In this document: positions 1 to 64,000 of the stretch, piece by piece | Position numbering within the stretch: position 1 is the stretch's first letter | Layout of the letters: every line of letters begins with the position of its first letter | Assembly: GCF_001676875.1 (NCBI RefSeq) | Contig: NZ_JYKA01000021.1 | Span: 1 to 64,000 of the forward strand | Length of the DNA: 64,000 nucleotides | DNA from: Chromobacterium subtsugae | GTDB lineage: Bacteria > Pseudomonadota > Gammaproteobacteria > Burkholderiales > Chromobacteriaceae | Reading direction: 5' to 3' | The notes under the pieces: model-generated | Told to the model about the DNA's origin: nothing | The model's database searches: none | The model's input: only the letters and a program-made list of their open reading frames with translations | Program-made: the position numbers and the translations under genes

Positions 1-394
1 AAAAGCCCAAGCCGCCAAGGCCGACGCTTCCGCTCCGAAAGCCAAGAAGGCCAAGAAGCACGTAGCCAAGAAAGAAGCTTCCGCTCAGAAAGCCCAAGCC
101 GCCAAGGCCGACGCTTCCGCTCCGGTAGCCAAGAAGGCTCACAAGCACCACGCTAAAAAGCACGCTGCCAAGAAAGAAGCTTCCGCTGCTCAAAAAGCAC
201 AAGCTGCCAAGGCAGACGCTTCCGCTCCGGCTAAAAAAGCTGCCCACAAGCACGCTAAAAAGCACGTAGCCAAGAAAGAAGCTTCCGCTGCTCAGAAAGC
301 TCAAGCAGCCAAGAAAGAAGCTTCCGCTCCGGCCAAAAAAGCCGCTGCTAAAAAGCACGCTGGCAAGAAAGCCGCTGCTTCCGCCGCCAAGTAA
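1..394 (+). CDS. Histone H1-like Lys/Ala-rich repeat protein (5' end missing)
   Basis: Only the C-terminal part is present; the start lies before the window. The frame opens at base 2 and stops at TAA 392-394. The protein is almost entirely Lys, Ala, Ser, His and Glu, built from imperfect repeats of the type KKEASA-AQKAQAAKADASAPAKKA-HKHAKKH. Such proteins resemble the C-terminal tail of histone H1 and are thought to bind DNA or RNA non-specifically; that role is known for the family, not shown here. Codon use is richer in GCT and AAA than in neighbouring genes, as expected for low-complexity repeats. A terminator follows. Confidence 0.8.
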   Translation, partial: KAQAAKADASAPKAKKAKKHVAKKEASAQKAQAAKADASAPVAKKAHKHHAKKHAAKKEASAAQKAQAAKADASAPAKKAAHKHAKKHVAKKEASAAQKAQAAKKEASAPAKKAAAKKHAGKKAAASAAK

Positions 395-440
395 TTGACG
401 CGCGAACGCCGCGGCTTTTCAGTTGCGGCGCTGTATTGCA

Positions 441-464
441 CGGGGCGCTCTGCGCCCCGTTTTC
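441..464 (+). terminator. Rho-independent terminator after the H1-like gene
   Basis: An 8-bp stem (CGGGGCGC with GCGCCCCG) closes a 3-base loop and is followed by TTTT. It separates the H1-like gene from the protease gene. Confidence 0.75.
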
Positions 465-482
465 ATTGCCAGGTGCCATCCG

Positions 483-1319
483 ATGAAGCTGCCACGCCTT
501 GCCCTCTGCCTGTCCCTGCTATCCACGCTCGCCCATGCCGCTCCGCTCAGCAAGGAGCACCGCATCCTGTTTTTCGGCAAGGACGACCGCGTGCTCGAAC
601 ATCCCGACCACATGCCCTGGCAAACCGTGGGCCAGCTGGAAACCCGCTCCCGCACCATCTGCACTGGCACCCTGGTGGCGCCCGACGTGGTATTGACCGC
701 CGGCCACTGCTTCGTCGACGAAAAGGGACGCTTCGACCCCGCCGTCAGCTTCACCGTGGGCCTGTGGGGCAATGAATACCAGGCGCTCAGCCGCATCAAG
801 GAAGTGCAGGTGGACAAGGCCTTCCTGAAAGGATTGATCCACAAACGCGATGGCCTCTACATCCCGCCGCGCATCGCGCCGCGCGATTTCGCCTTCGTCC
901 GGCTCGCCACGCCGCTGGGCCACAGCCAGGGCACCGTGCCGGTATTCTCCGGCGACGCCCAGGCGCTGAAGACGCTGTTGGCCAAGCAAAACTGGACCAT
1001 CACCCAGGGCGGCTACCCGGTGGACGACCAGCGCCACCTGCGCGTGCACCACGGCTGCAAGGCCACCAAACTGCGCGACGACGGCCGCCTCACCCATCGC
1101 TGCGACACGCTGGAAGGCAATAGCGGCTCGCCCATCTTCGTCATCGACGCCAAGGGCCAGGCCACCATCGTCGCGGTGCAAAGCTCGGCGCCGCCGGCCT
1201 CCCGCCGCAAGCTGGAGGACAATATGAGCGTCTCCGCTCCGATGTTCCGCCAGGCGCTGCAGGCCTTCATCGCCAAATCGGCCAAGCCCGCCAAGCCGGC
1301 AAAATCGGCCCGCCCATGA
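483..1319 (+). CDS. Secreted trypsin-like serine protease
   Basis: Predicted 278-residue chymotrypsin-fold (S1 family) serine protease, exported to the periplasm or outside the cell. I chose ATG 483 because it gives a clean Sec signal peptide (MKLPRLALCLSLLSTLAHA, likely cleaved before APLSK); the longer frame from 423 does not. The catalytic triad is visible: His75 in TAGHC, Asp135 in RDFAFVRL and Ser214 in GNSGSP. The last ~15 residues form a Lys/Pro/Ala tail (AKPAKPAKSARP). Substrate unknown. It is a single-gene unit facing the convergent rph. Confidence 0.85.
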   Translation: MKLPRLALCLSLLSTLAHAAPLSKEHRILFFGKDDRVLEHPDHMPWQTVGQLETRSRTICTGTLVAPDVVLTAGHCFVDEKGRFDPAVSFTVGLWGNEYQALSRIKEVQVDKAFLKGLIHKRDGLYIPPRIAPRDFAFVRLATPLGHSQGTVPVFSGDAQALKTLLAKQNWTITQGGYPVDDQRHLRVHHGCKATKLRDDGRLTHRCDTLEGNSGSPIFVIDAKGQATIVAVQSSAPPASRRKLEDNMSVSAPMFRQALQAFIAKSAKPAKPAKSARP

Positions 1320-1341
1320 AAAAAGCCGCCCGATGGGCGGC
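1319..1341 (-). terminator. Terminator of the rph transcript
   Basis: A GCCGCCC/GGGCGGC stem with a 3-base loop (1325-1341) is followed on the minus strand by six T residues. It ends leftward transcription from rph and lies just past the convergent protease stop. Confidence 0.75.
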
Positions 1342-1367
1342 TTGTCGCATCTGCGGCGCGAACGCGC

Positions 1368-2084
1368 TCAGCCGGCCAGCGCCTGGCGCTGCAGCGCCAG
1401 CAATTCGCCTATGCCCTTGCGCGCCAGCGCCAGCATCGCCAGCATCTCCTCTTCGCTGAACGGCTCGCCTTCGGCGGTGCCCTGCACTTCGACGAAGCGG
1501 CCGCTGCCGGTCATCACCACGTTCATGTCCGTTTCGCAGGACGAATCTTCCGGATAATCGAGATCCAGCACCGGCTGTCCCTGATAGACGCCCACCGAGA
1601 TGGCCGCCACCTGGTCGCGCAGCGGGCTGGCGTCCAGCTTGCCTGCCCGGATCAGCCCCTGGATCGCGTCGGCCAGCGCCACGTAGGCGCCGGTGATGCT
1701 GGCGGTGCGGGTGCCGCCGTCGGCCTGGATCACGTCGCAGTCGATGACGATCTGGCGCTCGCCCAACCTGGCCAGATCGATCACCGCGCGCAGCGAGCGG
1801 CCGATCAGGCGCTGGATTTCCTGGGTGCGGCCGGATTGCTTGCCGGCGGCGGATTCGCGCCGCATGCGGCTGCCGGTGGAGCGCGGCAGCATGCCGTATT
1901 CCGCCGTCACCCAGCCCTGGCCCTTGCCCTTGAGGAAGGACGGCACCGTCTCCTCCACGCTGGCGGTGCAGATCACCTTGGTGTCGCCAAACTCCACCAG
2001 CACCGAGCCTTCGGCGTGCTTGGTGTAGCCTCGGGTCAGCCGCACGACGCGCATCGCGTCGGCACTACGTTGGGAAGGTCGCAT
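1368..2084 (-). CDS. rph: Ribonuclease PH
   Basis: Phosphate-dependent 3'-5' exoribonuclease that trims tRNA precursors; a 238-residue protein, the usual family length. It starts [12 protein letters not shown] and carries the conserved RNase PH blocks ([62 protein letters not shown]). It is the last gene of a minus-strand group downstream of a PP2C phosphatase and a Ser/Thr kinase and ends in its own terminator. Confidence 0.96.
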
Positions 2085-2148
2085 GATGGCCTTGTCAAAG
2101 AAAGTGGAAACGGCGGCGATTATACCAGCCTCCGCCGGGCGGCCGGGC

Positions 2149-3027
2149 TCAGCTGCCCTTGCCCACCTGGCTGGCCAGGATTTCCTGATGCATGGTTTCC
2201 AGATTGGACTCCAGAATCAGCCGCCCGCCCTTCTGCGGCGGCGTCTTCTCGGTATCCAGCACATCGTCGCGATCGCCAAGCTCCACCGAATCGTCCAGCA
2301 GCGTGACCGCCAGCGCGGACAGATTGTCGCCGCCGGCGCCGGCGCGCCGCTCCGCCACATTGATCAGCGCCGGCAACACCTGGTTGACGTGGCGGCCGGC
2401 GAACACCTTTTCCATCTCGCCGTCCTGCACCTGCGACCACAGGCCGTCGGTGCACAACACGATGGAACAGCCCGGCCCCACTTCCTGGCGCTCGCCGATG
2501 TCGATGTCCGGGTCGCTGGTCGCCCCCAGGCAGTTGTAGATCTTGTTGCGGTCCGGGTGGGTTTTGGCGCCCTCCTCGCTGAGCAGGCCTTGGTCGATCA
2601 GGCGCTGCACCTGCGAATGGTCGCGCGAGCGCAGCCGCATGCCCTGCCCGTCCAGCAAGTAGAGCCTGGAGTCGCCGACATGGCACCAATACAGCTGGCC
2701 CTGCTGGATGATGGCCACCACCACGGTGGTGCTGGGCACGTCGGGCAGCCGGTGGTCGGCGGCGTATTCCAGGATCACCTGATGCACCGAACTGATGGCG
2801 TTGACCAGGAAGCGGTTGGGATGGCTGAGCGTCGGCGCGGCCTGCTGGTAGAACAGCTCGCTGAGCAGGTCCACCGTGATCTGCGCGGCCACTTCGCCGC
2901 GCATATGCCCGCCCATGCCGTCCGCCACCACCAGCATCACCGTATCGCGCGAATGCGCCAGCGCCAGCCTGTCCTGGTTGTAGCTGCGCCCTCCTATCCT
3001 GCTCTCCTGGAAAATCGACAGTTTCAT
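2149..3027 (-). CDS. PP2C-family Ser/Thr protein phosphatase
   Basis: Predicted 292-residue cytosolic metal-dependent phosphatase. PP2C motifs are present: NQDR near residue 18, VADGMGGH near 35, [11 protein letters not shown] mid-protein, and TDGLW in the C-terminal part; the Asp residues would bind two Mn/Mg ions. ATG 3027 is chosen because it overlaps the kinase stop as ATGA; the longer upstream frame lies inside the kinase gene. The overlap implies translational coupling, so it probably reverses phosphorylation by the partner kinase. Substrates unknown. Confidence 0.9.
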
Positions 3028-3995
3028 TCGGTCCCCTCTCGATGGCGCCCGCCGGTCAGGCCGCGGATCCAGCCGACCAGCTTGTTGCCGTCGCCGGGCG
3101 GCGGCTCCGGCTGGCTGTATTCCGTCTCCTGCAGCCGCTTTTGCACCTCCATCACCGTGGCCGGCCGCAGATCCGGCGCCAGCGCCAGGCAGCGGTCGCA
3201 CAATTCGGTCAGCTCGCGCGAATACAAGTGCCGGAACGCCTTGCCGGCCGGCTCCAGCCCATCCCGCTCCAGCCTCTCCCTGGCATTCGGCGGCGTGGCG
3301 CCGCCCATGCAAACGTACAGACAGGCGCCGATCGCGTAGATATCGGTCCACGGCCCCAGCGGCTGGTCTTTCTCATACTGCTCCGGGGCGGCGAAACCCG
3401 GCGTGTACATCGCGGCGAAATGCTTGTCGCGGCGCGACAGCGTCTGCCGCGCCGCGCCGAAGTCCAGCAGCAGCGGCACGCCGTTGCGCCGCAAATAGAT
3501 ATTGGCCGGCTTGATGTCCAGATGCAGCAGGCGCTGGCTATGCACCTCGCGCAGGCCGGACAGCAGCGCGGTGAACCACTTGCGGATCAGCCTTTCCTCC
3601 ATCCGCCCCCCCGCCAGCTCCAGCTCGCGCCCCAACGAGCGGCCGTCGGCGTACTCCATCACCATGTACACCGTCTGGTTGGCGCGGAAAAAATTGCTCA
3701 CCCGCACCACGGTCGGATGCGCGATGCCCGACAACACCCGCCCTTCCTCGAAGAAACACTTCAAGCCCAGGTTGAAGGCGTCCCGGTCCATTTCGTGCGG
3801 CACCGTCACCTCGCCCTCGCGGTTGCGGTCGGCCAGGTTGCGCGGCAGATATTCCTTGATGGCGAACTTGTGGTCGTCATCATCCAAAGCCAGATAGACC
3901 ACGCTGAAGCCGCCAACCGAAAGTTGGCGCACTATGGTGTACTCAGCGAGGCGGTAGCCTGCCGGCAGCGCGGTTTGCTTGCTGGATTGAGTCAT
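3024..3995 (-). CDS. Hanks-type Ser/Thr protein kinase
   Basis: A 323-residue bacterial Ser/Thr kinase with a complete catalytic set: glycine-rich loop VGGFSVVY near residue 28, Lys47 in AIKEYLP, HLDIKPAN with Asp160, DFG with Asp178, and an APEQYE activation-segment end. No transmembrane segment or extracellular sensor domain is visible, so it is a soluble kinase. It is coupled to the PP2C phosphatase by a 4-bp overlap and diverges from yicC, with about 100 bp between them. Targets unknown. Confidence 0.92.
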   Translation of the reverse strand: MTQSSKQTALPAGYRLAEYTIVRQLSVGGFSVVYLALDDDDHKFAIKEYLPRNLADRNREGEVTVPHEMDRDAFNLGLKCFFEEGRVLSGIAHPTVVRVSNFFRANQTVYMVMEYADGRSLGRELELAGGRMEERLIRKWFTALLSGLREVHSQRLLHLDIKPANIYLRRNGVPLLLDFGAARQTLSRRDKHFAAMYTPGFAAPEQYEKDQPLGPWTDIYAIGACLYVCMGGATPPNARERLERDGLEPAGKAFRHLYSRELTELCDRCLALAPDLRPATVMEVQKRLQETEYSQPEPPPGDGNKLVGWIRGLTGGRHREGTE

Positions 3996-4093
3996 CGGAT
4001 GGCAGTTGTTATAGTGTCCACTGGCCCTGAATTGAGCTTAGCAAAGCAATTCGGGCCCGGCATTTGGAAATTGGACAGATACAGGAGCCCCGC

Positions 4094-4960
4094 ATGATTC
4101 TGAGCATGACCGGCTTTGCCGCCGCTACCCGGGAATTCCCTGGCGGCATGTTGAGCCTCGAAGTTCGCGCCGTCAATCACCGTTACCTGGACGTGCAGAT
4201 GCGCCTGCCGGAAGAGCTGCGCATCATCGAACCGCAACTGCGCGAGCAGATCGCCGCCCGCGTCACCCGCGGCAAACTGGAGTGCCGCGTCGGCCTCAAC
4301 CAGGTGGACAGCGCCGCCCCCACGCTGGAACTGAACCAGGCCTTCCTGAGCCGCCTGCTCGAGGTCTCCCGCGAAGTGCAGCAGCAAAGCGGCGAGAACA
4401 AAGGCTTGTCCGTCGGCGAACTGATGCGCTGGCCCGGCGTATTGAAAAGCAACGAACTGGCGCCCGAAGTGCTGCAACAGCTGTGCCTGGCGGCGCTGCA
4501 AACCGCGCTGGCCGACTTCAACGCCTCGCGCGGCCGCGAAGGCGAAAAACTGAAGGCGGTGCTGATCGAGCGCATCGAGTCGATGGAGGCCATCGTCGCC
4601 GCCATCAAACCGAAGCTGCCGCAAATCCTGGACAACTACATGGCCAAGCTGTCCGGCCGTCTGCAGGAAGCCCTGGGCAGCGTCGACGAAGACCGGCTGA
4701 AGCAGGAGTTCGCGCTGTTCGCGCAGAAGATAGACGTGGACGAGGAGCTGTCGCGCCTCACCACCCACCTGTCCGAAGTGCGCCGCATCCTGAAATCCGG
4801 CGGCCAATCCGGCAAGCGCCTGGACTTTTTGATGCAGGAACTGAACCGCGAAGCCAACACCCTGGGCTCCAAATCGGTCTCCACCGACACCACCCAGGCC
4901 TCGGTGGAACTGAAGGTGCTGATCGAGCAAATGCGCGAGCAGATTCAAAACATCGAGTAA
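4094..4960 (+). CDS. yicC: YicC family endoribonuclease
   Basis: A 288-residue YicC/YloC protein; characterised members are endoribonucleases acting in RNA decay. ATG 4094 gives the typical N-terminus MILSMTGFA and has CAGGAG 7 bases upstream. The conserved C-terminus is visible (KRLDFLMQELNREANTLGSKS then a VELKVLIEQMREQIQN tail). It diverges from the kinase/phosphatase/rph group. Its last bases and terminator are duplicated about 0.9 kb downstream. Confidence 0.95.
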   Translation: MILSMTGFAAATREFPGGMLSLEVRAVNHRYLDVQMRLPEELRIIEPQLREQIAARVTRGKLECRVGLNQVDSAAPTLELNQAFLSRLLEVSREVQQQSGENKGLSVGELMRWPGVLKSNELAPEVLQQLCLAALQTALADFNASRGREGEKLKAVLIERIESMEAIVAAIKPKLPQILDNYMAKLSGRLQEALGSVDEDRLKQEFALFAQKIDVDEELSRLTTHLSEVRRILKSGGQSGKRLDFLMQELNREANTLGSKSVSTDTTQASVELKVLIEQMREQIQNIE

Positions 4961-5020
4961 GCTTTCACGACGCGTCACGGCGTGTCATTGAAACAACAAA
5001 AGCCCCGCCAGCCGGGGCTT
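4940..5020 (+). repeat. Direct repeat, copy 1 (yicC 3' end plus terminator)
   Basis: Copy 1 runs from CAGATTCAAAA inside the last yicC codons through GCTTTCACGACGCGTCAC to the terminator stem. Copy 2 at about 5831-5902 matches in the same order with scattered substitutions and lacks about 10 bases covering the yicC stop region. The two copies bracket a segment with phage-like coding remnants. Confidence 0.7.
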
Positions 5021-5030
5021 TATTCATTTC
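4997..5030 (+). terminator. yicC terminator
   Basis: An AGCCCCG/CGGGGCT stem at 5001-5019 is followed by a T-rich tract. A diverged second copy of this hairpin and its upstream flank lies at 5840-5904. Confidence 0.8.
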
Positions 5031-5035
5031 AAACC

Positions 5036-5311
5036 GTGTCATGGAGTGCCAACAAAACGCAGGCTCGCCGTGCATCCGATGAGGTCCACACAGCACTTTC
5101 GCGGAGTCGTTTGACAGCCAACGTCAGCGCGACGGCAAAGAAAGCCAGGATCTCCCGCCGCCACATGTACCGGCTGCGCAAAGATAACGAGGACTTGGCC
5201 GCCGCTTGGCAGGAGGCCATCGCCCTCGGCACCGCAGCGCTCGAGGATAAGGCGGCCCGCCGCGGCGCGCCAAGCGATAAAGTAAGGCCACCCGGCCGTG
5301 TTACCGCTTAG
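5036..5311 (+). pseudogene. Phage-type helix-turn-helix fragment (terminase small-subunit-like)
   Basis: An open frame ending at TAG 5309-5311, with an in-frame GTG at 5036 as the only plausible start. The middle (TANVSATAKKARISRRHMYRLRK followed by an acidic LAAAWQEAIALG helix) resembles the N-terminal helix-turn-helix of small phage proteins of the terminase small-subunit type. The C-terminus is cut short and there is no good ribosome binding site, so I read it as a remnant. No other phage genes are adjacent. It lies between the duplicated yicC ends. Confidence 0.45.
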
Positions 5312-5502
5312 TCCGCCGCGCGCGGGCTTTTTTGCGCCCCGGGCGGCTCGACACGAGGTAATGGCTCCGTGGCGAAAACAAACCCCATGAAGGACGCTGT
5401 CAAGCTGCCTGCCAATGGCAGGCCGGCTTTATTCCGGCCATCCCGCTTGACCCGGCTAACATTCAATTTCAACCACCAAGACTCTTCAAAGGGGTATCCA
5501 GC

Positions 5503-5721
5503 ATGGTCATTATCTATGTGCTCAAAGAGCACTATGCGAAAGTTAAAAAAGCCTACATCCCGTGGTTGAAGACAATCACTGACGCATCCATCACATCGCT
5601 CGCCGTTGAGGCCGTAGGACCGACCGTTGTTGGAAATACGGTCGTTGATTGTACGTTTGGAGTACCAGAAGAGTTCCTGGCAGAGCTCGACAGGCTGAAC
5701 ATTCCCTATCGCCGTGCATGA
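5503..5721 (+). CDS. Small hypothetical protein (72 aa)
   Basis: A 72-residue unrecognised protein (MVIIYVLKEHYAKVKKAY...) with a convincing ribosome binding site, AAAGGGG, 8 bases before ATG 5503. Composition is mixed and soluble-looking, with no signal peptide or membrane segment. The local sequence is less GC-rich than the surroundings, consistent with acquired DNA. It lies inside the segment bounded by the duplicated yicC ends. No function can be assigned. Confidence 0.5.
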   Translation: MVIIYVLKEHYAKVKKAYIPWLKTITDASITSLAVEAVGPTVVGNTVVDCTFGVPEEFLAELDRLNIPYRRA

Positions 5722-5830
5722 TAGAAGCCTGGAGCATTCCGTTTTATCGTGTACCCATGGGTGTACTCATAAGAAAAACGCGAATGGCTTGATCCTTTAC
5801 AGGCAAGGCTTTGAGCCATCTACTCAATAA

Positions 5831-5904
5831 TCAGATTCAAAAGCTTTCACAACGCGTCACTGCGCATCAGCAAAACCACAGAAGCCCCTCCAGCCGGGGC
5901 TTTT
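5831..5904 (+). repeat. Direct repeat, copy 2 of the yicC 3' end and terminator
   Basis: Diverged copy of 4940-5020: CAGATTCAAAA then GCTTTCACAACGCGTCAC, then an AGCCCC...GGGGCT hairpin (5883-5901) with TTTT. It is the distal boundary of a roughly 0.9-kb inserted or duplicated segment. It may still act as a terminator for the 72-residue gene. The following bases to about 6035 hold nothing I can recognise. Confidence 0.65.
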
Positions 5905-6039
5905 CTGTATCCCCTGGCCTTTTCCTGCGCCTGCGTCCTCAGCAGCCACCGCCACACCGCGGCCCCCTCCGCCTGAAATACCATTTAATGACATCAAATT
6001 ATTTAAATAACTCTTAACAATGGCGGCAAGGTTTGTGAC

Positions 6040-6066
6040 TCAAGCCAGGCTGGCCGGCGACGATAA
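6040..6066 (+). promoter_or_regulatory. Possible sigma-28 (FliA) promoter
   Basis: TCAAGCCA, an 11-base spacer and GACGATAA. Compared with a FliA consensus (TCAAG/TAAAGTTT, 11 bases, GCCGATAA) the -10 element has one mismatch and the spacing is exact; the -35 matches only in its first half. It would give a leader of about 115 bases before the gene at 6191. Confidence 0.4.
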
Positions 6067-6190
6067 CGGGTTTATGCCGTGATGCATCCGCACCGCAAGC
6101 CACGCTCGATCACAGTGGCAAGCCGGGCAAAGACGACGTTGGACAGCAATGACACCGGCCCCCGCCGGTTTGAATGGAAAAGGAAACATC

Positions 6191-6607
6191 ATGAGCGTAA
6201 GCAGCATCGGTGGCGGCGCATCCAACTGGCCCGTCCAGAACAGCGGTTCCGCCACTTGGCAGCAGAACCAGCAAAACTTCCAGCAGCTGGCTTCCGCGCT
6301 GCAGTCCGGCAACCTCGGCCAGGCGCAATCGGCCTACTCCAGCCTGACCGCCAACCTGCCGAATGGCGGCAACGGCTCCGGCTCGCAGAGCAACAGCCCG
6401 TTCGCCCAGCTTGGCCAGGCGCTGCAAAGCGGCAATCTGCAAAGCGCGCAGCAAGCCTTCCAGACGCTGCAAAGCCACCACTCCGGCCACCACCATCGCC
6501 ATGGCGGCGGCGGCGGCGAATCGAGCGGCGCCGACGCTTCGACCTCCACCAGCGCTTCCAGCAATAGCGGCGGCACTGTCGGCTCGCTGCTCGACACCAC
6601 TGCTTGA
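6191..6607 (+). CDS. Orphan repeat protein with SGNL-type helical repeats
   Basis: Predicted 138-residue protein of unknown function. ATG 6191 follows AAAAGGAAAC. It holds two similar units (LASALQSGNLGQAQSAYSSL near residue 30 and LGQALQSGNLQSAQQAFQTL near 77), which look like paired amphipathic helices. A His/Gly-rich stretch (HHSGHHHRHGGGGG) and a Ser/Thr-rich tail follow. Low Cys and absence of a signal peptide suggest a soluble or non-Sec-secreted protein. A sigma-28-like promoter upstream hints at the flagellar regulon; that is inference. Confidence 0.65.
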   Translation: MSVSSIGGGASNWPVQNSGSATWQQNQQNFQQLASALQSGNLGQAQSAYSSLTANLPNGGNGSGSQSNSPFAQLGQALQSGNLQSAQQAFQTLQSHHSGHHHRHGGGGGESSGADASTSTSASSNSGGTVGSLLDTTA

Positions 6608-6617
6608 TACCGCCAGC

Positions 6618-6645
6618 AAAACGCCCGCCCCACGCGGGCGTTTTG
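6618..6645 (+). terminator. Terminator after the SGNL-repeat protein
   Basis: An ACGCCCGC/GCGGGCGT stem (6621-6641) is flanked by AAA and TTTT, so it could work on both strands. Confidence 0.8.
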
Positions 6646-6748
6646 CTTTGCCAAGCCGGCGGCGATGGCCAGCCTATCGGTGTCCTGCTGCAGCACTGAG
6701 ATATATCCATCCGCTTTCGCCGCCTCTAGAACATTCCGGCCTGCCCGC

Positions 6749-6784
6749 AAAACAAAACCGCCCTTCCAATAGGAAAGGCGGTCT
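6749..6784 (-). terminator. Terminator of the first B12/radical SAM gene
   Basis: On the minus strand, ACCGCCTTTCC pairs with GGAAGGGCGGT around a short loop (6757-6782) and is followed by TTGTTTTG. It lies about 30 bp past the stop at 6816. Confidence 0.7.
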
Positions 6785-6815
6785 TGCTTTGGGCGCGGAG
6801 ATGCGCCGCGGCAGC

Positions 6816-8480
6816 TCAACAGGAAGCGACTTCCAGGCCATGCTCCTGGAAGTAGCGGGTCCAGAACGGGCTGGCCTGGATCATTTCATCCAGCCGCCGC
6901 GCTAGCGCCTCGCTTTCGTCAAACTTGCCCATCAGGTTTTTGCACTCGATCACCTTGTACATCGCCAAAGCATGGTCATTGCGCAGCAGCAAGACATTGC
7001 TGAAGGTTTCCAGCGCCCGCTCGTAATTGCCGTACTTCAAATCGGAGTTGCGCAGGAAGTTCATCTCCAGATTGATATCGTAGGCGACGGCCTCTATCTG
7101 CGCCGGCGTGAAGTCCTTGGTTTCGACGACGCATTTCTTGTAGCCTGCCATCCGGATATCGCCCTTGATCTGGCCATTCTTCACCGCATTGATATACATC
7201 TCGCTGCCGGCCAACGGCGTGGCGACATTGATTCGATACCAATTCGCATCCAAAGAGCGCAAAAACTCCCTGGTATCGTCGATATCGCGCAGCGTTTCGC
7301 CCGGCATGCCGATAATGATGTTGCAGTCGGTATAAATGCCCAAATCCCGGCAATCCTCGACCACCCGATTGGTAATCGACAGCTTCAGCGGTTTTTTCAT
7401 TACCTCTTTCAACACCCGCGCGCTGCCAGACTCGACCGCCAGCGTCAATTGACGCACGCCGGTTCGGTACAGCTCCTCCAGCATCGGCCGATCCAAAGCG
7501 TACAAGGCCAAGGCATTGGGGAAAAAGCAAACCAGGTTCAGCTTTTGCGCGATCTTCAGCACGCTTTTCGCCCAGTCCTTGTCCCACAGGAACATATCGT
7601 CCTCTATCACCAAGGTATTGGGCGAATACCGTTCGCATAAATCGAAAAGTTCGCGCTCGATTCTCTCGATGGAAAAGCTGCGCATCTTGCGACCATGCAC
7701 GGTATGCGCGGCGCAGAAGGTGCAATGGAATGGGCAGCCGCGGCTACCCATATAGGTTATATAGTTTGTTCTATCCCCAATCGAGGTATAGGCTTTGATG
7801 GTAGGGTTAAGATGATACGCCTCCAGATCGATGCAATCGTAATCAAGATCGGGAATTTCATCGAGATTGGAGATGAAGTTATGCTGGTAGAGGGCGCCGG
7901 CCTTCACGCTCTCCCGAGTCACCCACTGGGCGGAGGCATTGCAGTAATCCTGCTTGTTTTCCGCCGCCATCAGCTCCGACAGGGGCAACTCCCCTTCTCC
8001 GAAACAAAGCGCGTCAAAAGCCTCTGGACTATCCGCAAACACTTCGCGATACATGGTTGTGGGGAGGTTGCCACCGCAAATCCGGAATGCCTGAGGGAAA
8101 ATCTGCTTCGAAATATCCGCCAAGCTCAAAAGATTTTCATACCCGGTGATGAACAAGGAGGAAAAACCTATCAGATCCGGCTCAAAACCAGACTTCTTCA
8201 CAGAGGACAGCACTCTTTCAAACCAGTCATGAAAGGAAGTGGCGTCAGGATCATCCCAAGTCTGGTGTATTTCCGTGTTGAAATCGATTACCTTGACTTC
8301 AGCATCGCATTTTTCCTTCAGCCATGCGCTGATGGTCAACACGCCAAGCGGGACGTCGGTAATCAGCACGCCATATCTCTTGCCGTTCGCGTGAGTCCAA
8401 TACTTGCTATTGGCGGATGGATTGACAAAAGCCTCAAAGGTAATGTTAGGCGGGATAATCAATAAACACTTGGAAGACAT
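6816..8480 (-). CDS. B12-binding radical SAM protein with C-terminal helical repeat
   Basis: Predicted 554-residue enzyme. ATG 8480 (MSSKCLLIIPPNITFEAF) matches the family N-terminus; the longer frame is spurious. Residues ~1-190 form a cobalamin-binding-type domain ending in FGEGELPL. The radical SAM core follows with the 4Fe-4S motif CPFHCTFC (CxxxCxxC) in SRGCPFHCTFCAAH. A TPR-like C-terminal tail (YGNYERALETFSNVLLLRNDHALAMYK) is unusual. It is paralogous to the protein at 21251-23005 inside the glycan island. Class B members methylate or rearrange unactivated carbons; the substrate here is unknown. Confidence 0.85.
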   Translation of the reverse strand: MSSKCLLIIPPNITFEAFVNPSANSKYWTHANGKRYGVLITDVPLGVLTISAWLKEKCDAEVKVIDFNTEIHQTWDDPDATSFHDWFERVLSSVKKSGFEPDLIGFSSLFITGYENLLSLADISKQIFPQAFRICGGNLPTTMYREVFADSPEAFDALCFGEGELPLSELMAAENKQDYCNASAQWVTRESVKAGALYQHNFISNLDEIPDLDYDCIDLEAYHLNPTIKAYTSIGDRTNYITYMGSRGCPFHCTFCAAHTVHGRKMRSFSIERIERELFDLCERYSPNTLVIEDDMFLWDKDWAKSVLKIAQKLNLVCFFPNALALYALDRPMLEELYRTGVRQLTLAVESGSARVLKEVMKKPLKLSITNRVVEDCRDLGIYTDCNIIIGMPGETLRDIDDTREFLRSLDANWYRINVATPLAGSEMYINAVKNGQIKGDIRMAGYKKCVVETKDFTPAQIEAVAYDINLEMNFLRNSDLKYGNYERALETFSNVLLLRNDHALAMYKVIECKNLMGKFDESEALARRLDEMIQASPFWTRYFQEHGLEVASC

Positions 8481-9133
8481 TGTTGACCTCGCGAACATGT
8501 AATCAATCCAGGATGCATCGCCTTTCAAACATCGACATGATAGCGCCAAGCAGCCGGCGCCACAGCCCTTATCCTGCTCTCCACTTCTATCGGACAATAG
8601 GGATATACCTTGAGACAGCCATTTCTTCCACTCGCCCCGCCTTGAGAGAGCCGCCGGACAAGAATGGGAAAAAGCAATACAAAATGCTCATTCCAAGACA
8701 TAAAATGCACAACTCAACCAATCACTGAGCCTGCTTTAAAAAAACATTGCAAACAGCACGCCCTAGGCTAGCGCCGCGTCTATCAATATATGCGCTGAGA
8801 TGCGCGTAAAAATCAAGCCGTCAATGCAGAAATCGATAGCGCGCGCGAGCGCCGGGCGGCGCCGAGAACATCGCCGACCCCGCCTGCGCATCCGCACCAC
8901 TCACCGCCCGGCCGCGGCATCCGCCACGCGCCGCAGCGCGCACCCGCGCGGTTTGGACCGGCCGCAGCCCAGCAAGAGAATGACATTCGCACAAAAAAAT
9001 CCCCATATCGGCAAAGCTGAGGCTGTCGCACCACGTCAGCGCCAGGATCGGGACAAAAAGGTGCTTATTTAGCTTTCTTGCTGCCGGAAAATCACGGAAA
9101 ATAAGGCTTTACCCTTCGCGAAAGACGCACACC
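8481..9133. other. Non-coding gap, 653 bp
   Basis: No convincing gene. The 90-residue open frame at 8800-9072 is Arg/Pro-rich, lacks a ribosome binding site and looks like chance coding in GC-rich DNA. The stretch must contain the divergent promoters of the radical SAM gene and the HU gene. An AT-richer patch lies near 8690-8760. I see no clear -35/-10 pair or hairpin. Confidence 0.6.
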
Positions 9134-9403
9134 ATGACCAAAGCCGAACTGATTGCCCTTCTCTCCGACAAGTCCGGCCTCAACAAGGCCGATGTACTGC
9201 GTGTTCTGGGCGCCTTCGACGAAGTGCTGCTGGACACCCTGGCCAACAACGGCGAGCTGAGCATCGTTGCCGGCAAGTTCAAGGTGAAGGAAAGCGCCGC
9301 CCGCACCGGCCGCAATCCGAAAACCGGCGAAACCATTCAAATCGCCGCCAAGCGCAAAGTGGCGTTTGTTGCCAGCAAGCAGCTGAAAGACCGCATCGCC
9401 TAA
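9134..9403 (+). CDS. HU-family DNA-binding protein
   Basis: An 89-residue HU/IHF-fold protein that bends and compacts DNA as a dimer. It shows the N-terminal helical part (MTKAELIALLSDKSGLNKADV), the beta-arm (FKVKESAARTGRNPKTGETIQI, with the intercalating-Pro-type RNPKTGE) and the C-terminal AAKRKVAFVASKQLKD. Length is standard. Sequence is closer to divergent single-gene HU homologues than to hupB, so I give no symbol. Single-gene unit with its own terminator. Confidence 0.93.
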   Translation: MTKAELIALLSDKSGLNKADVLRVLGAFDEVLLDTLANNGELSIVAGKFKVKESAARTGRNPKTGETIQIAAKRKVAFVASKQLKDRIA

Positions 9404-9427
9404 GCTTTGCGCGATCGGCAGATATGA

Positions 9428-9457
9428 AAAACGGGCCGGTTTCACCGGCCCGTTTTG
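9428..9457. terminator. Bidirectional terminator between HU and the reductase
   Basis: A perfect 10-bp stem ACGGGCCGGT/ACCGGCCCGT (9431-9453) with a 3-base loop has AAAA on the left and TTTT on the right. It serves both convergent genes. Confidence 0.88.
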
Positions 9458-9471
9458 CGTGTGGGCGCCGC

Positions 9472-10338
9472 TCAGTTCTGCTGCCAGATCAGGCGGGCGA
9501 TAGCGGAAGAGTCCAACTCCCCCTCGCCTTGCCCCACCAGTTGGTCTATCAGTTGCATCGTCCGTTCCGCCGCCGGCAGGCTGATGCCCTGCTCGCGCGC
9601 GGTATCCATCACGATGTGCATGTCCTTGGCGTGCAGCTTGGCTTTGAAGCCCGGCGCGTAATTGTCGTCTATCATCCGCTGGCCATGCACGTCCAGCACC
9701 CGGCTCTGGGCGAAACCGCCCAACAGCGCCGCGCGCACCGGCGCCGGGTCAACGTCGCAGGCCCGCGCCAGCTTGACGATTTCCGCCACCGCCGCCACCC
9801 CCACCGCCACCGCGATCTGATTGCACGCTTTCGCCACCTGGCCGGCGCCGCTGGCGCCGATGTGGGTGATGGTCTGCCCCATCGCCTGCAGCGCCGGCCT
9901 GGCTTTCTCCAGCGCCTGAGCGTTGCCGCCCGCCATGATGGTGAGCGTGCCGTTGATCGCGCCGACTTCGCCACCGGATACCGGGCAGTCGAGAAATTCG
10001 ACGCCATGTTCGGCTAGCCGCGCGGCGATCCGGCGCGCGCCGTTGGGGGCGATGGTGCTCATGTCCACGCATACCAAGCCGGGCCGCGCGCCTTGCGCCG
10101 CGCCGCCCTCGCCCAACAATACGGACTCGACGTCAGCGGTATCCGACACATTGGTCACCAGCACTTCCACCTGCCCAGCCAGCTCCGCCGGGCTATCGGC
10201 CCAGGATGCGCCGGCCGCCAGCGCCTCGGCGGCGCTCTCCTTGCGCCGCGCCCATACGCTGACCTGATGGCCGGCTTTCAGCAGGTTGATGACGCAAGGG
10301 CGGCCCATGATGCCCAAGCCGATGTATCCGATATGCAT
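9472..10338 (-). CDS. Tartronate semialdehyde reductase-like 3-hydroxyacid dehydrogenase
   Basis: A 288-residue NAD(P)-dependent beta-hydroxyacid dehydrogenase, GarR/GlxR subgroup, reducing 2-hydroxy-3-oxopropionate to glycerate. It has the Rossmann GYIGLGIMGRP at residues 4-14, the substrate-binding DCPVSGGEVGAINGTLTIMAGG near 117, and the catalytic-Lys block GQVAKACNQ near 168. No glyoxylate carboligase or isomerase gene lies nearby, so the pathway assignment is tentative; other members of this family reduce related semialdehydes. Confidence 0.85.
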   Translation of the reverse strand: MHIGYIGLGIMGRPCVINLLKAGHQVSVWARRKESAAEALAAGASWADSPAELAGQVEVLVTNVSDTADVESVLLGEGGAAQGARPGLVCVDMSTIAPNGARRIAARLAEHGVEFLDCPVSGGEVGAINGTLTIMAGGNAQALEKARPALQAMGQTITHIGASGAGQVAKACNQIAVAVGVAAVAEIVKLARACDVDPAPVRAALLGGFAQSRVLDVHGQRMIDDNYAPGFKAKLHAKDMHIVMDTAREQGISLPAAERTMQLIDQLVGQGEGELDSSAIARLIWQQN

Positions 10339-10421
10339 GCCAGTCTCCGATTGATCGTCCTTGATCGGCAGAGCATAGGCGATTGCGCAAAGCTGCGCCA
10401 GCAGGGGATGCGGGAATCAGA

Positions 10422-10757
10422 TCAGGGATTGCTGACCGGGGTTTTGCGGCCCGCCAGCCAGTCTTCGAACTCGGCCTGGCCATCGCCGGCCTGCCGTTCC
10501 AGGTAATAGACGAAGGCCAGGATTTCAGCCACCGCGCGGTAGAGTTCGGGGGGAATGTGCTTGTCCATGTCGACCTGCATCAGCAAGGACACCAGTTCCG
10601 GCGAATCGTGAACGAACACGCCGGCCTCCTGCGCGCATTCGATGATGCGCTGCGCCATCTGGCCGTAGCCTTTCGCCACCACGCGCGGCGAGCGCTGGCC
10701 ATCTTGATAGGAAAGCGCCACCGCCGAGCGGCGCTTGTCGTCATTCTGCGGGTTCAT
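10422..10757 (-). CDS. FlhB C-terminal-domain homologue (FhlB type)
   Basis: A 111-residue protein matching only the cytoplasmic end of the flagellar export gate protein FlhB: AVALSYQDG, PRVVAKGYGQMAQRI, GVFVHDSPELV and IPPELYRAVAEILAFVY. The four membrane helices are absent. The NPTH autocleavage motif that normally precedes AVAL is replaced by DKRRS, so the protein begins about where processed FlhB-CC begins. It overlaps the FliK-like gene by 17 bp, and FliK and FlhB are known partners in export specificity switching. Probably a freestanding accessory. Confidence 0.85.
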   Translation of the reverse strand: MNPQNDDKRRSAVALSYQDGQRSPRVVAKGYGQMAQRIIECAQEAGVFVHDSPELVSLLMQVDMDKHIPPELYRAVAEILAFVYYLERQAGDGQAEFEDWLAGRKTPVSNP

Positions 10758-11781
10758 TCTGATTCACCACCAAGCTGGCCAGCGTCAAACCGGCGGCCGC
10801 CATGCCGTTTTGCAGCCGGGCCGCGTTCTGCTGAATTCTCTGTCCGGTTTCGCCTTCGTCGGCGCTGAATGAAACCTGGACCGACTGGCCGACCATCCGC
10901 ACCCGCACCGCCATGCCGCCCAAGGCCGGCAGCTCCAGCGCCAGGCTGGTGTTCCAGACCGGGATATCTTCCTGGCCATCGCCGCGGCGCTCGTTCTGCA
11001 GCGCCTCCTGCTCGATTTGCAGCTGCATCGGCTGCCCAGGCCAGGCCATGCCCTGGAACTGCACCGCGCGGTTCTCCAAACCATCCAGTTGCCGCTGCAC
11101 CAGGCCGCCCAGCTCCTGCAGCTGGGGCCGGGTCTGCGACTGGCTGGTCTTCGAGCCATCGTCCAGCGCCAGCGCATGCAAGGTCAGCGTCAACTTGGCT
11201 TGCGGCTCCTGCTTGAGCTGCTCGATCGGATGCAGGCCGTTGCTGAAATCCTTCAGATGCGACTCGTAAAACAAACCGCTTTGCTTGACGTCCTGCTGCA
11301 GCTGCTTGGCCAGCACCGCGGGCGGATGCTCGGCGGCATCCAGTTGCAACGGCTTGCTGGGCGCGGCGGATTCGTCGGAAGCGCCAAGCAGGGTGGTGAG
11401 GTAGCGCGACGCCTGGCTGAGCTTGACCGCCACCGAGCCGTCCTGCGCCGGCGGCGCATCCTTGCCGCCCTCTTGCAGGGCGAAGGTGAGAGCCGGCTCC
11501 AGCGAAACCACTTTCAGATTCAGCGTATCGCCGGATGGATTGACGCCCGGCGGCAGGCTGAGGGTGAACAGCCCATTCTTGATCAGCACCGCCAGCTGGT
11601 TATTGCCCAGTTGATCGGCCACTTTGGCAGTCAGCAACTCGCCTATCATCAGCGATGGCAGGCGGGAAGGCTGAACCAGCGCCTCCAGCAAGCGGGCGCC
11701 GTCTACCGGGGCCCTCAGCTGGTTCAGGGTTTGCGCGCCTTGCGTGGTGATGGCGATCGCATTGGGCAGTGAAGGAATCAT
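10741..11781 (-). CDS. FliK-like flagellar hook-length control protein
   Basis: A 346-residue protein whose last ~90 residues match the FliK C-terminal domain (LELPALGGMAVRVRMVGQSVQVSFSADEGETGQRI...). The N-terminal two thirds is variable, Gln/Leu-rich and has no clear domain, as in FliK proteins. Its ATG overlaps the DUF2802 stop as ATGA, and its end overlaps the FlhB-like gene. The arrangement suggests a dedicated FliK/FlhB-C pair; it may be a second FliK rather than the main hook ruler. Confidence 0.75.
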   Translation of the reverse strand: MIPSLPNAIAITTQGAQTLNQLRAPVDGARLLEALVQPSRLPSLMIGELLTAKVADQLGNNQLAVLIKNGLFTLSLPPGVNPSGDTLNLKVVSLEPALTFALQEGGKDAPPAQDGSVAVKLSQASRYLTTLLGASDESAAPSKPLQLDAAEHPPAVLAKQLQQDVKQSGLFYESHLKDFSNGLHPIEQLKQEPQAKLTLTLHALALDDGSKTSQSQTRPQLQELGGLVQRQLDGLENRAVQFQGMAWPGQPMQLQIEQEALQNERRGDGQEDIPVWNTSLALELPALGGMAVRVRMVGQSVQVSFSADEGETGQRIQQNAARLQNGMAAAGLTLASLVVNQNEPAE

Positions 11782-12131
11782 GAAGTGGGACTGTTACGAT
11801 AAAGTGAGACGATCAACTCCGCTTCGCTGCGGGAAATGCCGCAACGCGACGCCACTTCGGACGCGGTGAGCCCCTGGCGTATCATTTCGATCGCCTGATT
11901 GTACGGGCTGAGTCCCGGCTCCGCCTGCGCCTGGTGCTCGCTCCGCGATTGCAGCCGGGCCACCTCGCGCTGCAGCGAGCTGATCTGCTGCTGCTGCTGA
12001 TCCAGGTACAGCGAAGTGAGGCTGTCGCGCTTGCTTTCCAGCCGCTGCAGCCTGCCGAAAAGGTAGACCATGGCAACCGCCAGCGTCAGCCAGAGCACGA
12101 CCATCAGATATGGGAAGAAGGCGCCGGACAT
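11778..12131 (-). CDS. DUF2802 membrane-anchored protein
   Basis: A 117-residue protein of the DUF2802 family, often found in flagellar gene groups. ATG 12131 (MSGAFFPYLMVV) gives an N-terminal membrane anchor (residues ~4-24), a coiled-coil-like middle (LYLDQQQQQISSLQREVARL) and a C-terminal helix-turn-helix-like segment (AIEMIRQGLTASEVASRCGISRSEAELIVSL). Function unknown. First gene of the DUF2802/fliK/flhB-like unit; each junction overlaps. Confidence 0.75.
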   Translation of the reverse strand: MSGAFFPYLMVVLWLTLAVAMVYLFGRLQRLESKRDSLTSLYLDQQQQQISSLQREVARLQSRSEHQAQAEPGLSPYNQAIEMIRQGLTASEVASRCGISRSEAELIVSLYRNSPTS

Positions 12132-12278
12132 GGAAAATTCCCCTCGGGTGAACATCCGCATTGACTTTAAGTGTATGGCGAAATACGGCACAACCCAAGT
12201 CAAAACCCCATCACCCGACAAGCAGTTGCGGCGCTTTTACGGCCAGGCCGCGCATCCGGCCGGCAGAGCCGGCATCGC

Positions 12279-12629
12279 TCACGCCTTGTATTGCCGGCTT
12301 AGCTTGGAACTCTGGCTCAACGCCCTCAGCTCATGCTTGACCTGCTCGGCCCAGGAAGCGATTTGCTGCTGGGTTTGCACCCGCAAGCCAAGCACCCGGC
12401 GCAAGGTATCGCGTTGTGCGCCGCTCAATTGCTGCGATTCGCCGGCCTCGAGCCGCTTCAGCAATTGCTGGGTGTAGGCTTCCTGGCTGCGGTACAACTC
12501 CACGAATCGGGGCCGATCATGGCTGCGCGCCACCTCCAGCGTTTGCGCCGCCAGCGGCTCCAGCGCGTCGATCAAATCTGCCAGCCCCTCGGCGCTCATC
12601 GCGAATTGCTGCTCCATGGCTGCCGTCAC
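12279..12629 (-). CDS. fliT: FliT-like flagellar chaperone
   Basis: A 116-residue, all-helical protein directly downstream of fliS. It starts at GTG 12629, overlapping the fliS stop as GTGA (MEQQ at 12617 is an alternative). FliT proteins bind FliD and, in enterics, FlhDC. Sequence conservation in this family is weak, so the call rests on size, helical content (LIDALEPLAAQTLEVARSHD, QRDTLRRVLGLRVQTQQQI) and position after fliD-fliS. Confidence 0.7.
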   Translation of the reverse strand: MTAAMEQQFAMSAEGLADLIDALEPLAAQTLEVARSHDRPRFVELYRSQEAYTQQLLKRLEAGESQQLSGAQRDTLRRVLGLRVQTQQQIASWAEQVKHELRALSQSSKLSRQYKA

Positions 12630-13063
12630 GCTCCCGATTGCGCGCTAGCGTCGTGCTGCTTCGCCGCGTTGGCCTTATCCACCTGCTGCCATGCCGGCAG
12701 GATGGTTTCCAGCAGGCCGCGGACTTCGGCGATGATTTCCTTGTCGTTCTTCAGGCTGGCCTTGGCCAGGCGAAGCTTCATGTACAGGTAGAGATCGTTG
12801 AGGTTGGCCGCGGCCTCGGACGCCTGATCCAGGTCCAGGGCGATCCGCAGCCCTTCCAGGATATCCACGGTCTTGGAGATCATCCGCGCCTTCTCGTCGA
12901 AACGGCCGGCATCCATCGCGATGCTCGCCGCGCCCAGCGCCTTGATGGCCCCTTCATACAGCATCACAACTATGCCAACCGGGCTCGCTCCGTATACCGC
13001 AGTTTTCAAGGCGTCATTGGCGTAAGCCTGATTGAACTGCTTGAGCATTCGCGAATTCAGCAT
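12626..13063 (-). CDS. fliS: Flagellin export chaperone FliS
   Basis: A 145-residue FliS. Family features are plain: a YANDALKTAVYGASPVGIVVMLYEGAI N-terminal half, then KARMISKTVDILEGLRIALD and LNDLYLYMKLRLAKASL. FliS holds flagellin monomers in the cytoplasm until export. It lies between fliD and fliT and downstream of both flagellin genes, in the usual order. Confidence 0.95.
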   Translation of the reverse strand: MLNSRMLKQFNQAYANDALKTAVYGASPVGIVVMLYEGAIKALGAASIAMDAGRFDEKARMISKTVDILEGLRIALDLDQASEAAANLNDLYLYMKLRLAKASLKNDKEIIAEVRGLLETILPAWQQVDKANAAKQHDASAQSGA

Positions 13064-13116
13064 GGGTCACCATCATTTCTAAAGCTACCGGACGGCTTAT
13101 GCCGCCCGGCGTGATC

Positions 13117-14478
13117 TTACTTGGAAATCAGGTTGAACAGGCTGTTCGAACCCGACTGCATCTGGGCCAAAGTCTTGTTCAGCGCCGTGTATTGCTGAAT
13201 CAGCTGGGTTTGCTTGGAGTCCAGCCTGGCCTGAAGCGAACTCTGCAGCTGGGTTTCGGTGCTGACCTTGCTCTTGATCGTGGCCCGGCTGGTTTCAATC
13301 AACCCTGTCGGCCCCAGCATGCCGTTGATCTCGGTATTGAAACGCTGGGCGAAGCCGGTGTTGGCCGGGTTGCCGAACAGATTGGTCACCGCTTGCTTGT
13401 CTTTTTTCAGCGCGTCGTTGAACGCGGTCTGGTCCAGCTTCAGGGTGCCGTCCTTCTGCAACGAGATGCCCGCCTGCGACAGGAACGCCACCGAATTGAC
13501 CGGATCCGCGCCCGCCACCGGCGTGGACAATACCTGCTGCAGCCGGGTCTGGATGTCCAGTATCGACGCATTGCCTTTCATCGCGCCGGAACGGGCGGCC
13601 TTGACGTCGCCGACCACCTGGTTGTACGCGTCGACAAAAGCCTGGAGGTTCTTGCCGACCCCGGCGCTGTCCGGCGCCAGCGACACCGTGAACGTGCCGG
13701 CCTTGTACAAGTCGACTTCCGCGCCGGGAACCGCGTTGGACACCTTGTTGCTGCCGGCGGTGATGGCCACGCCATTCACCGTCAGGCTGGCATCCTGGGC
13801 ATCCTGCGATTCCTTGGCGCCATTGTCGCTTTGCGACAGCCCCGCCAGCGTCGAACCGCCGGTCTTGCCGCTATCTGTGCCGCCGCCGGTGATGGTGAAC
13901 TTGTTGTCGTTGCCCGATTCCGACGAAGCCAGCACCAGCTTGTACTGGCTGCCGTTCTGCACGATGGTGGCGTTCAAACCGATGCCGGCCGCGTTGATCT
14001 TGTCGTTGATCGTCTGCAGCGACACCGCTTCGTCCGGCTTGTCGCGCAGCTTCACGGTCTGCGTCTTGCCATTGATCTGGAAGGTCAGCTGGTCCGGCGC
14101 GCCGGCTATCGTCGCTTTCGGATCGGTAATATTCTTCCCGCCGGACTGGTCGAACACCAGTTGCCGGTTGGTCGCCAGATTGCTTACCGAAATCTGGTAG
14201 GTGCCGGCATTGCCGCCGCTGGTGGTGGAAACCGCCGCCATCGACGCATCGCTGACCGACGCCTTGAACACTTGCAGAAAACGGCCGGACGACAGGCTCG
14301 TCATGGCGGTCTGCAGGGCCGACAACGACGAACTGAGCTTGCCGACGGTGCTGAGCTGGGTGTTGTATTGGTCCGCCCGGCCCTGGCTTGCCGTCAACGG
14401 CTGTCTTTCAATCATCATCAGCTGGCTGACGATGCCCTGAACATCCAATGCACCCACGGAACTGGTAATGGCTGTCAT
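13117..14478 (-). CDS. fliD: Flagellar filament cap protein FliD
   Basis: A 453-residue hook-associated protein 2, the pentameric cap under which flagellin folds. The N-terminal FliD block (MTAITSSVGALDVQGIVSQLMMIE) and the C-terminal coiled coil (SRATIKSKVSTETQLQSSLQARLDSKQTQLIQQYTALNKTL, ending LFNLISK) are clear; the middle is variable. It is followed by fliS and fliT and preceded by flaG, with short gaps. Confidence 0.95.
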   Translation of the reverse strand: MTAITSSVGALDVQGIVSQLMMIERQPLTASQGRADQYNTQLSTVGKLSSSLSALQTAMTSLSSGRFLQVFKASVSDASMAAVSTTSGGNAGTYQISVSNLATNRQLVFDQSGGKNITDPKATIAGAPDQLTFQINGKTQTVKLRDKPDEAVSLQTINDKINAAGIGLNATIVQNGSQYKLVLASSESGNDNKFTITGGGTDSGKTGGSTLAGLSQSDNGAKESQDAQDASLTVNGVAITAGSNKVSNAVPGAEVDLYKAGTFTVSLAPDSAGVGKNLQAFVDAYNQVVGDVKAARSGAMKGNASILDIQTRLQQVLSTPVAGADPVNSVAFLSQAGISLQKDGTLKLDQTAFNDALKKDKQAVTNLFGNPANTGFAQRFNTEINGMLGPTGLIETSRATIKSKVSTETQLQSSLQARLDSKQTQLIQQYTALNKTLAQMQSGSNSLFNLISK

Positions 14479-14515
14479 GTTATATCCATGTTATAGCCGC
14501 ATCGGGACAGTGAAA

Positions 14516-14938
14516 TCAGGCTTTGTCCTTCAGCAAAAGTCCTTTGAAGTCACCGATCGCCTTCGCGATGCGCAGCGCTTCCTCGGACGGAATCTGACGA
14601 ATCACCTGGTTGTTCGCCTTGTCGACGACCTTGACCACGGTCGCGCCGGTGTCCTTGTCGACGGAGAACTGCAGGGAGCTATTGTACAACGATGCCGCAG
14701 TGTTCAGCTGGTTGACCGAATCCTGCAGTTGCTTGGGATCGGTCTGCTGCTTCTGCGCATCGGCGGACGACTGTTGCTGCTGGCTCTGCCCAGCCGCAGC
14801 GACAGCCTGCGCGGAATCCGCCAGAACCGATTGGTTCGGGTCGGAGGAAGGCGCCTGCGCCAACTCTACCAGTTGTTGACGTGGCGCCGGGGCGTTCGCC
14901 GTGTTGATGGAAGGCGACAAAACAGAAGGGATTTGCAT
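14516..14938 (-). CDS. flaG: FlaG family flagellar protein
   Basis: A 140-residue FlaG. ATG 14938 is chosen because GAGGAG lies 7 bases upstream; the first in-frame ATG at 14953 overlaps that site. The conserved C-terminal half is visible (LQFSVDKDTGATVVKVVDKANNQVIRQIPSEEALRIAKAI). FlaG influences filament length in several bacteria; its mechanism is not settled. It lies between the flagellins and fliD. Confidence 0.92.
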   Translation of the reverse strand: MQIPSVLSPSINTANAPAPRQQLVELAQAPSSDPNQSVLADSAQAVAAAGQSQQQQSSADAQKQQTDPKQLQDSVNQLNTAASLYNSSLQFSVDKDTGATVVKVVDKANNQVIRQIPSEEALRIAKAIGDFKGLLLKDKA

Positions 14939-14957
14939 GATCACGCTCCTCATGACC

Positions 14958-14985
14958 GCAGCTCCGGTTGCCCGACCGGAGCTGC
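14958..14985 (-). terminator. Hairpin between flagellin 1 and flaG
   Basis: An 11-bp perfect stem (GCAGCTCCGGT/ACCGGAGCTGC) with a 6-base loop lies between the fliC stop and the flaG ribosome binding site. There is no T tract, so it may attenuate transcription or protect the abundant flagellin mRNA. Confidence 0.55.
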
Positions 14986-15012
14986 AGACTGGCTTATACC
15001 ATCAGTTTACAC

Positions 15013-15861
15013 TTACTGCAGCAGCGTCAGCGCGGACTGGGGCAGGGTATTGGCTTGTTTCAGAATCGATGCGCCGGCCTGTTGCAGAATCTGGTTCTTA
15101 GTCAGGTTAGCCGTTTCCGAGGCGAAGTCCACATCCACGATACGGCTGTTGGCTGCGGTCAGGTTTTGTACGTAGTTGTGCAGGTTGGCCACAACAGCGT
15201 CAAACCGGTTCTGCACCGAACCCCAGGTCGAACGCACGGTAGAGATTTCCGCGATGTCGCTGTCCAGCGTCGACAGGATGGCCGACGCGCCGGACTGCGA
15301 GGTGATGTTGATGGTGCCGGTGGCGGTCAGCGACGAGTTGTAGCTGCACAGCACGCCGGCAGACGTCATGTCCACCGAGGAAATCGAAACCTGGTTGCTG
15401 CTGGCGCCGGACGAACCCACCTGGAAGGTCAGAATCGCGCTGCCCGACAACAGCTGGGTGCCGTTGAACTGGGTGGTTTGCACGATACGCGAAATTTCCT
15501 GGGTCAGCTGGTCCACTTCGCTTTGCAGCTGCGAACGGTTAGTGTTGCTGACGGCGCCGTTGGACGCCTGCACCGCGATTTCGCGGATACGCTGCAGGTT
15601 GTTGGCGATCTGTCCCAACGCGCCTTCAGCGGTCTGCCCGACGGAAATACCGTCGTTGGCGTTGTTGATCGCCTGGTTGTTGCCGTTGATGGCGGAAGTC
15701 AGAGTCTGCGAAATGGCCAGACCTGCGGCGTCGTCCTTGGCGCTGTTGATGCGCAGGCCGGAGGACAGACGTTGCAGCGACGTGGTCAGCGACATCTGGG
15801 AATTGTTAAGGTTCAGCTGGGCTTGCAGCGACGCTATATTAGTGTTGACGGTAATGGCCAT
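15013..15861 (-). CDS. fliC: Flagellin 1
   Basis: A 282-residue flagellin, starting at [15 protein letters not shown] after AGGAG. The D0/D1 N-terminal region ([20 protein letters not shown]) and the C-terminal region ([11 protein letters not shown]...[27 protein letters not shown], ending SALTLLQ) are complete. The short centre means no D2/D3 domains. It differs from the tandem flagellin 2 mainly in the centre and carries an unusual cysteine, Cys172 (GVLCSYNSS). A near-consensus sigma-28 promoter precedes it. Confidence 0.97.
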
Positions 15862-15910
15862 GATGACTCTCCTGATACTCAGTGTGGGCAAAGAGGCTTG
15901 CTTACACTGC

Positions 15911-15937
15911 ATATCGGCCGGCACATTCCGAACTTTA
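15911..15937 (-). promoter_or_regulatory. Sigma-28 (FliA) promoter of flagellin 1
   Basis: On the minus strand: TAAAGTTC (15930-15937), an 11-base spacer, then GCCGATAT (15911-15918). This matches the FliA consensus TAAAGTTT-N11-GCCGATAA at 14 of 16 positions with exact spacing, and leaves a leader of about 40 bases before ATG 15861. Confidence 0.85.
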
Positions 15938-16038
15938 CGGTGAAAATGTGAATTTTCACACTTTCATTCCCGCTGCCGTCTGCTCCCGCTTTGTCTTTAT
16001 CGCTGTCCTGTTCGCATTCTCCCTGGCTTCCAGCGCCT

Positions 16039-16064
16039 TCGCCGCCTCCCCGGGGAGGCGGCGA
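16039..16064 (-). terminator. Perfect inverted repeat after flagellin 2
   Basis: TTCGCCGCCTCCCC pairs with its complement GGGGAGGCGGCGAA with no loop bases. It lies just past the flagellin 2 stop at 16082. No T tract follows, so it may be a weak terminator or an mRNA-stabilising hairpin. Confidence 0.55.
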
Positions 16065-16081
16065 AACCTTCATTCAAACCC

Positions 16082-16930
16082 TTATTGCAGCAGGGTCAGC
16101 GCGGCTTGCGGCAGCGAGTTGGCCTGCTTCAGGATGGAGCCGCCGGCCTGCTGCAGAATCTGGTTCTTGGTCAGGTTGGCGGTTTCCGACGCGAAGTCCA
16201 CGTCCATGATGCGGCTGTTGGCGGCAGTCAGGTTGGCGGTGTAGTTCTGCAGGTTGGCCACCACCGCGTCGAAGCGGTTCTGCACCGCGCCGAAAGTGGA
16301 ACGCACGTTGGAGATCTGCGAGATGTCGGCGTCCAGCGAGGACAGCACCGCGGAGGCGCCGCCCTGGGTGGTCACGTCGATGGTCTTCACCGCGCTCAAG
16401 GAGGTGTTGTACGAATGCAGCGTGCCGCCGGAGGTCAGGTCGGTGGCGGATACCGAAACCTGGTTGTCCGACGAGCCGGACGAACCCACCTGGAAAGTCA
16501 GCGTGGCGCCGCCGGACAACAGCTTGGTGCCGTTGAACTCGGTGGTCTGCACGATGCGCGAGATTTCCTGGGTCAGCTGGTCCACTTCGTTCTGCAGCTG
16601 CGAACGGTTGGTGTTGCTGACCGAGCCGTTGGACGCCTGTACCGCGATTTCGCGGATGCGCTGCATATTGTTGGCGATCTGGCCCAGCGCGCCTTCGGCA
16701 GTCTGGCCGACGGAGATGCCGTCGTTGGCGTTCTTCATCGCCTGGTTGTTGCCGCGGATGGCCGAAGTCAGGGTCTGGGAAATGGCCAGACCGGCGGCGT
16801 CATCCTTGGCGCTGTTCACGCGCAGACCGGAAGACAGGCGCTGCAGCGACTGATTCAGCGAGGTGCTGGAGTTGTTCAGGTTGATCTGGGCCTGCAGCGA
16901 GGCCAGGTTGGTATTGACGGTGATTGCCAT
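16082..16930 (-). CDS. Flagellin 2
   Basis: A 282-residue second flagellin, the same length as flagellin 1 and very similar in D0/D1. ATG 16930 follows GGGGAATGAA. It ends QAALTLLQ. The central 150-190 region differs ([26 protein letters not shown]) and has no cysteine. No full sigma-28 promoter is obvious upstream, so it may be expressed differently. It is the last gene before the glycan island. Confidence 0.97.
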
Positions 16931-17108
16931 TTCATTCCCCTTATCGGCCCAGAGGACCATCGAAAGTTCTTGCCTGTTGCAAGAAAGATCGGCCGACTTC
17001 GGAGAATGCTGACGAAAATGGTAATTTTACCAACAAATGCCGCGATTTCGCGGCAAGGCATGAAAAATGGCCCCGAAGGGCCATGGGAAAAAACGCGCCG
17101 CGGCACGC

Positions 17109-20100
17109 CTAGCCGTGCAAGATGCGGAACCAGTCTTCGTAATGGTCTTCCAGCCAGTAATGGCGGTTGAACCAGTCGCGCAGCGCGTCGCCCTCGCGCG
17201 CGGTGGCGTCCATATCGTGGGCGCGGGCGCGGATGGCCTCGATCCAGGCTTCGGCCTGGTTGGGCACCCGGCAGACCGGCGCGTCGTTGGTCTGGTAGGG
17301 ATAAATGTCGGAACACACCACCGGCCAGCCCAGCACCCCATACTCCAGCAGCCGCAGATTGCTCTTGGCCTCGTTGAACGGGTTGATCTCCAGCGGCGCC
17401 ACCGCCAGATCCAGGTTCAGACTGGCCACCTTGGCGGCGTAGTCGGCGAAGGTGACCGCATGATGCACTTCGGCGACGTAAGGACGGAACTGCGGCAGGC
17501 ACATGCCCATGAAGACCCAGTCCACTTCCTTGTGCGTGGCGCGGATCACCTCGTGGATCAACTCCAGGTCGCCACGGTGCTGGCCGGCGCCGACCCAACC
17601 CACGCGCGGCTTGTCGCCGACGCGGCGTTCCGACTTCAGATCGCCCCAGATCGAGCGGCGCAGCCGGTTGGGCACCACCGCCACCTCACCCACCATCTTC
17701 TGGATGAGATCGGCCAGCGGCTGGGTGGACACCACCGCCGCGTCGCACAGCTTCAGCACGCGGCGCAAACGCTGCTTGGCGTCCGGATAGTGGCGCGACC
17801 AGTGGTCATACAGGCTGCTTTTCTCCGGCACGCCGCCGACCAGGTCGTCCAGGCCGAACACGATGCGCAGATCGGGGATATAGCGGCGATAAGCCTCCAT
17901 GGTTTCATAGATGTAGTCGCTGATGCCGGTATGCAGCAACAGCGCGTCCGGTCCCTGGCGCACCAGCTCCACCACGGTGGGAATGCCGGCAGAGGGCTGG
18001 TGGATTTCGCCGTCCAGCTTGCCTTTCTCCTGCAGCACCTGCAAAGGCTGGCTCAAGCGGTATTCGCCGCTGCCGCCCGGCACCGGGATGCCCAGCACCT
18101 TTTTGCGCCCAGGCAGCTTGGCGTCCCAGGCGACGATGCGGTCGGACTCGATCGCCACTCGCTTGGTGCGCAGCGACAAGTGCCGGTTGAAGCCCGGATC
18201 GTTGCCCATCACCGGCAGCCAGCGCGCCAGCATCGCCTCCATCTCCTCGCGCTCGCGCACCGCCGCCTTCAGCGCGGGGCGGGGATCGGTGGTGACCCGG
18301 CCTATGCTCTTGGCGTGGTGGTGGTACAGCACCGCGTAAGGAGTGTAGACGTTGCGCAGGCCGCCGGCCTGGATCTTGAGGCAGAAGTCGACGTCGTTGA
18401 AGCAGACCTGGAACACCTCTTCGTCCATGCCGCCCACCGCTTCGTAGATCTGCTTCTCCACCATCAGGCACGCCGCGGTCACCGCGGAATAGTTCTGCAT
18501 GGTCAGGCTGCGATTCAGATAGCCCGGGTACAGGTAGTCCATATCCTCGAATACGTGGTCCGCCACCGAATACATGCCGCCGGGCATGCCCAGCACGATG
18601 CCCGCATGCTGCACGCGGCCGATCTCCGGATAGAGCAGGCGCGCGCCCACCGCGCCGACGCCCGGCTGCTGGGCGGTAGCCAGCATGCGCTCCAGCCAGT
18701 GCGGGAACACCACTTCGGTGTCGTTGTTCAGCAGCAGCAGATATTCGCCGCGCGCCTCGCGCGCGCCGAGGTTGCATTGCGCGGAGAAGTTGAACGGCGC
18801 GTCGTAGCTGAGGATGCGGATCCGCCCCGGATAGCGCGCCTGGACCTTTTCGTAGAACTCGAAGGTTTCCGGATCCTGCGAGGCGTTGTCGACGATCAGC
18901 ACTTCGAAATTCTGGTAGCCGGTGATGCCGAACAGGCTGCTCAGGCAAGGCTCCAGGCATTCGAGCTTGTCCTTGCTCGGGATGATCACCGACACCAGCG
19001 GCGAGGCCAGCAGCTGGTATTCGTAGTAGAAGGTTCCCGCCACCAGGCCCTCGTCCACCGACGCCGGCAGGCCGCAGCGGCCGATATGGCTTTCCAGCGC
19101 CACCCGGCGCGAGGCATTGCCCAGGCTGTCCATCTTGGGATCCACCCACGGCAGCGACACCAGCACATCGTCGACATGGCCGATGGCGCCGCGGTCCCAA
19201 TTTTCGTATATCCGCAGCAGCGCGTCGTAGCAATGCGCGCGCGGATACGGCTGCATGCCGCCGATCTTGGCCAGGGTCTCGCGCTGGAACGCCACCGCGT
19301 AGCTGGTGTAATCCATCGACCGCAGGTACTCCGGCGAGAAATCCGGCAGGAAGGACGGGCGGAAGCGCTTGCCCATCGGCGACACCACGTCATGGTCGGT
19401 ATAGATCGCGCCGTATTCCGGATGCGCGTGGATCTCCTCGCCCAGCCGCGCCAGCGCGTTCGGCTGCAGGCGCGCGCCGGCCGGCAGCAGCATCACCCAG
19501 TCTGCCGGCACGTCGGCGATGATGCTGTTGATCACCTCGGAAACCTGTTGCTCGTCGTCCATGCTCGCCAGTTGCACCCAGCCCAGGTTCGGGCTGCTGC
19601 TGAACACCGGGTCCGGCTCCGGCGCGTCGGACACCACGATCAGCCGCCAATGGCGGTACAGCAGGTTTTCCATCGCGGTGAAGCTTTCCGACAAGCGCGT
19701 CAGGCGGTTGCTCGGCGCCAGCAGAATCAGGTTGAACACCGGCACCTGCTTCCAGGCCATCATCATCCGCTCCGCCAGCTGTTCGGCGTGCACTTCGCGG
19801 ATCTGGCGGCGTTTCACCCACTTGCGGTAGGCCTTCAGGCCATCCACGTCGTTTTCGGCCAATGCGTGCGTGACGATGCGGCCCGGCTGCGCCAGCGGCT
19901 GCGGCTTGAGCGCTTCGGGCAGCAGCGCCGCGTACTGGGCCAGCAAATCGCCCACCCGCGGCTCCAGCAGCCGGTTCTCCAGCACATGGCGGCGCGCGGC
20001 GGCGGCTTGCTCGGCGCGCAGCGCGGCATCGTCGATCAGCTTGCTGATCCCGGCCACCCAGCCTTCTTCGGTATTGTCCGCCACCATCGCCAGCCCGCTG

Positions 20101-20987
20101 TCCTTCAAACCGGCGTAGGCGGTGACATCGGACACCACCGCGGCCGCGCCGACCAGCGCGTACTCCAGCCACTTGATGTCCGATTTGTAATCATTGAATT
20201 CGCTCTGCACCAGCGGCGCGATGCCGATGTCGATCTTGAGCTTGGCCAGTTCGGACAGGTATTCGTTGTAGGTGACGAATTCCGGCACCTTGCGCACATC
20301 CTTGATGCCGACGAAATCGGGAGGCACATCTCCCCAAAACACGAACTTCACCTGGCCGGCATACTCGTGGTAGATCCGCAGCAGCGCCGACGAAATCATT
20401 TCAACGTCTTTGGCGTGAGTGCTGGTGCCGGCGAAGCCGATGGTGACCTGGCCGCTATGCGGCAGCGGCTCCACCACCCGTTCGGTCGCCAGATGGTTAT
20501 GGAACACGAAGACCTTGTCGTTGTAAGGCTTGACCTTCTCAACCAGCGCTTCGGTCGACACCGTCACCAGCGAGCACTGCGGCAGCAGCCACTCGATCCC
20601 CTTGAACGACGGCTCGCAGATGCTGTACATCACATGCTGCTCGGACATGTCCAGCAGCCAGTCATCCACTTCGTAGACGATGGGCTTGCCCGACGCGACG
20701 ATCATTTCCAGCAAGGGCCGGAACTCCGGATAGGGAAACAGGCGCTGGACGATGAACATGTCCATCGCGTCGACGAAATCGCGGTCCTCCTTGAACGGGT
20801 ACACGCCCTCGTAGCTGTGATCGGCCTGGTTCTTGAAATGGTAGGCTTCCAGCACCGGCGACATCAGGCAGAGCGGATCGCCAAGTCTCAGTTTGTAGCA
20901 GGCGGCATCCTGCAGATCTCGCGTCAGAACGCCGACGCGCGGTTTACGGATTTGGGATGGTTCCACGTTATTTTCCTGAGATTCCAT
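17109..20987 (-). CDS. Giant multidomain glycosyltransferase (GT4-GT2-GT2-GT4-like)
   Basis: A 1292-residue protein starting at MESQENN (ATG 20987). Residues ~12-370 resemble a GT4-type fold (YEVDDWLLDM, then VTIGFAGTSTHAKDVEMI and IGIAPL). A GT2-like segment follows near 410-560, then a complete GT2 near 660-900 with VSVIIPSKDK, VDNASQDPET and LLLLNNDTEV. A C-terminal GT4-like part starts near 950 (ALLLHTGISDY, VGWVGAGQHRGDLELI, LLEYGVLGWPVVCSD). Such multi-transferases build surface or flagellar glycans. It lies immediately upstream of flagellin 2 and shares its C-terminal two thirds with the protein at 23224-26784. Confidence 0.85.
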   Translation of the reverse strand: MESQENNVEPSQIRKPRVGVLTRDLQDAACYKLRLGDPLCLMSPVLEAYHFKNQADHSYEGVYPFKEDRDFVDAMDMFIVQRLFPYPEFRPLLEMIVASGKPIVYEVDDWLLDMSEQHVMYSICEPSFKGIEWLLPQCSLVTVSTEALVEKVKPYNDKVFVFHNHLATERVVEPLPHSGQVTIGFAGTSTHAKDVEMISSALLRIYHEYAGQVKFVFWGDVPPDFVGIKDVRKVPEFVTYNEYLSELAKLKIDIGIAPLVQSEFNDYKSDIKWLEYALVGAAAVVSDVTAYAGLKDSGLAMVADNTEEGWVAGISKLIDDAALRAEQAAAARRHVLENRLLEPRVGDLLAQYAALLPEALKPQPLAQPGRIVTHALAENDVDGLKAYRKWVKRRQIREVHAEQLAERMMMAWKQVPVFNLILLAPSNRLTRLSESFTAMENLLYRHWRLIVVSDAPEPDPVFSSSPNLGWVQLASMDDEQQVSEVINSIIADVPADWVMLLPAGARLQPNALARLGEEIHAHPEYGAIYTDHDVVSPMGKRFRPSFLPDFSPEYLRSMDYTSYAVAFQRETLAKIGGMQPYPRAHCYDALLRIYENWDRGAIGHVDDVLVSLPWVDPKMDSLGNASRRVALESHIGRCGLPASVDEGLVAGTFYYEYQLLASPLVSVIIPSKDKLECLEPCLSSLFGITGYQNFEVLIVDNASQDPETFEFYEKVQARYPGRIRILSYDAPFNFSAQCNLGAREARGEYLLLLNNDTEVVFPHWLERMLATAQQPGVGAVGARLLYPEIGRVQHAGIVLGMPGGMYSVADHVFEDMDYLYPGYLNRSLTMQNYSAVTAACLMVEKQIYEAVGGMDEEVFQVCFNDVDFCLKIQAGGLRNVYTPYAVLYHHHAKSIGRVTTDPRPALKAAVREREEMEAMLARWLPVMGNDPGFNRHLSLRTKRVAIESDRIVAWDAKLPGRKKVLGIPVPGGSGEYRLSQPLQVLQEKGKLDGEIHQPSAGIPTVVELVRQGPDALLLHTGISDYIYETMEAYRRYIPDLRIVFGLDDLVGGVPEKSSLYDHWSRHYPDAKQRLRRVLKLCDAAVVSTQPLADLIQKMVGEVAVVPNRLRRSIWGDLKSERRVGDKPRVGWVGAGQHRGDLELIHEVIRATHKEVDWVFMGMCLPQFRPYVAEVHHAVTFADYAAKVASLNLDLAVAPLEINPFNEAKSNLRLLEYGVLGWPVVCSDIYPYQTNDAPVCRVPNQAEAWIEAIRARAHDMDATAREGDALRDWFNRHYWLEDHYEDWFRILHG

Positions 20988-21080
20988 GGCGGCAGCTCGC
21001 CAGGTCATGAATTGAATCGGGTCCGCAGCCGGACACCCCGGACGGCAATACAGCAAGAACGCACTCGAAGCGAACGAAAG

Positions 21081-21100
21081 AAAAGGGCCTGCCGGCCCTT
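21081..21100 (-). terminator. Terminator between the second B12/radical SAM gene and the large glycosyltransferase
   Basis: On the minus strand AAGGGCC-GGCA-GGCCCTT is followed by TTCTTTCG. It lies in the 263-bp gap between the radical SAM stop (21251) and the transferase start (20987), so the transferase probably has its own promoter. Confidence 0.6.
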
Positions 21101-21250
21101 GAGCGAAAACCGCGCCGCGGCGAAGCCCCGCGCTCCCATCGGAGCGGAGCCGCCGCGGCCGTCAGGCCGATCAGCGCCACTATAGCAGCCCGCGCCGTGG
21201 CGACGCCATGCCGGGCAATGCCGCCCATCGGTCCGCGTCGCCGTTCCGCC

Positions 21251-23005
21251 TCAAGCCTGGGCGGCCAGCGCGATCGGCGCGTCGCCTTCCGGCGCGGCGC
21301 GCGGCAGCAGGATTTCGGCCAGCAAGCCGTAGTTCTCCTCCGACCAGTCGTCGGGATTGACGCCATCCAGGCCGAAGATCCAGGCCCAGCGTCCCCAGAA
21401 CGAGCTCTGCACCGACTGCAGGTAGCAATCGCGGTGGTGTTGGGCCAGGTCAAGCCGGCCCAGCCCGCGGTAACACTCCGCCAGGTAATAGTGGGCGAAG
21501 GCGTGGTCGCTCTTCAGGCGAAGAACGTTCTTGAGCCCCCGTTCCGCCCATTCGTAATTGCCGCAGCGCAGATCGTAGTTATGGACGAAATTCAGATCCA
21601 GGTTCATGAAGTACTGGTATTCCTGGATGAACTCGGCCGAGAAGTCCTCGGTATTGATGACCGCGGTGCGGTAGTCCGACCCCAGGCTATTGATCTTGAT
21701 ATAGCCCTTCTCTTTCGAGATTTCGTGGATCTCGCTGCCGACGATGGGGCTGGCGCAAGCGATGTTGAACCAGTTGGAGGCGATCTCGCGCAGATTGCGG
21801 CGCGCTTCTTCCAGATCTTCCTTGGTCTCGCCCGGCATGCCGATCAAAATATTGGTATTGGTGTAGATGCCCAGCTCGCGGCAATCCCTGGCCACCCTCT
21901 CCGAGATCTTCATCTTCAGCGGCTTCTTCATCTGCTTCTTCAGCACCTTCTCGCTGCCGCTTTCCACCGGCAGCACCAGGTGCCGCACGCCGGCGTCCCA
22001 GAAGGCCTGCAGCATCGGACGGTCCAGCGCGTAAAGCGTCAGGCCGTTCTGATACACCGACTGCAGGTTCAGCGACTTCACGATGTCCAGTATCTTGTAC
22101 ACCCGGTCGGAATCGGCCATCAGGTGGTCGTCCTGGAAGATGACGGTTTCGGCGCCGTAATGCTTGACCAGCCGGGTAAAGTCCTCCTTGACCCGCTCCA
22201 GCGAGTGATAGCGCATCGACCTGCCGTGGGTGCGGTGCGAGGCGCAGAAGGTGCACAGGAAGGGACAGCCGCGCGATGTCATCACATGGAAGCCGCGCGT
22301 CTTGTCCAGATTGTGGTAGGAGGCCACCACCTGGTTGATTTCATGCTTGTCGATGTCGCACAAGTCATAATCGAAGAACGGGATTTCATCCAGGTCGTCG
22401 ATGAAGTCGTGCTTGGGAACCAGCAGCGCCTCATCCATCACATTGCTGCGCGTGATCCATGCCGACGAGCTGGCCAGGAAGGCCAGCGGATCTTCCGCCT
22501 GCAACAGGTTCAGCATCGGCTTTTCGCCTTCGCCGAAGCACAGGCCGTCGAAGAAGGTGCAACCCATGTCGCGGTAGATCTGCTCGTAGCTGTTGGTGGG
22601 GATATTGCCGCCGCCGACCACGATGCTGTCCGGCCATACCTCGCGCGCCATCCGGCCGCAATCCATGAAGTTGGCGAACGAGGGGCTGAACAGCGAGGAG
22701 ACGCCGACGAAGTCCGGCGCGAAATCCTCGATCTGCCGGAAGAAATGGCGGCACAGCGCTTCGAACGAATCGAAGGGCACCGCGTCCAGCGCGTTGACCT
22801 CGGCGTTGAAGTCGATCAGCTTCACATCCAGCGGCAGGAACTTCTTCAAGTACGCCGAGATGGACAAGGGCCCCAGGGGCAAATCCGTGCGCGGGATGTT
22901 GTAGACCTTCCCATCGGCCTTGGCCAGCTGCACATTGTAGAACTCGGGCTTGGTGAACGAGTCCCAGGAAATGTGCATGGGCACGACAAACAACAGTTTT
23001 TTCAT
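21251..23005 (-). CDS. B12-binding radical SAM protein within the glycan island
   Basis: Predicted 584-residue enzyme, paralogue of the protein at 6816-8480. ATG 23005 has GGAGGGTGGG just upstream. The cobalamin-type N-terminal domain ends in CFGEGEKPML; the radical SAM motif CPFLCTFC lies in TSRGCPFLCTFCASHRTHGRSMRYHSLERV. The two share extended motifs (ILIGMPGET, IACASPIVGSEI) and the C-terminal helical tail (CGNYEWAERGLKNVLRLKSDHAFAHY). It lies between two giant glycosyltransferases, so its substrate may be the glycan or the flagellin. Reaction unknown. Confidence 0.85.
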   Translation of the reverse strand: MKKLLFVVPMHISWDSFTKPEFYNVQLAKADGKVYNIPRTDLPLGPLSISAYLKKFLPLDVKLIDFNAEVNALDAVPFDSFEALCRHFFRQIEDFAPDFVGVSSLFSPSFANFMDCGRMAREVWPDSIVVGGGNIPTNSYEQIYRDMGCTFFDGLCFGEGEKPMLNLLQAEDPLAFLASSSAWITRSNVMDEALLVPKHDFIDDLDEIPFFDYDLCDIDKHEINQVVASYHNLDKTRGFHVMTSRGCPFLCTFCASHRTHGRSMRYHSLERVKEDFTRLVKHYGAETVIFQDDHLMADSDRVYKILDIVKSLNLQSVYQNGLTLYALDRPMLQAFWDAGVRHLVLPVESGSEKVLKKQMKKPLKMKISERVARDCRELGIYTNTNILIGMPGETKEDLEEARRNLREIASNWFNIACASPIVGSEIHEISKEKGYIKINSLGSDYRTAVINTEDFSAEFIQEYQYFMNLDLNFVHNYDLRCGNYEWAERGLKNVLRLKSDHAFAHYYLAECYRGLGRLDLAQHHRDCYLQSVQSSFWGRWAWIFGLDGVNPDDWSEENYGLLAEILLPRAAPEGDAPIALAAQA

Positions 23006-23223
23006 CCCACCCTCCTCGATCAACGTCCTGCCGCGCCGCGGGCGCGTCCCGCCAGGCAGGCGTTCATCCTCATCCCTTAAGATTACAAGAAAAAAACCGG
23101 CGCCCATCCCCAACGCGCGGCCGGCATACCCCGCTGTCGGCGCGGCGGGCCGCATCGACGTCAAACCTGCTTCATCCTGCAAAGCGGCAGGCGCCGCGCG
23201 CGGCGACCACCCCTTACTCTGCT

Positions 23224-26200
23224 TTATCGGCCAAGCGCCTCCAGCCATGAGGGCAAATGCGGGCCGAGCATGCAATTTTCCTTGACCCAGGCCTTCAACC
23301 GCTCGCCTTCGCGGCCGGCCCGCTCCAGATCGCGCGCGCGTTCGAGCAAGACCTGGCTCCACGCCGCGGCCTCGTTGTCCGCCCGCGCCACCGGCGCTTG
23401 CGCCAGTCCCGGCCAGTCATCCAGCGCGCTGCACGCCACCGGGATGCCCAAAGCGCCGTATTCGAGCAGCCGTCGCCGCCCCGCCGCCTCGCGGCGGCCA
23501 TCGGCGTGCTTGGGCATCACCGCCAAGTCTATTCCCAGGCTGGCCAGCTTGCGCGGGTAATCCTCGCTTGCCAGGTCGAAGGGATGGTATTCCGCCAGGT
23601 AGGGATGCAGCGCATCCGGACAGTGGCCGAATACGATCCAGTCGATCTCGCCGCCGGTGGCGAGGATGATCCCAGTGAGCAGCATCAGGTCCTCCACCTC
23701 GGCCTCCGTGCCGCTCCAAGCCACGCGCGGCTTCTTGCCCATGCCGCGCAGCGAAATCAACCCTTCCCAGCGCGCCTCGTCCAGCGCCTCCGGCACCAGG
23801 CGCACATCCTCGCAGAACGCGCCGGCCAGCGCCCGCAGCGCTTCGGTCGGCACGATGATCCTGTCCGCCTCCCGCGCCAGCGCCCGCAACATCGTTCTGG
23901 CGTAACGGTCGCTGACAGCGCCGCCGGCGTCCAGATCGTCCAACACCAGGATGGACAGCATGTCCGGCCGGCTGCGGCGGCTCAGACGCAGCCAATCGAG
24001 GAAGCCAGGCTCGAAGCGCGCGGCTTGCACCAGGACATCGGGCGCCAGGCGTTCGAGCTCGCCGGCGCTGGGCAGGCGCTGCCCGGCCGGAAGCATGGTG
24101 GCCAGCAGCTTGCCGTCATCCATCAAGCGCAGCAGCGGCGCCCGCAAGCGGGCGGCGCCGGCCGGCGACGTGCCCGGCAGCATCAGCACGCGGGCGCGCT
24201 CGTAGAAATCGGGGTCCCACTCGGCGGAGTAGACGTTCTCCACCTGGAAAGCCTGCCGGCTGTCCAGACTCAAGTGCCGGTTGTACGCCGCGTCATGCCG
24301 CAGCCAGCCATACCAGCGCCGGGACAACGCCTCCTCGTCCAGCCTCGCCGCGAGAGGGGCCGCATCGGGCTGCCGCAGCGCGGACACGAACGGCGTCCAG
24401 ACCAGCAGCTTGTCGGCGGCGCGGATCTTCAGGCATAGATCGACGGCGGCGCTGTCGGCATCCTCCAGCGAGGCGTCGAGCCCGCCGATTTCCTCATACA
24501 GCGCGCTGGACATCAGCAGGCAGTCCAGCGGCACGGCTCCCGGATTGTGCTCGATCAGCTGGCGGCCCAGATCGCCGGGCGCCGCCGCGTCGGCGCCGTC
24601 GAACACCGATGCGGCGCCGGCGTCCGCGCCCAGCAGCAGCGGACCGCGCCAGACCGTTTTGCCGTCGGCTCGCAGCAGGCGCGGCGCCGCGGCGCCGACG
24701 CCTTGGCGCGAGGCCAGGCCAAGCAGGTCCGGCAACCAGTCGCTCCGGCCCACTTCCACCCGGCTGTCGAGGAACAGCAGGTAATCGCCGCTCGCCGCCT
24801 CGGCGCCCAATTGATAGCGTCCGGCCAGCGACAACTCGGAGGCGCACGCCACCCGCCGCGCCGCGGCAGGCAGCTCGGCCGCCGCCGGCGTCACCGCCAG
24901 AATCTCGCAAACCTGCTCCCAGTCCGCCGCCAACACGGCGTCGATGCTGGACGACAGGCTGACGCCGTCGCCGGCGTCGGCGATGATGACGGAAACCTTG
25001 CACTGGCCGGCCGCCAGATAGCGGATATGGAAGCTGCCGACTGCCGCCCCCGGCTGGATGACGGCCGCGCCGCCCTGCCGCTCCAGGTGCGCGGCCAATG
25101 CCCGCTCGCGCGCGGCGGCGGCGTCGGCCGGCTCGGCCGCCGCCGCTGGCAAATGCACCAGCATGTCGGCGATATGGCCGATGACCCGGCCGCCGTAGGC
25201 GTCATGCAGCCGCCACAAGGCGTCGCAGCCATCGGCCGCCGGCGCTTCGGCGAAAGCCCCGGTCTCCTGCAGCGCCTCGCGGCGGAACCAGACGCTTGGG
25301 CTGATGTAGTCGGCACCGCGCTGCAGGTCGAGATTGAAGTCCGGCTTGAACACCGGCCGGCAGCGCTTGCCGTCCGCGCCCAACTCGTCGCAGTCGCTGT
25401 AGATGGCTTGCCATTCCGGATGCAGCGAGGCGTGATCGCCCAGCGACAGCAGCGCGTTGACCGCCAATTCGGCGCCTGCCGGCAGCACCGTGATCCAGTC
25501 GCACGGCAACGCCCCTATCACCGCGGCGAAAGCCTGGGTCAGCTGGCTGGGATCGCGGGCGTCGTCTATGCGCAGCCAACCCAGCACGTCGGAGCCCTGG
25601 AAAGCCGCGTGCGGCCAGTCGAAGTCGGCGATGAAGATCAGTTGCCAATGCTTGTACAGCTGCTGCCCCATCGAGCCGATGGACTTCAACGCCTCCTGCT
25701 GGCGATCGGCGGTCAGCGGCATCAGAACGATGAAGCGGGGCTGGCTGCCCCAGCTGCGCACCATTCTTTCGGCGTGGATTTCGGCCTGCCACGGCCGCAA
25801 CTCATTGCGCGCGATCCAGGCGTCGTAGCGGGCCTGCTCCGGGCTGGCCTGCGCGGGCTTCAGCGAAGGGAAGACAATCTCGTTCGGACCGCCCTGCGGC
25901 ATCTTTTGCGACGCGGCGATGAAGCCCTCGAGCTGCTGCAGCAGCTCGAGCTGGTATTGGTGATAAACCTGCTGATAGTCCACCACCTTGCCATGGGCGG
26001 CGGCGATCGCCTGCGGCGTGTCCTCGAAGGTCACGCCCGGCAGCGCCAGCCCCAGCGCCAGCCCCGCCCGCTCTTCCGGTTTTTTGGAAAACACCGTTTC
26101 CATCACCACCACCGGGCAGCCGCACAGCAGCGCCTCGGAGATGATCGCCGAATTGGCGAAGGTGTACAGCACCTTGCCCTGCCTCAACAGCGCGGCCAGC

Positions 26201-26784
26201 TCCTCATGGCTTTGCGGCCACTCGTAGGTGATGACGTCGGTGTTCTGGAACAACGCCGGGAAATCCCGCTCCGCGTGCTTGTAGCGTCCCGGGTAAACCA
26301 GCACCCGGTGGCGGCTGTCGTCGTGCGGGTTGTCGTCGTTGTTGAAGATGGCGGTGTCGATCGATGGGATGAAAATGAAGGACGGGTCGGGATACTTGGC
26401 GTAATCGACATAATCCTGGTGCCAGAACACCAGCAGGTCCGACGGATCGTAATCCTTGGGGCCGCCCAACAGGCCGGGGTGGTTGAGAATGTAGCGCGCC
26501 ACCGCCTTGCCGTTGAGCGGATTGCCATGCACCACTTCAGGGTAGACGACGATGGGGGAACGCCCGCTGGCTTTATGGCGATCGACGATGTCCTGGGTCA
26601 GATACGGCGTTCTGAGCTTGGGATCGGTTTCGGGGGAGAAGACATAGGCCTCCTCCCCCAGCTTGTTCAGGTAATGGCACAGCAGGTGCATGGCGCGCAC
26701 GCCATTGGAGACCCGGGTATAGCCTGGCGCGCATATGTAGTAGGGCTGGTGACGCTCATTGTAGAATTTTTTTTCGATCTGCAT
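23224..26784 (-). CDS. Giant glycosyltransferase paralogue with degenerate GT2 core
   Basis: A 1186-residue protein beginning MQIEKKFYNERHQPYYICAPG. Residues ~1-310 look like a GT4-type domain (VRAMHLLCHYLNKLGEEAYVFSP, SEALLCGCPVVVMET). From ~330 on it parallels the 1292-residue transferase segment by segment (AEIHAERMVRSWGSQP, YNRHLSLDSRQ, LLEYGALGIPVACS). In the main GT2 block, VSVIIPSKDK is replaced by VSVIIADAGDG and NNDTEV by LDSRVEV, so that domain probably lost metal/nucleotide binding. It likely contributes acceptor binding or a single transfer step. Ala-rich inserts are common. Confidence 0.8.
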   Translation of the reverse strand: MQIEKKFYNERHQPYYICAPGYTRVSNGVRAMHLLCHYLNKLGEEAYVFSPETDPKLRTPYLTQDIVDRHKASGRSPIVVYPEVVHGNPLNGKAVARYILNHPGLLGGPKDYDPSDLLVFWHQDYVDYAKYPDPSFIFIPSIDTAIFNNDDNPHDDSRHRVLVYPGRYKHAERDFPALFQNTDVITYEWPQSHEELAALLRQGKVLYTFANSAIISEALLCGCPVVVMETVFSKKPEERAGLALGLALPGVTFEDTPQAIAAAHGKVVDYQQVYHQYQLELLQQLEGFIAASQKMPQGGPNEIVFPSLKPAQASPEQARYDAWIARNELRPWQAEIHAERMVRSWGSQPRFIVLMPLTADRQQEALKSIGSMGQQLYKHWQLIFIADFDWPHAAFQGSDVLGWLRIDDARDPSQLTQAFAAVIGALPCDWITVLPAGAELAVNALLSLGDHASLHPEWQAIYSDCDELGADGKRCRPVFKPDFNLDLQRGADYISPSVWFRREALQETGAFAEAPAADGCDALWRLHDAYGGRVIGHIADMLVHLPAAAAEPADAAAARERALAAHLERQGGAAVIQPGAAVGSFHIRYLAAGQCKVSVIIADAGDGVSLSSSIDAVLAADWEQVCEILAVTPAAAELPAAARRVACASELSLAGRYQLGAEAASGDYLLFLDSRVEVGRSDWLPDLLGLASRQGVGAAAPRLLRADGKTVWRGPLLLGADAGAASVFDGADAAAPGDLGRQLIEHNPGAVPLDCLLMSSALYEEIGGLDASLEDADSAAVDLCLKIRAADKLLVWTPFVSALRQPDAAPLAARLDEEALSRRWYGWLRHDAAYNRHLSLDSRQAFQVENVYSAEWDPDFYERARVLMLPGTSPAGAARLRAPLLRLMDDGKLLATMLPAGQRLPSAGELERLAPDVLVQAARFEPGFLDWLRLSRRSRPDMLSILVLDDLDAGGAVSDRYARTMLRALAREADRIIVPTEALRALAGAFCEDVRLVPEALDEARWEGLISLRGMGKKPRVAWSGTEAEVEDLMLLTGIILATGGEIDWIVFGHCPDALHPYLAEYHPFDLASEDYPRKLASLGIDLAVMPKHADGRREAAGRRRLLEYGALGIPVACSALDDWPGLAQAPVARADNEAAAWSQVLLERARDLERAGREGERLKAWVKENCMLGPHLPSWLEALGR

Positions 26785-26897
26785 ATTCGCTTGCTTTCAT
26801 GAATTCCAAGCATGGAAACCAGGGCCAGCCGCCGCGGCGCGGCCGGGTTTCCGAATCAGCGGCGGCGCCGCGGATGGGCATCGCGCGCAGCCGCCGT

Positions 26898-27965
26898 TCA
26901 GGCTCCGGCAAACGCATCGACGGAAAACCGTATCGCGTCGCCCAGCGGCGTCCAGGGCGCGAGGCCCAGCTCCGCGCGGGCGCGGCCGATATCCGGCAGG
27001 TACAGGTTGCGCGCCGGATTGCCGACGCTGGCGTCGGATTGCCCCAGAATACGGACTTCGGCGGCGGGACACACCCGGTCCCTGACCTCGCGCGCCAATT
27101 CGGCGATCGTGATCGCGGCATCCGATCCCACATTGAAGACCCTGGCCCCCCCCTCGCGCTGCAACAGCGCCAGCATCCAGACCACCAGATCTCCCATGTA
27201 CAGATAGGAGCGCGACGGACTGCCGTCCCCCGTTATGATGATAGGATGACCGCGCATCGCACACTGGATGAAATTGCCTATCGCGTAATGGATGTCCAGC
27301 GGCATGAAGGGGCCGACGAAGGCGAAGCAGCGCGCGACGCTCAAATGCCAGCCATGCTGCTGCGCATAGGCGGCGCAAAGAAACTCGGCCGCGCGCTTGG
27401 CCTGGCCCAGCGCGGTGATCGGGTCCATCGTGTCCGGCGCGAACGGGTCGTCCTCGCGCAGCGGCCGGCCGGCGAGCGACGGCCCGTAGGCCGCGCCGGA
27501 GCTGGTGAACAGAAAATGCTCGGGCTGGGCCTCGGCGGCAAAGTCGAGCACGCGGCGGGTGCCGCTGACCAGCGTGTCGAATTTGTTCAGCGAAGTCTCG
27601 CCGCGGAAGGTTTCATGCGCCGAGGTGGTGGCGGCATGAATGAAGTGGCTGAAACGCTCCCTGGGAAAGGAGAAGTCGCGCACGTCGCCGACATGGAAAC
27701 GGATGGCCGGATTCGCCGCCAGATGCGGCGCCTGCCGGGTGAAGGCCTCCGGATTGCGGCTGAGCGCCAGCACCCGGATGCCGGCGTCCAGCCTGGCGTT
27801 GGCATGGGCGATGGACTCCAGGATCCAGCGGCCGAACCAGCCGGTCCCGCCGCTGATGAACAGCGACGCGCCGCGCAGGCTGTCCCAGAGCTCGGGTTTG
27901 CGGCCCAGAATGGCGTCGAGATCCTGCTCCAACGTGCGCGGCGGCATGAGGCGGTGCAAAGCCAT
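26898..27965 (-). CDS. NAD(P)-dependent sugar epimerase/dehydratase-like SDR lacking catalytic Tyr
   Basis: A 355-residue extended SDR. It has the Rossmann motif FISGGTGWFG near residue 30, the usual TSSGAAYG strand, and the C-terminal substrate region (SRSYLYMGDLVVWML, VFNVGSD). At the YxxxK site the sequence is LGQAK (Leu186, Lys190): Lys is kept but the catalytic Tyr is Leu. It may therefore bind a nucleotide sugar with altered chemistry. In the cluster it could act on the keto-sugar made by RfbG/RfbH and the TPP enzyme. The start is one of two close ATGs (27965 or 27947). Confidence 0.8.
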   Translation of the reverse strand: MALHRLMPPRTLEQDLDAILGRKPELWDSLRGASLFISGGTGWFGRWILESIAHANARLDAGIRVLALSRNPEAFTRQAPHLAANPAIRFHVGDVRDFSFPRERFSHFIHAATTSAHETFRGETSLNKFDTLVSGTRRVLDFAAEAQPEHFLFTSSGAAYGPSLAGRPLREDDPFAPDTMDPITALGQAKRAAEFLCAAYAQQHGWHLSVARCFAFVGPFMPLDIHYAIGNFIQCAMRGHPIIITGDGSPSRSYLYMGDLVVWMLALLQREGGARVFNVGSDAAITIAELAREVRDRVCPAAEVRILGQSDASVGNPARNLYLPDIGRARAELGLAPWTPLGDAIRFSVDAFAGA

Positions 27966-27976
27966 GCGCCTGGCGA

Positions 27977-28783
27977 CTAACCCAGCACGACCAGCGCGCT
28001 GGCCCAGTATTCCGCCGCCTGGTCGTTGTGGACGCGGCGGTTGAAGGTCAGGTCGTAGCCATAGGCTTCGAAGTGATAGCCGACGCCGTCGCGCTCCGCC
28101 TCCAGGCCAGACAGCCACAATAGCGGCGGATAGCCTGCCTTGCGCAGCAGCAGGTCCGGCGAGCCGATGAAGGCGGCGCAGCTATCGTAGCCGCCTGCCA
28201 GCAGGAATGGCGCGGGCAGCGTTTCCAGCTGCTCGATCGCGGCCGGCACCGAATATTCCAGCAGGCAGGGGAAATAGAAACCGACCACCGGGCCTTGGCG
28301 CATCGCCTCTATCAGGCGGTCATGGCGCGCCCCTTCCGCCGGCGTCAACAGGCCGGAGAGGCTGGGCTTGTGATGGTTGACGAAGCTGTACTGCGGCAGC
28401 TCGGCGTCGTACACGCTTTTCACCGCCGGCAGGTAACGCTCGTCCAGCGCCTGGCCGATATCGTCGTGCGCCGCCTGCGGCAGGAAGAACGGCACATGCG
28501 CGCCGTTCAGCAGCCGGCGGCCGTCGGCGTCGCTCTCCAGCTTGGCCAAGATCGCGCGGGCGCGCTGCTCGAAAGCCGCGGCGTCCAGGCCTTCCGCCGC
28601 GCCCAGATGGCGGCTGATGCGCTGGTGGATGGCCGCGTAGTCTATCCGCGGCTGGTGCGGCAGGAAATAGCGCCGGGTCTGGCGGTGGCAGGCGGCCTGG
28701 GTGGCCGTATGCGGCAGGCAGCGGCCGTTGTCGTCGAAGCGCGGCGCGCTCTCGACGGCCGGGGTCATGACTGGTGCGTTCAT
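27977..28783 (-). CDS. Unrecognised 268-aa protein of the glycan island
   Basis: I do not recognise this family. The protein is soluble, with no signal peptide, membrane span or cofactor motif. Possible functional pieces are YFLPHQPRIDYAAIHQRI near residue 40, HVPFFLPQ near 96, the FVNHHKP motif near 134, and FYFPCLLEYSVPAAIEQLE near 170. The N-terminus MNAPVMTPAVE resembles the start of the adjacent radical SAM protein (MNAPLDTTN). It lies between that gene and the SDR with short gaps, so it probably acts in the same sugar pathway. Confidence 0.7.
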   Translation of the reverse strand: MNAPVMTPAVESAPRFDDNGRCLPHTATQAACHRQTRRYFLPHQPRIDYAAIHQRISRHLGAAEGLDAAAFEQRARAILAKLESDADGRRLLNGAHVPFFLPQAAHDDIGQALDERYLPAVKSVYDAELPQYSFVNHHKPSLSGLLTPAEGARHDRLIEAMRQGPVVGFYFPCLLEYSVPAAIEQLETLPAPFLLAGGYDSCAAFIGSPDLLLRKAGYPPLLWLSGLEAERDGVGYHFEAYGYDLTFNRRVHNDQAAEYWASALVVLG

Positions 28784-28824
28784 TCGGAAAAGCCTTTACC
28801 GTGATTCTGTAGGTCGTGCCGTCA

Positions 28825-29937
28825 TCAATCGTACAGGGAGTCCTGGTCGGAGAAACCCTGCCCCCACGGCAGCGGCAGGAACTTGGCGCCCGCGGTCTTT
28901 TCCGTGTGGATCTTGATGAACTTGGGATCTTCGCCGATCAGGCAATCGGGCCGGTGCGGCCCCAGCCACGGGTTGCGCATGCCGCGCGCCAGCACTTCCT
29001 TCAGCGATGTCTCGCGCAGGTTGCCGATGGAGAAATCGATGTATGGGCACGGCGTCACTTCCATCGTCGAAGTGACGGTGATGATGCCCTTGACCGTGAT
29101 GCAGCCCTTGTGCGAACCATAAGACGGCGTCATGTGCGAGAAGACGTTGTACTCCTTCTCCAGCTGCCGCAGGATGTCGGCGTCCTCTTTCTCGATGACG
29201 AATTCCGGGTGCTCGGTGCACGAGCCGGTCGGCTTGGCGTAGGACACGTAGAGGCCGATGCCGCGCTGGGTGACGTATTCGCACATCCGGCGGAATTCTT
29301 CGGTCTTGGCGCGGCCCTTGACCAGCACGGTCGACAGGATCAGGTTCAGCCCGGCGTCCAGACAGGCGTCGACGGCGCGCATCACCCGCTTGTACGAGCC
29401 GGGCTTGTTGCGGAAGTTGTCGTGGTCCTTCTCGACGAAGCTGTCCAGCGAGATCTGCACTTTCTCGACGCCGATCGCCTTCAGATGCTTGGCGCGCTCC
29501 AGATCTAGGAACCAGCCGTTGCTGTCGGTGATGATGTAATGCTTTTCCGGATCGAGGGCTTCGATCACCTGATCGAAATCCTTCATCACCAGCGGCTCGC
29601 CGCCGGTGATCACGAAACGGGCCAGCCCCAGTTCGTCGGCCTGGCGCGACAGATTGCGAATGTCGTCGTAATCCATCTTGCTGCGGGTATCCACCACCTT
29701 GATCACATTCTTCAGGTGGCGGTCCATATAGTATTCAGCCGAGCAGTGCGTGCACTTGAAATTGCACAGATAGCTCTTTTCCAGGCGGATGATCGGGCTG
29801 ATCTCGCCGCGTTCTTCCATTTCGGCGATGCGCGCCAACTTGGCCGCGACATAAGGCTTGCGCCGGGCGAGGTCGTTTCGTTTCGCCTGCTCTGCCTGGC
29901 TCAGCGCCAGGTTGGTGGTGTCCAGAGGAGCGTTCAT
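28825..29937 (-). CDS. Radical SAM protein with SPASM-like C-terminus
   Basis: A 370-residue radical SAM enzyme. ATG 29937 is chosen because AGGAG lies just upstream. The SAM/4Fe-4S motif is CNFKCTHC (CxxxCxxC) near residue 59, followed by FVITGGEPLVMKDF. The C-terminal region holds more cysteines (HKGCITVKG, VTPCPYIDF, PDCLIGEDP) that could bind an auxiliary cluster, as in SPASM/Twitch proteins. These families include peptide and sugar-modifying enzymes. Context points to sugar or flagellin modification; the reaction is unknown. Confidence 0.85.
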   Translation of the reverse strand: MNAPLDTTNLALSQAEQAKRNDLARRKPYVAAKLARIAEMEERGEISPIIRLEKSYLCNFKCTHCSAEYYMDRHLKNVIKVVDTRSKMDYDDIRNLSRQADELGLARFVITGGEPLVMKDFDQVIEALDPEKHYIITDSNGWFLDLERAKHLKAIGVEKVQISLDSFVEKDHDNFRNKPGSYKRVMRAVDACLDAGLNLILSTVLVKGRAKTEEFRRMCEYVTQRGIGLYVSYAKPTGSCTEHPEFVIEKEDADILRQLEKEYNVFSHMTPSYGSHKGCITVKGIITVTSTMEVTPCPYIDFSIGNLRETSLKEVLARGMRNPWLGPHRPDCLIGEDPKFIKIHTEKTAGAKFLPLPWGQGFSDQDSLYD

Positions 29938-30065
29938 ATGGTGTCTCCTAACCATCGCGGCGGCGCAGCGGCCGCGAGCCTTTCGCGATGGCAGTCAGCT
30001 GTTTCGAGTGTATCAGAGAGGCTATGCAGAATGGCGCTTCTGCCTATTTATCTGTTTGCGCATTT

Positions 30066-30659
30066 CTACTGATGGTCTTCGGCATTTTCGGCCAAAACTT
30101 GAATCGGCGGGCTTTGCCGCATGGCGGGGTCGTCGTCGATATAGCCGCGGTAGACCTGCTGCACCGGCAGCAGGTCGTCCGGACAACGCGCGTGCCACGC
30201 CCAATCGCCGGCGCGCGGCGCCGCCGGGTCGAAGCGGCGCGCGGAGTCGGGCGGCGTGGTCAGCCGGCAGGCGTGCAGCAGCGAGATGAAATGGCCGCGG
30301 ACGTCGCGCTTGGGAATCAGCATCTCGTGCCGGCACAAGGGATGCGGGTCGAAGCTGACCTCGGCGCCCAGCTCGTGCGCGGCGACGGCGGCGATGCGGT
30401 CGGCCGAGCTTTCCTTGAAGCGGATGATGCCGCCCGGGATATGCCAGCCGGGGCCGCAGAAGCGGTCGTCGCGCCAGGTCAGCAGCGTCCGCCCCTGTTC
30501 GTCGCGGATCAGCAGGTCGACATTGATCATCGGCGTCAGGCTGCTGACGAATAGGAAAATCTCCTCAGGCAGCCCTTCGCGCGCCGAGCCGACCGCCTGC
30601 CGCAGCGTGTCTATCGCGTCGAGTATCGCCTGTTGCCGGTCTGCCGGGTGTTTATGCAT
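30066..30659 (-). CDS. Nudix hydrolase, GDP-mannose hydrolase-like
   Basis: A 197-residue Nudix-fold protein (ATG 30659, overlapping the methyltransferase end by 8 bp). The box is partial: PGGIIRFKE keeps G-x5-E, but the REUXEE part reads AVAAHELG with a single Glu. This altered box and the region FLFVSSLTPMINVDLLIRDEQGRTLLTWR resemble GDP-mannose mannosyl hydrolases, which release sugar from NDP-sugars. It may act as a housekeeping or shunt step for the cluster's nucleotide sugar. Confidence 0.82.
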   Translation of the reverse strand: MHKHPADRQQAILDAIDTLRQAVGSAREGLPEEIFLFVSSLTPMINVDLLIRDEQGRTLLTWRDDRFCGPGWHIPGGIIRFKESSADRIAAVAAHELGAEVSFDPHPLCRHEMLIPKRDVRGHFISLLHACRLTTPPDSARRFDPAAPRAGDWAWHARCPDDLLPVQQVYRGYIDDDPAMRQSPPIQVLAENAEDHQ

Positions 30660-31812
30660 CGCCAGCCTCCGGGTCAACGGTTTGCAGGCGGTTGTCGGCC
30701 AGGAAGGCGACGGCGAAGCGCGCGCCGTGGCGGGCCTGGATCTGGCGCACCACCTCGGCGGAATAGCTGGCCGCCAGCACGATCACCGCGTCCACCTCTC
30801 CGTCCTGCAGCCGCTCCGGCGCGACGATGGGCAGATGGGTGGCCGGCGTGTAGCGGCCCTGCTTGAACGGCGCCGAATCCAGCACATAGCGGATGCGGCC
30901 GGCGACGCCCATCAGGCTGATCAAGGCCAGCGCCTGGTGGCCCGCGCCCCAGATCGCCACCCGGCCCGGCGCGAAGCGGCCCAGGAATTCGTCGAACGAC
31001 GCGCGCAGCGCCGTCTCGCAGGCGACCAGCGCCGACAGCCGCTGCGGCGCGCGTTTGCGGACCGTGGCCGACAACACGTAGTCGTGCCAGGCGGCTCGGC
31101 AGTCCAGCACTTCGAAGCCGTTGGCCTCCAGCAGGCCGGTCAGCGTGCGCTCGGTGAAGTAGAACAGGTGGTCCGGGATGAATTCGGCGAACAAGCCCTT
31201 TTCGACGATCATGTCGAAATTCGGCACTTCCACCATGCCGACGGCGCCGTCGGCCAGATTGGCGGCGATGCCCTGCAGCGTCAGGTGCGCGGCCGGGATG
31301 TGTTCGAGGAAGTTCAGGATCATGAAGCCGTCGAATGGACCGTCCGCCAGCCTCGTTTCCGGACTGTCCACGAAGCCCCGCTCCACCCGCAGGCCGGCCT
31401 GGCCGCAGGCTTCCACCGAGGCCGGCAGATGCTCGACGCCATAAGCGTCCGCGCCGGCCTCGGCCAGCAGCGACAGGTATTCGCCGCGGCCGCAGCCCAC
31501 CTCCAGCACCTTGCGCCCGGCCAGGCCGTGCCCGGCCAGCCAAGCGCCGAACTGCGCCAGCCGGAAGGCGCGCATTTCCGGCGAGATGCCGGCGGCGCGG
31601 ATCACGTCGCGCCAGTACGGCACCGGCTCGGCGTCCAGTTGCAGCAGCCCGCAGCCGCCGCACTGGCGCAGTGCCAGCTCGACGCCGCGGTCGTCGGCCA
31701 GCCGCTCAGCCGCCGGCAGGCCCTGGGCGGCGGCCGGCATGTCGCGCTGCACCAGCAGCGGCTCATCGAACAGCCGCTGCGCGCAGATGCGGCAATGCGT
31801 GATGGCAGCCAT
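30652..31812 (-). CDS. SAM-dependent sugar C-methyltransferase-like protein
   Basis: A 386-residue methyltransferase with three parts, as in sugar C-methyltransferases: an N-terminal zinc-binding region (CRICAQ and CGGCG), a class I SAM domain near residue 95 (KVLEVGCGRGEYLSLLAEAGADAYGVE, FLEHIP), and a C-terminal Rossmann-like domain (VAIWGAGHQALALISLMG, YVLDSAPFKQGRYTP). Relatives of this architecture C-methylate keto-deoxy-NDP-sugars, which fits the RfbF/G/H products expected here. It lies directly downstream of the TPP enzyme (3-bp gap). Confidence 0.87.
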   Translation of the reverse strand: MAAITHCRICAQRLFDEPLLVQRDMPAAAQGLPAAERLADDRGVELALRQCGGCGLLQLDAEPVPYWRDVIRAAGISPEMRAFRLAQFGAWLAGHGLAGRKVLEVGCGRGEYLSLLAEAGADAYGVEHLPASVEACGQAGLRVERGFVDSPETRLADGPFDGFMILNFLEHIPAAHLTLQGIAANLADGAVGMVEVPNFDMIVEKGLFAEFIPDHLFYFTERTLTGLLEANGFEVLDCRAAWHDYVLSATVRKRAPQRLSALVACETALRASFDEFLGRFAPGRVAIWGAGHQALALISLMGVAGRIRYVLDSAPFKQGRYTPATHLPIVAPERLQDGEVDAVIVLAASYSAEVVRQIQARHGARFAVAFLADNRLQTVDPEAGDA

Positions 31813-31815
31813 CGC

Positions 31816-33645
31816 TCAGCCGCCCCGCTGGGCGGCTTCGGACGCCGGCAGCAAAGGAATCAGCATTTCCGCGCGCAGTTGCTCCAGCGGCAGCAGCGGC
31901 GACATGTCCTCCAGCGGCATCGACAGCATCGAGCCGTCCGGCTGCGGCAGCGCGGCGGCTTTGGGCTGCAGCGTCTCGTTCTCGTTCAGCCGCACGTCGC
32001 ACAGTATCGGGCCTGGGTGGGCCAGCACCTTGGCCAGGCCTTCGGCCAGCTCCTCGACGCGCTCGATGCGCACCGCCGGCAGGCCATAAGCCTCGGCCAG
32101 CGCCAGCAGGTCCGGAATCGCCACCCCGGCCTCCGGGCCGGTGCCGATGTAGCGGCTATCGAAATAATTGCGCTGGGTGTTGCGGATCGACGCGTAGCCG
32201 TTGTTGTTCATGATGAACAGGCGGATCGGCAGTCGCAGGGCCTTCAGCGTGGCCAGCTCCTGCAGGTTCAGCTGCAGGCTGCCGTCGCTTTCCAGCGCGA
32301 TCATCGGCTGGGAGCCATTGCCCAGGCAGGCGCCTATCGCCGCCGGCAGGCCATAGCCCATCGAACCGAGGCCGGAAGTCAGGAACACCCGCTGGCCCGG
32401 CTTGTTGCGGAACACGGTATAGAACACCTCGACCGCCAGGCCGGAGCTGCCGGTGGAAATCAGCGTGTTTTCCGGTGCGGCGTCGGACAGCGCGTCGACG
32501 AAATGGTAGTGGCTGATCTGGCCGCTCGCCGGGAACGGCGCGCCGTCCTGCACCGGGTAGCGGCGCTTCCAGCCGGCGCAGCGGTCCAGCCACGGCTGCC
32601 ACCTGGACTTGGGCAGATGGTCTGCGGCCGCCAGCAGGCCCTCCAGACAGGCTTTGGCGTCCATCGCCAGCGGCAGGTCGATTTCCATCTCCAGCTTGGC
32701 GATCTCGGCGGCGTCGACGTCCACCACCACCTTGCGCGCGGCGCGGGCGAAGCCTTTGGGGTTGTAGGCGGTGAGAATGTTGTCCAGCCGGCTGCCGATG
32801 GCGATCAACAGGTCGCAGTTCTGCACCGCGAAGTTGCCGGGCCGCAGCGCCACCACGCCGGGGCGGCCGGCGCACAGCGGGCTGTCCCACGGGATCAGGT
32901 CCATCGCGTTCCAGGTGGCGGCCACCGGCACCTGCAGCGCTTCGCTCAACCGGCGCAGCGCGTCGGCGCCGCCGGAAATGCGCACGCCGTGGCCGGCCAG
33001 GATCAGCGGCCGCTCGGCCTGCTTCAGCAAATCGGCGATGGCGGCAACATAGTTCTGGGCGGCCGGCGCGGCGTCCGCTTCCGGCTGCCAGCCAGGCAGG
33101 CTGTCCGGGTCGATGCGCGCCGCCTGCACGTCCAGCGGGATGTCCAGCCACACCGGGCCGGGACGGTCGCTGTGCGCCAGGTGCAGCGCCTGCTCCAGGT
33201 GCTGGCGGATGGCCTGCGGGTCGGTGACTGTGACCGCGTGCTTGGTCACCGGGCGCGCCATGGACACCACGTCCACTTCCTGCACGCCCTTCTGGCGCAG
33301 GCCGCTGCCTTGCAGCAGGTCGGCGCGCTTCACCTGGCCGGAGATCACCAGCAGCGGCAGCGATTCGATCCAGGCGCCGGCCACCGGCGTCAGGATGTTG
33401 GTGGCGCCGGGGCCGGTGGTCACCATGGCGACGCCGGTGCGCTCGGCCAACCGGCCGTAGGCCTCGGCGGCGATGCCGCAGGCCTGCTCGTGGTGGCAAT
33501 GCACGGCGGTCAGATCCGGCTGCAGCGCCAGCGCGTCGTTCAGATGCATCGCGCCGCCGCCGGGCAGCAAAAACACGTGGCGCACGCCGCGCGCGGCCAG
33601 AAAATCCATCACGTAGTCCGCCAGGCGGACAAGTTTTGCGCTCAT
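31816..33645 (-). CDS. Acetolactate-synthase-like TPP enzyme
   Basis: A 609-residue thiamine-diphosphate enzyme with the three-domain ALS layout. ATG 33645 (MSAKLVRLADYVMDF) is right; the longer frame runs into the upstream gene. Glu53 in HHEQACGIAAEAYGR is the cofactor-activating Glu; TGPGATN, QVKRADLLQGSGLRQKGVQEVD and the C-terminal cofactor site (ESDGSLQLNLQELATLK...MNNNGYASI) follow. By analogy with YerE of yersiniose synthesis it may add a two-carbon unit from pyruvate to a CDP-4-keto-dideoxyhexose; that is inference. It starts 2 bp after the NeuB-like gene. Confidence 0.87.
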   Translation of the reverse strand: MSAKLVRLADYVMDFLAARGVRHVFLLPGGGAMHLNDALALQPDLTAVHCHHEQACGIAAEAYGRLAERTGVAMVTTGPGATNILTPVAGAWIESLPLLVISGQVKRADLLQGSGLRQKGVQEVDVVSMARPVTKHAVTVTDPQAIRQHLEQALHLAHSDRPGPVWLDIPLDVQAARIDPDSLPGWQPEADAAPAAQNYVAAIADLLKQAERPLILAGHGVRISGGADALRRLSEALQVPVAATWNAMDLIPWDSPLCAGRPGVVALRPGNFAVQNCDLLIAIGSRLDNILTAYNPKGFARAARKVVVDVDAAEIAKLEMEIDLPLAMDAKACLEGLLAAADHLPKSRWQPWLDRCAGWKRRYPVQDGAPFPASGQISHYHFVDALSDAAPENTLISTGSSGLAVEVFYTVFRNKPGQRVFLTSGLGSMGYGLPAAIGACLGNGSQPMIALESDGSLQLNLQELATLKALRLPIRLFIMNNNGYASIRNTQRNYFDSRYIGTGPEAGVAIPDLLALAEAYGLPAVRIERVEELAEGLAKVLAHPGPILCDVRLNENETLQPKAAALPQPDGSMLSMPLEDMSPLLPLEQLRAEMLIPLLPASEAAQRGG

Positions 33646-33647
33646 GC

Positions 33648-35135
33648 TTACATCCAGTAGGTCAGGCGGGTCTTGCGGTCCTTGTTGGCGCTGATCCGCT
33701 CGTCGGTATAGTAGGAATCGTCGACGTAGTGGGTGGACGAGATCTCCTCGAACACCACCCCGCCCCGGGTATGGAAGCGGTGGCGCACGCCGCGCTGCAC
33801 GGTGATCACGTCGCCGGCCTGCGCCTGGCGCTCCTCGTCGTCCAGCCAGATGGTGATGTCGCCGTACAGCACGATGAAGGTTTCTTCCTTCTTCAGGTGG
33901 TACTGCTCCGGATGGGTCTGCTCCGGCAGCATCACGATCAGTTTCTTGCAGTACTCGCGGTTGATCACCGTCACCATGGTCAGGCCGAACTCGCTGAAAC
34001 GCTCCATGCCGTAATGATGGGAAATCTCCAGGTCGGAACGCCCGGGCACCACGATGTTGGCGGTCTTGAACAGCGCCTTCACGGCATCCACCGTCTTCAT
34101 CACCCTGTCGCGCAGGTGCTGCGGCTGCAATTGCGCGCTCAGCACCGGCGCGTCGGCGGCGATGTCGGCCGCGGCGGTGTAATGGGTGTACTTCGACCAT
34201 TCATTGGCGGTCAGTTGCCCTTCCACCGGCGGGAAGGCGAAGGTGACGTTGTCTTCGGTCAGGCTCTCCCCCGCCTTGATCGGCCGGGTGGCGAACACGC
34301 CGCGGCGCAGCGAGCGCAGGCTGGCCTGCTCCACCGTCGACGCCGGGTCGCAGCCGCCGTCGCCCAGCATGGCGAAGGCGCGCGCGGCGGCCTGGATCCA
34401 GCGCCGGATCTGCTCCGGCGTGGCCGAGTAATTGTTGACGCCGTATGCGCCGGTCGGCAGGCCGACGTGCTTTTCGAACACCGTGGCGCCCTGGGCGATG
34501 GCCAGCATCACCGGCTCCATCAGCTCCGGGTCTTCGTGGGTGGAATAGCCGATGCGCACGCCGGCGTACTGGTCGCGCAGCTGGCGTATCCGCGCCAGGT
34601 GCAGATTCTCGTTCGGGGTCGGGTACTCGGCCACGCAGTGCATGATGGTCAGGTCCTTGTCCCGGTGCAGCATGAAGCTGACCACGTTGTCGATGTCCTC
34701 GCGCCGCGCGCCGGCGGTGGAGGCCACCACCGGCTTGTCGCTGCGAGCGATGCGCTCCAGCAGCGGCCAGTCGGTGAACGAGCAGCTGGCCACCTTGATG
34801 ATCTCGATGCCATGCGCTTCGATCAGGTCCACCGACTCCTCATCGAACGGCGTGCAGATGGTCTTGAAGCCATTGGCCTTCATCTCCCGCACCAGCCGCA
34901 GCATCTGCTCCGGCGCCAGCCGGGTTTCCTCGAAGCGCTTGATGTATTTGACGTCGTCGCGGCCCTTGAAGCTGGGGTGGATGAAGGTGTCCAGATTGCG
35001 GTACTGCAGCTTGAAGCCGAAGTCGAAATCGAAGCCCTGGCAGGATTCGCGGATGGCGCGGATCAGCGCGATGCCGTGCTCGACGTCGCCCATGTGGTTG
35101 TTGGCCATCTCGAAGATGAATAACGGCTTTCGCAT
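33648..35135 (-). CDS. NeuB-like sugar-acid synthase fused to a cupin
   Basis: A 495-residue protein in the N-acetylneuraminate synthase family. ATG 35135 follows GAGAGG. The N-terminal barrel (1-270) has FEMANNHMGD, KLQYRN, TPFDEESVDLIEAHGIEIIKVAS, HCVAEYP and GYSTHE; the PEP-condensing site looks largely kept, with changes such as KLQYR for the usual KFQT. An SAF-like domain (RGVFATRPIKAGESLTEDNV) follows near 285. The C-terminal ~120 residues are a cupin with metal ligands (EQYHLKKEETF, HRFHTRGGVVFEEISSTHY). It probably makes an unusual sugar acid. Confidence 0.88.
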   Translation of the reverse strand: MRKPLFIFEMANNHMGDVEHGIALIRAIRESCQGFDFDFGFKLQYRNLDTFIHPSFKGRDDVKYIKRFEETRLAPEQMLRLVREMKANGFKTICTPFDEESVDLIEAHGIEIIKVASCSFTDWPLLERIARSDKPVVASTAGARREDIDNVVSFMLHRDKDLTIMHCVAEYPTPNENLHLARIRQLRDQYAGVRIGYSTHEDPELMEPVMLAIAQGATVFEKHVGLPTGAYGVNNYSATPEQIRRWIQAAARAFAMLGDGGCDPASTVEQASLRSLRRGVFATRPIKAGESLTEDNVTFAFPPVEGQLTANEWSKYTHYTAAADIAADAPVLSAQLQPQHLRDRVMKTVDAVKALFKTANIVVPGRSDLEISHHYGMERFSEFGLTMVTVINREYCKKLIVMLPEQTHPEQYHLKKEETFIVLYGDITIWLDDEERQAQAGDVITVQRGVRHRFHTRGGVVFEEISSTHYVDDSYYTDERISANKDRKTRLTYWM

Positions 35136-35149
35136 GATGGGCCTCTCTT

Positions 35150-36463
35150 TCAATCAAAATTGGCGCCGAGGAAGGTTTCCAGCTTCCCGGCGGCGAAATC
35201 CAGCATCTGCTGGCTCAGGCCCGGATACAGGCCGATCCAGAAGGTGTCGTTCATGATGCGGTCGGTCACCGGCAACGGCGTGGCGCAGCGGTAATTGCGG
35301 CCTTGCATATAAGGTTGCCGGGTCAGGTTGCCGGCGAACAAGAGACGGGTGCCGATCCGGTGCTGATCCAGGTAATGCAGCAACTCCACGCGGCTGACCT
35401 GCGCCTCCGGCTTCAGCGTCAGCGGAAAACCGAACCAGGATGGCTCCGAACCCGGCGTCGCCTGCGGCAGCGTCAGGAATTCGGCGCAGCTTTGCAGCCG
35501 CTCCGACAGGTAGGCGAAATTGCGCTTGCGCGCGGCGATGAAGCCTTCCAGCCGGTCCATCTGCGCCAGGCCGCAAGCGGCCTGCATGTCGCTGATCTTC
35601 AGGTTGTACCCCATATGGGAATAGGTGTACTTGTGATCATAGCCGCAGGGCAGCTGTCCCAGCTGCCAGTCGAAGCGCTTGCCGCAGGTGTTGTCCTTGC
35701 CCGGCGCGCAATAGCAGTCGCGGCCCCAGTCGCGCACCGATTCCATGATCTGCCTGAGCAGCGGATCGGCGGTGAACACCGCGCCGCCCTCTCCCATGGT
35801 GATGTGGTGGGCCGGGTAGAAGCTGAGCGTGCCGATGTCGCCGAAGGTGCCGACCTTCTGGCCGTTGAAGGTGGAGCCGAGCGCGTCGCAGCAGTCCTCC
35901 ACCAGCCACAAGCCGTGCTTGCGGGCGAAGGCGGCTACTTTTTCCAGATCGAACGGGTTGCCCAGCGTGTGGGCGATCATGATGGCCTTGGTGCGCGGCG
36001 ACAGCGCCGCTTCCAGCAGCTCGGCGTCGATATTGTAGGTCGGCAGTTGCACGTCGACGAACACCGGCACCGCGCCATTCTGGATGATGGGATTGACTGT
36101 GGTGGGGAAGCCGGCCGCCACGGTGATCACTTCGTCGCCCGGCTGGATCGCGCGCGCGCCGAGCTTGGGCGAGGTCAGCGCGGTGAAGGCCACCAGATTG
36201 GCCGACGAGCCGGAGTTGACGGTCAGCACGTGCGGCAGGCCGATGAACTCGGCCAGGCGAGCCTCGAAAGCCGCGTTGAAGCGCCCGGTAGTCAGCCAGC
36301 CATCCAGCGCGGCATCCACCATATTGACGATTTCATCGGCGCCTATCACCTTGCCCGAGGGCGGCACCGCGGTCTGCCCCGGCAGGAAGTCAGCCTGGGC
36401 CAGGCGCGCTTCGGCGTGTTGACGCGCCAGGGCGAGGACGGCCTCTCGGCTAATATCGGTCAT
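35150..36463 (-). CDS. rfbH: CDP-6-deoxy-L-threo-D-glycero-4-hexulose-3-dehydrase (E1)
   Basis: A 437-residue aspartate-aminotransferase-fold enzyme that uses PMP and a 2Fe-2S cluster to remove the C3 hydroxyl of CDP-4-keto-6-deoxyglucose. The diagnostic feature is visible: the usual PLP lysine is His220 in [16 protein letters not shown], as in known E1 enzymes. The Cys-rich cluster segment ([22 protein letters not shown]) is present. It acts after RfbF and RfbG. The E3 reductase that usually supplies electrons is not in this window. Confidence 0.95.
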
Positions 36464-36480
36464 ATCGTGATTCTCTCTGC

Positions 36481-37536
36481 TTAAACACGCGAGTAGGCCG
36501 CGATTTGTTCAATGGTGAAGGCCCGCATGTCCGCGCCGCGCCGCCAGGCGCGATGCCAGTCCAGCGTGGCCGACAAGGCCTCTTCCAGGCTCCAGCGCGG
36601 CGTCCAGCCCAGGCGCCGGCGCGCCTTGGCGCTGTCCAGCCTGAGGATGCCCGCCTCGTGCGGATGATCGGCGCCGTCGCGGTGCCAGCCGCCGCCGCCC
36701 CATAATCCGGCCAGCGTGTCGGCGACCCAGGACACCGGACGGTTGCTGTCGTCGGCCGGGCCGAAATTCCAGGCGGAGGCGGCGTCCGGCTGCCCCGCCG
36801 CCAGCCGCTCGGCCAGGCGCAGATAGCCGGCCAGCGACTCCAGCACATGCTGCCAGGGACGCACCGCGTCGGGGCTGCGGATGGCCAGGGAGCGGCCTTC
36901 CGCGAAGGCCTGCAGCAAGTCTGGCACCAGCCGGTCGGCCGACCAGTCACCGCCGCCGATCACGTTGCCGGCGCGGGCGGTGGCGATCGGCGCGCCGCCC
37001 GGATAAGAGCTGCGGTACGCCGCGCACACCAGCTCGGCGCAGGCCTTGCTGCTGCTGTACGGGTCGTGGCCGCCCAGCGCGTCGCTCTCGCGGTAGGCCC
37101 ACGGCCACTCGTGGTTTTCATAGCATTTGTCGGTGGTGACCACGACGACGGCTTCGACGCCGGGACAGCGGCGCGCGGCCTCCAGCAGATTGGCGGTGCC
37201 CATCACATTGGTGGAGAGGGTGCCCAGCGGGTCGTCATAGCTTTGCCGCACCAGCGGCTGCGCCGCCAGGTGGAAGACGATGGAGGGTTCGGCGCGAGCC
37301 AGCGCGGCGGATAGCGCGGCGGAGTCGCGGATGTCCGCCAGTTCCGACGCCGCCGCGTCGCCTACGCGCGCGGCGTCGAACAGCGACGGCCGCGCCGACG
37401 GCGGCAAGGCATAGCCATGCACCCGGGCGCCCAGGCTGTCCAGCCACAGGCTGAGCCAGCCGCCCTTGAAGCCGGTGTGGCCGGTCAGGAAGACGCGGCG
37501 GCCGGACCAGAACGCGGCGTTCACCACTTTTTCCAC
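36481..37536 (-). CDS. rfbG: CDP-glucose 4,6-dehydratase
   Basis: A 351-residue extended SDR converting CDP-glucose to CDP-4-keto-6-deoxyglucose. It has the Rossmann [13 protein letters not shown] near residue 15, [11 protein letters not shown] near 127, and the YSSSK catalytic pair. The start is GTG 37536 ([10 protein letters not shown]), with GGGGAGG placed correctly upstream and overlap of the rfbF end. It is the second of three enzymes in the CDP-3,6-dideoxyhexose pathway. Confidence 0.95.
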
Positions 37537-38291
37537 GGTGCCTCCCCGCTCTGCCACAGCTCCTCGAGCAGGTTCTTGTCGCGCAGCGTGTCCATAGGCT
37601 GCCAGAAGCCGTTGTGCTCGTAGGCGGCCAGTTGGCCGCGGCTGGCCAGCGTTTCCAGCGGCTCGGTCTCCCAGACGCACTCGTCGCCGTCTATCAGATC
37701 CAGCACCGCGGGGTTCAATACGAAGAAGCCGCCATTGATCATGCCGCCGTCGCCGCGCGGTTTTTCCTTGAAGCATTCGACGCGCTCGTTGCGGATGTCC
37801 AGCGCGCCGAAACGGCCGGGCGGATGCACCGCCGTCACGGTGGCGTCCACGTTCTGGCTGCGGTGATAGGCGATGGCTGCGCCGATGTCGACGTCGCTGA
37901 CGCCGTCGCCGTAGGTGAAGCAGAAGTCCCGCTCGCTCTCCAGGTGCTTGCGCACCCGCCGCAGGCGACCGCCGGTCTGGGTGCCTTCGCCGGTGTCGAC
38001 CAGCGTCACGCGCCAGGGCTCGGCATGGCGCTCATGCACCAGCATCTGGTTATTGCACAGATCCAGGGTGACATCGGAATTGTGGAGAAAGTAATTCGCG
38101 AAATATTCTTTTATCACATAGCCACGATATCCCAGGCAGATGATGAAATCATTGATCCCGTGCGCGGAATAGATTTTCAAGATATGCCAGATGATCGGTT
38201 TGCCGCCGACCTCAATCATGGGCTTGGGACGCAAATGCGACTCTTCACTGATGCGCGTGCCAAGACCCCCGGCCAAAATCACGGCTTTCAT
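37521..38291 (-). CDS. rfbF: Glucose-1-phosphate cytidylyltransferase
   Basis: A 256-residue nucleotidyltransferase making CDP-glucose from CTP and glucose 1-phosphate. It has the signature [41 protein letters not shown] and matches RfbF length. It heads the minus-strand sugar operon, with AAGAGAGAGAT before the ATG and a 472-bp gene-free region upstream. Confidence 0.97.
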
Positions 38292-38763
38292 ACATCTCTC
38301 TCTTGTTGCACCCAGACCATATCAAACAAATGGGATCATCCATTGCCATGCAAGCTAGGTTATCGGCGTCGTCGGGAAAAGCGCGCCATGCGAACGCCGG
38401 CGAACCGCTGTTTCCCCCCGGCCGCACAGCTAATCCAGCGCCTGCGCGGGCCAACCTGCCCTGTGCTGATTATCGGCATCAACCGCGCGGCACTTGAGAC
38501 AGCCCCGGCAATCTCCCAAATGGAATGTCGTCCCTGGCCGAACGCCGCGCCTGCCTCGCTCCACGCGCCGCAAGGAAGCGGCGATTCCGCTGCCCTCCTC
38601 GATGCGCCGCTGAAAGGTATACAGGTCGGCCGCGGATGGCAAGCGCGCGTCGCGGCCTGAAAATCGCCAAAAGCATATTTAAAATAAAAAAGCTCGCCTT
38701 TAGCATGCCGCCGCGTCATTTTCTCCCCGCCCGCCCGCGCGACGCGCGGGCGGATGCCCGGCG
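38292..38763. other. Non-coding gap, 472 bp, between mtnP and rfbF
   Basis: No credible gene. It should carry the promoter of the sugar operon. The part near 38660-38700 is AT-rich, and a strong GC hairpin (stem around 38731-38753) lies just past the mtnP stop but without a T tract. I could not pick out a convincing -35/-10 pair. Confidence 0.55.
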
Positions 38764-39492
38764 TCAGTTGGCGAAACACGCCTGCAGGGTGTGCATCAGA
38801 TCTTGCACGCTCTTGGCCGCCACCGCCGGGTCGAACTCCACCCGCGCGTTGCTTCCCTTGCCCGCCGCCCAGTTGCTCACCAGGCACAGGTGGGCGTACG
38901 GCAGGTCCAACTCGCGCGCCAGCGCCGCCTCCGGCATGCCGGTCATGCCGACGATGTCGGCGCCGTCGCGCTCCAGCCGGGAGATTTCCGCCGCGCTCTC
39001 CAGCCGCGGCCCCTGCGTGCAGGCATAGACGCCGTCATGCACGCCGCTGATGCCGGAGGCCTGGATCGCCGCGCGCAGCCGCTGGCGCAGGCTGTCGTCG
39101 TAGGGCGAAGTGAACTCCGCATGCACCACCGGCCGCTCCGGGCCTTCGAAATAAGTGTGCTTGCGGCCCCAGCTGTAATCGATGATGTCGTGCGGCACCA
39201 CCAGCCGGCCGGGCGCCATGTCGGGACGGATGCCGCCGACGGTGCCGATGGCGATCACGCCCTTCACGCCCTGGTTATGCAGCGCCCACAGGTTGGCGCG
39301 GTAGTTGATTTCGTGCGGCGCCAGCGAATGGCCGTAGCCGTGCCTGGCGATGAACACCACGTTTTGCTTGGCCAGCTTGCCGAAAGTCAGCGCGCAGGAG
39401 GGATCGCCGTAAGGCGTGCGCACCACCTGCCGGTGCGTCACTTCCAATACCGACAGCTGGGCCAGCCCGCTGCCGCCGATGATTGCCAACAT
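38764..39492 (-). CDS. mtnP: S-methyl-5'-thioinosine phosphorylase
   Basis: A 242-residue PNP/MTAP-family phosphorylase. ATG 39492 (MLAIIGGSGL) is the family start; the longer frame adds an unrelated tail. Motifs: IIGGSGL phosphate loop, FIARHGYGHSLAPHEINYRAN, AIGTVGGI, and DIIDYSWGRKHTYFEG, of the type seen in methylthioinosine-preferring enzymes. It salvages the methylthio-nucleoside left from polyamine or acyl-homoserine-lactone synthesis. Substrate preference is inferred from sequence similarity. Confidence 0.88.
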   Translation of the reverse strand: MLAIIGGSGLAQLSVLEVTHRQVVRTPYGDPSCALTFGKLAKQNVVFIARHGYGHSLAPHEINYRANLWALHNQGVKGVIAIGTVGGIRPDMAPGRLVVPHDIIDYSWGRKHTYFEGPERPVVHAEFTSPYDDSLRQRLRAAIQASGISGVHDGVYACTQGPRLESAAEISRLERDGADIVGMTGMPEAALARELDLPYAHLCLVSNWAAGKGSNARVEFDPAVAAKSVQDLMHTLQACFAN

Positions 39493-39728
39493 ATCCGTCT
39501 CCCCTCTTGTCATTGTGCGCAGCCCCGCCAGCAGCGCGGCTGTCGTTCCGATTATGTCTGAAAATCGCCCGGCTGCGGGCGGCAAATCGGCGCGCGGACG
39601 CGCTGCTTGGACAATTTCCTTGAAGTTGCGCATGCGCTGCCCTCACCCGCTCCGCATTGCCACCTGGGACCGCGCGGCCGATTTCGCGCGCGGCATTCTT
39701 CCGGCATGACTTCCTGCTTGCCGATTCA

Positions 39729-39747
39729 AATGATAATAGTTATCATT
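39729..39747 (+). promoter_or_regulatory. Fur box upstream of chuP
   Basis: A perfect 19-bp palindrome, AATGATAATAGTTATCATT, only 5 bases before the chuP start codon. It closely matches the Fur consensus GATAATGATAATCATTATC, so iron-replete Fur should repress the heme operon. Confidence 0.85.
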
Positions 39748-39752
39748 AACAA

Positions 39753-39923
39753 ATGAACTCGAACCACAATAAATCCACGCCCAAAACGGACCCGCCGGCC
39801 GCGCCGCAGCTGCTGCACAGCCGGCAGCTGTTCGGCGCCGGGCGGGAAATCCTGATCGAGCATCAGGGCGAGATCTACCGTCTGCAGCTCACCCGCAACG
39901 GCAAGCTGATACTGATCAAGTAA
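39753..39923 (+). CDS. chuP: HemP/ChuP heme-uptake regulatory small protein
   Basis: A 56-residue HemP-family protein. The N-terminus is variable and basic; the conserved part is LLHSRQLFGAGREILIEHQG followed by EIYRLQLTRNGKLILIK. In Chromobacterium violaceum ChuP is described as needed for expression of heme and siderophore uptake genes. The gene is preceded by a perfect Fur palindrome and followed by chuR after 56 bp. Confidence 0.93.
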   Translation: MNSNHNKSTPKTDPPAAPQLLHSRQLFGAGREILIEHQGEIYRLQLTRNGKLILIK

Positions 39924-39979
39924 TACCCGCGAGCCAGCCGACGCCAGCCAGCGGAAACGACAACAATACCGGAGTTTCC

Positions 39980-42181
39980 ATGGCCCTGTTCCGCGCCACC
40001 CCCTTGATGCTGAGCCTGGCGGCAGCCTGGCCGGCCTTCGCCGACCCCGCGGCGCCAACGCTGGACGCCGTGCAGGTGACCGCCCACCGCAGCGAGAAGC
40101 CGCTGGCCGAAACCGCGCCCAACGCCAGCGTGGTGTCGGGCCACAAGCTGGACGACCGCCTGATCAACGACATCGCCGACGCCGCCAAATACGAGCCCGG
40201 CGTCGAAGTGGCCACCGACCCCAACCGCCGCGGCAACGCCGGCTGGACCATACGCGGCATCGACGGCAACCGCATCCTGATGCTGATCGACGGCGAGCGC
40301 CTGCCGGAAGCCTACGCCGGCGGCGGCAACGGCAACGGCGCCATTTCCGGACGCGACTTCGTCGAACTGGAAACCCTGCGCGCGATCGACATCGTCAAAG
40401 GCCCCACCTCCAGCCTGTACGGCTCCGACGCCATCGGCGGGGTGATAGGCTACCGCACCAAGACCGTCGACGATTTCGTGCCCGAGGACAAGGGCGTGGG
40501 CGGCAGCTTCAAGGGCTTCGGCGCCAGCGCCGACAACAGCTGGGGCGGCACCGCCGGCGTCGGCGTCAAGGGCGAGCGCGCCGACGCGATGCTGATCTAC
40601 ACCCACCGCAATGGCCATCAGGCCGACAATCAGGGCGGCAACGACAGCGGCAGCGCCGCCCGCACCACGCCGAACCCGCAGAACTGGCACAGCGACAACG
40701 TGCTGGCCAAGCTCGGCTACAAACTGACCGAGCAGCAGCGGCTGGAGCTGACGCTGGAGCATTATCGCCGCGACACCGACACCAATCTGCTGAACACCCT
40801 CTACCCGGCCTATGTCTCCAGGGGCCGCCCGGTGCCGGCGCAGCTGGCCCAGACCGCCGCAGACCGCACCCAGCGCGACCGCGTGTCATTGGGCTGGGAA
40901 GGCAAGCAGCTGGGGCCATTCGAACGCCTGTCCGCCAAGGTCTACCAGCAGAAGCTGGACAACGCCGACGACAGCTTCGCACGCTACGGCGACGGCAGCA
41001 GCGTCGCCTCCAACTACGGCTTCGAACAGAAAATCCTTGGCCTGAGCCTGGACGCCGAGCAGCGCTTTGCCGCGCTGGCGGCCGAGCACCAGCTGCTGTG
41101 GGGCGTGGACTTGTCCCGCACCGACACCAGCCGGCCGCGGATGAAGACGCAGTACAACGCCAACGGCAGCACCAGCAACGTCATCGGCGGCGAAACCTTC
41201 CCCAGCAAGACCTTCCCGGACAGCACCTCCGACCGCGTCGGCCTGTTCATCCAGGACGAGATGAAATTCGCCAACGGCATCGCGCTGTCGCCGTCGCTGC
41301 GCTGGGACCACTACAAGATGAACACCCAGCCCGACCAGGCCTATGCCAACAGCGGCGGCCAGGCGGTGCCGTCGTTCAGCGACGGCGCCTTCTCGCCCAA
41401 GCTGGGGCTGAGCATCCCCTTCGCCGGCCACTACACCGGCTTCGCCCAGCTGTCGTCTGGCTTCCGCGCGCCGCCGTTCGACGACGCCAACATGGCCTTC
41501 GTCAACCGCGCCTACGGCTACCAGGTGATCGCCAACCCGAATCTGAAATCGGAAACCAGCCGCGGCGTCGAACTGGGGCTGAAGGGCCAGTGGGACAGCT
41601 TCGACTTCGGCCTGACCGCCTACCAGAACCGCTACCGCGACTTCATCGAACAGCAAAGCCTGGGCACGATAGGCGGCTTGCTGACCTACCAGTACCAGAA
41701 CATCGGCCGCGTCGACATCAAGGGCGCCGAAGCGCGCGCCGCCTGGCGCTTCGCCCCCGGCTGGCAGACCCAGGCCTCCATCGCCTACGCCCACGGCGAG
41801 GACCTGGACAGCCATGCGCCGCTCGCCTCGATCGCGCCGCTGTCGGCGGTGCTGGGCCTGCGCTACGACCAGTCCGGTTTCGGCGGCGAGGCGCTGCTGC
41901 GCGCCGCCGCGCGCAACACCCGCGCGCCGGCGGTAGCGCTGCCGCCGCCGTCCACCGCGCAGACCGCCGGCTTCCAGGCGCCGGGCTACGCCACCCTGGA
42001 CCTGACCGCCTACTGGAAACCGGCCAAGGGCACCACCGTGCGCGCCGGCGTGTTCAACGTGTTCGACCGCAAGTACTGGAAAGCCGCCGACGTGCGCGGC
42101 CTGGCCGCAGGCGACGCCACGCTGGACCGCTACACCCAGCCTGGCCGCAACGTCAGCGCCAGCGTCGAATACCAGTTCTGA
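39980..42181 (+). CDS. chuR: TonB-dependent heme/hemoprotein receptor
   Basis: A 733-residue outer-membrane receptor of the TonB-dependent hemoglobin/heme class. Signal peptide (MALFRATPLMLSLAAAWPAFA), plug domain (VQVTAHRSEKPLAETAPNASVV, TIRGIDGNRILMLIDGERLPEA, DIVKGPTSSLYGSDAIGG) and barrel are complete, ending in the aromatic SVEYQF. The heme-receptor FRAP...NPNL motif is present (GFRAPPFDDANMAF...IANPNLKSE). Second gene of the Fur-regulated chu operon. Confidence 0.95.
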   Translation: MALFRATPLMLSLAAAWPAFADPAAPTLDAVQVTAHRSEKPLAETAPNASVVSGHKLDDRLINDIADAAKYEPGVEVATDPNRRGNAGWTIRGIDGNRILMLIDGERLPEAYAGGGNGNGAISGRDFVELETLRAIDIVKGPTSSLYGSDAIGGVIGYRTKTVDDFVPEDKGVGGSFKGFGASADNSWGGTAGVGVKGERADAMLIYTHRNGHQADNQGGNDSGSAARTTPNPQNWHSDNVLAKLGYKLTEQQRLELTLEHYRRDTDTNLLNTLYPAYVSRGRPVPAQLAQTAADRTQRDRVSLGWEGKQLGPFERLSAKVYQQKLDNADDSFARYGDGSSVASNYGFEQKILGLSLDAEQRFAALAAEHQLLWGVDLSRTDTSRPRMKTQYNANGSTSNVIGGETFPSKTFPDSTSDRVGLFIQDEMKFANGIALSPSLRWDHYKMNTQPDQAYANSGGQAVPSFSDGAFSPKLGLSIPFAGHYTGFAQLSSGFRAPPFDDANMAFVNRAYGYQVIANPNLKSETSRGVELGLKGQWDSFDFGLTAYQNRYRDFIEQQSLGTIGGLLTYQYQNIGRVDIKGAEARAAWRFAPGWQTQASIAYAHGEDLDSHAPLASIAPLSAVLGLRYDQSGFGGEALLRAAARNTRAPAVALPPPSTAQTAGFQAPGYATLDLTAYWKPAKGTTVRAGVFNVFDRKYWKAADVRGLAAGDATLDRYTQPGRNVSASVEYQF

Positions 42182-42234
42182 TCCACCCGCCCCGCGGGCG
42201 GCCGATGCCGCCCGCGCCTCCACAGGAGAAAACC

Positions 42235-43269
42235 ATGAGCCAGCTATGGGACCGCTACCAGACGCTCAAAGCCAGCCAACCCCGACTGCGCGCGCGCGAC
42301 GCCGCCGCCGCGCTGCAGGTCAGCGAATGCGAGCTGACCGCCGCCGATCCGGCCGCCACCCCGCTCAGGGCCGAATGGCCGGAAATCCTGGCCGCGCTGG
42401 CGCCGCTGGGCCGGGTGATGGCGCTGACCCGCAACCACGCCTGCGTGCATGAGACCAAGGGCGACTACGCCAACGTCGAGATCGACGGCAAGGTCGGCCT
42501 GGCCATCAACCCGGTGATAGACCTGCGCATCTTCCTGTTCCACTGGCGCCACGGCTTCGCGCTGCGCAGCGAGACGCCCCGCGGCGTCCAGCGCAGCCTG
42601 CAGTTCTTCGACCGCCACGGCGAAGCGGTGCACAAGGTCTACCTGACCGAAGCCAGCGACATCGCCGCCTACGACGATCTGGTCGCGCGCTTCGCCGCGC
42701 CCGCCGCCGCGCTGGAGCTTGAGCCGGTCGCGGCCGCCGGCGCCGAACAGCCCGACGAAGCCATCGACCGCGACGCCTTCCAGAACGAATGGCAAAGCCT
42801 GAGCGACGTCCACGCCTTCCACCCCTTCCTGCGCCGCTGGCAGGTATCGCGGCGCCAGGGTTTCCGCCTGGCGCCGCCGGGCCAGGCCTGGCGCGTGCGC
42901 GAGGACGCGGTGGAACAGCTGTTGCGCCGCGCCGCCGCCACCGCGACCCCCATCATGGTGTTCGCCGGCAACCGCGGCATGATCCAGATCCACACCGGGA
43001 CGATAGTCAACGTGCAAGTGGTGGGCGACTGGCTCAATGTGCTGGACCCCGATTTCAACCTGCACCTGCGCACCGACCTGATCGCCGAAGCCTGGATCAC
43101 CCGCAAGCCCGGCGACAACGGCGTGGTCACCTCGCTGGAGCTGTTCGACGAGCAGGGAGAGTCGCTGGCCACCTTCTTCGGCGAACGCAAGCCCGGCCGT
43201 GCCGAGCGGGCCGAATGGGTGAAGCTGCTGGGCGAGCTGCCGCCGCTGGAGCAAGAAGATGTCGCGTAA
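42235..43269 (+). CDS. chuS: Hemin-degrading factor (ChuS/HmuS)
   Basis: A 344-residue cytoplasmic heme-handling protein with two repeated halves. Visible motifs are LGRVMALTRNHACVHETKGDYANVEIDG in the first half and GMIQIHTGTIVNVQVVGDWLNVLDPDFNLHL in the second. Relatives bind heme and some break it down to release iron. ATG 42235 follows CAGGAG. It overlaps chuT by 11 bp. Confidence 0.93.
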   Translation: MSQLWDRYQTLKASQPRLRARDAAAALQVSECELTAADPAATPLRAEWPEILAALAPLGRVMALTRNHACVHETKGDYANVEIDGKVGLAINPVIDLRIFLFHWRHGFALRSETPRGVQRSLQFFDRHGEAVHKVYLTEASDIAAYDDLVARFAAPAAALELEPVAAAGAEQPDEAIDRDAFQNEWQSLSDVHAFHPFLRRWQVSRRQGFRLAPPGQAWRVREDAVEQLLRRAAATATPIMVFAGNRGMIQIHTGTIVNVQVVGDWLNVLDPDFNLHLRTDLIAEAWITRKPGDNGVVTSLELFDEQGESLATFFGERKPGRAERAEWVKLLGELPPLEQEDVA

Positions 43270-44050
43270 GACCATGCTGGCCGGCGCGCTGCTGGCAATG
43301 CTGGCCCTGCCCGGCCACGCCGCCGAGCGGCTGGTGGTGGTGACGCCCGACATCGCCGAGATCGTCGTCGCGCTGGGCGCCGCCGGCGACGTGGTCGGCC
43401 GCGACCGCAGCAGCAAGGAGCCGCAACTGGCCCATGCTCAGGTGGTGGGCTTTTCGCGCGCGCTGAACGCGGAAACCATCGCCGGCCTCAAGCCCACCCT
43501 GGTGTTGGGCAGCGCCGCCGCCCAGCCGCCGACGCTGTGGCCGCAATTGAAGCAGCTGAAGCTGCGGGCCGAAGAGGTGTCCGCCCGCGAGGACGGCCGC
43601 GACTTCGCCGACGCCATCCGCAAGGTGGGCCAACTGCTCGGCCGCGCCGACGCCGCCGCCAGGCTGGCGGCCGACTGGCAGCAGCGGATGCAGCCGCGGC
43701 CGGCGCGCGCCGTCCGTTACTTGGTCAGCTACGACGGCAGCCTGGTGGCCGGCAAGGACACCGCGCCGGATACCCTGATCCGCGCCGCCGGCGGCGTCAA
43801 CGCCGCGGCCGGCATCAGCGGCTTCAAGCCGCTGGGCCGCGACGCCTGGCAAGCGCTGCGGCCGAACGTGATCATCCTGGGCAGCCACACAGCCGCGGTT
43901 TACGGCGGCAAGGACCTTTTCGCCAAGCGGCCGGAAGTCGCCGCGACCCCGGCCGGCAAAACCGGCCGCATCTATCTGCTGCCGCCGCAGCAGGCGATGC
44001 TGATCGGCCTGGACAGCCCGGCGGTGGTCGAACGGATGGTGAGGATGTGA
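43259..44050 (+). CDS. chuT: Periplasmic heme-binding protein
   Basis: A 263-residue substrate-binding protein of a heme ABC importer. The signal peptide MSRKTMLAGALLAMLALPGHA is followed by AERLVVVTPDIAEIVVALGA, the common start of the class III fold. The chuT stop overlaps the chuU start. It would carry heme from ChuR to the ChuUV permease. Confidence 0.92.
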   Translation: MSRKTMLAGALLAMLALPGHAAERLVVVTPDIAEIVVALGAAGDVVGRDRSSKEPQLAHAQVVGFSRALNAETIAGLKPTLVLGSAAAQPPTLWPQLKQLKLRAEEVSAREDGRDFADAIRKVGQLLGRADAAARLAADWQQRMQPRPARAVRYLVSYDGSLVAGKDTAPDTLIRAAGGVNAAAGISGFKPLGRDAWQALRPNVIILGSHTAAVYGGKDLFAKRPEVAATPAGKTGRIYLLPPQQAMLIGLDSPAVVERMVRM

Positions 44051-44998
44051 GCGCCGCCCGCCGCTTGTTGTGGCCGGGCCTGATACTGGCCAGCGTCGCG
44101 CTGCCGTTGCTGGCGCTGTCCAGCTCCGCCGGCCAGTTGGCCTGGCCGGATCTGGCCGACCCGCTGGTCAGCCAGCTGCGGCTGCCGCGCATCGCCGCCG
44201 CGCTGGGCGTGGGCGCGGCGCTGGCCGCCAGCGGCGCCGCGCTGCAGGCGCTGTTCCGCAATCCGCTGGCCGATCCCGGCCTGATCGGCACCTCCAGCGG
44301 CGCCGCGCTGGCGGTGATCGCCGTGCTGGCGCTGGGCTTGTCCGGCCTGACGCTGCCGTTGGCGGCTTTCGGCGGCGGCCTGCTCGCCACCTGGCTGATC
44401 CTGCTGCTGGCGCGGCTGGTCAAGGGAGGCATCGCCGGCCTGCTGCTGATGGGGCTGGTGGTGGGCGCCTTCTGCGGCGCGCTCTCCAGCTTGATCCTGT
44501 TTCTGTCCGACGACCTGACCCTGCGCTCCGCCAGCAGCTGGCTGGCCGGCAACCTGGGCTCGGCGCTGCCCGGCCGGCTCGGCCTCTGCCTGGCCGTATC
44601 CGCGTTGGGCATCGCGCTGTTGTGCGCGATAGGCCGCGACCTAGACTGCCTGCTGCTGGGCGAGGAAAGCGCCCGCTCGCTGGGCATCGACACCCGCCGC
44701 ACCCGCCGGCTGGCCGCCATCGGCGCCGCGCTGGCCACAGGCGGCGCGGTGGCGCTGTCCGGCGTGATCGGCTTCGTCGGCATGATGATCCCCAACGCGC
44801 TGGCGCTGCTGGTGGGCGGCTGCCGCCGCCGGCTGATCCTGCTGTCCGCCTGGGCCGGCGCGCTGTTTTTGCTGGCGGTGGACACCCTGGCGCGCAACCT
44901 CGCCTGGCCGCTGGACCTGCCGGTGGGCCTGATGGCCGCCTTCGCCGGCCCGCCCTTCTTCATCTGGATTTTCCGCCGCCAACAAGGGAGCCGCTCCG

Positions 44999-45006
<8 letters not shown>
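44047..45006 (+). CDS. chuU: Heme ABC transporter permease
   Basis: A 319-residue FecCD-family permease with about ten membrane segments. It starts at GTG 44047 (VSAARRLLWPGLILA), overlapping the chuT stop. Family motifs are RLPRIAAALGVGAALAASGAALQALFRNPLADPGLIG near residue 50 and VALSGVIGFVGMMIPN in the C-terminal half. Confidence 0.93.
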
Positions 45007-45763
<757 letters not shown>

Positions 45764-45774
45764 GCGCGCCCATG

Positions 45775-45806
45775 AAAAAAGCCGCGCCGGATGCCGGCGC
45801 GGCTTT
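45775..45806. terminator. Bidirectional terminator between chuV and hpt
   Basis: A 10-bp stem GCCGCGCCGG/CCGGCGCGGC (45781-45803) with a 3-base loop; A6 on the left and TTT on the right allow use by both convergent transcripts. Confidence 0.85.
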
Positions 45807-45827
45807 GTCGGACATCGAGCCCGCGTC

Positions 45828-46370
45828 TTACTTCAGCGCGTAGATGGCCGGCAGGTTGCGCCAGGCGCCGCGCACGTCCATGCCATAGCCGAACACGTAG
45901 CGGTCCGGCACGTCCAGGCCGACGAAGTCCGCCTGCATCGGCTTTTCCTTCGAGATCAGCTTGTTGGCGAACACCGCGCTGAAGCAGGCCTTGGCGCCCA
46001 TCTCCATCACTTTGTCGCGGATGGCGGCCATGGTGTGGCCTTCGTCCAGGATGTCGTCCAGCACCAGCACCACGCGGTCGCGCACGTCTTCCTTCGGCGC
46101 CTGGCGCCATACCAATTCGCCGCCGTGGGTCTTGTCGCCGTAGCGGGAAACATGGACGTAGTCGAAGTCCAGCGGGAAGGCCAGACGCGGCAGCAGTTGG
46201 CCGGTGAACACCACCGCGCCGCCCATCACCGACAACACCAGCGGGTATTCCTCGCCCAGCTTCTCGGTGATTTCCACCGCCATCCGGTCGACGGCGGTGC
46301 TGACTTCCTCGGCGCTGAACAGCACGTCGGCGCTGTTGATCAGCCCGCGGGCTTCGGAAATATTAGGCAT
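45828..46370 (-). CDS. hpt: Hypoxanthine-guanine phosphoribosyltransferase
   Basis: A 180-residue purine salvage enzyme forming IMP/GMP from PRPP. The PRPP motif VVLVLDDILDEGHTM lies near residue 100, with VLSVMGGAVVFTGQLL upstream and the late VGLDVPDRYVFGYGMD block. It lies downstream of galU on the minus strand, about 60 bp away. Confidence 0.95.
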   Translation of the reverse strand: MPNISEARGLINSADVLFSAEEVSTAVDRMAVEITEKLGEEYPLVLSVMGGAVVFTGQLLPRLAFPLDFDYVHVSRYGDKTHGGELVWRQAPKEDVRDRVVLVLDDILDEGHTMAAIRDKVMEMGAKACFSAVFANKLISKEKPMQADFVGLDVPDRYVFGYGMDVRGAWRNLPAIYALK

Positions 46371-46431
46371 GATGACTCCTTGACAGAACAGGCGGCGCCG
46401 CCGGGCTGCGGCGGCGCGAATGGAAAAACAA

Positions 46432-47304
46432 TCAGTTGCGCTTCAGGCCGTCCAGGAAGGCGGCGAACTCGTCGGCCACCTCGTGGTGCTTCAGGCCGTA
46501 ATTGACGGTGGCTTTCAGGTAACCCAGCTTGGAGCCGCAATCGTAACGGGTGCCCTTGAACGGCAGCGCCAGCACCGGCTCGCTCTTCAGCAGCGCGGCG
46601 ATGCCGTCGGTCAGCTGGATTTCGCCGCCGGCGCCGGCGCCGGTGTTGACCAACTTGTCGAAAATGCGCGGCGTCAGGATGTAGCGCCCCACCACCGCCA
46701 GGTTGGACGGCGCGTCTTCCGGACGCGGCTTCTCGACGATGTGCTCGACGGCCTGATGGCCATGCGCATCGGTCTTGACCTTGACGATGCCGTAGGAGCT
46801 GGTGTCCTGCGGCGCCACCGTCTCCACCCCCAGCACCGAGGAGTGGGTTTCGTCGAACAGCCGCACCATCTGCTCCATCGCGCCCGGCGCGCCTTCGATC
46901 AGGTCGTCGGCCAGGATCACCGCGAACGGCTCTTCGCCCACCACCGGACGGGCGCACAGCACCGCGTGCCCCAGGCCCAGCGCCTCGGTCTGGCGGATAT
47001 AGATGCACGACACCGACGGCGGAATGATTTCCTGCACCAGCTCCAGCAGCTTGTGCTTGTTCTTGTATTCGAGTTCGGTTTCCAGCTCGTAAGCCTTGTC
47101 GAAGTGATCTTCGATCGAGCGCTTGTTGCGGCCGGTGATGAAGATCAACTCGGTCATGCCGGCGGCGATCGCCTCCTCCACCGCATACTGGATCAGCGGC
47201 TTGTCCACGATGGGGAGCATCTCTTTCGGACTGGCCTTGGTGGCCGGCAAGAAGCGGGTGCCTAGACCGGCAACCGGAAACACGGCTTTGGTGATCTTTT
47301 TCAT
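46432..47304 (-). CDS. galU: UTP-glucose-1-phosphate uridylyltransferase
   Basis: A 290-residue GalU making UDP-glucose. ATG 47304 follows GGAATCGAG. It shows the nucleotidyltransferase signature [34 protein letters not shown] and DDLIEG near the active site. UDP-glucose feeds envelope glycans; the gene may supply sugars to the TPR transferase just upstream. Confidence 0.96.
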
Positions 47305-47373
47305 CTCGATTCCGTAACGCAGTGACGATTTCAACAACGACAGCGCCGCATTCTAGCTCGACTTGGCTTCAGG

Positions 47374-48807
47374 TCAAAATGCCCATTGCTTCGACAAGGC
47401 CTCGCTCAGTTCGCGGACCAGCGGCTGCCAGTTTCCGGGCTGAGCCTGCCGCCATAGGCGCACCGAGGGATACCACGGCGCGACCGGCGCTTCCGCCAGG
47501 AAGAATGGCGCGCTTTCGGCGCGCAGCAGCGCCCACACCGGCTTGCCCATCGCGCCGGCCAGATGCAGGATGGCGGTATCCACGCAAACCACCAGATCCA
47601 CCTGCGCCAGCAGCGCGGCGGTATCGGCGAAATCGTCGATGCGGCTGGCGCGGACGCATCCACGCAGCTCGTCCGGCACCGCGCCGGGCTGCAAGGCGAT
47701 GAAATCGATATCCGGCGCTTGGCAGATTTCGGCGAACTGCGCGGGCGGAATCGATTTATGCTGGCGTCCGAGATCCGCCACGCCGACGCCCCAATGGCCG
47801 CTTTCCCACACCACGCCCACCCGGCGCCGCTTGCCGGCCGGCAAAACCGGCGGCGCCCCGTCCGGCAAACGCAGGTACGGCGCGGTCGGCAAATTCTCCA
47901 GCGTGACGCCCAGCAAACCCGGCAATGACATCAGCGGCAGCTGGCAATCGTGCTCGGGCGCGGCGTCCGCCTCCAGCAAGGTCAGGCCCTCGAACTGCGC
48001 GAACAGGCGGTGGAACGAGCGCGGGCAAGCGAACAGCAGCCTGGCCTGCGGATGGGCGCGCCGCAGCTGCGGCAGGAATCTCGCCATCTGCAAAGTGTCG
48101 CCCAGGCCTTGCTCGGTCCACAACAGCAGGGTGCGCGCGCCCAGCGCGTCTCCCTGCCAGCGCCTTGCCGTCAGCCTTGGCCGCAGCACGCAGCGCCAGC
48201 GCGCTTCGTACAGGGGCCAGGCCTCGGCGTATCGGCCGGCCGTCAACAGCGTGATCGACTGATTGAACTGCAAGGTGGCGTCGTCCGGCGCCAGCGCCAG
48301 CCCTTTTTGCTGCACCGCGATCGCCTCGTCCAGCAGCAGCGCGCAGCTGTAGGCGTTGCCCAGGTTGCTGTAGCGCGCCACCGACGGCCCGCCCAGTACC
48401 AGCGCGCGCAATTGGCAGTCGATGGCGTCGCGATAGCGCTGCTGGTGCTGGCGGACGATGCCGAGATTGACCCAGGCGTCGAGATGGCCCGGCTCCGCGG
48501 CCAGCACCTCTTGCAGCAAGGCCGCCGAGATGTCCAGCTCGCCCAGCTCCTTCAGCAGCACCGCGAGATTGCTCTTGATGTTGCACGACGTCGGGTTCAG
48601 CGCGGCGGCCGCCAGATAATCATCCAGCGCGCCGGGCGTGTCCTCCAGCTGCAGCCTGGCGTTGCCGCGGTTGGCCAGCGCCTGCCAATCCTGGGGGTTC
48701 AGCGACAGGCAGCGGTCGAACGCCGCGATGGCGCCGGCCCAGTCGCCATGGGCGGCGCATTGATTGCCTACCTCGAAATCCGCTGTCGCCATCATGCTTG
48801 ATGTCAT
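47374..48807 (-). CDS. TPR protein with GT9/GT41-like transferase domain
   Basis: A 477-residue protein. The N-terminal ~200 residues hold about five TPR units (GDWAGAIAAFDRCLSLNPQDWQALANRGNA, HLDAWVNLGIVRQHQQRYRDAI, SVARYSNLGNAYS). The C-terminal half resembles heptosyltransferase/OGT-like folds (WTEQGLGDTLQMARFLPQL, VGVVWES, VDLVVCVDTAILHLAGAMGKPVWALL). TPR-transferases of this plan glycosylate proteins, including flagellin in Caulobacter (FlmG). ATG 48807 has GAGAGGGCGGG upstream. It lies 11 bp from ligA. Confidence 0.83.
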   Translation of the reverse strand: MTSSMMATADFEVGNQCAAHGDWAGAIAAFDRCLSLNPQDWQALANRGNARLQLEDTPGALDDYLAAAALNPTSCNIKSNLAVLLKELGELDISAALLQEVLAAEPGHLDAWVNLGIVRQHQQRYRDAIDCQLRALVLGGPSVARYSNLGNAYSCALLLDEAIAVQQKGLALAPDDATLQFNQSITLLTAGRYAEAWPLYEARWRCVLRPRLTARRWQGDALGARTLLLWTEQGLGDTLQMARFLPQLRRAHPQARLLFACPRSFHRLFAQFEGLTLLEADAAPEHDCQLPLMSLPGLLGVTLENLPTAPYLRLPDGAPPVLPAGKRRRVGVVWESGHWGVGVADLGRQHKSIPPAQFAEICQAPDIDFIALQPGAVPDELRGCVRASRIDDFADTAALLAQVDLVVCVDTAILHLAGAMGKPVWALLRAESAPFFLAEAPVAPWYPSVRLWRQAQPGNWQPLVRELSEALSKQWAF

Positions 48808-48818
48808 CCCGCCCTCTC

Positions 48819-51284
<2,466 letters not shown>

Positions 51285-51291
51285 TCATCGC

Positions 51292-52494
51292 TCAGGCGAA
51301 CAGGCGCAGGGCGGCGACGCTGCCCGGCGCGATGCCCCTGTCGTCCATGCTGCCGTAAATGTGCAGCAGTTGGTCGCGGATGCGGGCCAGGCCGGTTTCG
51401 GTCAGCACCCGGCGGTTGTCGTCCACCAGCTGCGCGTCGAATTCCTGGGCCAGGTGCTTGGCGAAGTGCACGGCGCGGTCGAACACGTCTACGCCGCCGG
51501 CCACGCGCGGCACGTCGAACAGCAGCGTCAGCGCCGGGAACGACTTGTCCAGCAAGGTATGGAAAGTGAACGGCATCTGGTCGGCCGCCACCAGCGAATA
51601 CAGCGTGTTGCCGGAGTCGGCCAGGTAATGGAAGGCGCCGTCCGGCTCCAGCTGCAGCCCGGCGGCTTCGGCGAAGCTGCGCAGGCGCGCGCCCTCGATC
51701 GAAGCCTGAGGCACGATGTTGATGCCGATCAGCACGTCGACGTCGGCGCAGAAGCGGTCCAGTTCCCGCGCCGCCACCAGCTTTTGCTGGCGCTGCGGGA
51801 AGCTCACCGCCGCGTCGTGGTCCTCGGCGAAGCGCGACACCTGCTGGCAGAAGGCGGCCAGTTCCTGCTCGCCCACCGCGCCGGAGCGGTCCACCATCTG
51901 CATGCTGACGTTGATCTGCTTGTAGCGGGTGCCGGGCAGCGCCTCGGCCACTTTCCACAGGCCGCGCTCGGTGCGGCCGATCAGCTGGGTGCGCTTGCCG
52001 ACATTGAAGCGCGGCATCGCCGCCAGCTCGTGCGGCTCATGGAACATCACCTCGGCGATGAAATCCAGCGACGGGTCCAGCATCGCCACCACCAGCGCCT
52101 GGTGGTCGGCGGAGTCCATCGCCAGCTCGGCCTCGTCCTCCTCGTCCATCACCGGCACTTCCACTTCCTGCAGCGCCGGTTCGCGGCGCGGCGCCGGCGG
52201 CGGCTCGCGGACCGGCGCTTCCGCCGGCGGAATCTCGAACAACGGCTCGTCGTCCTCTTCCGGCGCCCTCTCCGGCTCCAGTTCCGCATCCAGCAGCACC
52301 GGCTCCATCCGGTCGGCTTTCACGCCGTCGCGGACATTGTTCTTCGGCACATCCAGCAGCACGTCGCCATGCGGGCGCGCGAAGGCCTGGTGCGTCCGCT
52401 TGCGGAAGCGCCATTCCTGAAACATGTTGAAACCCAGCACCAGGGCGATCACGCCGCCGCCCAAAATCAAAACACCAATCTGCAATTCGCTCAT
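51292..52494 (-). CDS. zipA: Cell division protein ZipA
   Basis: A 400-residue ZipA. ATG 52494 gives the N-terminal membrane anchor MSELQIGVLILGGGVIALVLGFNMFQEWR. An acidic, Pro-rich linker follows, and the C-terminal FtsZ-binding domain occupies about residues 260-400 (MQMVDRSGAVGEQELAAFCQQVSRFAED, FHTLLDKSFPALTLLFDVPR). It tethers FtsZ to the inner membrane. Confidence 0.93.
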   Translation of the reverse strand: MSELQIGVLILGGGVIALVLGFNMFQEWRFRKRTHQAFARPHGDVLLDVPKNNVRDGVKADRMEPVLLDAELEPERAPEEDDEPLFEIPPAEAPVREPPPAPRREPALQEVEVPVMDEEDEAELAMDSADHQALVVAMLDPSLDFIAEVMFHEPHELAAMPRFNVGKRTQLIGRTERGLWKVAEALPGTRYKQINVSMQMVDRSGAVGEQELAAFCQQVSRFAEDHDAAVSFPQRQQKLVAARELDRFCADVDVLIGINIVPQASIEGARLRSFAEAAGLQLEPDGAFHYLADSGNTLYSLVAADQMPFTFHTLLDKSFPALTLLFDVPRVAGGVDVFDRAVHFAKHLAQEFDAQLVDDNRRVLTETGLARIRDQLLHIYGSMDDRGIAPGSVAALRLFA

Positions 52495-52921
52495 TAGCCA
52501 GTCCGCATTAAGGCGAATAATCGAGGCTGCCAGCCGCGCCCGTCGGCGATCCGGCCTGTCAGCCTCCCTCGATCCTGTCACCGCCTCGGCCGCAGCCATT
52601 CGGCGGCCGGCCCGTTCTGCAGCGGGCATTTCAGGCTCATTATAACGAAAGCCCGCCGCAGCGCGCCATTTGGCATTGCAAAAACGCTTGACAAACCCCC
52701 GACGCGAAAATGCCATTGCCAAGACGGCTGGGCCAAGCCATTAGACCAGCTACGCATTTCCCCGCAACCCTGTATAACGCTCAGGAAAATTCGCCAGGAT
52801 GAATATGACATTTCAGACAGGCGAATTTATCCGGATCGCGTGCCAGAATTGGAGATAACTCTGTTACAGGGCCGTACTAGTCTGTACAACACTGCTTAGA
52901 ACAGCACGGGGACTCTTTACG
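52495..52921. other. Non-coding gap between zipA and marR, 427 bp
   Basis: Divergent promoter region for zipA and the MarR gene; no credible gene inside. A TTGACA element (near 52688) and an AT-rich stretch around 52840-52890 are candidates for promoters of the MarR gene. I cannot settle an operator. Confidence 0.5.
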
Positions 52922-53389
52922 ATGAAAAAATCCGACCAAGCCAGTTTCCTGCCTGTCGTACGCGAATTGTCGCGCACTTACCAGGCCTTTGAACAGTTCG
53001 CCAGCTTCAACATCCGCCGGCTGGGACTGACACCGCCACAGTTCGACGTGGTTACCACCCTGGGCAACAGCCAGGGCATGAATTGCAAGGAGCTGTCCGA
53101 CCACACCCTGATCACCAAAGGCACCCTGACCGGCGTGCTCGACCGCCTGGAAGACAAGGGCATCGTCACCCGCAGCATGCAGCCCAACGACCGCCGCAGC
53201 GTATTCGTGGCTTTGACACCCCACGGCCAGCAATTGTTCAGTCAAGCCTTTCCGGCCCACCTCGACTACATGCACAACGCTTTCCTGCATTTCGGCGAGC
53301 AAGACCTATCCGGCTTCTGCAACGAACTGGGCCGCCTGCGCGCCAGCTTCAGCCAGGCATTGGAGCAACAGGAGAACGAGCCGGCCTAA
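52922..53389 (+). CDS. MarR-family transcriptional regulator
   Basis: A 155-residue winged-helix regulator. The recognition-helix region and wing are plain (TPPQFDVVTTLGNSQGMNCKELSDHTLITKGTLTGVLDRLEDKGIVTRSMQPNDRRSVFVALTPHG). MarR proteins usually repress nearby transport or stress genes in response to small ligands. It is convergent with the tonB-like gene. Ligand and targets unknown. Confidence 0.92.
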   Translation: MKKSDQASFLPVVRELSRTYQAFEQFASFNIRRLGLTPPQFDVVTTLGNSQGMNCKELSDHTLITKGTLTGVLDRLEDKGIVTRSMQPNDRRSVFVALTPHGQQLFSQAFPAHLDYMHNAFLHFGEQDLSGFCNELGRLRASFSQALEQQENEPA

Positions 53390-53425
53390 GCCTAAGCAAG
53401 CCTCCTCCCGCTCAGGCGCGCCGCC

Positions 53426-54103
53426 TCACTGCCGGAAGCTCACCGGGATGGTCAGCACCGATTCCGCGGCCGCTCCGCCGCGCCTGGCCGGCGCGAATCG
53501 CCAGCGCGCCACGGCGTCCATCGCCGCCTGGTCCAGGCGCCGGAAGCCGCTGCTGCGCGCCAGCGTCACCTTCAGAGCCCGGCCATTGACGCCGACTCTG
53601 ACGCTGAGCAAGACCTCGCCCTCTTCTCCCAGCTGCAGCGACCGCTCCGGGTAAGGGGGCTGCGGATTCTCCAGATAGGCTGGACGGTAAAGCGCCTCAT
53701 GGTCGCCATCGCTCTGGCCTTCGTCCTTTGCCTCCATCCCGCCCGTAGCCGAAATCTGCCCGCCTCCCGCCGCATCAGTCGCGGCGGCCGCGGCATTTGC
53801 AAAACGGCCAGCCGGCGCAGACTGGGGCCCCGCGACGCCGGCGGCAAGCGATCCGGCCCCGGCATGTTCAGCCCTCTGCGACTGCCGGGCTGGCATCGCC
53901 GGCCGGCTTCCAGCCAAACCGCCTCCGCCGCGCAGCGCGCCCGCGGCATGCGCAGCCGCAGCGCTCCCCGCCGCCAGACGAACCGCCAGCGGCGGCTCGG
54001 GCTGCGCCGGCACGGCATCGCGCGCCGGCCAGCTTGCCCAAATCCAGACTGCCAGCGCATGCAGGCCCAGCGACAACAGGCAGGCTCGCCTCAACGTGAA
54101 CAT
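53426..54103 (-). CDS. TonB-family energy transducer
   Basis: A 225-residue TonB-like protein: N-terminal anchor MFTLRRACLLSLGLHALAVWIWA, a variable Ala/Gly-rich periplasmic spacer, and a TonB C-terminal domain (PYPERSLQLGEEGEVLLSVRVGVNGRALKVTLARSSGFRRLDQAAMDAVARWRF). ATG 54103 is chosen at the anchor; the longer frame continues through the nitrate transporter in the wrong register. No exbB/exbD adjoin it. It might energise ChuR, but that is only inference. Confidence 0.85.
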   Translation of the reverse strand: MFTLRRACLLSLGLHALAVWIWASWPARDAVPAQPEPPLAVRLAAGSAAAAHAAGALRGGGGLAGSRPAMPARQSQRAEHAGAGSLAAGVAGPQSAPAGRFANAAAAATDAAGGGQISATGGMEAKDEGQSDGDHEALYRPAYLENPQPPYPERSLQLGEEGEVLLSVRVGVNGRALKVTLARSSGFRRLDQAAMDAVARWRFAPARRGGAAAESVLTIPVSFRQ

Positions 54104-54111
54104 CGCGGCGC

Positions 54112-55491
54112 TCAGCAGCGCATGGCAGCGCCCAGCCGGCTGTAATGCCACCAGGCCAGCGCCATGCACAGCAGGTAAAACAGGAAAAACATCGCGAACG
54201 CCGGCAAAAAGCCGCCGAACCAGCTCAGCGACGAGCCGAAGGCCTTGGGAATGACGAAACCGCCGAACGCCGCCATCACCGAACTGACATTCATCGCCGA
54301 CGCGCCGCGCCTGCCGCCGCGGGCATAGGCCTGCAACAGGCTTTCGCCGCGCCGCTGCGCCTCGCGCCCGGCCAGCAACAGAAACACCTTGGGCGCCAAT
54401 TGATAGGACGAGCCGTTGCCGACGCCGGCCGCGAGGAAAATCAGCTGGAACATGCCGAGAAACAGCCAGAACGAGCCGCCGCTGCCGGCCGACGGCAGGC
54501 TGAGATACACCCCGACGGTGCCCAGCGCCATCAGGAGATTGCTGGCCACGGTGGCGATGCCGCCGCCGATCCGGTCGCCCATCCAGCCGCCCAGCGGCCG
54601 CGCCAGCGCGCAGGCCATCGGGCCGACGAACAGATAGGGGCTGGCGTCCACTTGCGGAAACATGCTGCGCGCCAGCAGCGGAAAAGCGGCGGAAAACCCC
54701 AGGAAGGTGCCGTAGCTGCCCATGTACAGCAAACAGATGTACCAGGTGTGGGCGTCGCGCATCGCGTCCAGCTGGTCGCGCGGGGTGATGCGCAGCTTGG
54801 GCAGATCGTGCGCGTACAGCAGACAGGCCAGCGCCGCCAGCAGCACCAGCGGCAGCCAGACATAGGCGGCGTTCTGCAGCCAGACGTAATGCACGTCGCC
54901 GCCCCGGCCCCATACCTGCGGCTCGCCGGCATGCAGGCCGAACAGCGGATAGAGGATGCACAGCGGAATCAGCAATTGCGCCACCGACACGCCGAGATTG
55001 CCCAGCCCCGCGTTGATGCCCATCGCCAGCCCCTTTTCCGACTTGGGGAAAAAGAAGCTGGTATTGGACAAATGCGAAGCGCTGGCGCCGCCGCCGACGC
55101 CGCACAAGCCGGCCACCAGCAGCAATTGCCAGAATGGCGCGGCGATGTCCTGCACCACCGCGCCCACGCCCCAGGCCGGCAGCAACAGCAACAGCGTCGA
55201 CAGGCCCAGCCACAATCCGCCGCCGACCCAGCTCCAGGCCCAGGAATAGATCAGCCGCATCAGCGCCCCCACCAGTGGCGGGATGGACACCAGCAGGAAC
55301 TGCTGTTGGTCGGAAATGAGAAAGCCCACCGCCGGCAGATTGACCACCACCATGCTCCACATCATCCAGATGTTGAAATTCAGATGCAGCGAGAAGGTGG
55401 ACAGCCACAGATTGCGCCGGGCGATGCCGCGGCCGCGGCTCAGCCAGAAAATGACGTTTTCCGGCTCCCAGCGTTTGATGCTTACGGTCAT
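54112..55491 (-). CDS. NarK-type nitrate/nitrite MFS transporter
   Basis: A 459-residue major-facilitator protein with about 12 membrane segments. NarK-family signatures appear: KGLAMGINAGLGNLGVSVAQL in the first half and FVGPMACALARPLGGWMGDRIGG plus FGGFVIPKAFG later. It likely moves nitrate in or nitrite out. It is 8 bp from the tonB-like gene. No nitrate reductase genes are in the window. Confidence 0.85.
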   Translation of the reverse strand: MTVSIKRWEPENVIFWLSRGRGIARRNLWLSTFSLHLNFNIWMMWSMVVVNLPAVGFLISDQQQFLLVSIPPLVGALMRLIYSWAWSWVGGGLWLGLSTLLLLLPAWGVGAVVQDIAAPFWQLLLVAGLCGVGGGASASHLSNTSFFFPKSEKGLAMGINAGLGNLGVSVAQLLIPLCILYPLFGLHAGEPQVWGRGGDVHYVWLQNAAYVWLPLVLLAALACLLYAHDLPKLRITPRDQLDAMRDAHTWYICLLYMGSYGTFLGFSAAFPLLARSMFPQVDASPYLFVGPMACALARPLGGWMGDRIGGGIATVASNLLMALGTVGVYLSLPSAGSGGSFWLFLGMFQLIFLAAGVGNGSSYQLAPKVFLLLAGREAQRRGESLLQAYARGGRRGASAMNVSSVMAAFGGFVIPKAFGSSLSWFGGFLPAFAMFFLFYLLCMALAWWHYSRLGAAMRC

Positions 55492-55641
55492 GGCTACACT
55501 TCCACAATGGCGAGAACGCGCCGGCGGCGAGCGACGACGCGTTCCGTTCGGATCCGCAGAATGGTTTCGATCAGGCCTATCAAGGCGGCGCAGTATGCCA
55601 TCCGTCCGCCTCGCGCCCTTTGCGCCGCGTCAATAGTGGAA

Positions 55642-58600
55642 TCAGGCGGTCTCGCGCATCTTCAGCGCTTCGACGATGTCCACCGCGACGATGCGGCTGA
55701 CGCCCTGTTCCTGCATGGTCACCCCCACCAGTTGCTCGGCCATTTCCATGGTCAGGCGGTTATGGGAAATATAGAGGAACTGGGTGCGCTCCGACATTTG
55801 CTTGACCAGGTCGCAGAAGCGGCTGGTGTTGGCGTCGTCCAGCGGCGCGTCCACCTCGTCCAGCAGGCAGAACGGCGCCGGGTTCAGAGAAAACAGCGAG
55901 AACACCAGGCTCATCGCGGTCAGCGCCTTTTCGCCGCCTGACAGCAGGTGGATGGTGCTGTTCTTCTTGCCCGGCGGCTGGGCGATGATCTGCACGCCGG
56001 CGTCCAGCAAGTCTTCGCCGGTCAGCACCAACTCGGCGCGGCCGCCGCCGAACAGCGTGGGGAAGAATTCGCGCATCTTGGCGTTGACCGCCTCGTAGGT
56101 GGCTTGCAGCATCTCGCGGGTTTCGCCGTCGATCTTGGCGATGGCCTCCTCCAGCGTCGCCATCGCCTGGTTGAGGTCGTCGGACTGGCTGGCCAGATAC
56201 TCGCCGCGCTTTTTCGCCTCTTCCAGCTCTTGCAGCGCAGCCAGGTTGACCGCCCCCAGCCCCTCCAGCGCCCGCGCCAGGCGGGCGATTTCCGCCGCCA
56301 GCGCGTTCGGCTTCACCCCTTCGTTGAGATCGGCCAGCAACGCCGCCTCGTCGGCCTCGGCCTGGGCCAGCTCCTCGGCGAAGCGCTCCATCGCCAGCCT
56401 GGCCTCCTGGTGCTTGAGCAGCCAGTCTGAACGCGCCTGGCGCAGCGCCGGCAGCGCGGCGTTGGCTTCCTGCTGGCGCTGGCCCAGCTCGCGCAGCCGC
56501 TCGGTCAGCTGGTTGAGCCGGTCGCGCGCGGCCGCGAGGCCGCCTTCGCGGGACTCGCGCTCGGCCAGCGCCTGCTGCAGCGCCTCTTCCGGCACCGCCT
56601 CGTCGACGGTTTCCGACTCGGCGGCCAGCGTCTCCAGCCGTTCCTGCAGCTGCTCGTCGCGGTCGGCCAGCTCGCGGCCGCGGCGCGACAGTTCGGCCAC
56701 CTTCTGCTCGGCGCTGTGAAGCGCCAGCTTGATCTCGTGCAGCACGCGCTCGGCGTCGCGCGCCTTGTTGCGCGCCAGTTGCAGGCCGGTTTCGGCATTC
56801 AGCCGGTCCAGCCTCACCTCTTCCAGCTGCAGCGCCAGTTCCTCCAGCGTCAGCGCCGCTTCCTCGCCCATCAGTTCGGCCTCGGCGATGCCGTCGTCGG
56901 CGTGCGCGCGCTCTTCCGCGATGCGCTGGCGCTCGGCCTCGATCGCCGACAAGCGCGCCGCGCCCTGGCGCGCCGCCTGGTCCAGCTTGACGTGCTCCAG
57001 CGTGGCGGCGTTCAGCTCCGCCTCCAGCCGGGTCAGCGAGCCCTTCTGGCCGCGCACCGCCTCGGCCAGCATATTGCCCATGCTCAAGAGGCTGTCGCGC
57101 TTCTTCTGCATCGCTTCGATTTCCGGCCGCCAGGCCTCGGCGCGGGCGCTGGCTTCGTCCAGCTGCCGCTTGCGCGCCATCAGGCCGTCGCCGCTGGCTT
57201 CGGCGTGGTAGCGCACGCTGGCGGCATCGACACGATGGCCCTCCGGCGTCAGCCAGCATTCGCCGGCCGCCAATTCGCCGCGGCGCGCCAAAGCGGCATC
57301 CAGCGTGTCGGCCAGGTACACGCCGGCCAGCCAGTCGCCCAGCGCGGCATCGAACGGCGCTTGCGCCTTGACCTCGGCCAATAGAGCCGGCCAGCTTCGC
57401 GCCGGCAATCCGGCGGCGGCCGCGCGCTTGCCGTCCACCAGAACCAGCGCGGCGGGCGGCTGCCCGGCCGGCAGCGCGGCGGCGCGGGCGGACAGGCGTT
57501 CGCCCAGCGCCGCTTCCAGCGCCTGCTGCCAGCGCGCGTCGATCTGCAGCGACTGCCACAGTTGCGGCGCGTCGGCCAGGCCATGCTGTTCCAGCCAGCC
57601 GGCCAGTTGCTCGCCGGCCGCCTCGCGCTGCAGCAGCGCCGCCAGCGCGGCGGCCTCTGCCTCGGCGCGCGCCAGCTCGGTGCGCTTGGCCGCCAGCTGC
57701 TGGTCCAGTTTTTCGCGCTCGGCAGCCAGGTCGGCCTGTTTGGCCTCGTCGGCCACCAGCCGCGCCCGCACCGCGTCCAGCGCGGCCCTGGCCTTGGCCA
57801 CTTCCTGCTGCGCCGCTTCCAGCGCGGCGTGCTCCGGCAGGTTCAGGTCCGACAATTCGCGCGTCAGCGCGGCGTCGCGGCCGGCCAGTTGCTGCATGCC
57901 GCGCTGCCAGTGTTCGATCTTCTGCCGCGACAGGTCGCGCTCGCGGGTGAGGTTGGCCTGCTGGGCCACCATCTGCGACTGCCGCTGGTCCAGCACGCGG
58001 AAGGCGGCCTCGGCGCCCGGCAGTTCGTCGGCGCCGTCCTCCAGCGCCATCTGCGCCTCTTCCTGCCTGAGCTGCGCCTCTTCCAGCCGCGGCAGCCAAT
58101 CGTCCAGCTCGGCCTCCACCTGCTGGCGGTTGTCGGCCAGTTGCTGGCGTTCGCTGCGCGCCGCCGCCAGGTCGCGCTCCAGCCGCTGCCGGCTCTGCTC
58201 GCGGTGGCGCTGCGCCTCTTCCAGCCGCGCCAGCTGCGCGTTGGCCTCGAACAGCTGCTGCTGCGCCTCGTGCACCGCGTCGCTGGCGGCGAAATGGCTT
58301 TCGCGCACCGTCTCCTGTTCGGTTTCCAGGTGGGTGGCCGCGCTCTCCAGCGCCGCCTCCTCGGTTTCGATGCGCGCCAGCTCGGCGCGGGCGGCCGCCT
58401 CGTTGCGCGCCGCCTCCTCGCGCCGCGCCAGCGCCAGCAGGTTCTGCTTGTGGGTCAGCGCGCCCTTGAGGTCGTGATACTGGGACGCCACTTCAGCCTG
58501 CTCCGACAGGCGCTCCACTTGGCGCTCCAGCTCCTGCTGCAGGTCGGCGATGCGCTCCAGGTTGGCGCGGGTGTCGGTCAGGCGGTTTTCTGTCTCGCGG

Positions 58601-59130
58601 CGGCGCTCCTTGTACTTGGACACGCCGGCCGCCTCTTCCAGATAGGCGCGCAGCTCTTCCGGCCGCGCCTCGATGATGCGCGAGATCATGCCCTGCTCGA
58701 TCACCGCGTAGCCGCGCGCGCCGACGCCGGTGCCGAGGAACAGGTCGGTGATGTCGCGCCGCCGCACCTGCTGGTTGTTGATGTAGTAGCTGGATTCGCC
58801 CTGGCGGGTCAGCACCCGCTTGATCGCCACTTCGGCGTACTGGCCCCAGGGGCCGGTCAACTGGCCGTCGGCGTTGTCGAACACCAGCTCGACCGACGCC
58901 CGCGACACCGGCTTGCGAGTGGACGAGCCGTTGAAGATCACGTCCTGCATCGACTCGCCGCGCAACTGCTTGGCGGACGATTCGCCCAATACCCAGCGCA
59001 CGGCGTCGATCACATTGGACTTGCCGCAGCCGTTGGGGCCGATCACCGCCACCAGTTGGCCCGGCACCGCGATGCTGGTGGGGTCGACAAATGACTTGAA
59101 ACCGGCAAGCTTGATATGGGTCAGGCGCAA
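55642..59130 (-). CDS. smc: Chromosome segregation protein SMC
   Basis: A 1162-residue SMC ATPase with Walker A GPNGCGKS at residues 32-39, two long coiled coils, a hinge near 510-660 (LPARSWPALLAEVKAQAPFDAALGDWLAGVYLADTLD), the signature LSGGEKALTAMSLVFSLF and Walker B FCLLDEVDAPLDD. It forms a ring with ScpA/ScpB (not here) to organise the nucleoid. It diverges from yqgE. Confidence 0.96.
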   Translation of the reverse strand: MRLTHIKLAGFKSFVDPTSIAVPGQLVAVIGPNGCGKSNVIDAVRWVLGESSAKQLRGESMQDVIFNGSSTRKPVSRASVELVFDNADGQLTGPWGQYAEVAIKRVLTRQGESSYYINNQQVRRRDITDLFLGTGVGARGYAVIEQGMISRIIEARPEELRAYLEEAAGVSKYKERRRETENRLTDTRANLERIADLQQELERQVERLSEQAEVASQYHDLKGALTHKQNLLALARREEAARNEAAARAELARIETEEAALESAATHLETEQETVRESHFAASDAVHEAQQQLFEANAQLARLEEAQRHREQSRQRLERDLAAARSERQQLADNRQQVEAELDDWLPRLEEAQLRQEEAQMALEDGADELPGAEAAFRVLDQRQSQMVAQQANLTRERDLSRQKIEHWQRGMQQLAGRDAALTRELSDLNLPEHAALEAAQQEVAKARAALDAVRARLVADEAKQADLAAEREKLDQQLAAKRTELARAEAEAAALAALLQREAAGEQLAGWLEQHGLADAPQLWQSLQIDARWQQALEAALGERLSARAAALPAGQPPAALVLVDGKRAAAAGLPARSWPALLAEVKAQAPFDAALGDWLAGVYLADTLDAALARRGELAAGECWLTPEGHRVDAASVRYHAEASGDGLMARKRQLDEASARAEAWRPEIEAMQKKRDSLLSMGNMLAEAVRGQKGSLTRLEAELNAATLEHVKLDQAARQGAARLSAIEAERQRIAEERAHADDGIAEAELMGEEAALTLEELALQLEEVRLDRLNAETGLQLARNKARDAERVLHEIKLALHSAEQKVAELSRRGRELADRDEQLQERLETLAAESETVDEAVPEEALQQALAERESREGGLAAARDRLNQLTERLRELGQRQQEANAALPALRQARSDWLLKHQEARLAMERFAEELAQAEADEAALLADLNEGVKPNALAAEIARLARALEGLGAVNLAALQELEEAKKRGEYLASQSDDLNQAMATLEEAIAKIDGETREMLQATYEAVNAKMREFFPTLFGGGRAELVLTGEDLLDAGVQIIAQPPGKKNSTIHLLSGGEKALTAMSLVFSLFSLNPAPFCLLDEVDAPLDDANTSRFCDLVKQMSERTQFLYISHNRLTMEMAEQLVGVTMQEQGVSRIVAVDIVEALKMRETA

Positions 59131-59275
59131 GACATCCTCACTGCTCGTATGTAGAGATTAAGCCAAAGCGGCATTTTATCAGGCCCGCCGCGCCAGCGGT
59201 GCGGCATGGCGGCCCCGGCCGCGCCGGCGAATTTGCGCTGGCCTGGGGCTGGGGCAGTTGTGCCATAATGGCCGT

Positions 59276-59836
59276 ATGGAACCCTTATCGCTGTGCAATC
59301 ATTTCCTGATCGCCATGCCCGGCATGGGCGATCCGCTGTTTGCCAAGTCGCTGGTCTACCTGTGCGAGCACGGCGAACACGGCGCCATGGGCCTGATCGT
59401 CAACAAGCCGTCCGGCATCGCCATGGCGCAGCTGTTCGACCAGATCGATCTGCCGCTGGACGACGAGGACACCCGCACCGGGGTGGTCTACTTCGGCGGC
59501 CCGGTGCAGCCGGACCGCGGCTTCGTGCTGCACCAACCCTCCGGCAACTGGCAGTCCAGCCTGATGGTCACCGACGACATCGCGCTGACCACCTCCAAGG
59601 ACGTGCTGGCGGCGGTGTCCGAAGGCCGCAAGCCCGAGCGGCTGCTGATCTCGCTGGGTTACGCCGGCTGGTCGGAAGGCCAGCTGGAGCAGGAAATCGC
59701 CGACAACGGCTGGCTGACGGTGCCGGCCGACCCCGCCATCATCTTCGAACTGCCCTGCGAAGCCCGCTACGACGCCGCGATGGCGCTGCTGGGCATCGAC
59801 CCCACCCTGCTGTCGTCGGAAGTCGGCCATGCCTGA
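59276..59836 (+). CDS. yqgE: YqgE/AlgH (UPF0301) protein
   Basis: A 186-residue DUF179 protein. ATG 59276 gives [45 protein letters not shown], the typical start. Also visible: [15 protein letters not shown] and the C-terminal [13 protein letters not shown]. Molecular role unknown, but it is commonly coupled to ruvX, whose start it overlaps by 8 bp. Confidence 0.95.
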
Positions 59837-60260
59837 AGGTTGCGTGCTGGCTTTTGATTTCGGCGAGCGCCGCATCGGCGTCGCCGTCGGCGACGCGATG
59901 CTGGGCATCCCCCACCCGCTGGCTACCATAGACACCGCCGTCACCGACGAGCGCTTCGCCGCCATCGGCAAACTGATAGGCGAATGGCAGCCGGCTCAGT
60001 TGGTGGTGGGCCTGCCCATGCACCCGGACGGCGTCGAACACGAAATGAGCGCGCTGGCGCGCCGCTTCGCCAACCGGCTCAAAGGCCGCTTCGGCCTGCC
60101 GGTATGGCTGGTGGACGAGCGCTATACCTCGGTGATCGCCGAGCAGCTGCTGGAAGAGGCCGGCGTCAAGAAAGGACGCAAGCAAAAACCGGCGCTGGAC
60201 CAGGTGGCCGCGCAGGCCATCCTCGCCGGCTGGTTCGAGCAGCCGGGCACCGCAGTTTGA
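59829..60260 (+). CDS. ruvX: RuvX/YqgF RNase H-fold nuclease
   Basis: A 143-residue YqgF/RuvX protein, implicated in 16S rRNA 5' maturation and proposed as a Holliday junction resolvase. It has the N-terminal acidic motif [26 protein letters not shown] and [15 protein letters not shown]. It overlaps yqgE by 8 bp and its stop overlaps the next start. Confidence 0.95.
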
Positions 60261-60718
60261 TGCCGGCCAGGCTCTTCGCCCTGCTGCTGCTCGCCGCCAG
60301 CGTCGCCGGCTTCTGCTGGTTGTGGCGCCAGGCGCAGCTGGCCAACGCGGCGCGCGATTGGCCGATCGCGGCCGGCGTCGTGGAGCGCAGCGCGGTGGAA
60401 TGGCGGCAGCGCCGCGGCGGCGACAACAGCGATCAGCGCGAGTACCGCGCCGACGTCGTCTACCGCTACCAGGCCGGCGGCCAGCACTACCGCGCCGGCA
60501 ATATCCGCATCCCCGACGCCGGCTTCGGCGGCAGCCAGACGCTGGCCCAGGATACCGTCAGCCGCTATCCCGCCGGCGCGGCGGTGCAGGTGCGCTACAA
60601 CCCCGCCAAACCGCAGCAAGCCTGCCTGGAGACCGGCGCGCACTGGAGCCTGAGCGCCGGCCAGTTGCTGATGCTGCTGTTCGCCGCCGCCGGCGTCGCC
60701 CTGCTGCTCCGCCGCTGA
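60260..60718 (+). CDS. DUF3592 membrane protein
   Basis: A 152-residue protein with an N-terminal membrane segment (LFALLLLAASVAGFCWLW), a beta-rich middle typical of DUF3592 (ADVVYRYQAGGQHYRAGNIRI, VQVRYNPAKPQQACLE) and a C-terminal membrane segment (LLMLLFAAAGVALLL). Its ATG overlaps the ruvX stop by one base, so it is translated from the yqgE-ruvX transcript. Function unknown. Confidence 0.78.
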   Translation: MPARLFALLLLAASVAGFCWLWRQAQLANAARDWPIAAGVVERSAVEWRQRRGGDNSDQREYRADVVYRYQAGGQHYRAGNIRIPDAGFGGSQTLAQDTVSRYPAGAAVQVRYNPAKPQQACLETGAHWSLSAGQLLMLLFAAAGVALLLRR

Positions 60719-60861
60719 GCCCTTCGCCACCGGGCGCCCGGTTCCCCTGCCAGAGAATCTCCGCAAGCCATTGTTTTGTTAGAAGCTATTAAGCGCCATT
60801 GAGTCGGGCCGGCAAACTGGCGATACTGATAGCGATGGCAGATTCAGCGGAGGGCCCCGCC

Positions 60862-61302
60862 ATGAGCATCAGTCAAACCACGCAGATTTCACTGGCGAGC
60901 GCCGCCTTGCTCAACGGCGGCACCGTGCCGTCGCCGGTGGTGCAAAACGGCAACGCCACGCAGGCGCTGGCCGCCCAGGCGGCCCAGCTGTCGCAGGAGT
61001 CCAGCGTGGTGACGCTGCTGGGCGGCGGCGACAGCAGCGGCGCCACCTACGACCCCGCCGGCATGCTCAACGGCTTCGCCACCGCCGGCGTGCTGCAAGG
61101 CAGCGCGCTGAGCCCGAGCAGCGGCGAAAGCGCGCAGGACAGCACCGATCAGCAGGTGCTGGACCAAACGCTGGGCGTCAGCGGCGCCGCATCGTCCGGC
61201 CTCAACGGCAACTGGGCGACGGTGCTGCAAAGCAATCCGGCGCTGGCCGGCCAGGCGGTGGCGGACAGCACCAACGGCAATATCGTCGACACCCTGGCCT
61301 AG
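60862..61302 (+). CDS. Orphan low-complexity protein (146 aa)
   Basis: Unrecognised 146-residue protein, ATG 60862 with GGAGGG upstream. It is rich in Ala, Gly, Ser, Gln and Asn (SISQTTQISLASAALLNGG, NATQALAAQAAQLSQESSVV, SDQQVLDQTLGVSG-like segments). It has no Cys, signal peptide or membrane span. The composition recalls proteins exported by flagellar or type III systems and the SGNL-repeat protein at 6191; this is only suggestive. Confidence 0.6.
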   Translation: MSISQTTQISLASAALLNGGTVPSPVVQNGNATQALAAQAAQLSQESSVVTLLGGGDSSGATYDPAGMLNGFATAGVLQGSALSPSSGESAQDSTDQQVLDQTLGVSGAASSGLNGNWATVLQSNPALAGQAVADSTNGNIVDTLA

Positions 61303-61312
61303 CGCCGGCCAT

Positions 61313-61342
61313 GAAAAAAGCCCGGAATGCTCCGGGCTTTTT
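61313..61342. terminator. Bidirectional terminator after the orphan gene
   Basis: A stem AGCCCGGA/TCCGGGCT (61319-61338) with A6 on the left and TTTTT on the right. It serves both the orphan gene and the convergent ylqF gene. Confidence 0.88.
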
Positions 61343-61350
61343 CGCGGGCC

Positions 61351-62286
61351 TCAGCGGCTGCCCTGCTTGCGGCTTTCCTTCTCTTTCAGCTTTTCCTCGC
61401 GCAGGATCGCGCGCTCGGCGGCGATGGCCTTCGCGCGCTTTTCCCACGCCAGCCATTCATCCGGGCGCTCCAGCGTGATGCGGCCGACCTGGCCGTCGCG
61501 GAAGTCGGTCAGCACGATCTCCGCCGCCTTCTGCATATTGATGCGGCCGCCGGACAGCACCGCGCCGCGCTTCCTGCCTATCATTTCCAGCACCTGCCAG
61601 TCCTGCCGGCCCTCCACGTCGTCCAGCTTGTAGCGCGCGCTCAATTCCGGCGCGTAATGGACCAGCAGATACTTCAGCAGCTCCAGCGTCACCTCTTCCT
61701 CGTCCATCGCGTTGCGGCCCACCGCGCCGCTGGCGGCCAAATTGTAGCCGCCCTCCTCCACCTCGATCTTCGGCCACAGCATGCCGGGGGTGTCGAACAG
61801 TTCGAAGTCGTCGGCCAGGATGATGCGCTGCTCGTTCTTGGTGACGCCCGGCATATTACCGGTCTTGGCGATCTTGCGGCTGGACATGCTGTTGATCAGC
61901 GTGGATTTCCCTACGTTGGGAATGCCGCAGATCAGCACCCTGAGCGGCTTTTCCAGGCCGCCGCGGTTGGGCGCCAGCTCGCGGCAGGCCGCCACCAGCT
62001 TCTGCGCCGGCGCGCGCTCGCCGGCGTCCATGCCCAGCGCCTGGGTATGGGGCTTGGCGTTGTACCAGGCCAGCCACTGCTGGGTGATGGCCGGGTCGGC
62101 CAGGTCCTGCTTGTTCAAGATCATCAGCCGCGGCTTGCCCTTCGCCATGCGGGCCAGCATCGGATTGGCGCTGGAAGCCGGCAGGCGGGCGTCCAGCAGC
62201 TCGATCACGACATCGATTTCTTTCAGGCGCTCGGTAATATCCTTGCGCGCCTTGTTCATATGGCCGGGGAACCATTGGATTGCCAT
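61351..62286 (-). CDS. rbgA: Ribosome biogenesis GTPase YlqF/RbgA
   Basis: A 311-residue circularly permuted GTPase for 50S subunit assembly. ATG 62286 (MAIQWFPGHMNKARKDI) is the family start. The G motifs appear in permuted order: NKQD (G4) near residue 60, then GIPNVGKSTLIN (G1) near 122, then DTPGM (G3) near 170. The C-terminal tail is Lys/Glu-rich. Confidence 0.94.
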   Translation of the reverse strand: MAIQWFPGHMNKARKDITERLKEIDVVIELLDARLPASSANPMLARMAKGKPRLMILNKQDLADPAITQQWLAWYNAKPHTQALGMDAGERAPAQKLVAACRELAPNRGGLEKPLRVLICGIPNVGKSTLINSMSSRKIAKTGNMPGVTKNEQRIILADDFELFDTPGMLWPKIEVEEGGYNLAASGAVGRNAMDEEEVTLELLKYLLVHYAPELSARYKLDDVEGRQDWQVLEMIGRKRGAVLSGGRINMQKAAEIVLTDFRDGQVGRITLERPDEWLAWEKRAKAIAAERAILREEKLKEKESRKQGSR

Positions 62287-62288
62287 TG

Positions 62289-62501
62289 TCAACGCTTTCT
62301 AATCGGGTCCAGCAGATAAGTCAGACCATTGTGGTCGAGTTCTTGCATCAGTTGCAGCAGCCGGCCGATCTCGCCGGGCGGAAAGCCTTCGCGGGCGAAC
62401 CAGTTCAGGTAGTTGCCCGGCAGTTCGCAAATCAGGGTGCCCTTGTGCTTGCCGAAAGGCATGACGCGGGTGGTGAGGCTGAGCAGGTCTTCGGCTTGCA
62501 T
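62289..62501 (-). CDS. DUF3820 family small protein
   Basis: A 70-residue protein matching the DUF3820 family (also called putative quorum-sensing-regulated virulence factor): MPFGKHKGTLICELPGNYLNWF. ATG 62501 is inside a longer spurious frame. It ends 2 bp before ylqF starts, so the two are likely co-transcribed. Function unproved. Confidence 0.85.
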   Translation of the reverse strand: MQAEDLLSLTTRVMPFGKHKGTLICELPGNYLNWFAREGFPPGEIGRLLQLMQELDHNGLTYLLDPIRKR

Positions 62502-62685
62502 GATGGCAGGTATAGATTGAGGCTGGGCATTGTGCCAAAGCCGGCCAGCGCCGGCCAGGCTTGATATGGCGCAATCACGCAGCGGGTTTCGCTTTGGGCC
62601 GGCGCGGCGGCGATTTAGCATGTCGGCGCGACACCTGCGGCCGGCGCTGGTCCGGCCAGGCTTTTCGGTTCGCGCAGAGCCGTTT

Positions 62686-62709
62686 GCGGGCGCTTCGGCG
62701 CCCGCCTTT
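62686..62709. terminator. UUCG-loop hairpin after the membrane protein gene
   Basis: A perfect 8-bp GCGGGCGC/GCGCCCGC stem with a TTCG loop (62686-62705), then CTTTT on the plus strand. It lies next to the stop of the 114-residue gene; on the minus strand it lacks a T tract, so its direction is unclear. Confidence 0.5.
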
Positions 62710-63054
62710 TCACGGCTGCGGCATGGGCTTGCGGTCGTTGAAATACAGGAAGCCCTTCACCACGCGGTAGATGTACCAAACCCACACCGCGAACAGCACT
62801 ACGCCGCCCACCAACAGCCACAGCGTGGCGAAGCCGACGACATAGCCGAGCAGGGCCAGCCAGAAGGTGCGGATCTGCCATTCGAAATGGCTTTCGTACA
62901 AGGTGCCGCGCACATCGTCGCGCTTCACGTAGTTGATGATCACGCCGACCAGCGCGGTGACGCCGACCAGCAGGCTGACCGCCTGCAGGATGTACACCGC
63001 CAGCGTCAGATTGTTCAGCTTGCGTTCGCCTTCGTCGTGCAGCTCCAGCTCCAT
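62710..63054 (-). CDS. Small inner-membrane protein (DUF4870-like)
   Basis: A 114-residue protein with three or four membrane segments (LAVYILQAVSLLVGVTALVGVII, TFWLALLGYVVGFATLWLLVGGVVLFAVWVWYIYRV). The loop YVKRDDVRGTLYESHFEWQIRTF is the conserved piece in DUF4870-like proteins. Function unknown. It follows the hypothetical gene at 63073 on the same strand. Confidence 0.8.
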   Translation of the reverse strand: MELELHDEGERKLNNLTLAVYILQAVSLLVGVTALVGVIINYVKRDDVRGTLYESHFEWQIRTFWLALLGYVVGFATLWLLVGGVVLFAVWVWYIYRVVKGFLYFNDRKPMPQP

Positions 63055-63072
63055 GCATCTTCTCCCGCGGGG

Positions 63073-63654
63073 TTAGCAATTCAGCAATTTTTCGAAACGC
63101 CCGGCCAGGCCGGCGCGCGCGCGGCGGCTGGCGTCCAGCGCCGCGGCGACGCCGCGGCCGGCGCCAGGCTGAGCCGGCCGCGGGCTCCAGCCCTGCAAAC
63201 CGCCTTCGCCGCGGCCCCCGGACAGCAAGACCGGCAGCGCCGGCCGCCACGCCAGGCCGGCAGCCGCCGCCAGCTCCGCCGCGCGGCGGTTGGCGTCATC
63301 CAGCGCCGCCAGCTCGTCCAGCCCCAGCGCCACCTGCCGCCATTCCAGCAGCAGAATGCGCGCCGCCAACCAATCGGCCGGTTCGGCCAGGCGCGGCGGC
63401 AGGCCCTGCGCCGGCAAGCCGCGCCGCAGCGCCAGGCGCAAGGCCAGCAGGCGGATTTCCGGCAGCATGGACTCCAGCAGCGGCGCGCCGCCATCGCAAG
63501 CCGCCAGCCAGGAAGACAACTGCCCGGCCGGCGGCCCGGAGCGATAAGCCAGCCACTCGCCGTCGGTCACCAGGGCGACCGGGTACAGCGTGGACTCCGC
63601 CATCGTGGCGGCCTGGCTGCGGGCAAGGGAAAAGGCGTCTCTGACTTCGTTCAT
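63073..63654 (-). CDS. Hypothetical 193-aa protein
   Basis: I do not recognise it. ATG 63654 (MNEVRDAFSLARSQAATMAESTLYPVALVTDGEW) has GGAGACACC upstream. It is Leu/Ala/Arg-rich and soluble, with a region like regulators of small signalling modules (LALRRGLPAQGLPPRLAEPADWLAARILLLEWRQVALGLDEL). The C-terminal ~50 residues are Ala/Arg/Gly-rich and low complexity. Upstream partner of the 114-residue membrane protein gene (18-bp gap). Confidence 0.6.
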   Translation of the reverse strand: MNEVRDAFSLARSQAATMAESTLYPVALVTDGEWLAYRSGPPAGQLSSWLAACDGGAPLLESMLPEIRLLALRLALRRGLPAQGLPPRLAEPADWLAARILLLEWRQVALGLDELAALDDANRRAAELAAAAGLAWRPALPVLLSGGRGEGGLQGWSPRPAQPGAGRGVAAALDASRRARAGLAGRFEKLLNC

Positions 63655-64000
63655 GGCAGGTGTCTCCGGATCGGGAACGGTGCGGTCGGACCGGAGAACA
63701 TTCGCTTCTTGCAAGATCAAAAAAACAAATGCCACCGGTAACCGGCGGCATTTGTCGGGAATGTGCTCGCAGACCTCGTCGTCTTGGCCAAGCCTATCCC
63801 TGGCGCCGCCAGGATGAGCGGTACCAATAGGAATAGCGGTGGAAAAGGACGGCATTTCGGTCAGTCATGCCCAGCATGCTGCCAATGATGGCCGCCGCCG
63901 TCAAGCCATAGTTCCGGCGGCGGGGCGCGGCAACAAGCTGATCCCGCAAGAAAAAACCGGGCCGTCCTCGCGGAGCGGCCCGGTTTCGCGGCGCGGCGCG
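63655..64000. other. Gene-free end of the window with two hairpins
   Basis: No credible gene in these 346 bases. A hairpin sits near 63730-63752 (GCCACCGGTAACCGGCGGC). A stronger one near 63951-63989 (AACCGGGCCG...CGGCCCGGTTT) has A-rich and T-rich flanks, which suggests a terminator for a gene beyond the right edge. Confidence 0.55.

Follow-up and report, generated by a model that had tools for sequence, protein, structure and literature searches.

A flagellin locus of Chromobacterium subtsugae encodes two giant paralogous glycosyltransferases, P1 and P2, and loss of catalysis from the part of P2 that is shared with P1 is well supported by its motif content, leaving an N-terminal GT-B domain, P2N, as the sole candidate active site of P2. 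The best explanation that we can offer, held with as much doubt as belief, is that P2 acts as a transferase for the sugar of a linked gene island, with P2N as the candidate site and the dead core as a scaffold.

Results

Two giant paralogues at a flagellin locus

In the window (the whole 64,000-nucleotide stretch of DNA that was analysed), the two giant frames reported in the sequence-only reading, of 1292 and 1186 aa, were both confirmed, on the minus strand like every other feature given here. P1 (17109..20987; 1292 aa) comprises GTB-N (19833..20987; aa 1–385), GT2A (19023..19787; aa 401–655), which has LLPAGARL instead of a DXD, an intact GT2B (18183..19013; aa 659–935) with the DXD-like motif NNDTEV (18711..18728; aa 754–759), and GTB-C (17112..18137; aa 951–1292), which retains K1208 and LLEYG. 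P2 (23224..26784; 1186 aa) begins with P2N (25870..26784; aa 1–305), followed by a core consisting of GT2A (25027..25782; aa 335–586), with VLPAGAEL instead of a DXD, GT2B (24367..25008; aa 593–806), where DSRVEV (24751..24768; aa 673–678) occupies the NNDTEV position, and GTB-C (23236..24222; aa 855–1183), from which the AKSN-motif lysine is gone. Between P1 and P2 lies a gene for a B12-binding radical SAM protein (21251..23080; start codon uncertain, with the frame open to 23362), a copy of which, at least 86% identical, occurs in seven of the eight genomes with P2. The linked sugar island (26898..35153) encodes a NAD epimerase/dehydratase, an unknown protein (27977–28783), a radical SAM protein, a NUDIX protein, a C-methyltransferase, a TPP enzyme and a NeuB–SAF–cupin protein. 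Two flagellin genes, named from reading of the sequence, adjoin P1 (15013..16960). Of 18 stretches from the genus, 17 likewise have flagellin genes close to the gene of the P1-type protein; the 19.9 kb of G014 gave no flagellin match.

The C-terminal alignment of the two proteins, previously put at two thirds of their length, was found to span the last three quarters: P1 347–1290 and P2 280–1184 gave a BLOSUM62 local score of 1180, compared to 72 for the best of 50 shuffles, and P2 280–1184 is homologous to the core of P1-type giant glycosyltransferases over its whole length, in the common order GT2A–GT2B–GTB. The motif substitution pointed out earlier also held, VSVIIPSKDK and NNDTEV of P1 sharing alignment columns with VSVIIADAGDG and LDSRVEV of P2. 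By sequence, the N-terminal parts of P1 and P2 are unrelated (score 38, against a shuffle mean of 36 and a maximum of 57); GTB-N of P1 is a homologue of GTB-C in the same protein (score 200; shuffle maximum 56). P1 scored 75 bits with PF00535 (cut-off 23.3 bits), passing through GT2B only, whereas P2, at 18.5 bits, fell below that curated cut-off. P1 GT2A, which has no Pfam score, is classed as GT2-like because it is homologous to a tandem GT2 protein of the classical kind. One such protein, a 751-aa frame of G333 (L115), has the same GT2A–GT2B order and 35% identity to the P1 core there, with both centres intact (LDHDD, MNNDVEV), unlike the 51 aligned family members, P1 and P2 included, whose GT2A has no DXD in any case. 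The idea of just one decayed GT2 centre is thus rejected. The NND of GT2B is present in 39 of the 51.

Decay of the P2 core

GT2B and the C-terminal GT-B are stripped in every P2 orthologue found (8 of the 19 genomes of the genus). The DN, DXD, ND (base) and HH motifs, which we take to be the catalytic motifs of GT2B, were lost together, and DSR replaces an intact NND in all P2, such that the tandem GT domains are without DxD, as in a CHPF-like non-catalytic partner. Among conserved GT2B columns, 31 of 67 were altered in all seven full-length P2, with 24 of 34 polar positions affected versus 7 of 33 non-polar ones (p = 7e-5); no polar bias was detected in the GTB-C losses (p = 0.49). DSR[VI]E is invariant in all eight orthologues (G009 judged from its C-terminal half), and the equivalent of P1 E758 is retained. 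The pN/pS values of the P2 core were 0.40 for GT2A, 0.49 for GT2B and 0.51 for GTB-C, those of the latter two being about threefold those of P1, whose domains range from 0.15 to 0.30; by this measure the P2 core is relaxed yet still constrained. Modelled as a separate chain from P2N, the core gave a moderate model from eight sequences (pLDDT 67, pTM 0.47), with a GT-A fold predicted for GT2B. Foldseek with this core ranked the CHSY3–CHPF1 heterodimer 14th, among tandem GT-A polymerases and with low TM-scores.

P2N, a candidate site lacking a conserved acid

The model of P2N is a GT-B with two Rossmann-like lobes (pLDDT 88.4, pTM 0.86) that superposes on solved GT-B enzymes, among them 8xsh (Z 17.2, 3.7 Å rmsd, 272 residues aligned), although such a predicted fold would not by itself prove activity. 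With a pN/pS of 0.23, within the range of P1 domains, P2N is better kept than any other part of P2, and 48 of its 52 class-conserved columns hold their class in every P2. The class changes fall at columns 119 and 210 in all eight P2, at 228 in six and at 89 in one. Residue 210, located before the helix with CGC in the P2N family, is Asp or Glu in all 96 aligned non-P2 relatives having a residue there (85/85 and 11/11) and Ala (codon at 26155..26157) in all eight P2, so P2N itself may be dead. In a comparison with the GT4 EX7E motif, many P2N relatives show E/D-x6-E, of which P2 retains the second Glu only. The sequence-only reading, which suggested that one copy may have become an acceptor-binding or length-control factor, is well supported on the disappearance of catalytic function from the P1-like region of P2, as the polar GT2B positions indicate, and falls short in that P2N offers an alternative site in outline. 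An intact alternative nucleotide site in the predicted structure of P2 was what that reading had named as its refutation; the GT-B model of P2N supplies a candidate for one, but with the acid at 210 gone, so P2 may still be an acceptor-binding or length-control factor.

Profile searches gave little for this domain: Pfam, with 22 family members, returned four families with one member each (best E 0.046), PHROGs and NCBIfam, with 47 members, no match, and tblastn of P2N in named phages none either. The best hit in a PDB sequence search was a GT4 C-lobe (E 0.16), and Foldseek against BFVD found a mixture of GT-B-like structures (TM-scores ~0.3–0.56). Among relatives in viral contigs, 64 of 80 lie in frames of just 231–281 aa, a few of them cut by contig ends, so this domain is able to stand as a protein on its own. 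P2N would represent a predicted GT-B family, carried by many IMG/VR contigs, that has no name in Pfam, NCBIfam or PHROGs.

Distribution of P2 and of P2N-bearing relatives

P2 is found in 8 of the 19 genomes of the genus, always sharing its locus with a P1 whose NND is intact, and the other 11 have P1-type proteins without P2. Its frame is open over 1180–1189 codons in seven genomes, a contig end cutting the eighth, and the gene order around it is conserved. The island gene for the unknown protein (27977–28783) occurs in exactly the eight P2 genomes, which speaks more for a sugar-specific role of P2 than for general length control.

Four other genomes of the genus encode P2N joined to a complete P1-type protein, and nine fusion proteins combine it with an intact GT2B. 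In G002, a P2N-bearing copy stands beside an intact P1-type protein; its core shows its own decay, separate from that of P2 and less advanced, and its P2N acid is retained. In G128, G220 and G333, P2N comes with a decayed GT2B, but nothing else there matches the core over its full length, so such decay is not always accompanied by an intact paralogue that could share the work. No second core protein was matched in G220 and G057; in G128, other frames match weakly and partially (a 1621-aa frame matches GT2B and GTB-C at 25–32%), and the second protein of G333, a classical tandem one, spans GT2A–GT2B only. The proposal that a P2N-bearing protein loses GT2B only beside an intact paralogue is rejected as a general one.

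Discussion

That P2 transfers the island sugar through P2N builds on what is observed in the sequences: paralogy, domain order, loss of core motifs, conservation of P2N and co-occurrence with an island gene. P2N would be the only possible active site, and the rest of P2 would be a copied P1-type core, its motifs gone and its fold retained, which would serve as a scaffold and, most simply, position P2N against flagellin, the putative substrate, against the growing glycan or against P1, with GTB-N, GT2B and GTB-C of P1 carrying out the remaining steps. We infer that P2N still transfers sugar despite Ala at the Asp/Glu210 position; possibly it has been retuned for a donor without the hydroxyl that residue 210 would bind.

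The main rival, to which we lean distinctly less, is that P2 is a wholly non-catalytic partner of P1 in acceptor presentation, stabilisation or polymerisation, as CHPF is to CHSY or GtfB to GtfA. A key residue is missing in each module (GT2A without DXD, GT2B and GTB-C stripped, the P2N acid gone), and the constant company of an NND-intact P1 and the CHSY3–CHPF1 match, for all its low TM-scores, point the same way. Against it, P2N is strongly constrained, with two conserved columns changed in all P2, unlike the stripped core; 11 of the 19 genomes have a P1-type protein but no P2; and a link to an island gene would be superfluous for a general partner. In the adhesin O-GlcNAc transferase pair GtfA–GtfB, GtfB is a GT-B paralogue without catalysis that aids substrate binding, but P1 and P2 are of different families, that pair has no tandem GT2 core, and P2N may be active. 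In the human chondroitin synthase pairs CHSY–CHPF, a tandem-GT paralogue without DxD and donor residues is kept beside an active one, and cells lacking CHPF and CHPF2 lose chondroitin sulfate (PMC12748766). P2 differs in adding N-terminal and C-terminal GT-B domains, in its bacterial flagellin locus and in that P2N may be active; moreover, CHSY–CHPF form a heterodimer, whereas a P1–P2 complex is hypothetical.

A more specific form of this rival, a little less probable again, has all four GT modules of P2 non-catalytic, with P2 binding the island nucleotide sugar or a glycan acceptor and so governing glycan building by P1. If true, P2 would be a bacterial equivalent of chondroitin polymerising factor, specific to flagellin, and decay of this kind would have set in more than once within the family.

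It is improbable that GT2B or GTB-C of P2 is still active through non-canonical residues, the decay being merely apparent: the invariant DSR[VI]E, the retained E758 equivalent and the predicted GT-A fold would fit, whereas the joint loss of the GT2B motifs, chiefly at polar positions, and a pN/pS about three times as high as in P1 argue against it. A pseudogene in the course of loss, as the faster evolution of the P2 core than of the P1 core might suggest, is rejected given the open frame in seven genomes, pN/pS below 0.52 in every domain and the conserved gene order.

Other known systems resemble P1/P2 in part. In Pseudomonas syringae, the glycosyltransferase genes fgt1 and fgt2 lie upstream of fliC, and Fgt1 puts rhamnose on serine (PMC3927599); the likeness drawn here is one of location (two such genes at a flagellin locus), and, unlike P1/P2, the available description of Fgt1 and Fgt2 includes no decayed copy. 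In EryCIII–EryCII (PMC3391682), the transferase is likewise joined by a second protein, EryCII, other than the transferase; unlike P2, EryCII is a P450 homologue rather than a glycosyltransferase paralogue. Titles and opening lines of abstracts on Chromobacterium flagellin glycosylation contained nothing on P1 or P2.

Judged by sequence, three of the four glycosyltransferase modules of P2 have no active site left, yet the protein is kept in eight genomes, and it is therefore well suited to asking what dead modules do. To our knowledge, most dead glycosyltransferase paralogues come from animal glycan polymerases or from the glycosylation of adhesins. Here, one bacterial operon holds a live giant and a largely dead one, with a further case of decay in G002 and eleven genomes without P2, so the role of the dead modules can be tested by single deletions combined with flagellin mass spectrometry.

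P1 and P2 share a core behind unrelated N-terminal domains

On the (-) strand, the locus runs from the sugar island through the giant glycosyltransferase P2 (23224-26784, 1186 aa), a B12-binding radical SAM gene and a second giant glycosyltransferase, P1 (17109-20987, 1292 aa), to two flagellin genes and those that we take, from their sequences, to be flaG, fliD and fliS. Residues 347-1290 of P1 align with 280-1184 of P2 at a local score of 1180 (maximum in 50 shuffles, 72), and the core alignment bears out, in every column, the motif contrast from which the sequence-only reading had proposed paralogues with one decayed GT2 centre. As judged by alignment, their N-terminal parts are unrelated (score 38; shuffle mean 36, maximum 57) and within P1 the N-terminal GT-B domain is related to the C-terminal one (score 200; shuffle maximum 56). 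Profile matches divide P1 into GTB-N (1-385), GT2A (401-655), GT2B (659-935) and GTB-C (951-1292), and P2 into P2N (1-305), GT2A (335-586), GT2B (~593-806, GT-A fold) and GTB-C (855-1183). Pfam GT2 scores 75 bits in P1, in GT2B only, and 18.5 bits in P2, below the 23.3 cut-off. GT2A has no Pfam score; its label of GT2-like comes from a match of the P1 core, spanning GT2A and GT2B, to a classical tandem GT2 protein in genome G333 (298 bits, 35%). A GT-A fold for P2 GT2B is supported by its predicted structure, which matches 6p61_B (Z 20.1, 2.3 A, 177 residues; core model moderate, pLDDT 67). Long antisense open frames at 17067-21185 (+) (1372 codons) and 30256-33660 (+) (1134 codons) probably result from the high G+C content of the coding DNA.

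P2 occurs in part of the genus

A P1-type core occurs in all 19 genomes of the genus (own included) and a P2 orthologue in eight, that of G009 being cut by contig ends. The nearest named relatives of P2 are all Chromobacterium (best-segment identity 77% in C. piscinae, 67% in C. vaccinii and 48% in C. amazonense). The radical SAM gene between P1 and P2 has a match of at least 86% in 7/8 P2 genomes, is missing in G003 and is found in none of the 11 genus genomes without P2; the G012 match contains one TGA. A second B12/radical-SAM-like protein (6816-8597 (-)) lies on the opposite flank of the flagellar cluster, has 41% identity to that at 21254-23080 and is matched in five of the seven other P2 genomes too. 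P2N is fused ahead of a whole P1-type protein (~1600 aa) in four genus genomes (G002, G007, G014, G016) and in six genomes from two other genera of the family, and joined to a core with no GTB-N match in G220, G333 and G128, from other families. P2N alone was matched in 7/369 class genomes and, by profile, in 12/398 phylum genomes, own genome counted in both. Some relatives carry ~985-1015 N-terminal residues of a different kind ahead of GTB-N; the ~985 extra residues of three P1-type proteins (L046, L047, L048; 2265-2271 aa) match no P1 or P2 module.

The P2 core has lost its GT2B motifs

The DXD is lacking from GT2A in all 51 aligned core proteins. The NND of GT2B is retained in 39 and altered in 12, namely the seven P2, G002_P1L (the P2N-bearing P1-type protein of G002) and the proteins of G057 (HND, remaining motifs gone), G128, G220 and G333. 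Each of these 12 has P2N (incomplete in G057, whose sequence begins at a contig end); nine other fusion proteins (three in this genus, six elsewhere) combine P2N with an intact GT2B. The AKSN lysine of GTB-C, retained in 42 of the 50 proteins reaching that domain (G023 is cut), is gone in 7/7 P2 and is Arg in G002_P1L. With 38 intact proteins as reference (five decayed non-P2 proteins and G023 excluded), conserved columns changed in all seven P2 amount to 31/67 in GT2B, 3/30 in GT2A and 26/96 in GTB-C. Those in GT2B are preferentially polar (24/34 versus 7/33 non-polar, p = 7e-5), a bias absent from GTB-C (p = 0.49).

Ratios of mean pN to mean pS over 21 pairs of seven genomes (NG86 counts, own script; synonymous sites partly saturated) were 0.27, 0.30, 0.17 and 0.15 for GTB-N, GT2A, GT2B and GTB-C of P1, and 0.23, 0.40, 0.49 and 0.51 for P2N, GT2A, GT2B and GTB-C of P2. 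Thus, the P2 core is relaxed yet not free, and P2N is constrained as tightly as live domains.

P2 proteins form single clades in both the core tree (100/100, long stem) and the P2N tree (100/100), exact placing being uncertain because branches are long and P2 differs in residue composition. G002_P1L falls within the P1 group in the former (100/100) and, weakly, with G026 in the latter (79/99), apart from P2 in both, so that its core seems to have decayed independently of P2. It keeps the acid of P2N and 44/67 and 71/96 conserved positions of GT2B and GTB-C, and is adjoined by a P1-type gene with intact NND. Recombination may reshuffle the locus, since P1 of G003 (L058) and G010 (L052) are 96-100% identical by domain, whereas the tree separates their P2 widely and no radical SAM gene lies between P1 and P2 in G003.

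P2N is a conserved GT-B domain with one acid replaced

The AlphaFold2 model of P2N is confident (pLDDT 88.4, pTM 0.86), with a predicted GT-B fold best matching 8xsh and 8xsg (the latter with UDP; Z ~17). P2N is a member of a small GT-B protein family without a Pfam, NCBIfam or PHROGs model: 47 members gave no PHROGs or NCBIfam match at E 0.001, and 22 members no convincing Pfam match. Viral contigs (IMG/VR) contain at least 113 relatives; of 80 retained (L131-L210), 64 occupy frames 231-281 aa long, a few of them truncated at contig ends, and 16 occur in longer, partly multidomain frames. A GTB-N-like frame directly follows the relative in four contigs (L190, L192, L204, L208).

Among 52 conserved columns (class conservation >=85% in 86 distinct non-P2 rows), just two changed class in all eight P2, namely 119 (aromatic to Val/Leu) and 210; 228 did so in six and 89 in one. 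Residue 210 is Ala in 8/8 P2 and D/E in all 85 non-P2 rows having a residue there, many of them closely similar to each other (one row lacks the region), and in 11/11 further bacterial rows (a twelfth locus, L223, yielded no aligned row). At about this position, GT4-type enzymes have an acid that either binds the donor sugar or drives catalysis.

Possible roles of P2

Two readings fit these data: P2 could be a one-site transferase, acting through P2N on a dead scaffold, to which we give an even chance, or a wholly non-catalytic partner of P1, which seems rather unlikely. The former is favoured because the manner of loss differs: GT2B of P2 has lost a whole group of polar residues, whereas in P2N one acid is replaced, by the same Ala in every P2, and nearly all else is held. 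In such a P2N transferase the domain would be retuned, for example for a donor without the hydroxyl that the acid binds; alternatively, its site would be kept for binding only, and from sequence the pattern looks like either.

P2 is comparable to CHPF of the CHSY-CHPF pair in that its tandem GT core, dead as judged by sequence, accompanies a live counterpart. Passages of PMC12748766 describe CHPF as without the DxD that CHSY possesses, and cells lacking CHPF and CHPF2 as not making chondroitin sulfate. For flagellin, passages of PMC3927599 place P. syringae Fgt1 and Fgt2 upstream of fliC and assign to Fgt1 rhamnose transfer to serine; those from papers on Aeromonas (PMC7874193) and enterobacterial (PMC4875605) flagellin islands do not mention a P2-like protein.

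The sugar island beside P2 (26898-36463 (-), searched over the frames at 26898-35153) encodes a TPP enzyme, a C-methyltransferase, NeuB-SAF-cupin, an epimerase, NUDIX, radical SAM and an unknown-family protein (27977-28783). The gene for this last protein occurs in 8/19 genus genomes, the same eight that hold P2; for independent genomes the exact chance of this would be 1 in 75,582, but these genomes are not independent. Judging from the TPP enzyme, C-methyltransferase and NeuB with cupin, the island product would be an unusual sugar, perhaps a branched or methylated one destined for flagellin.
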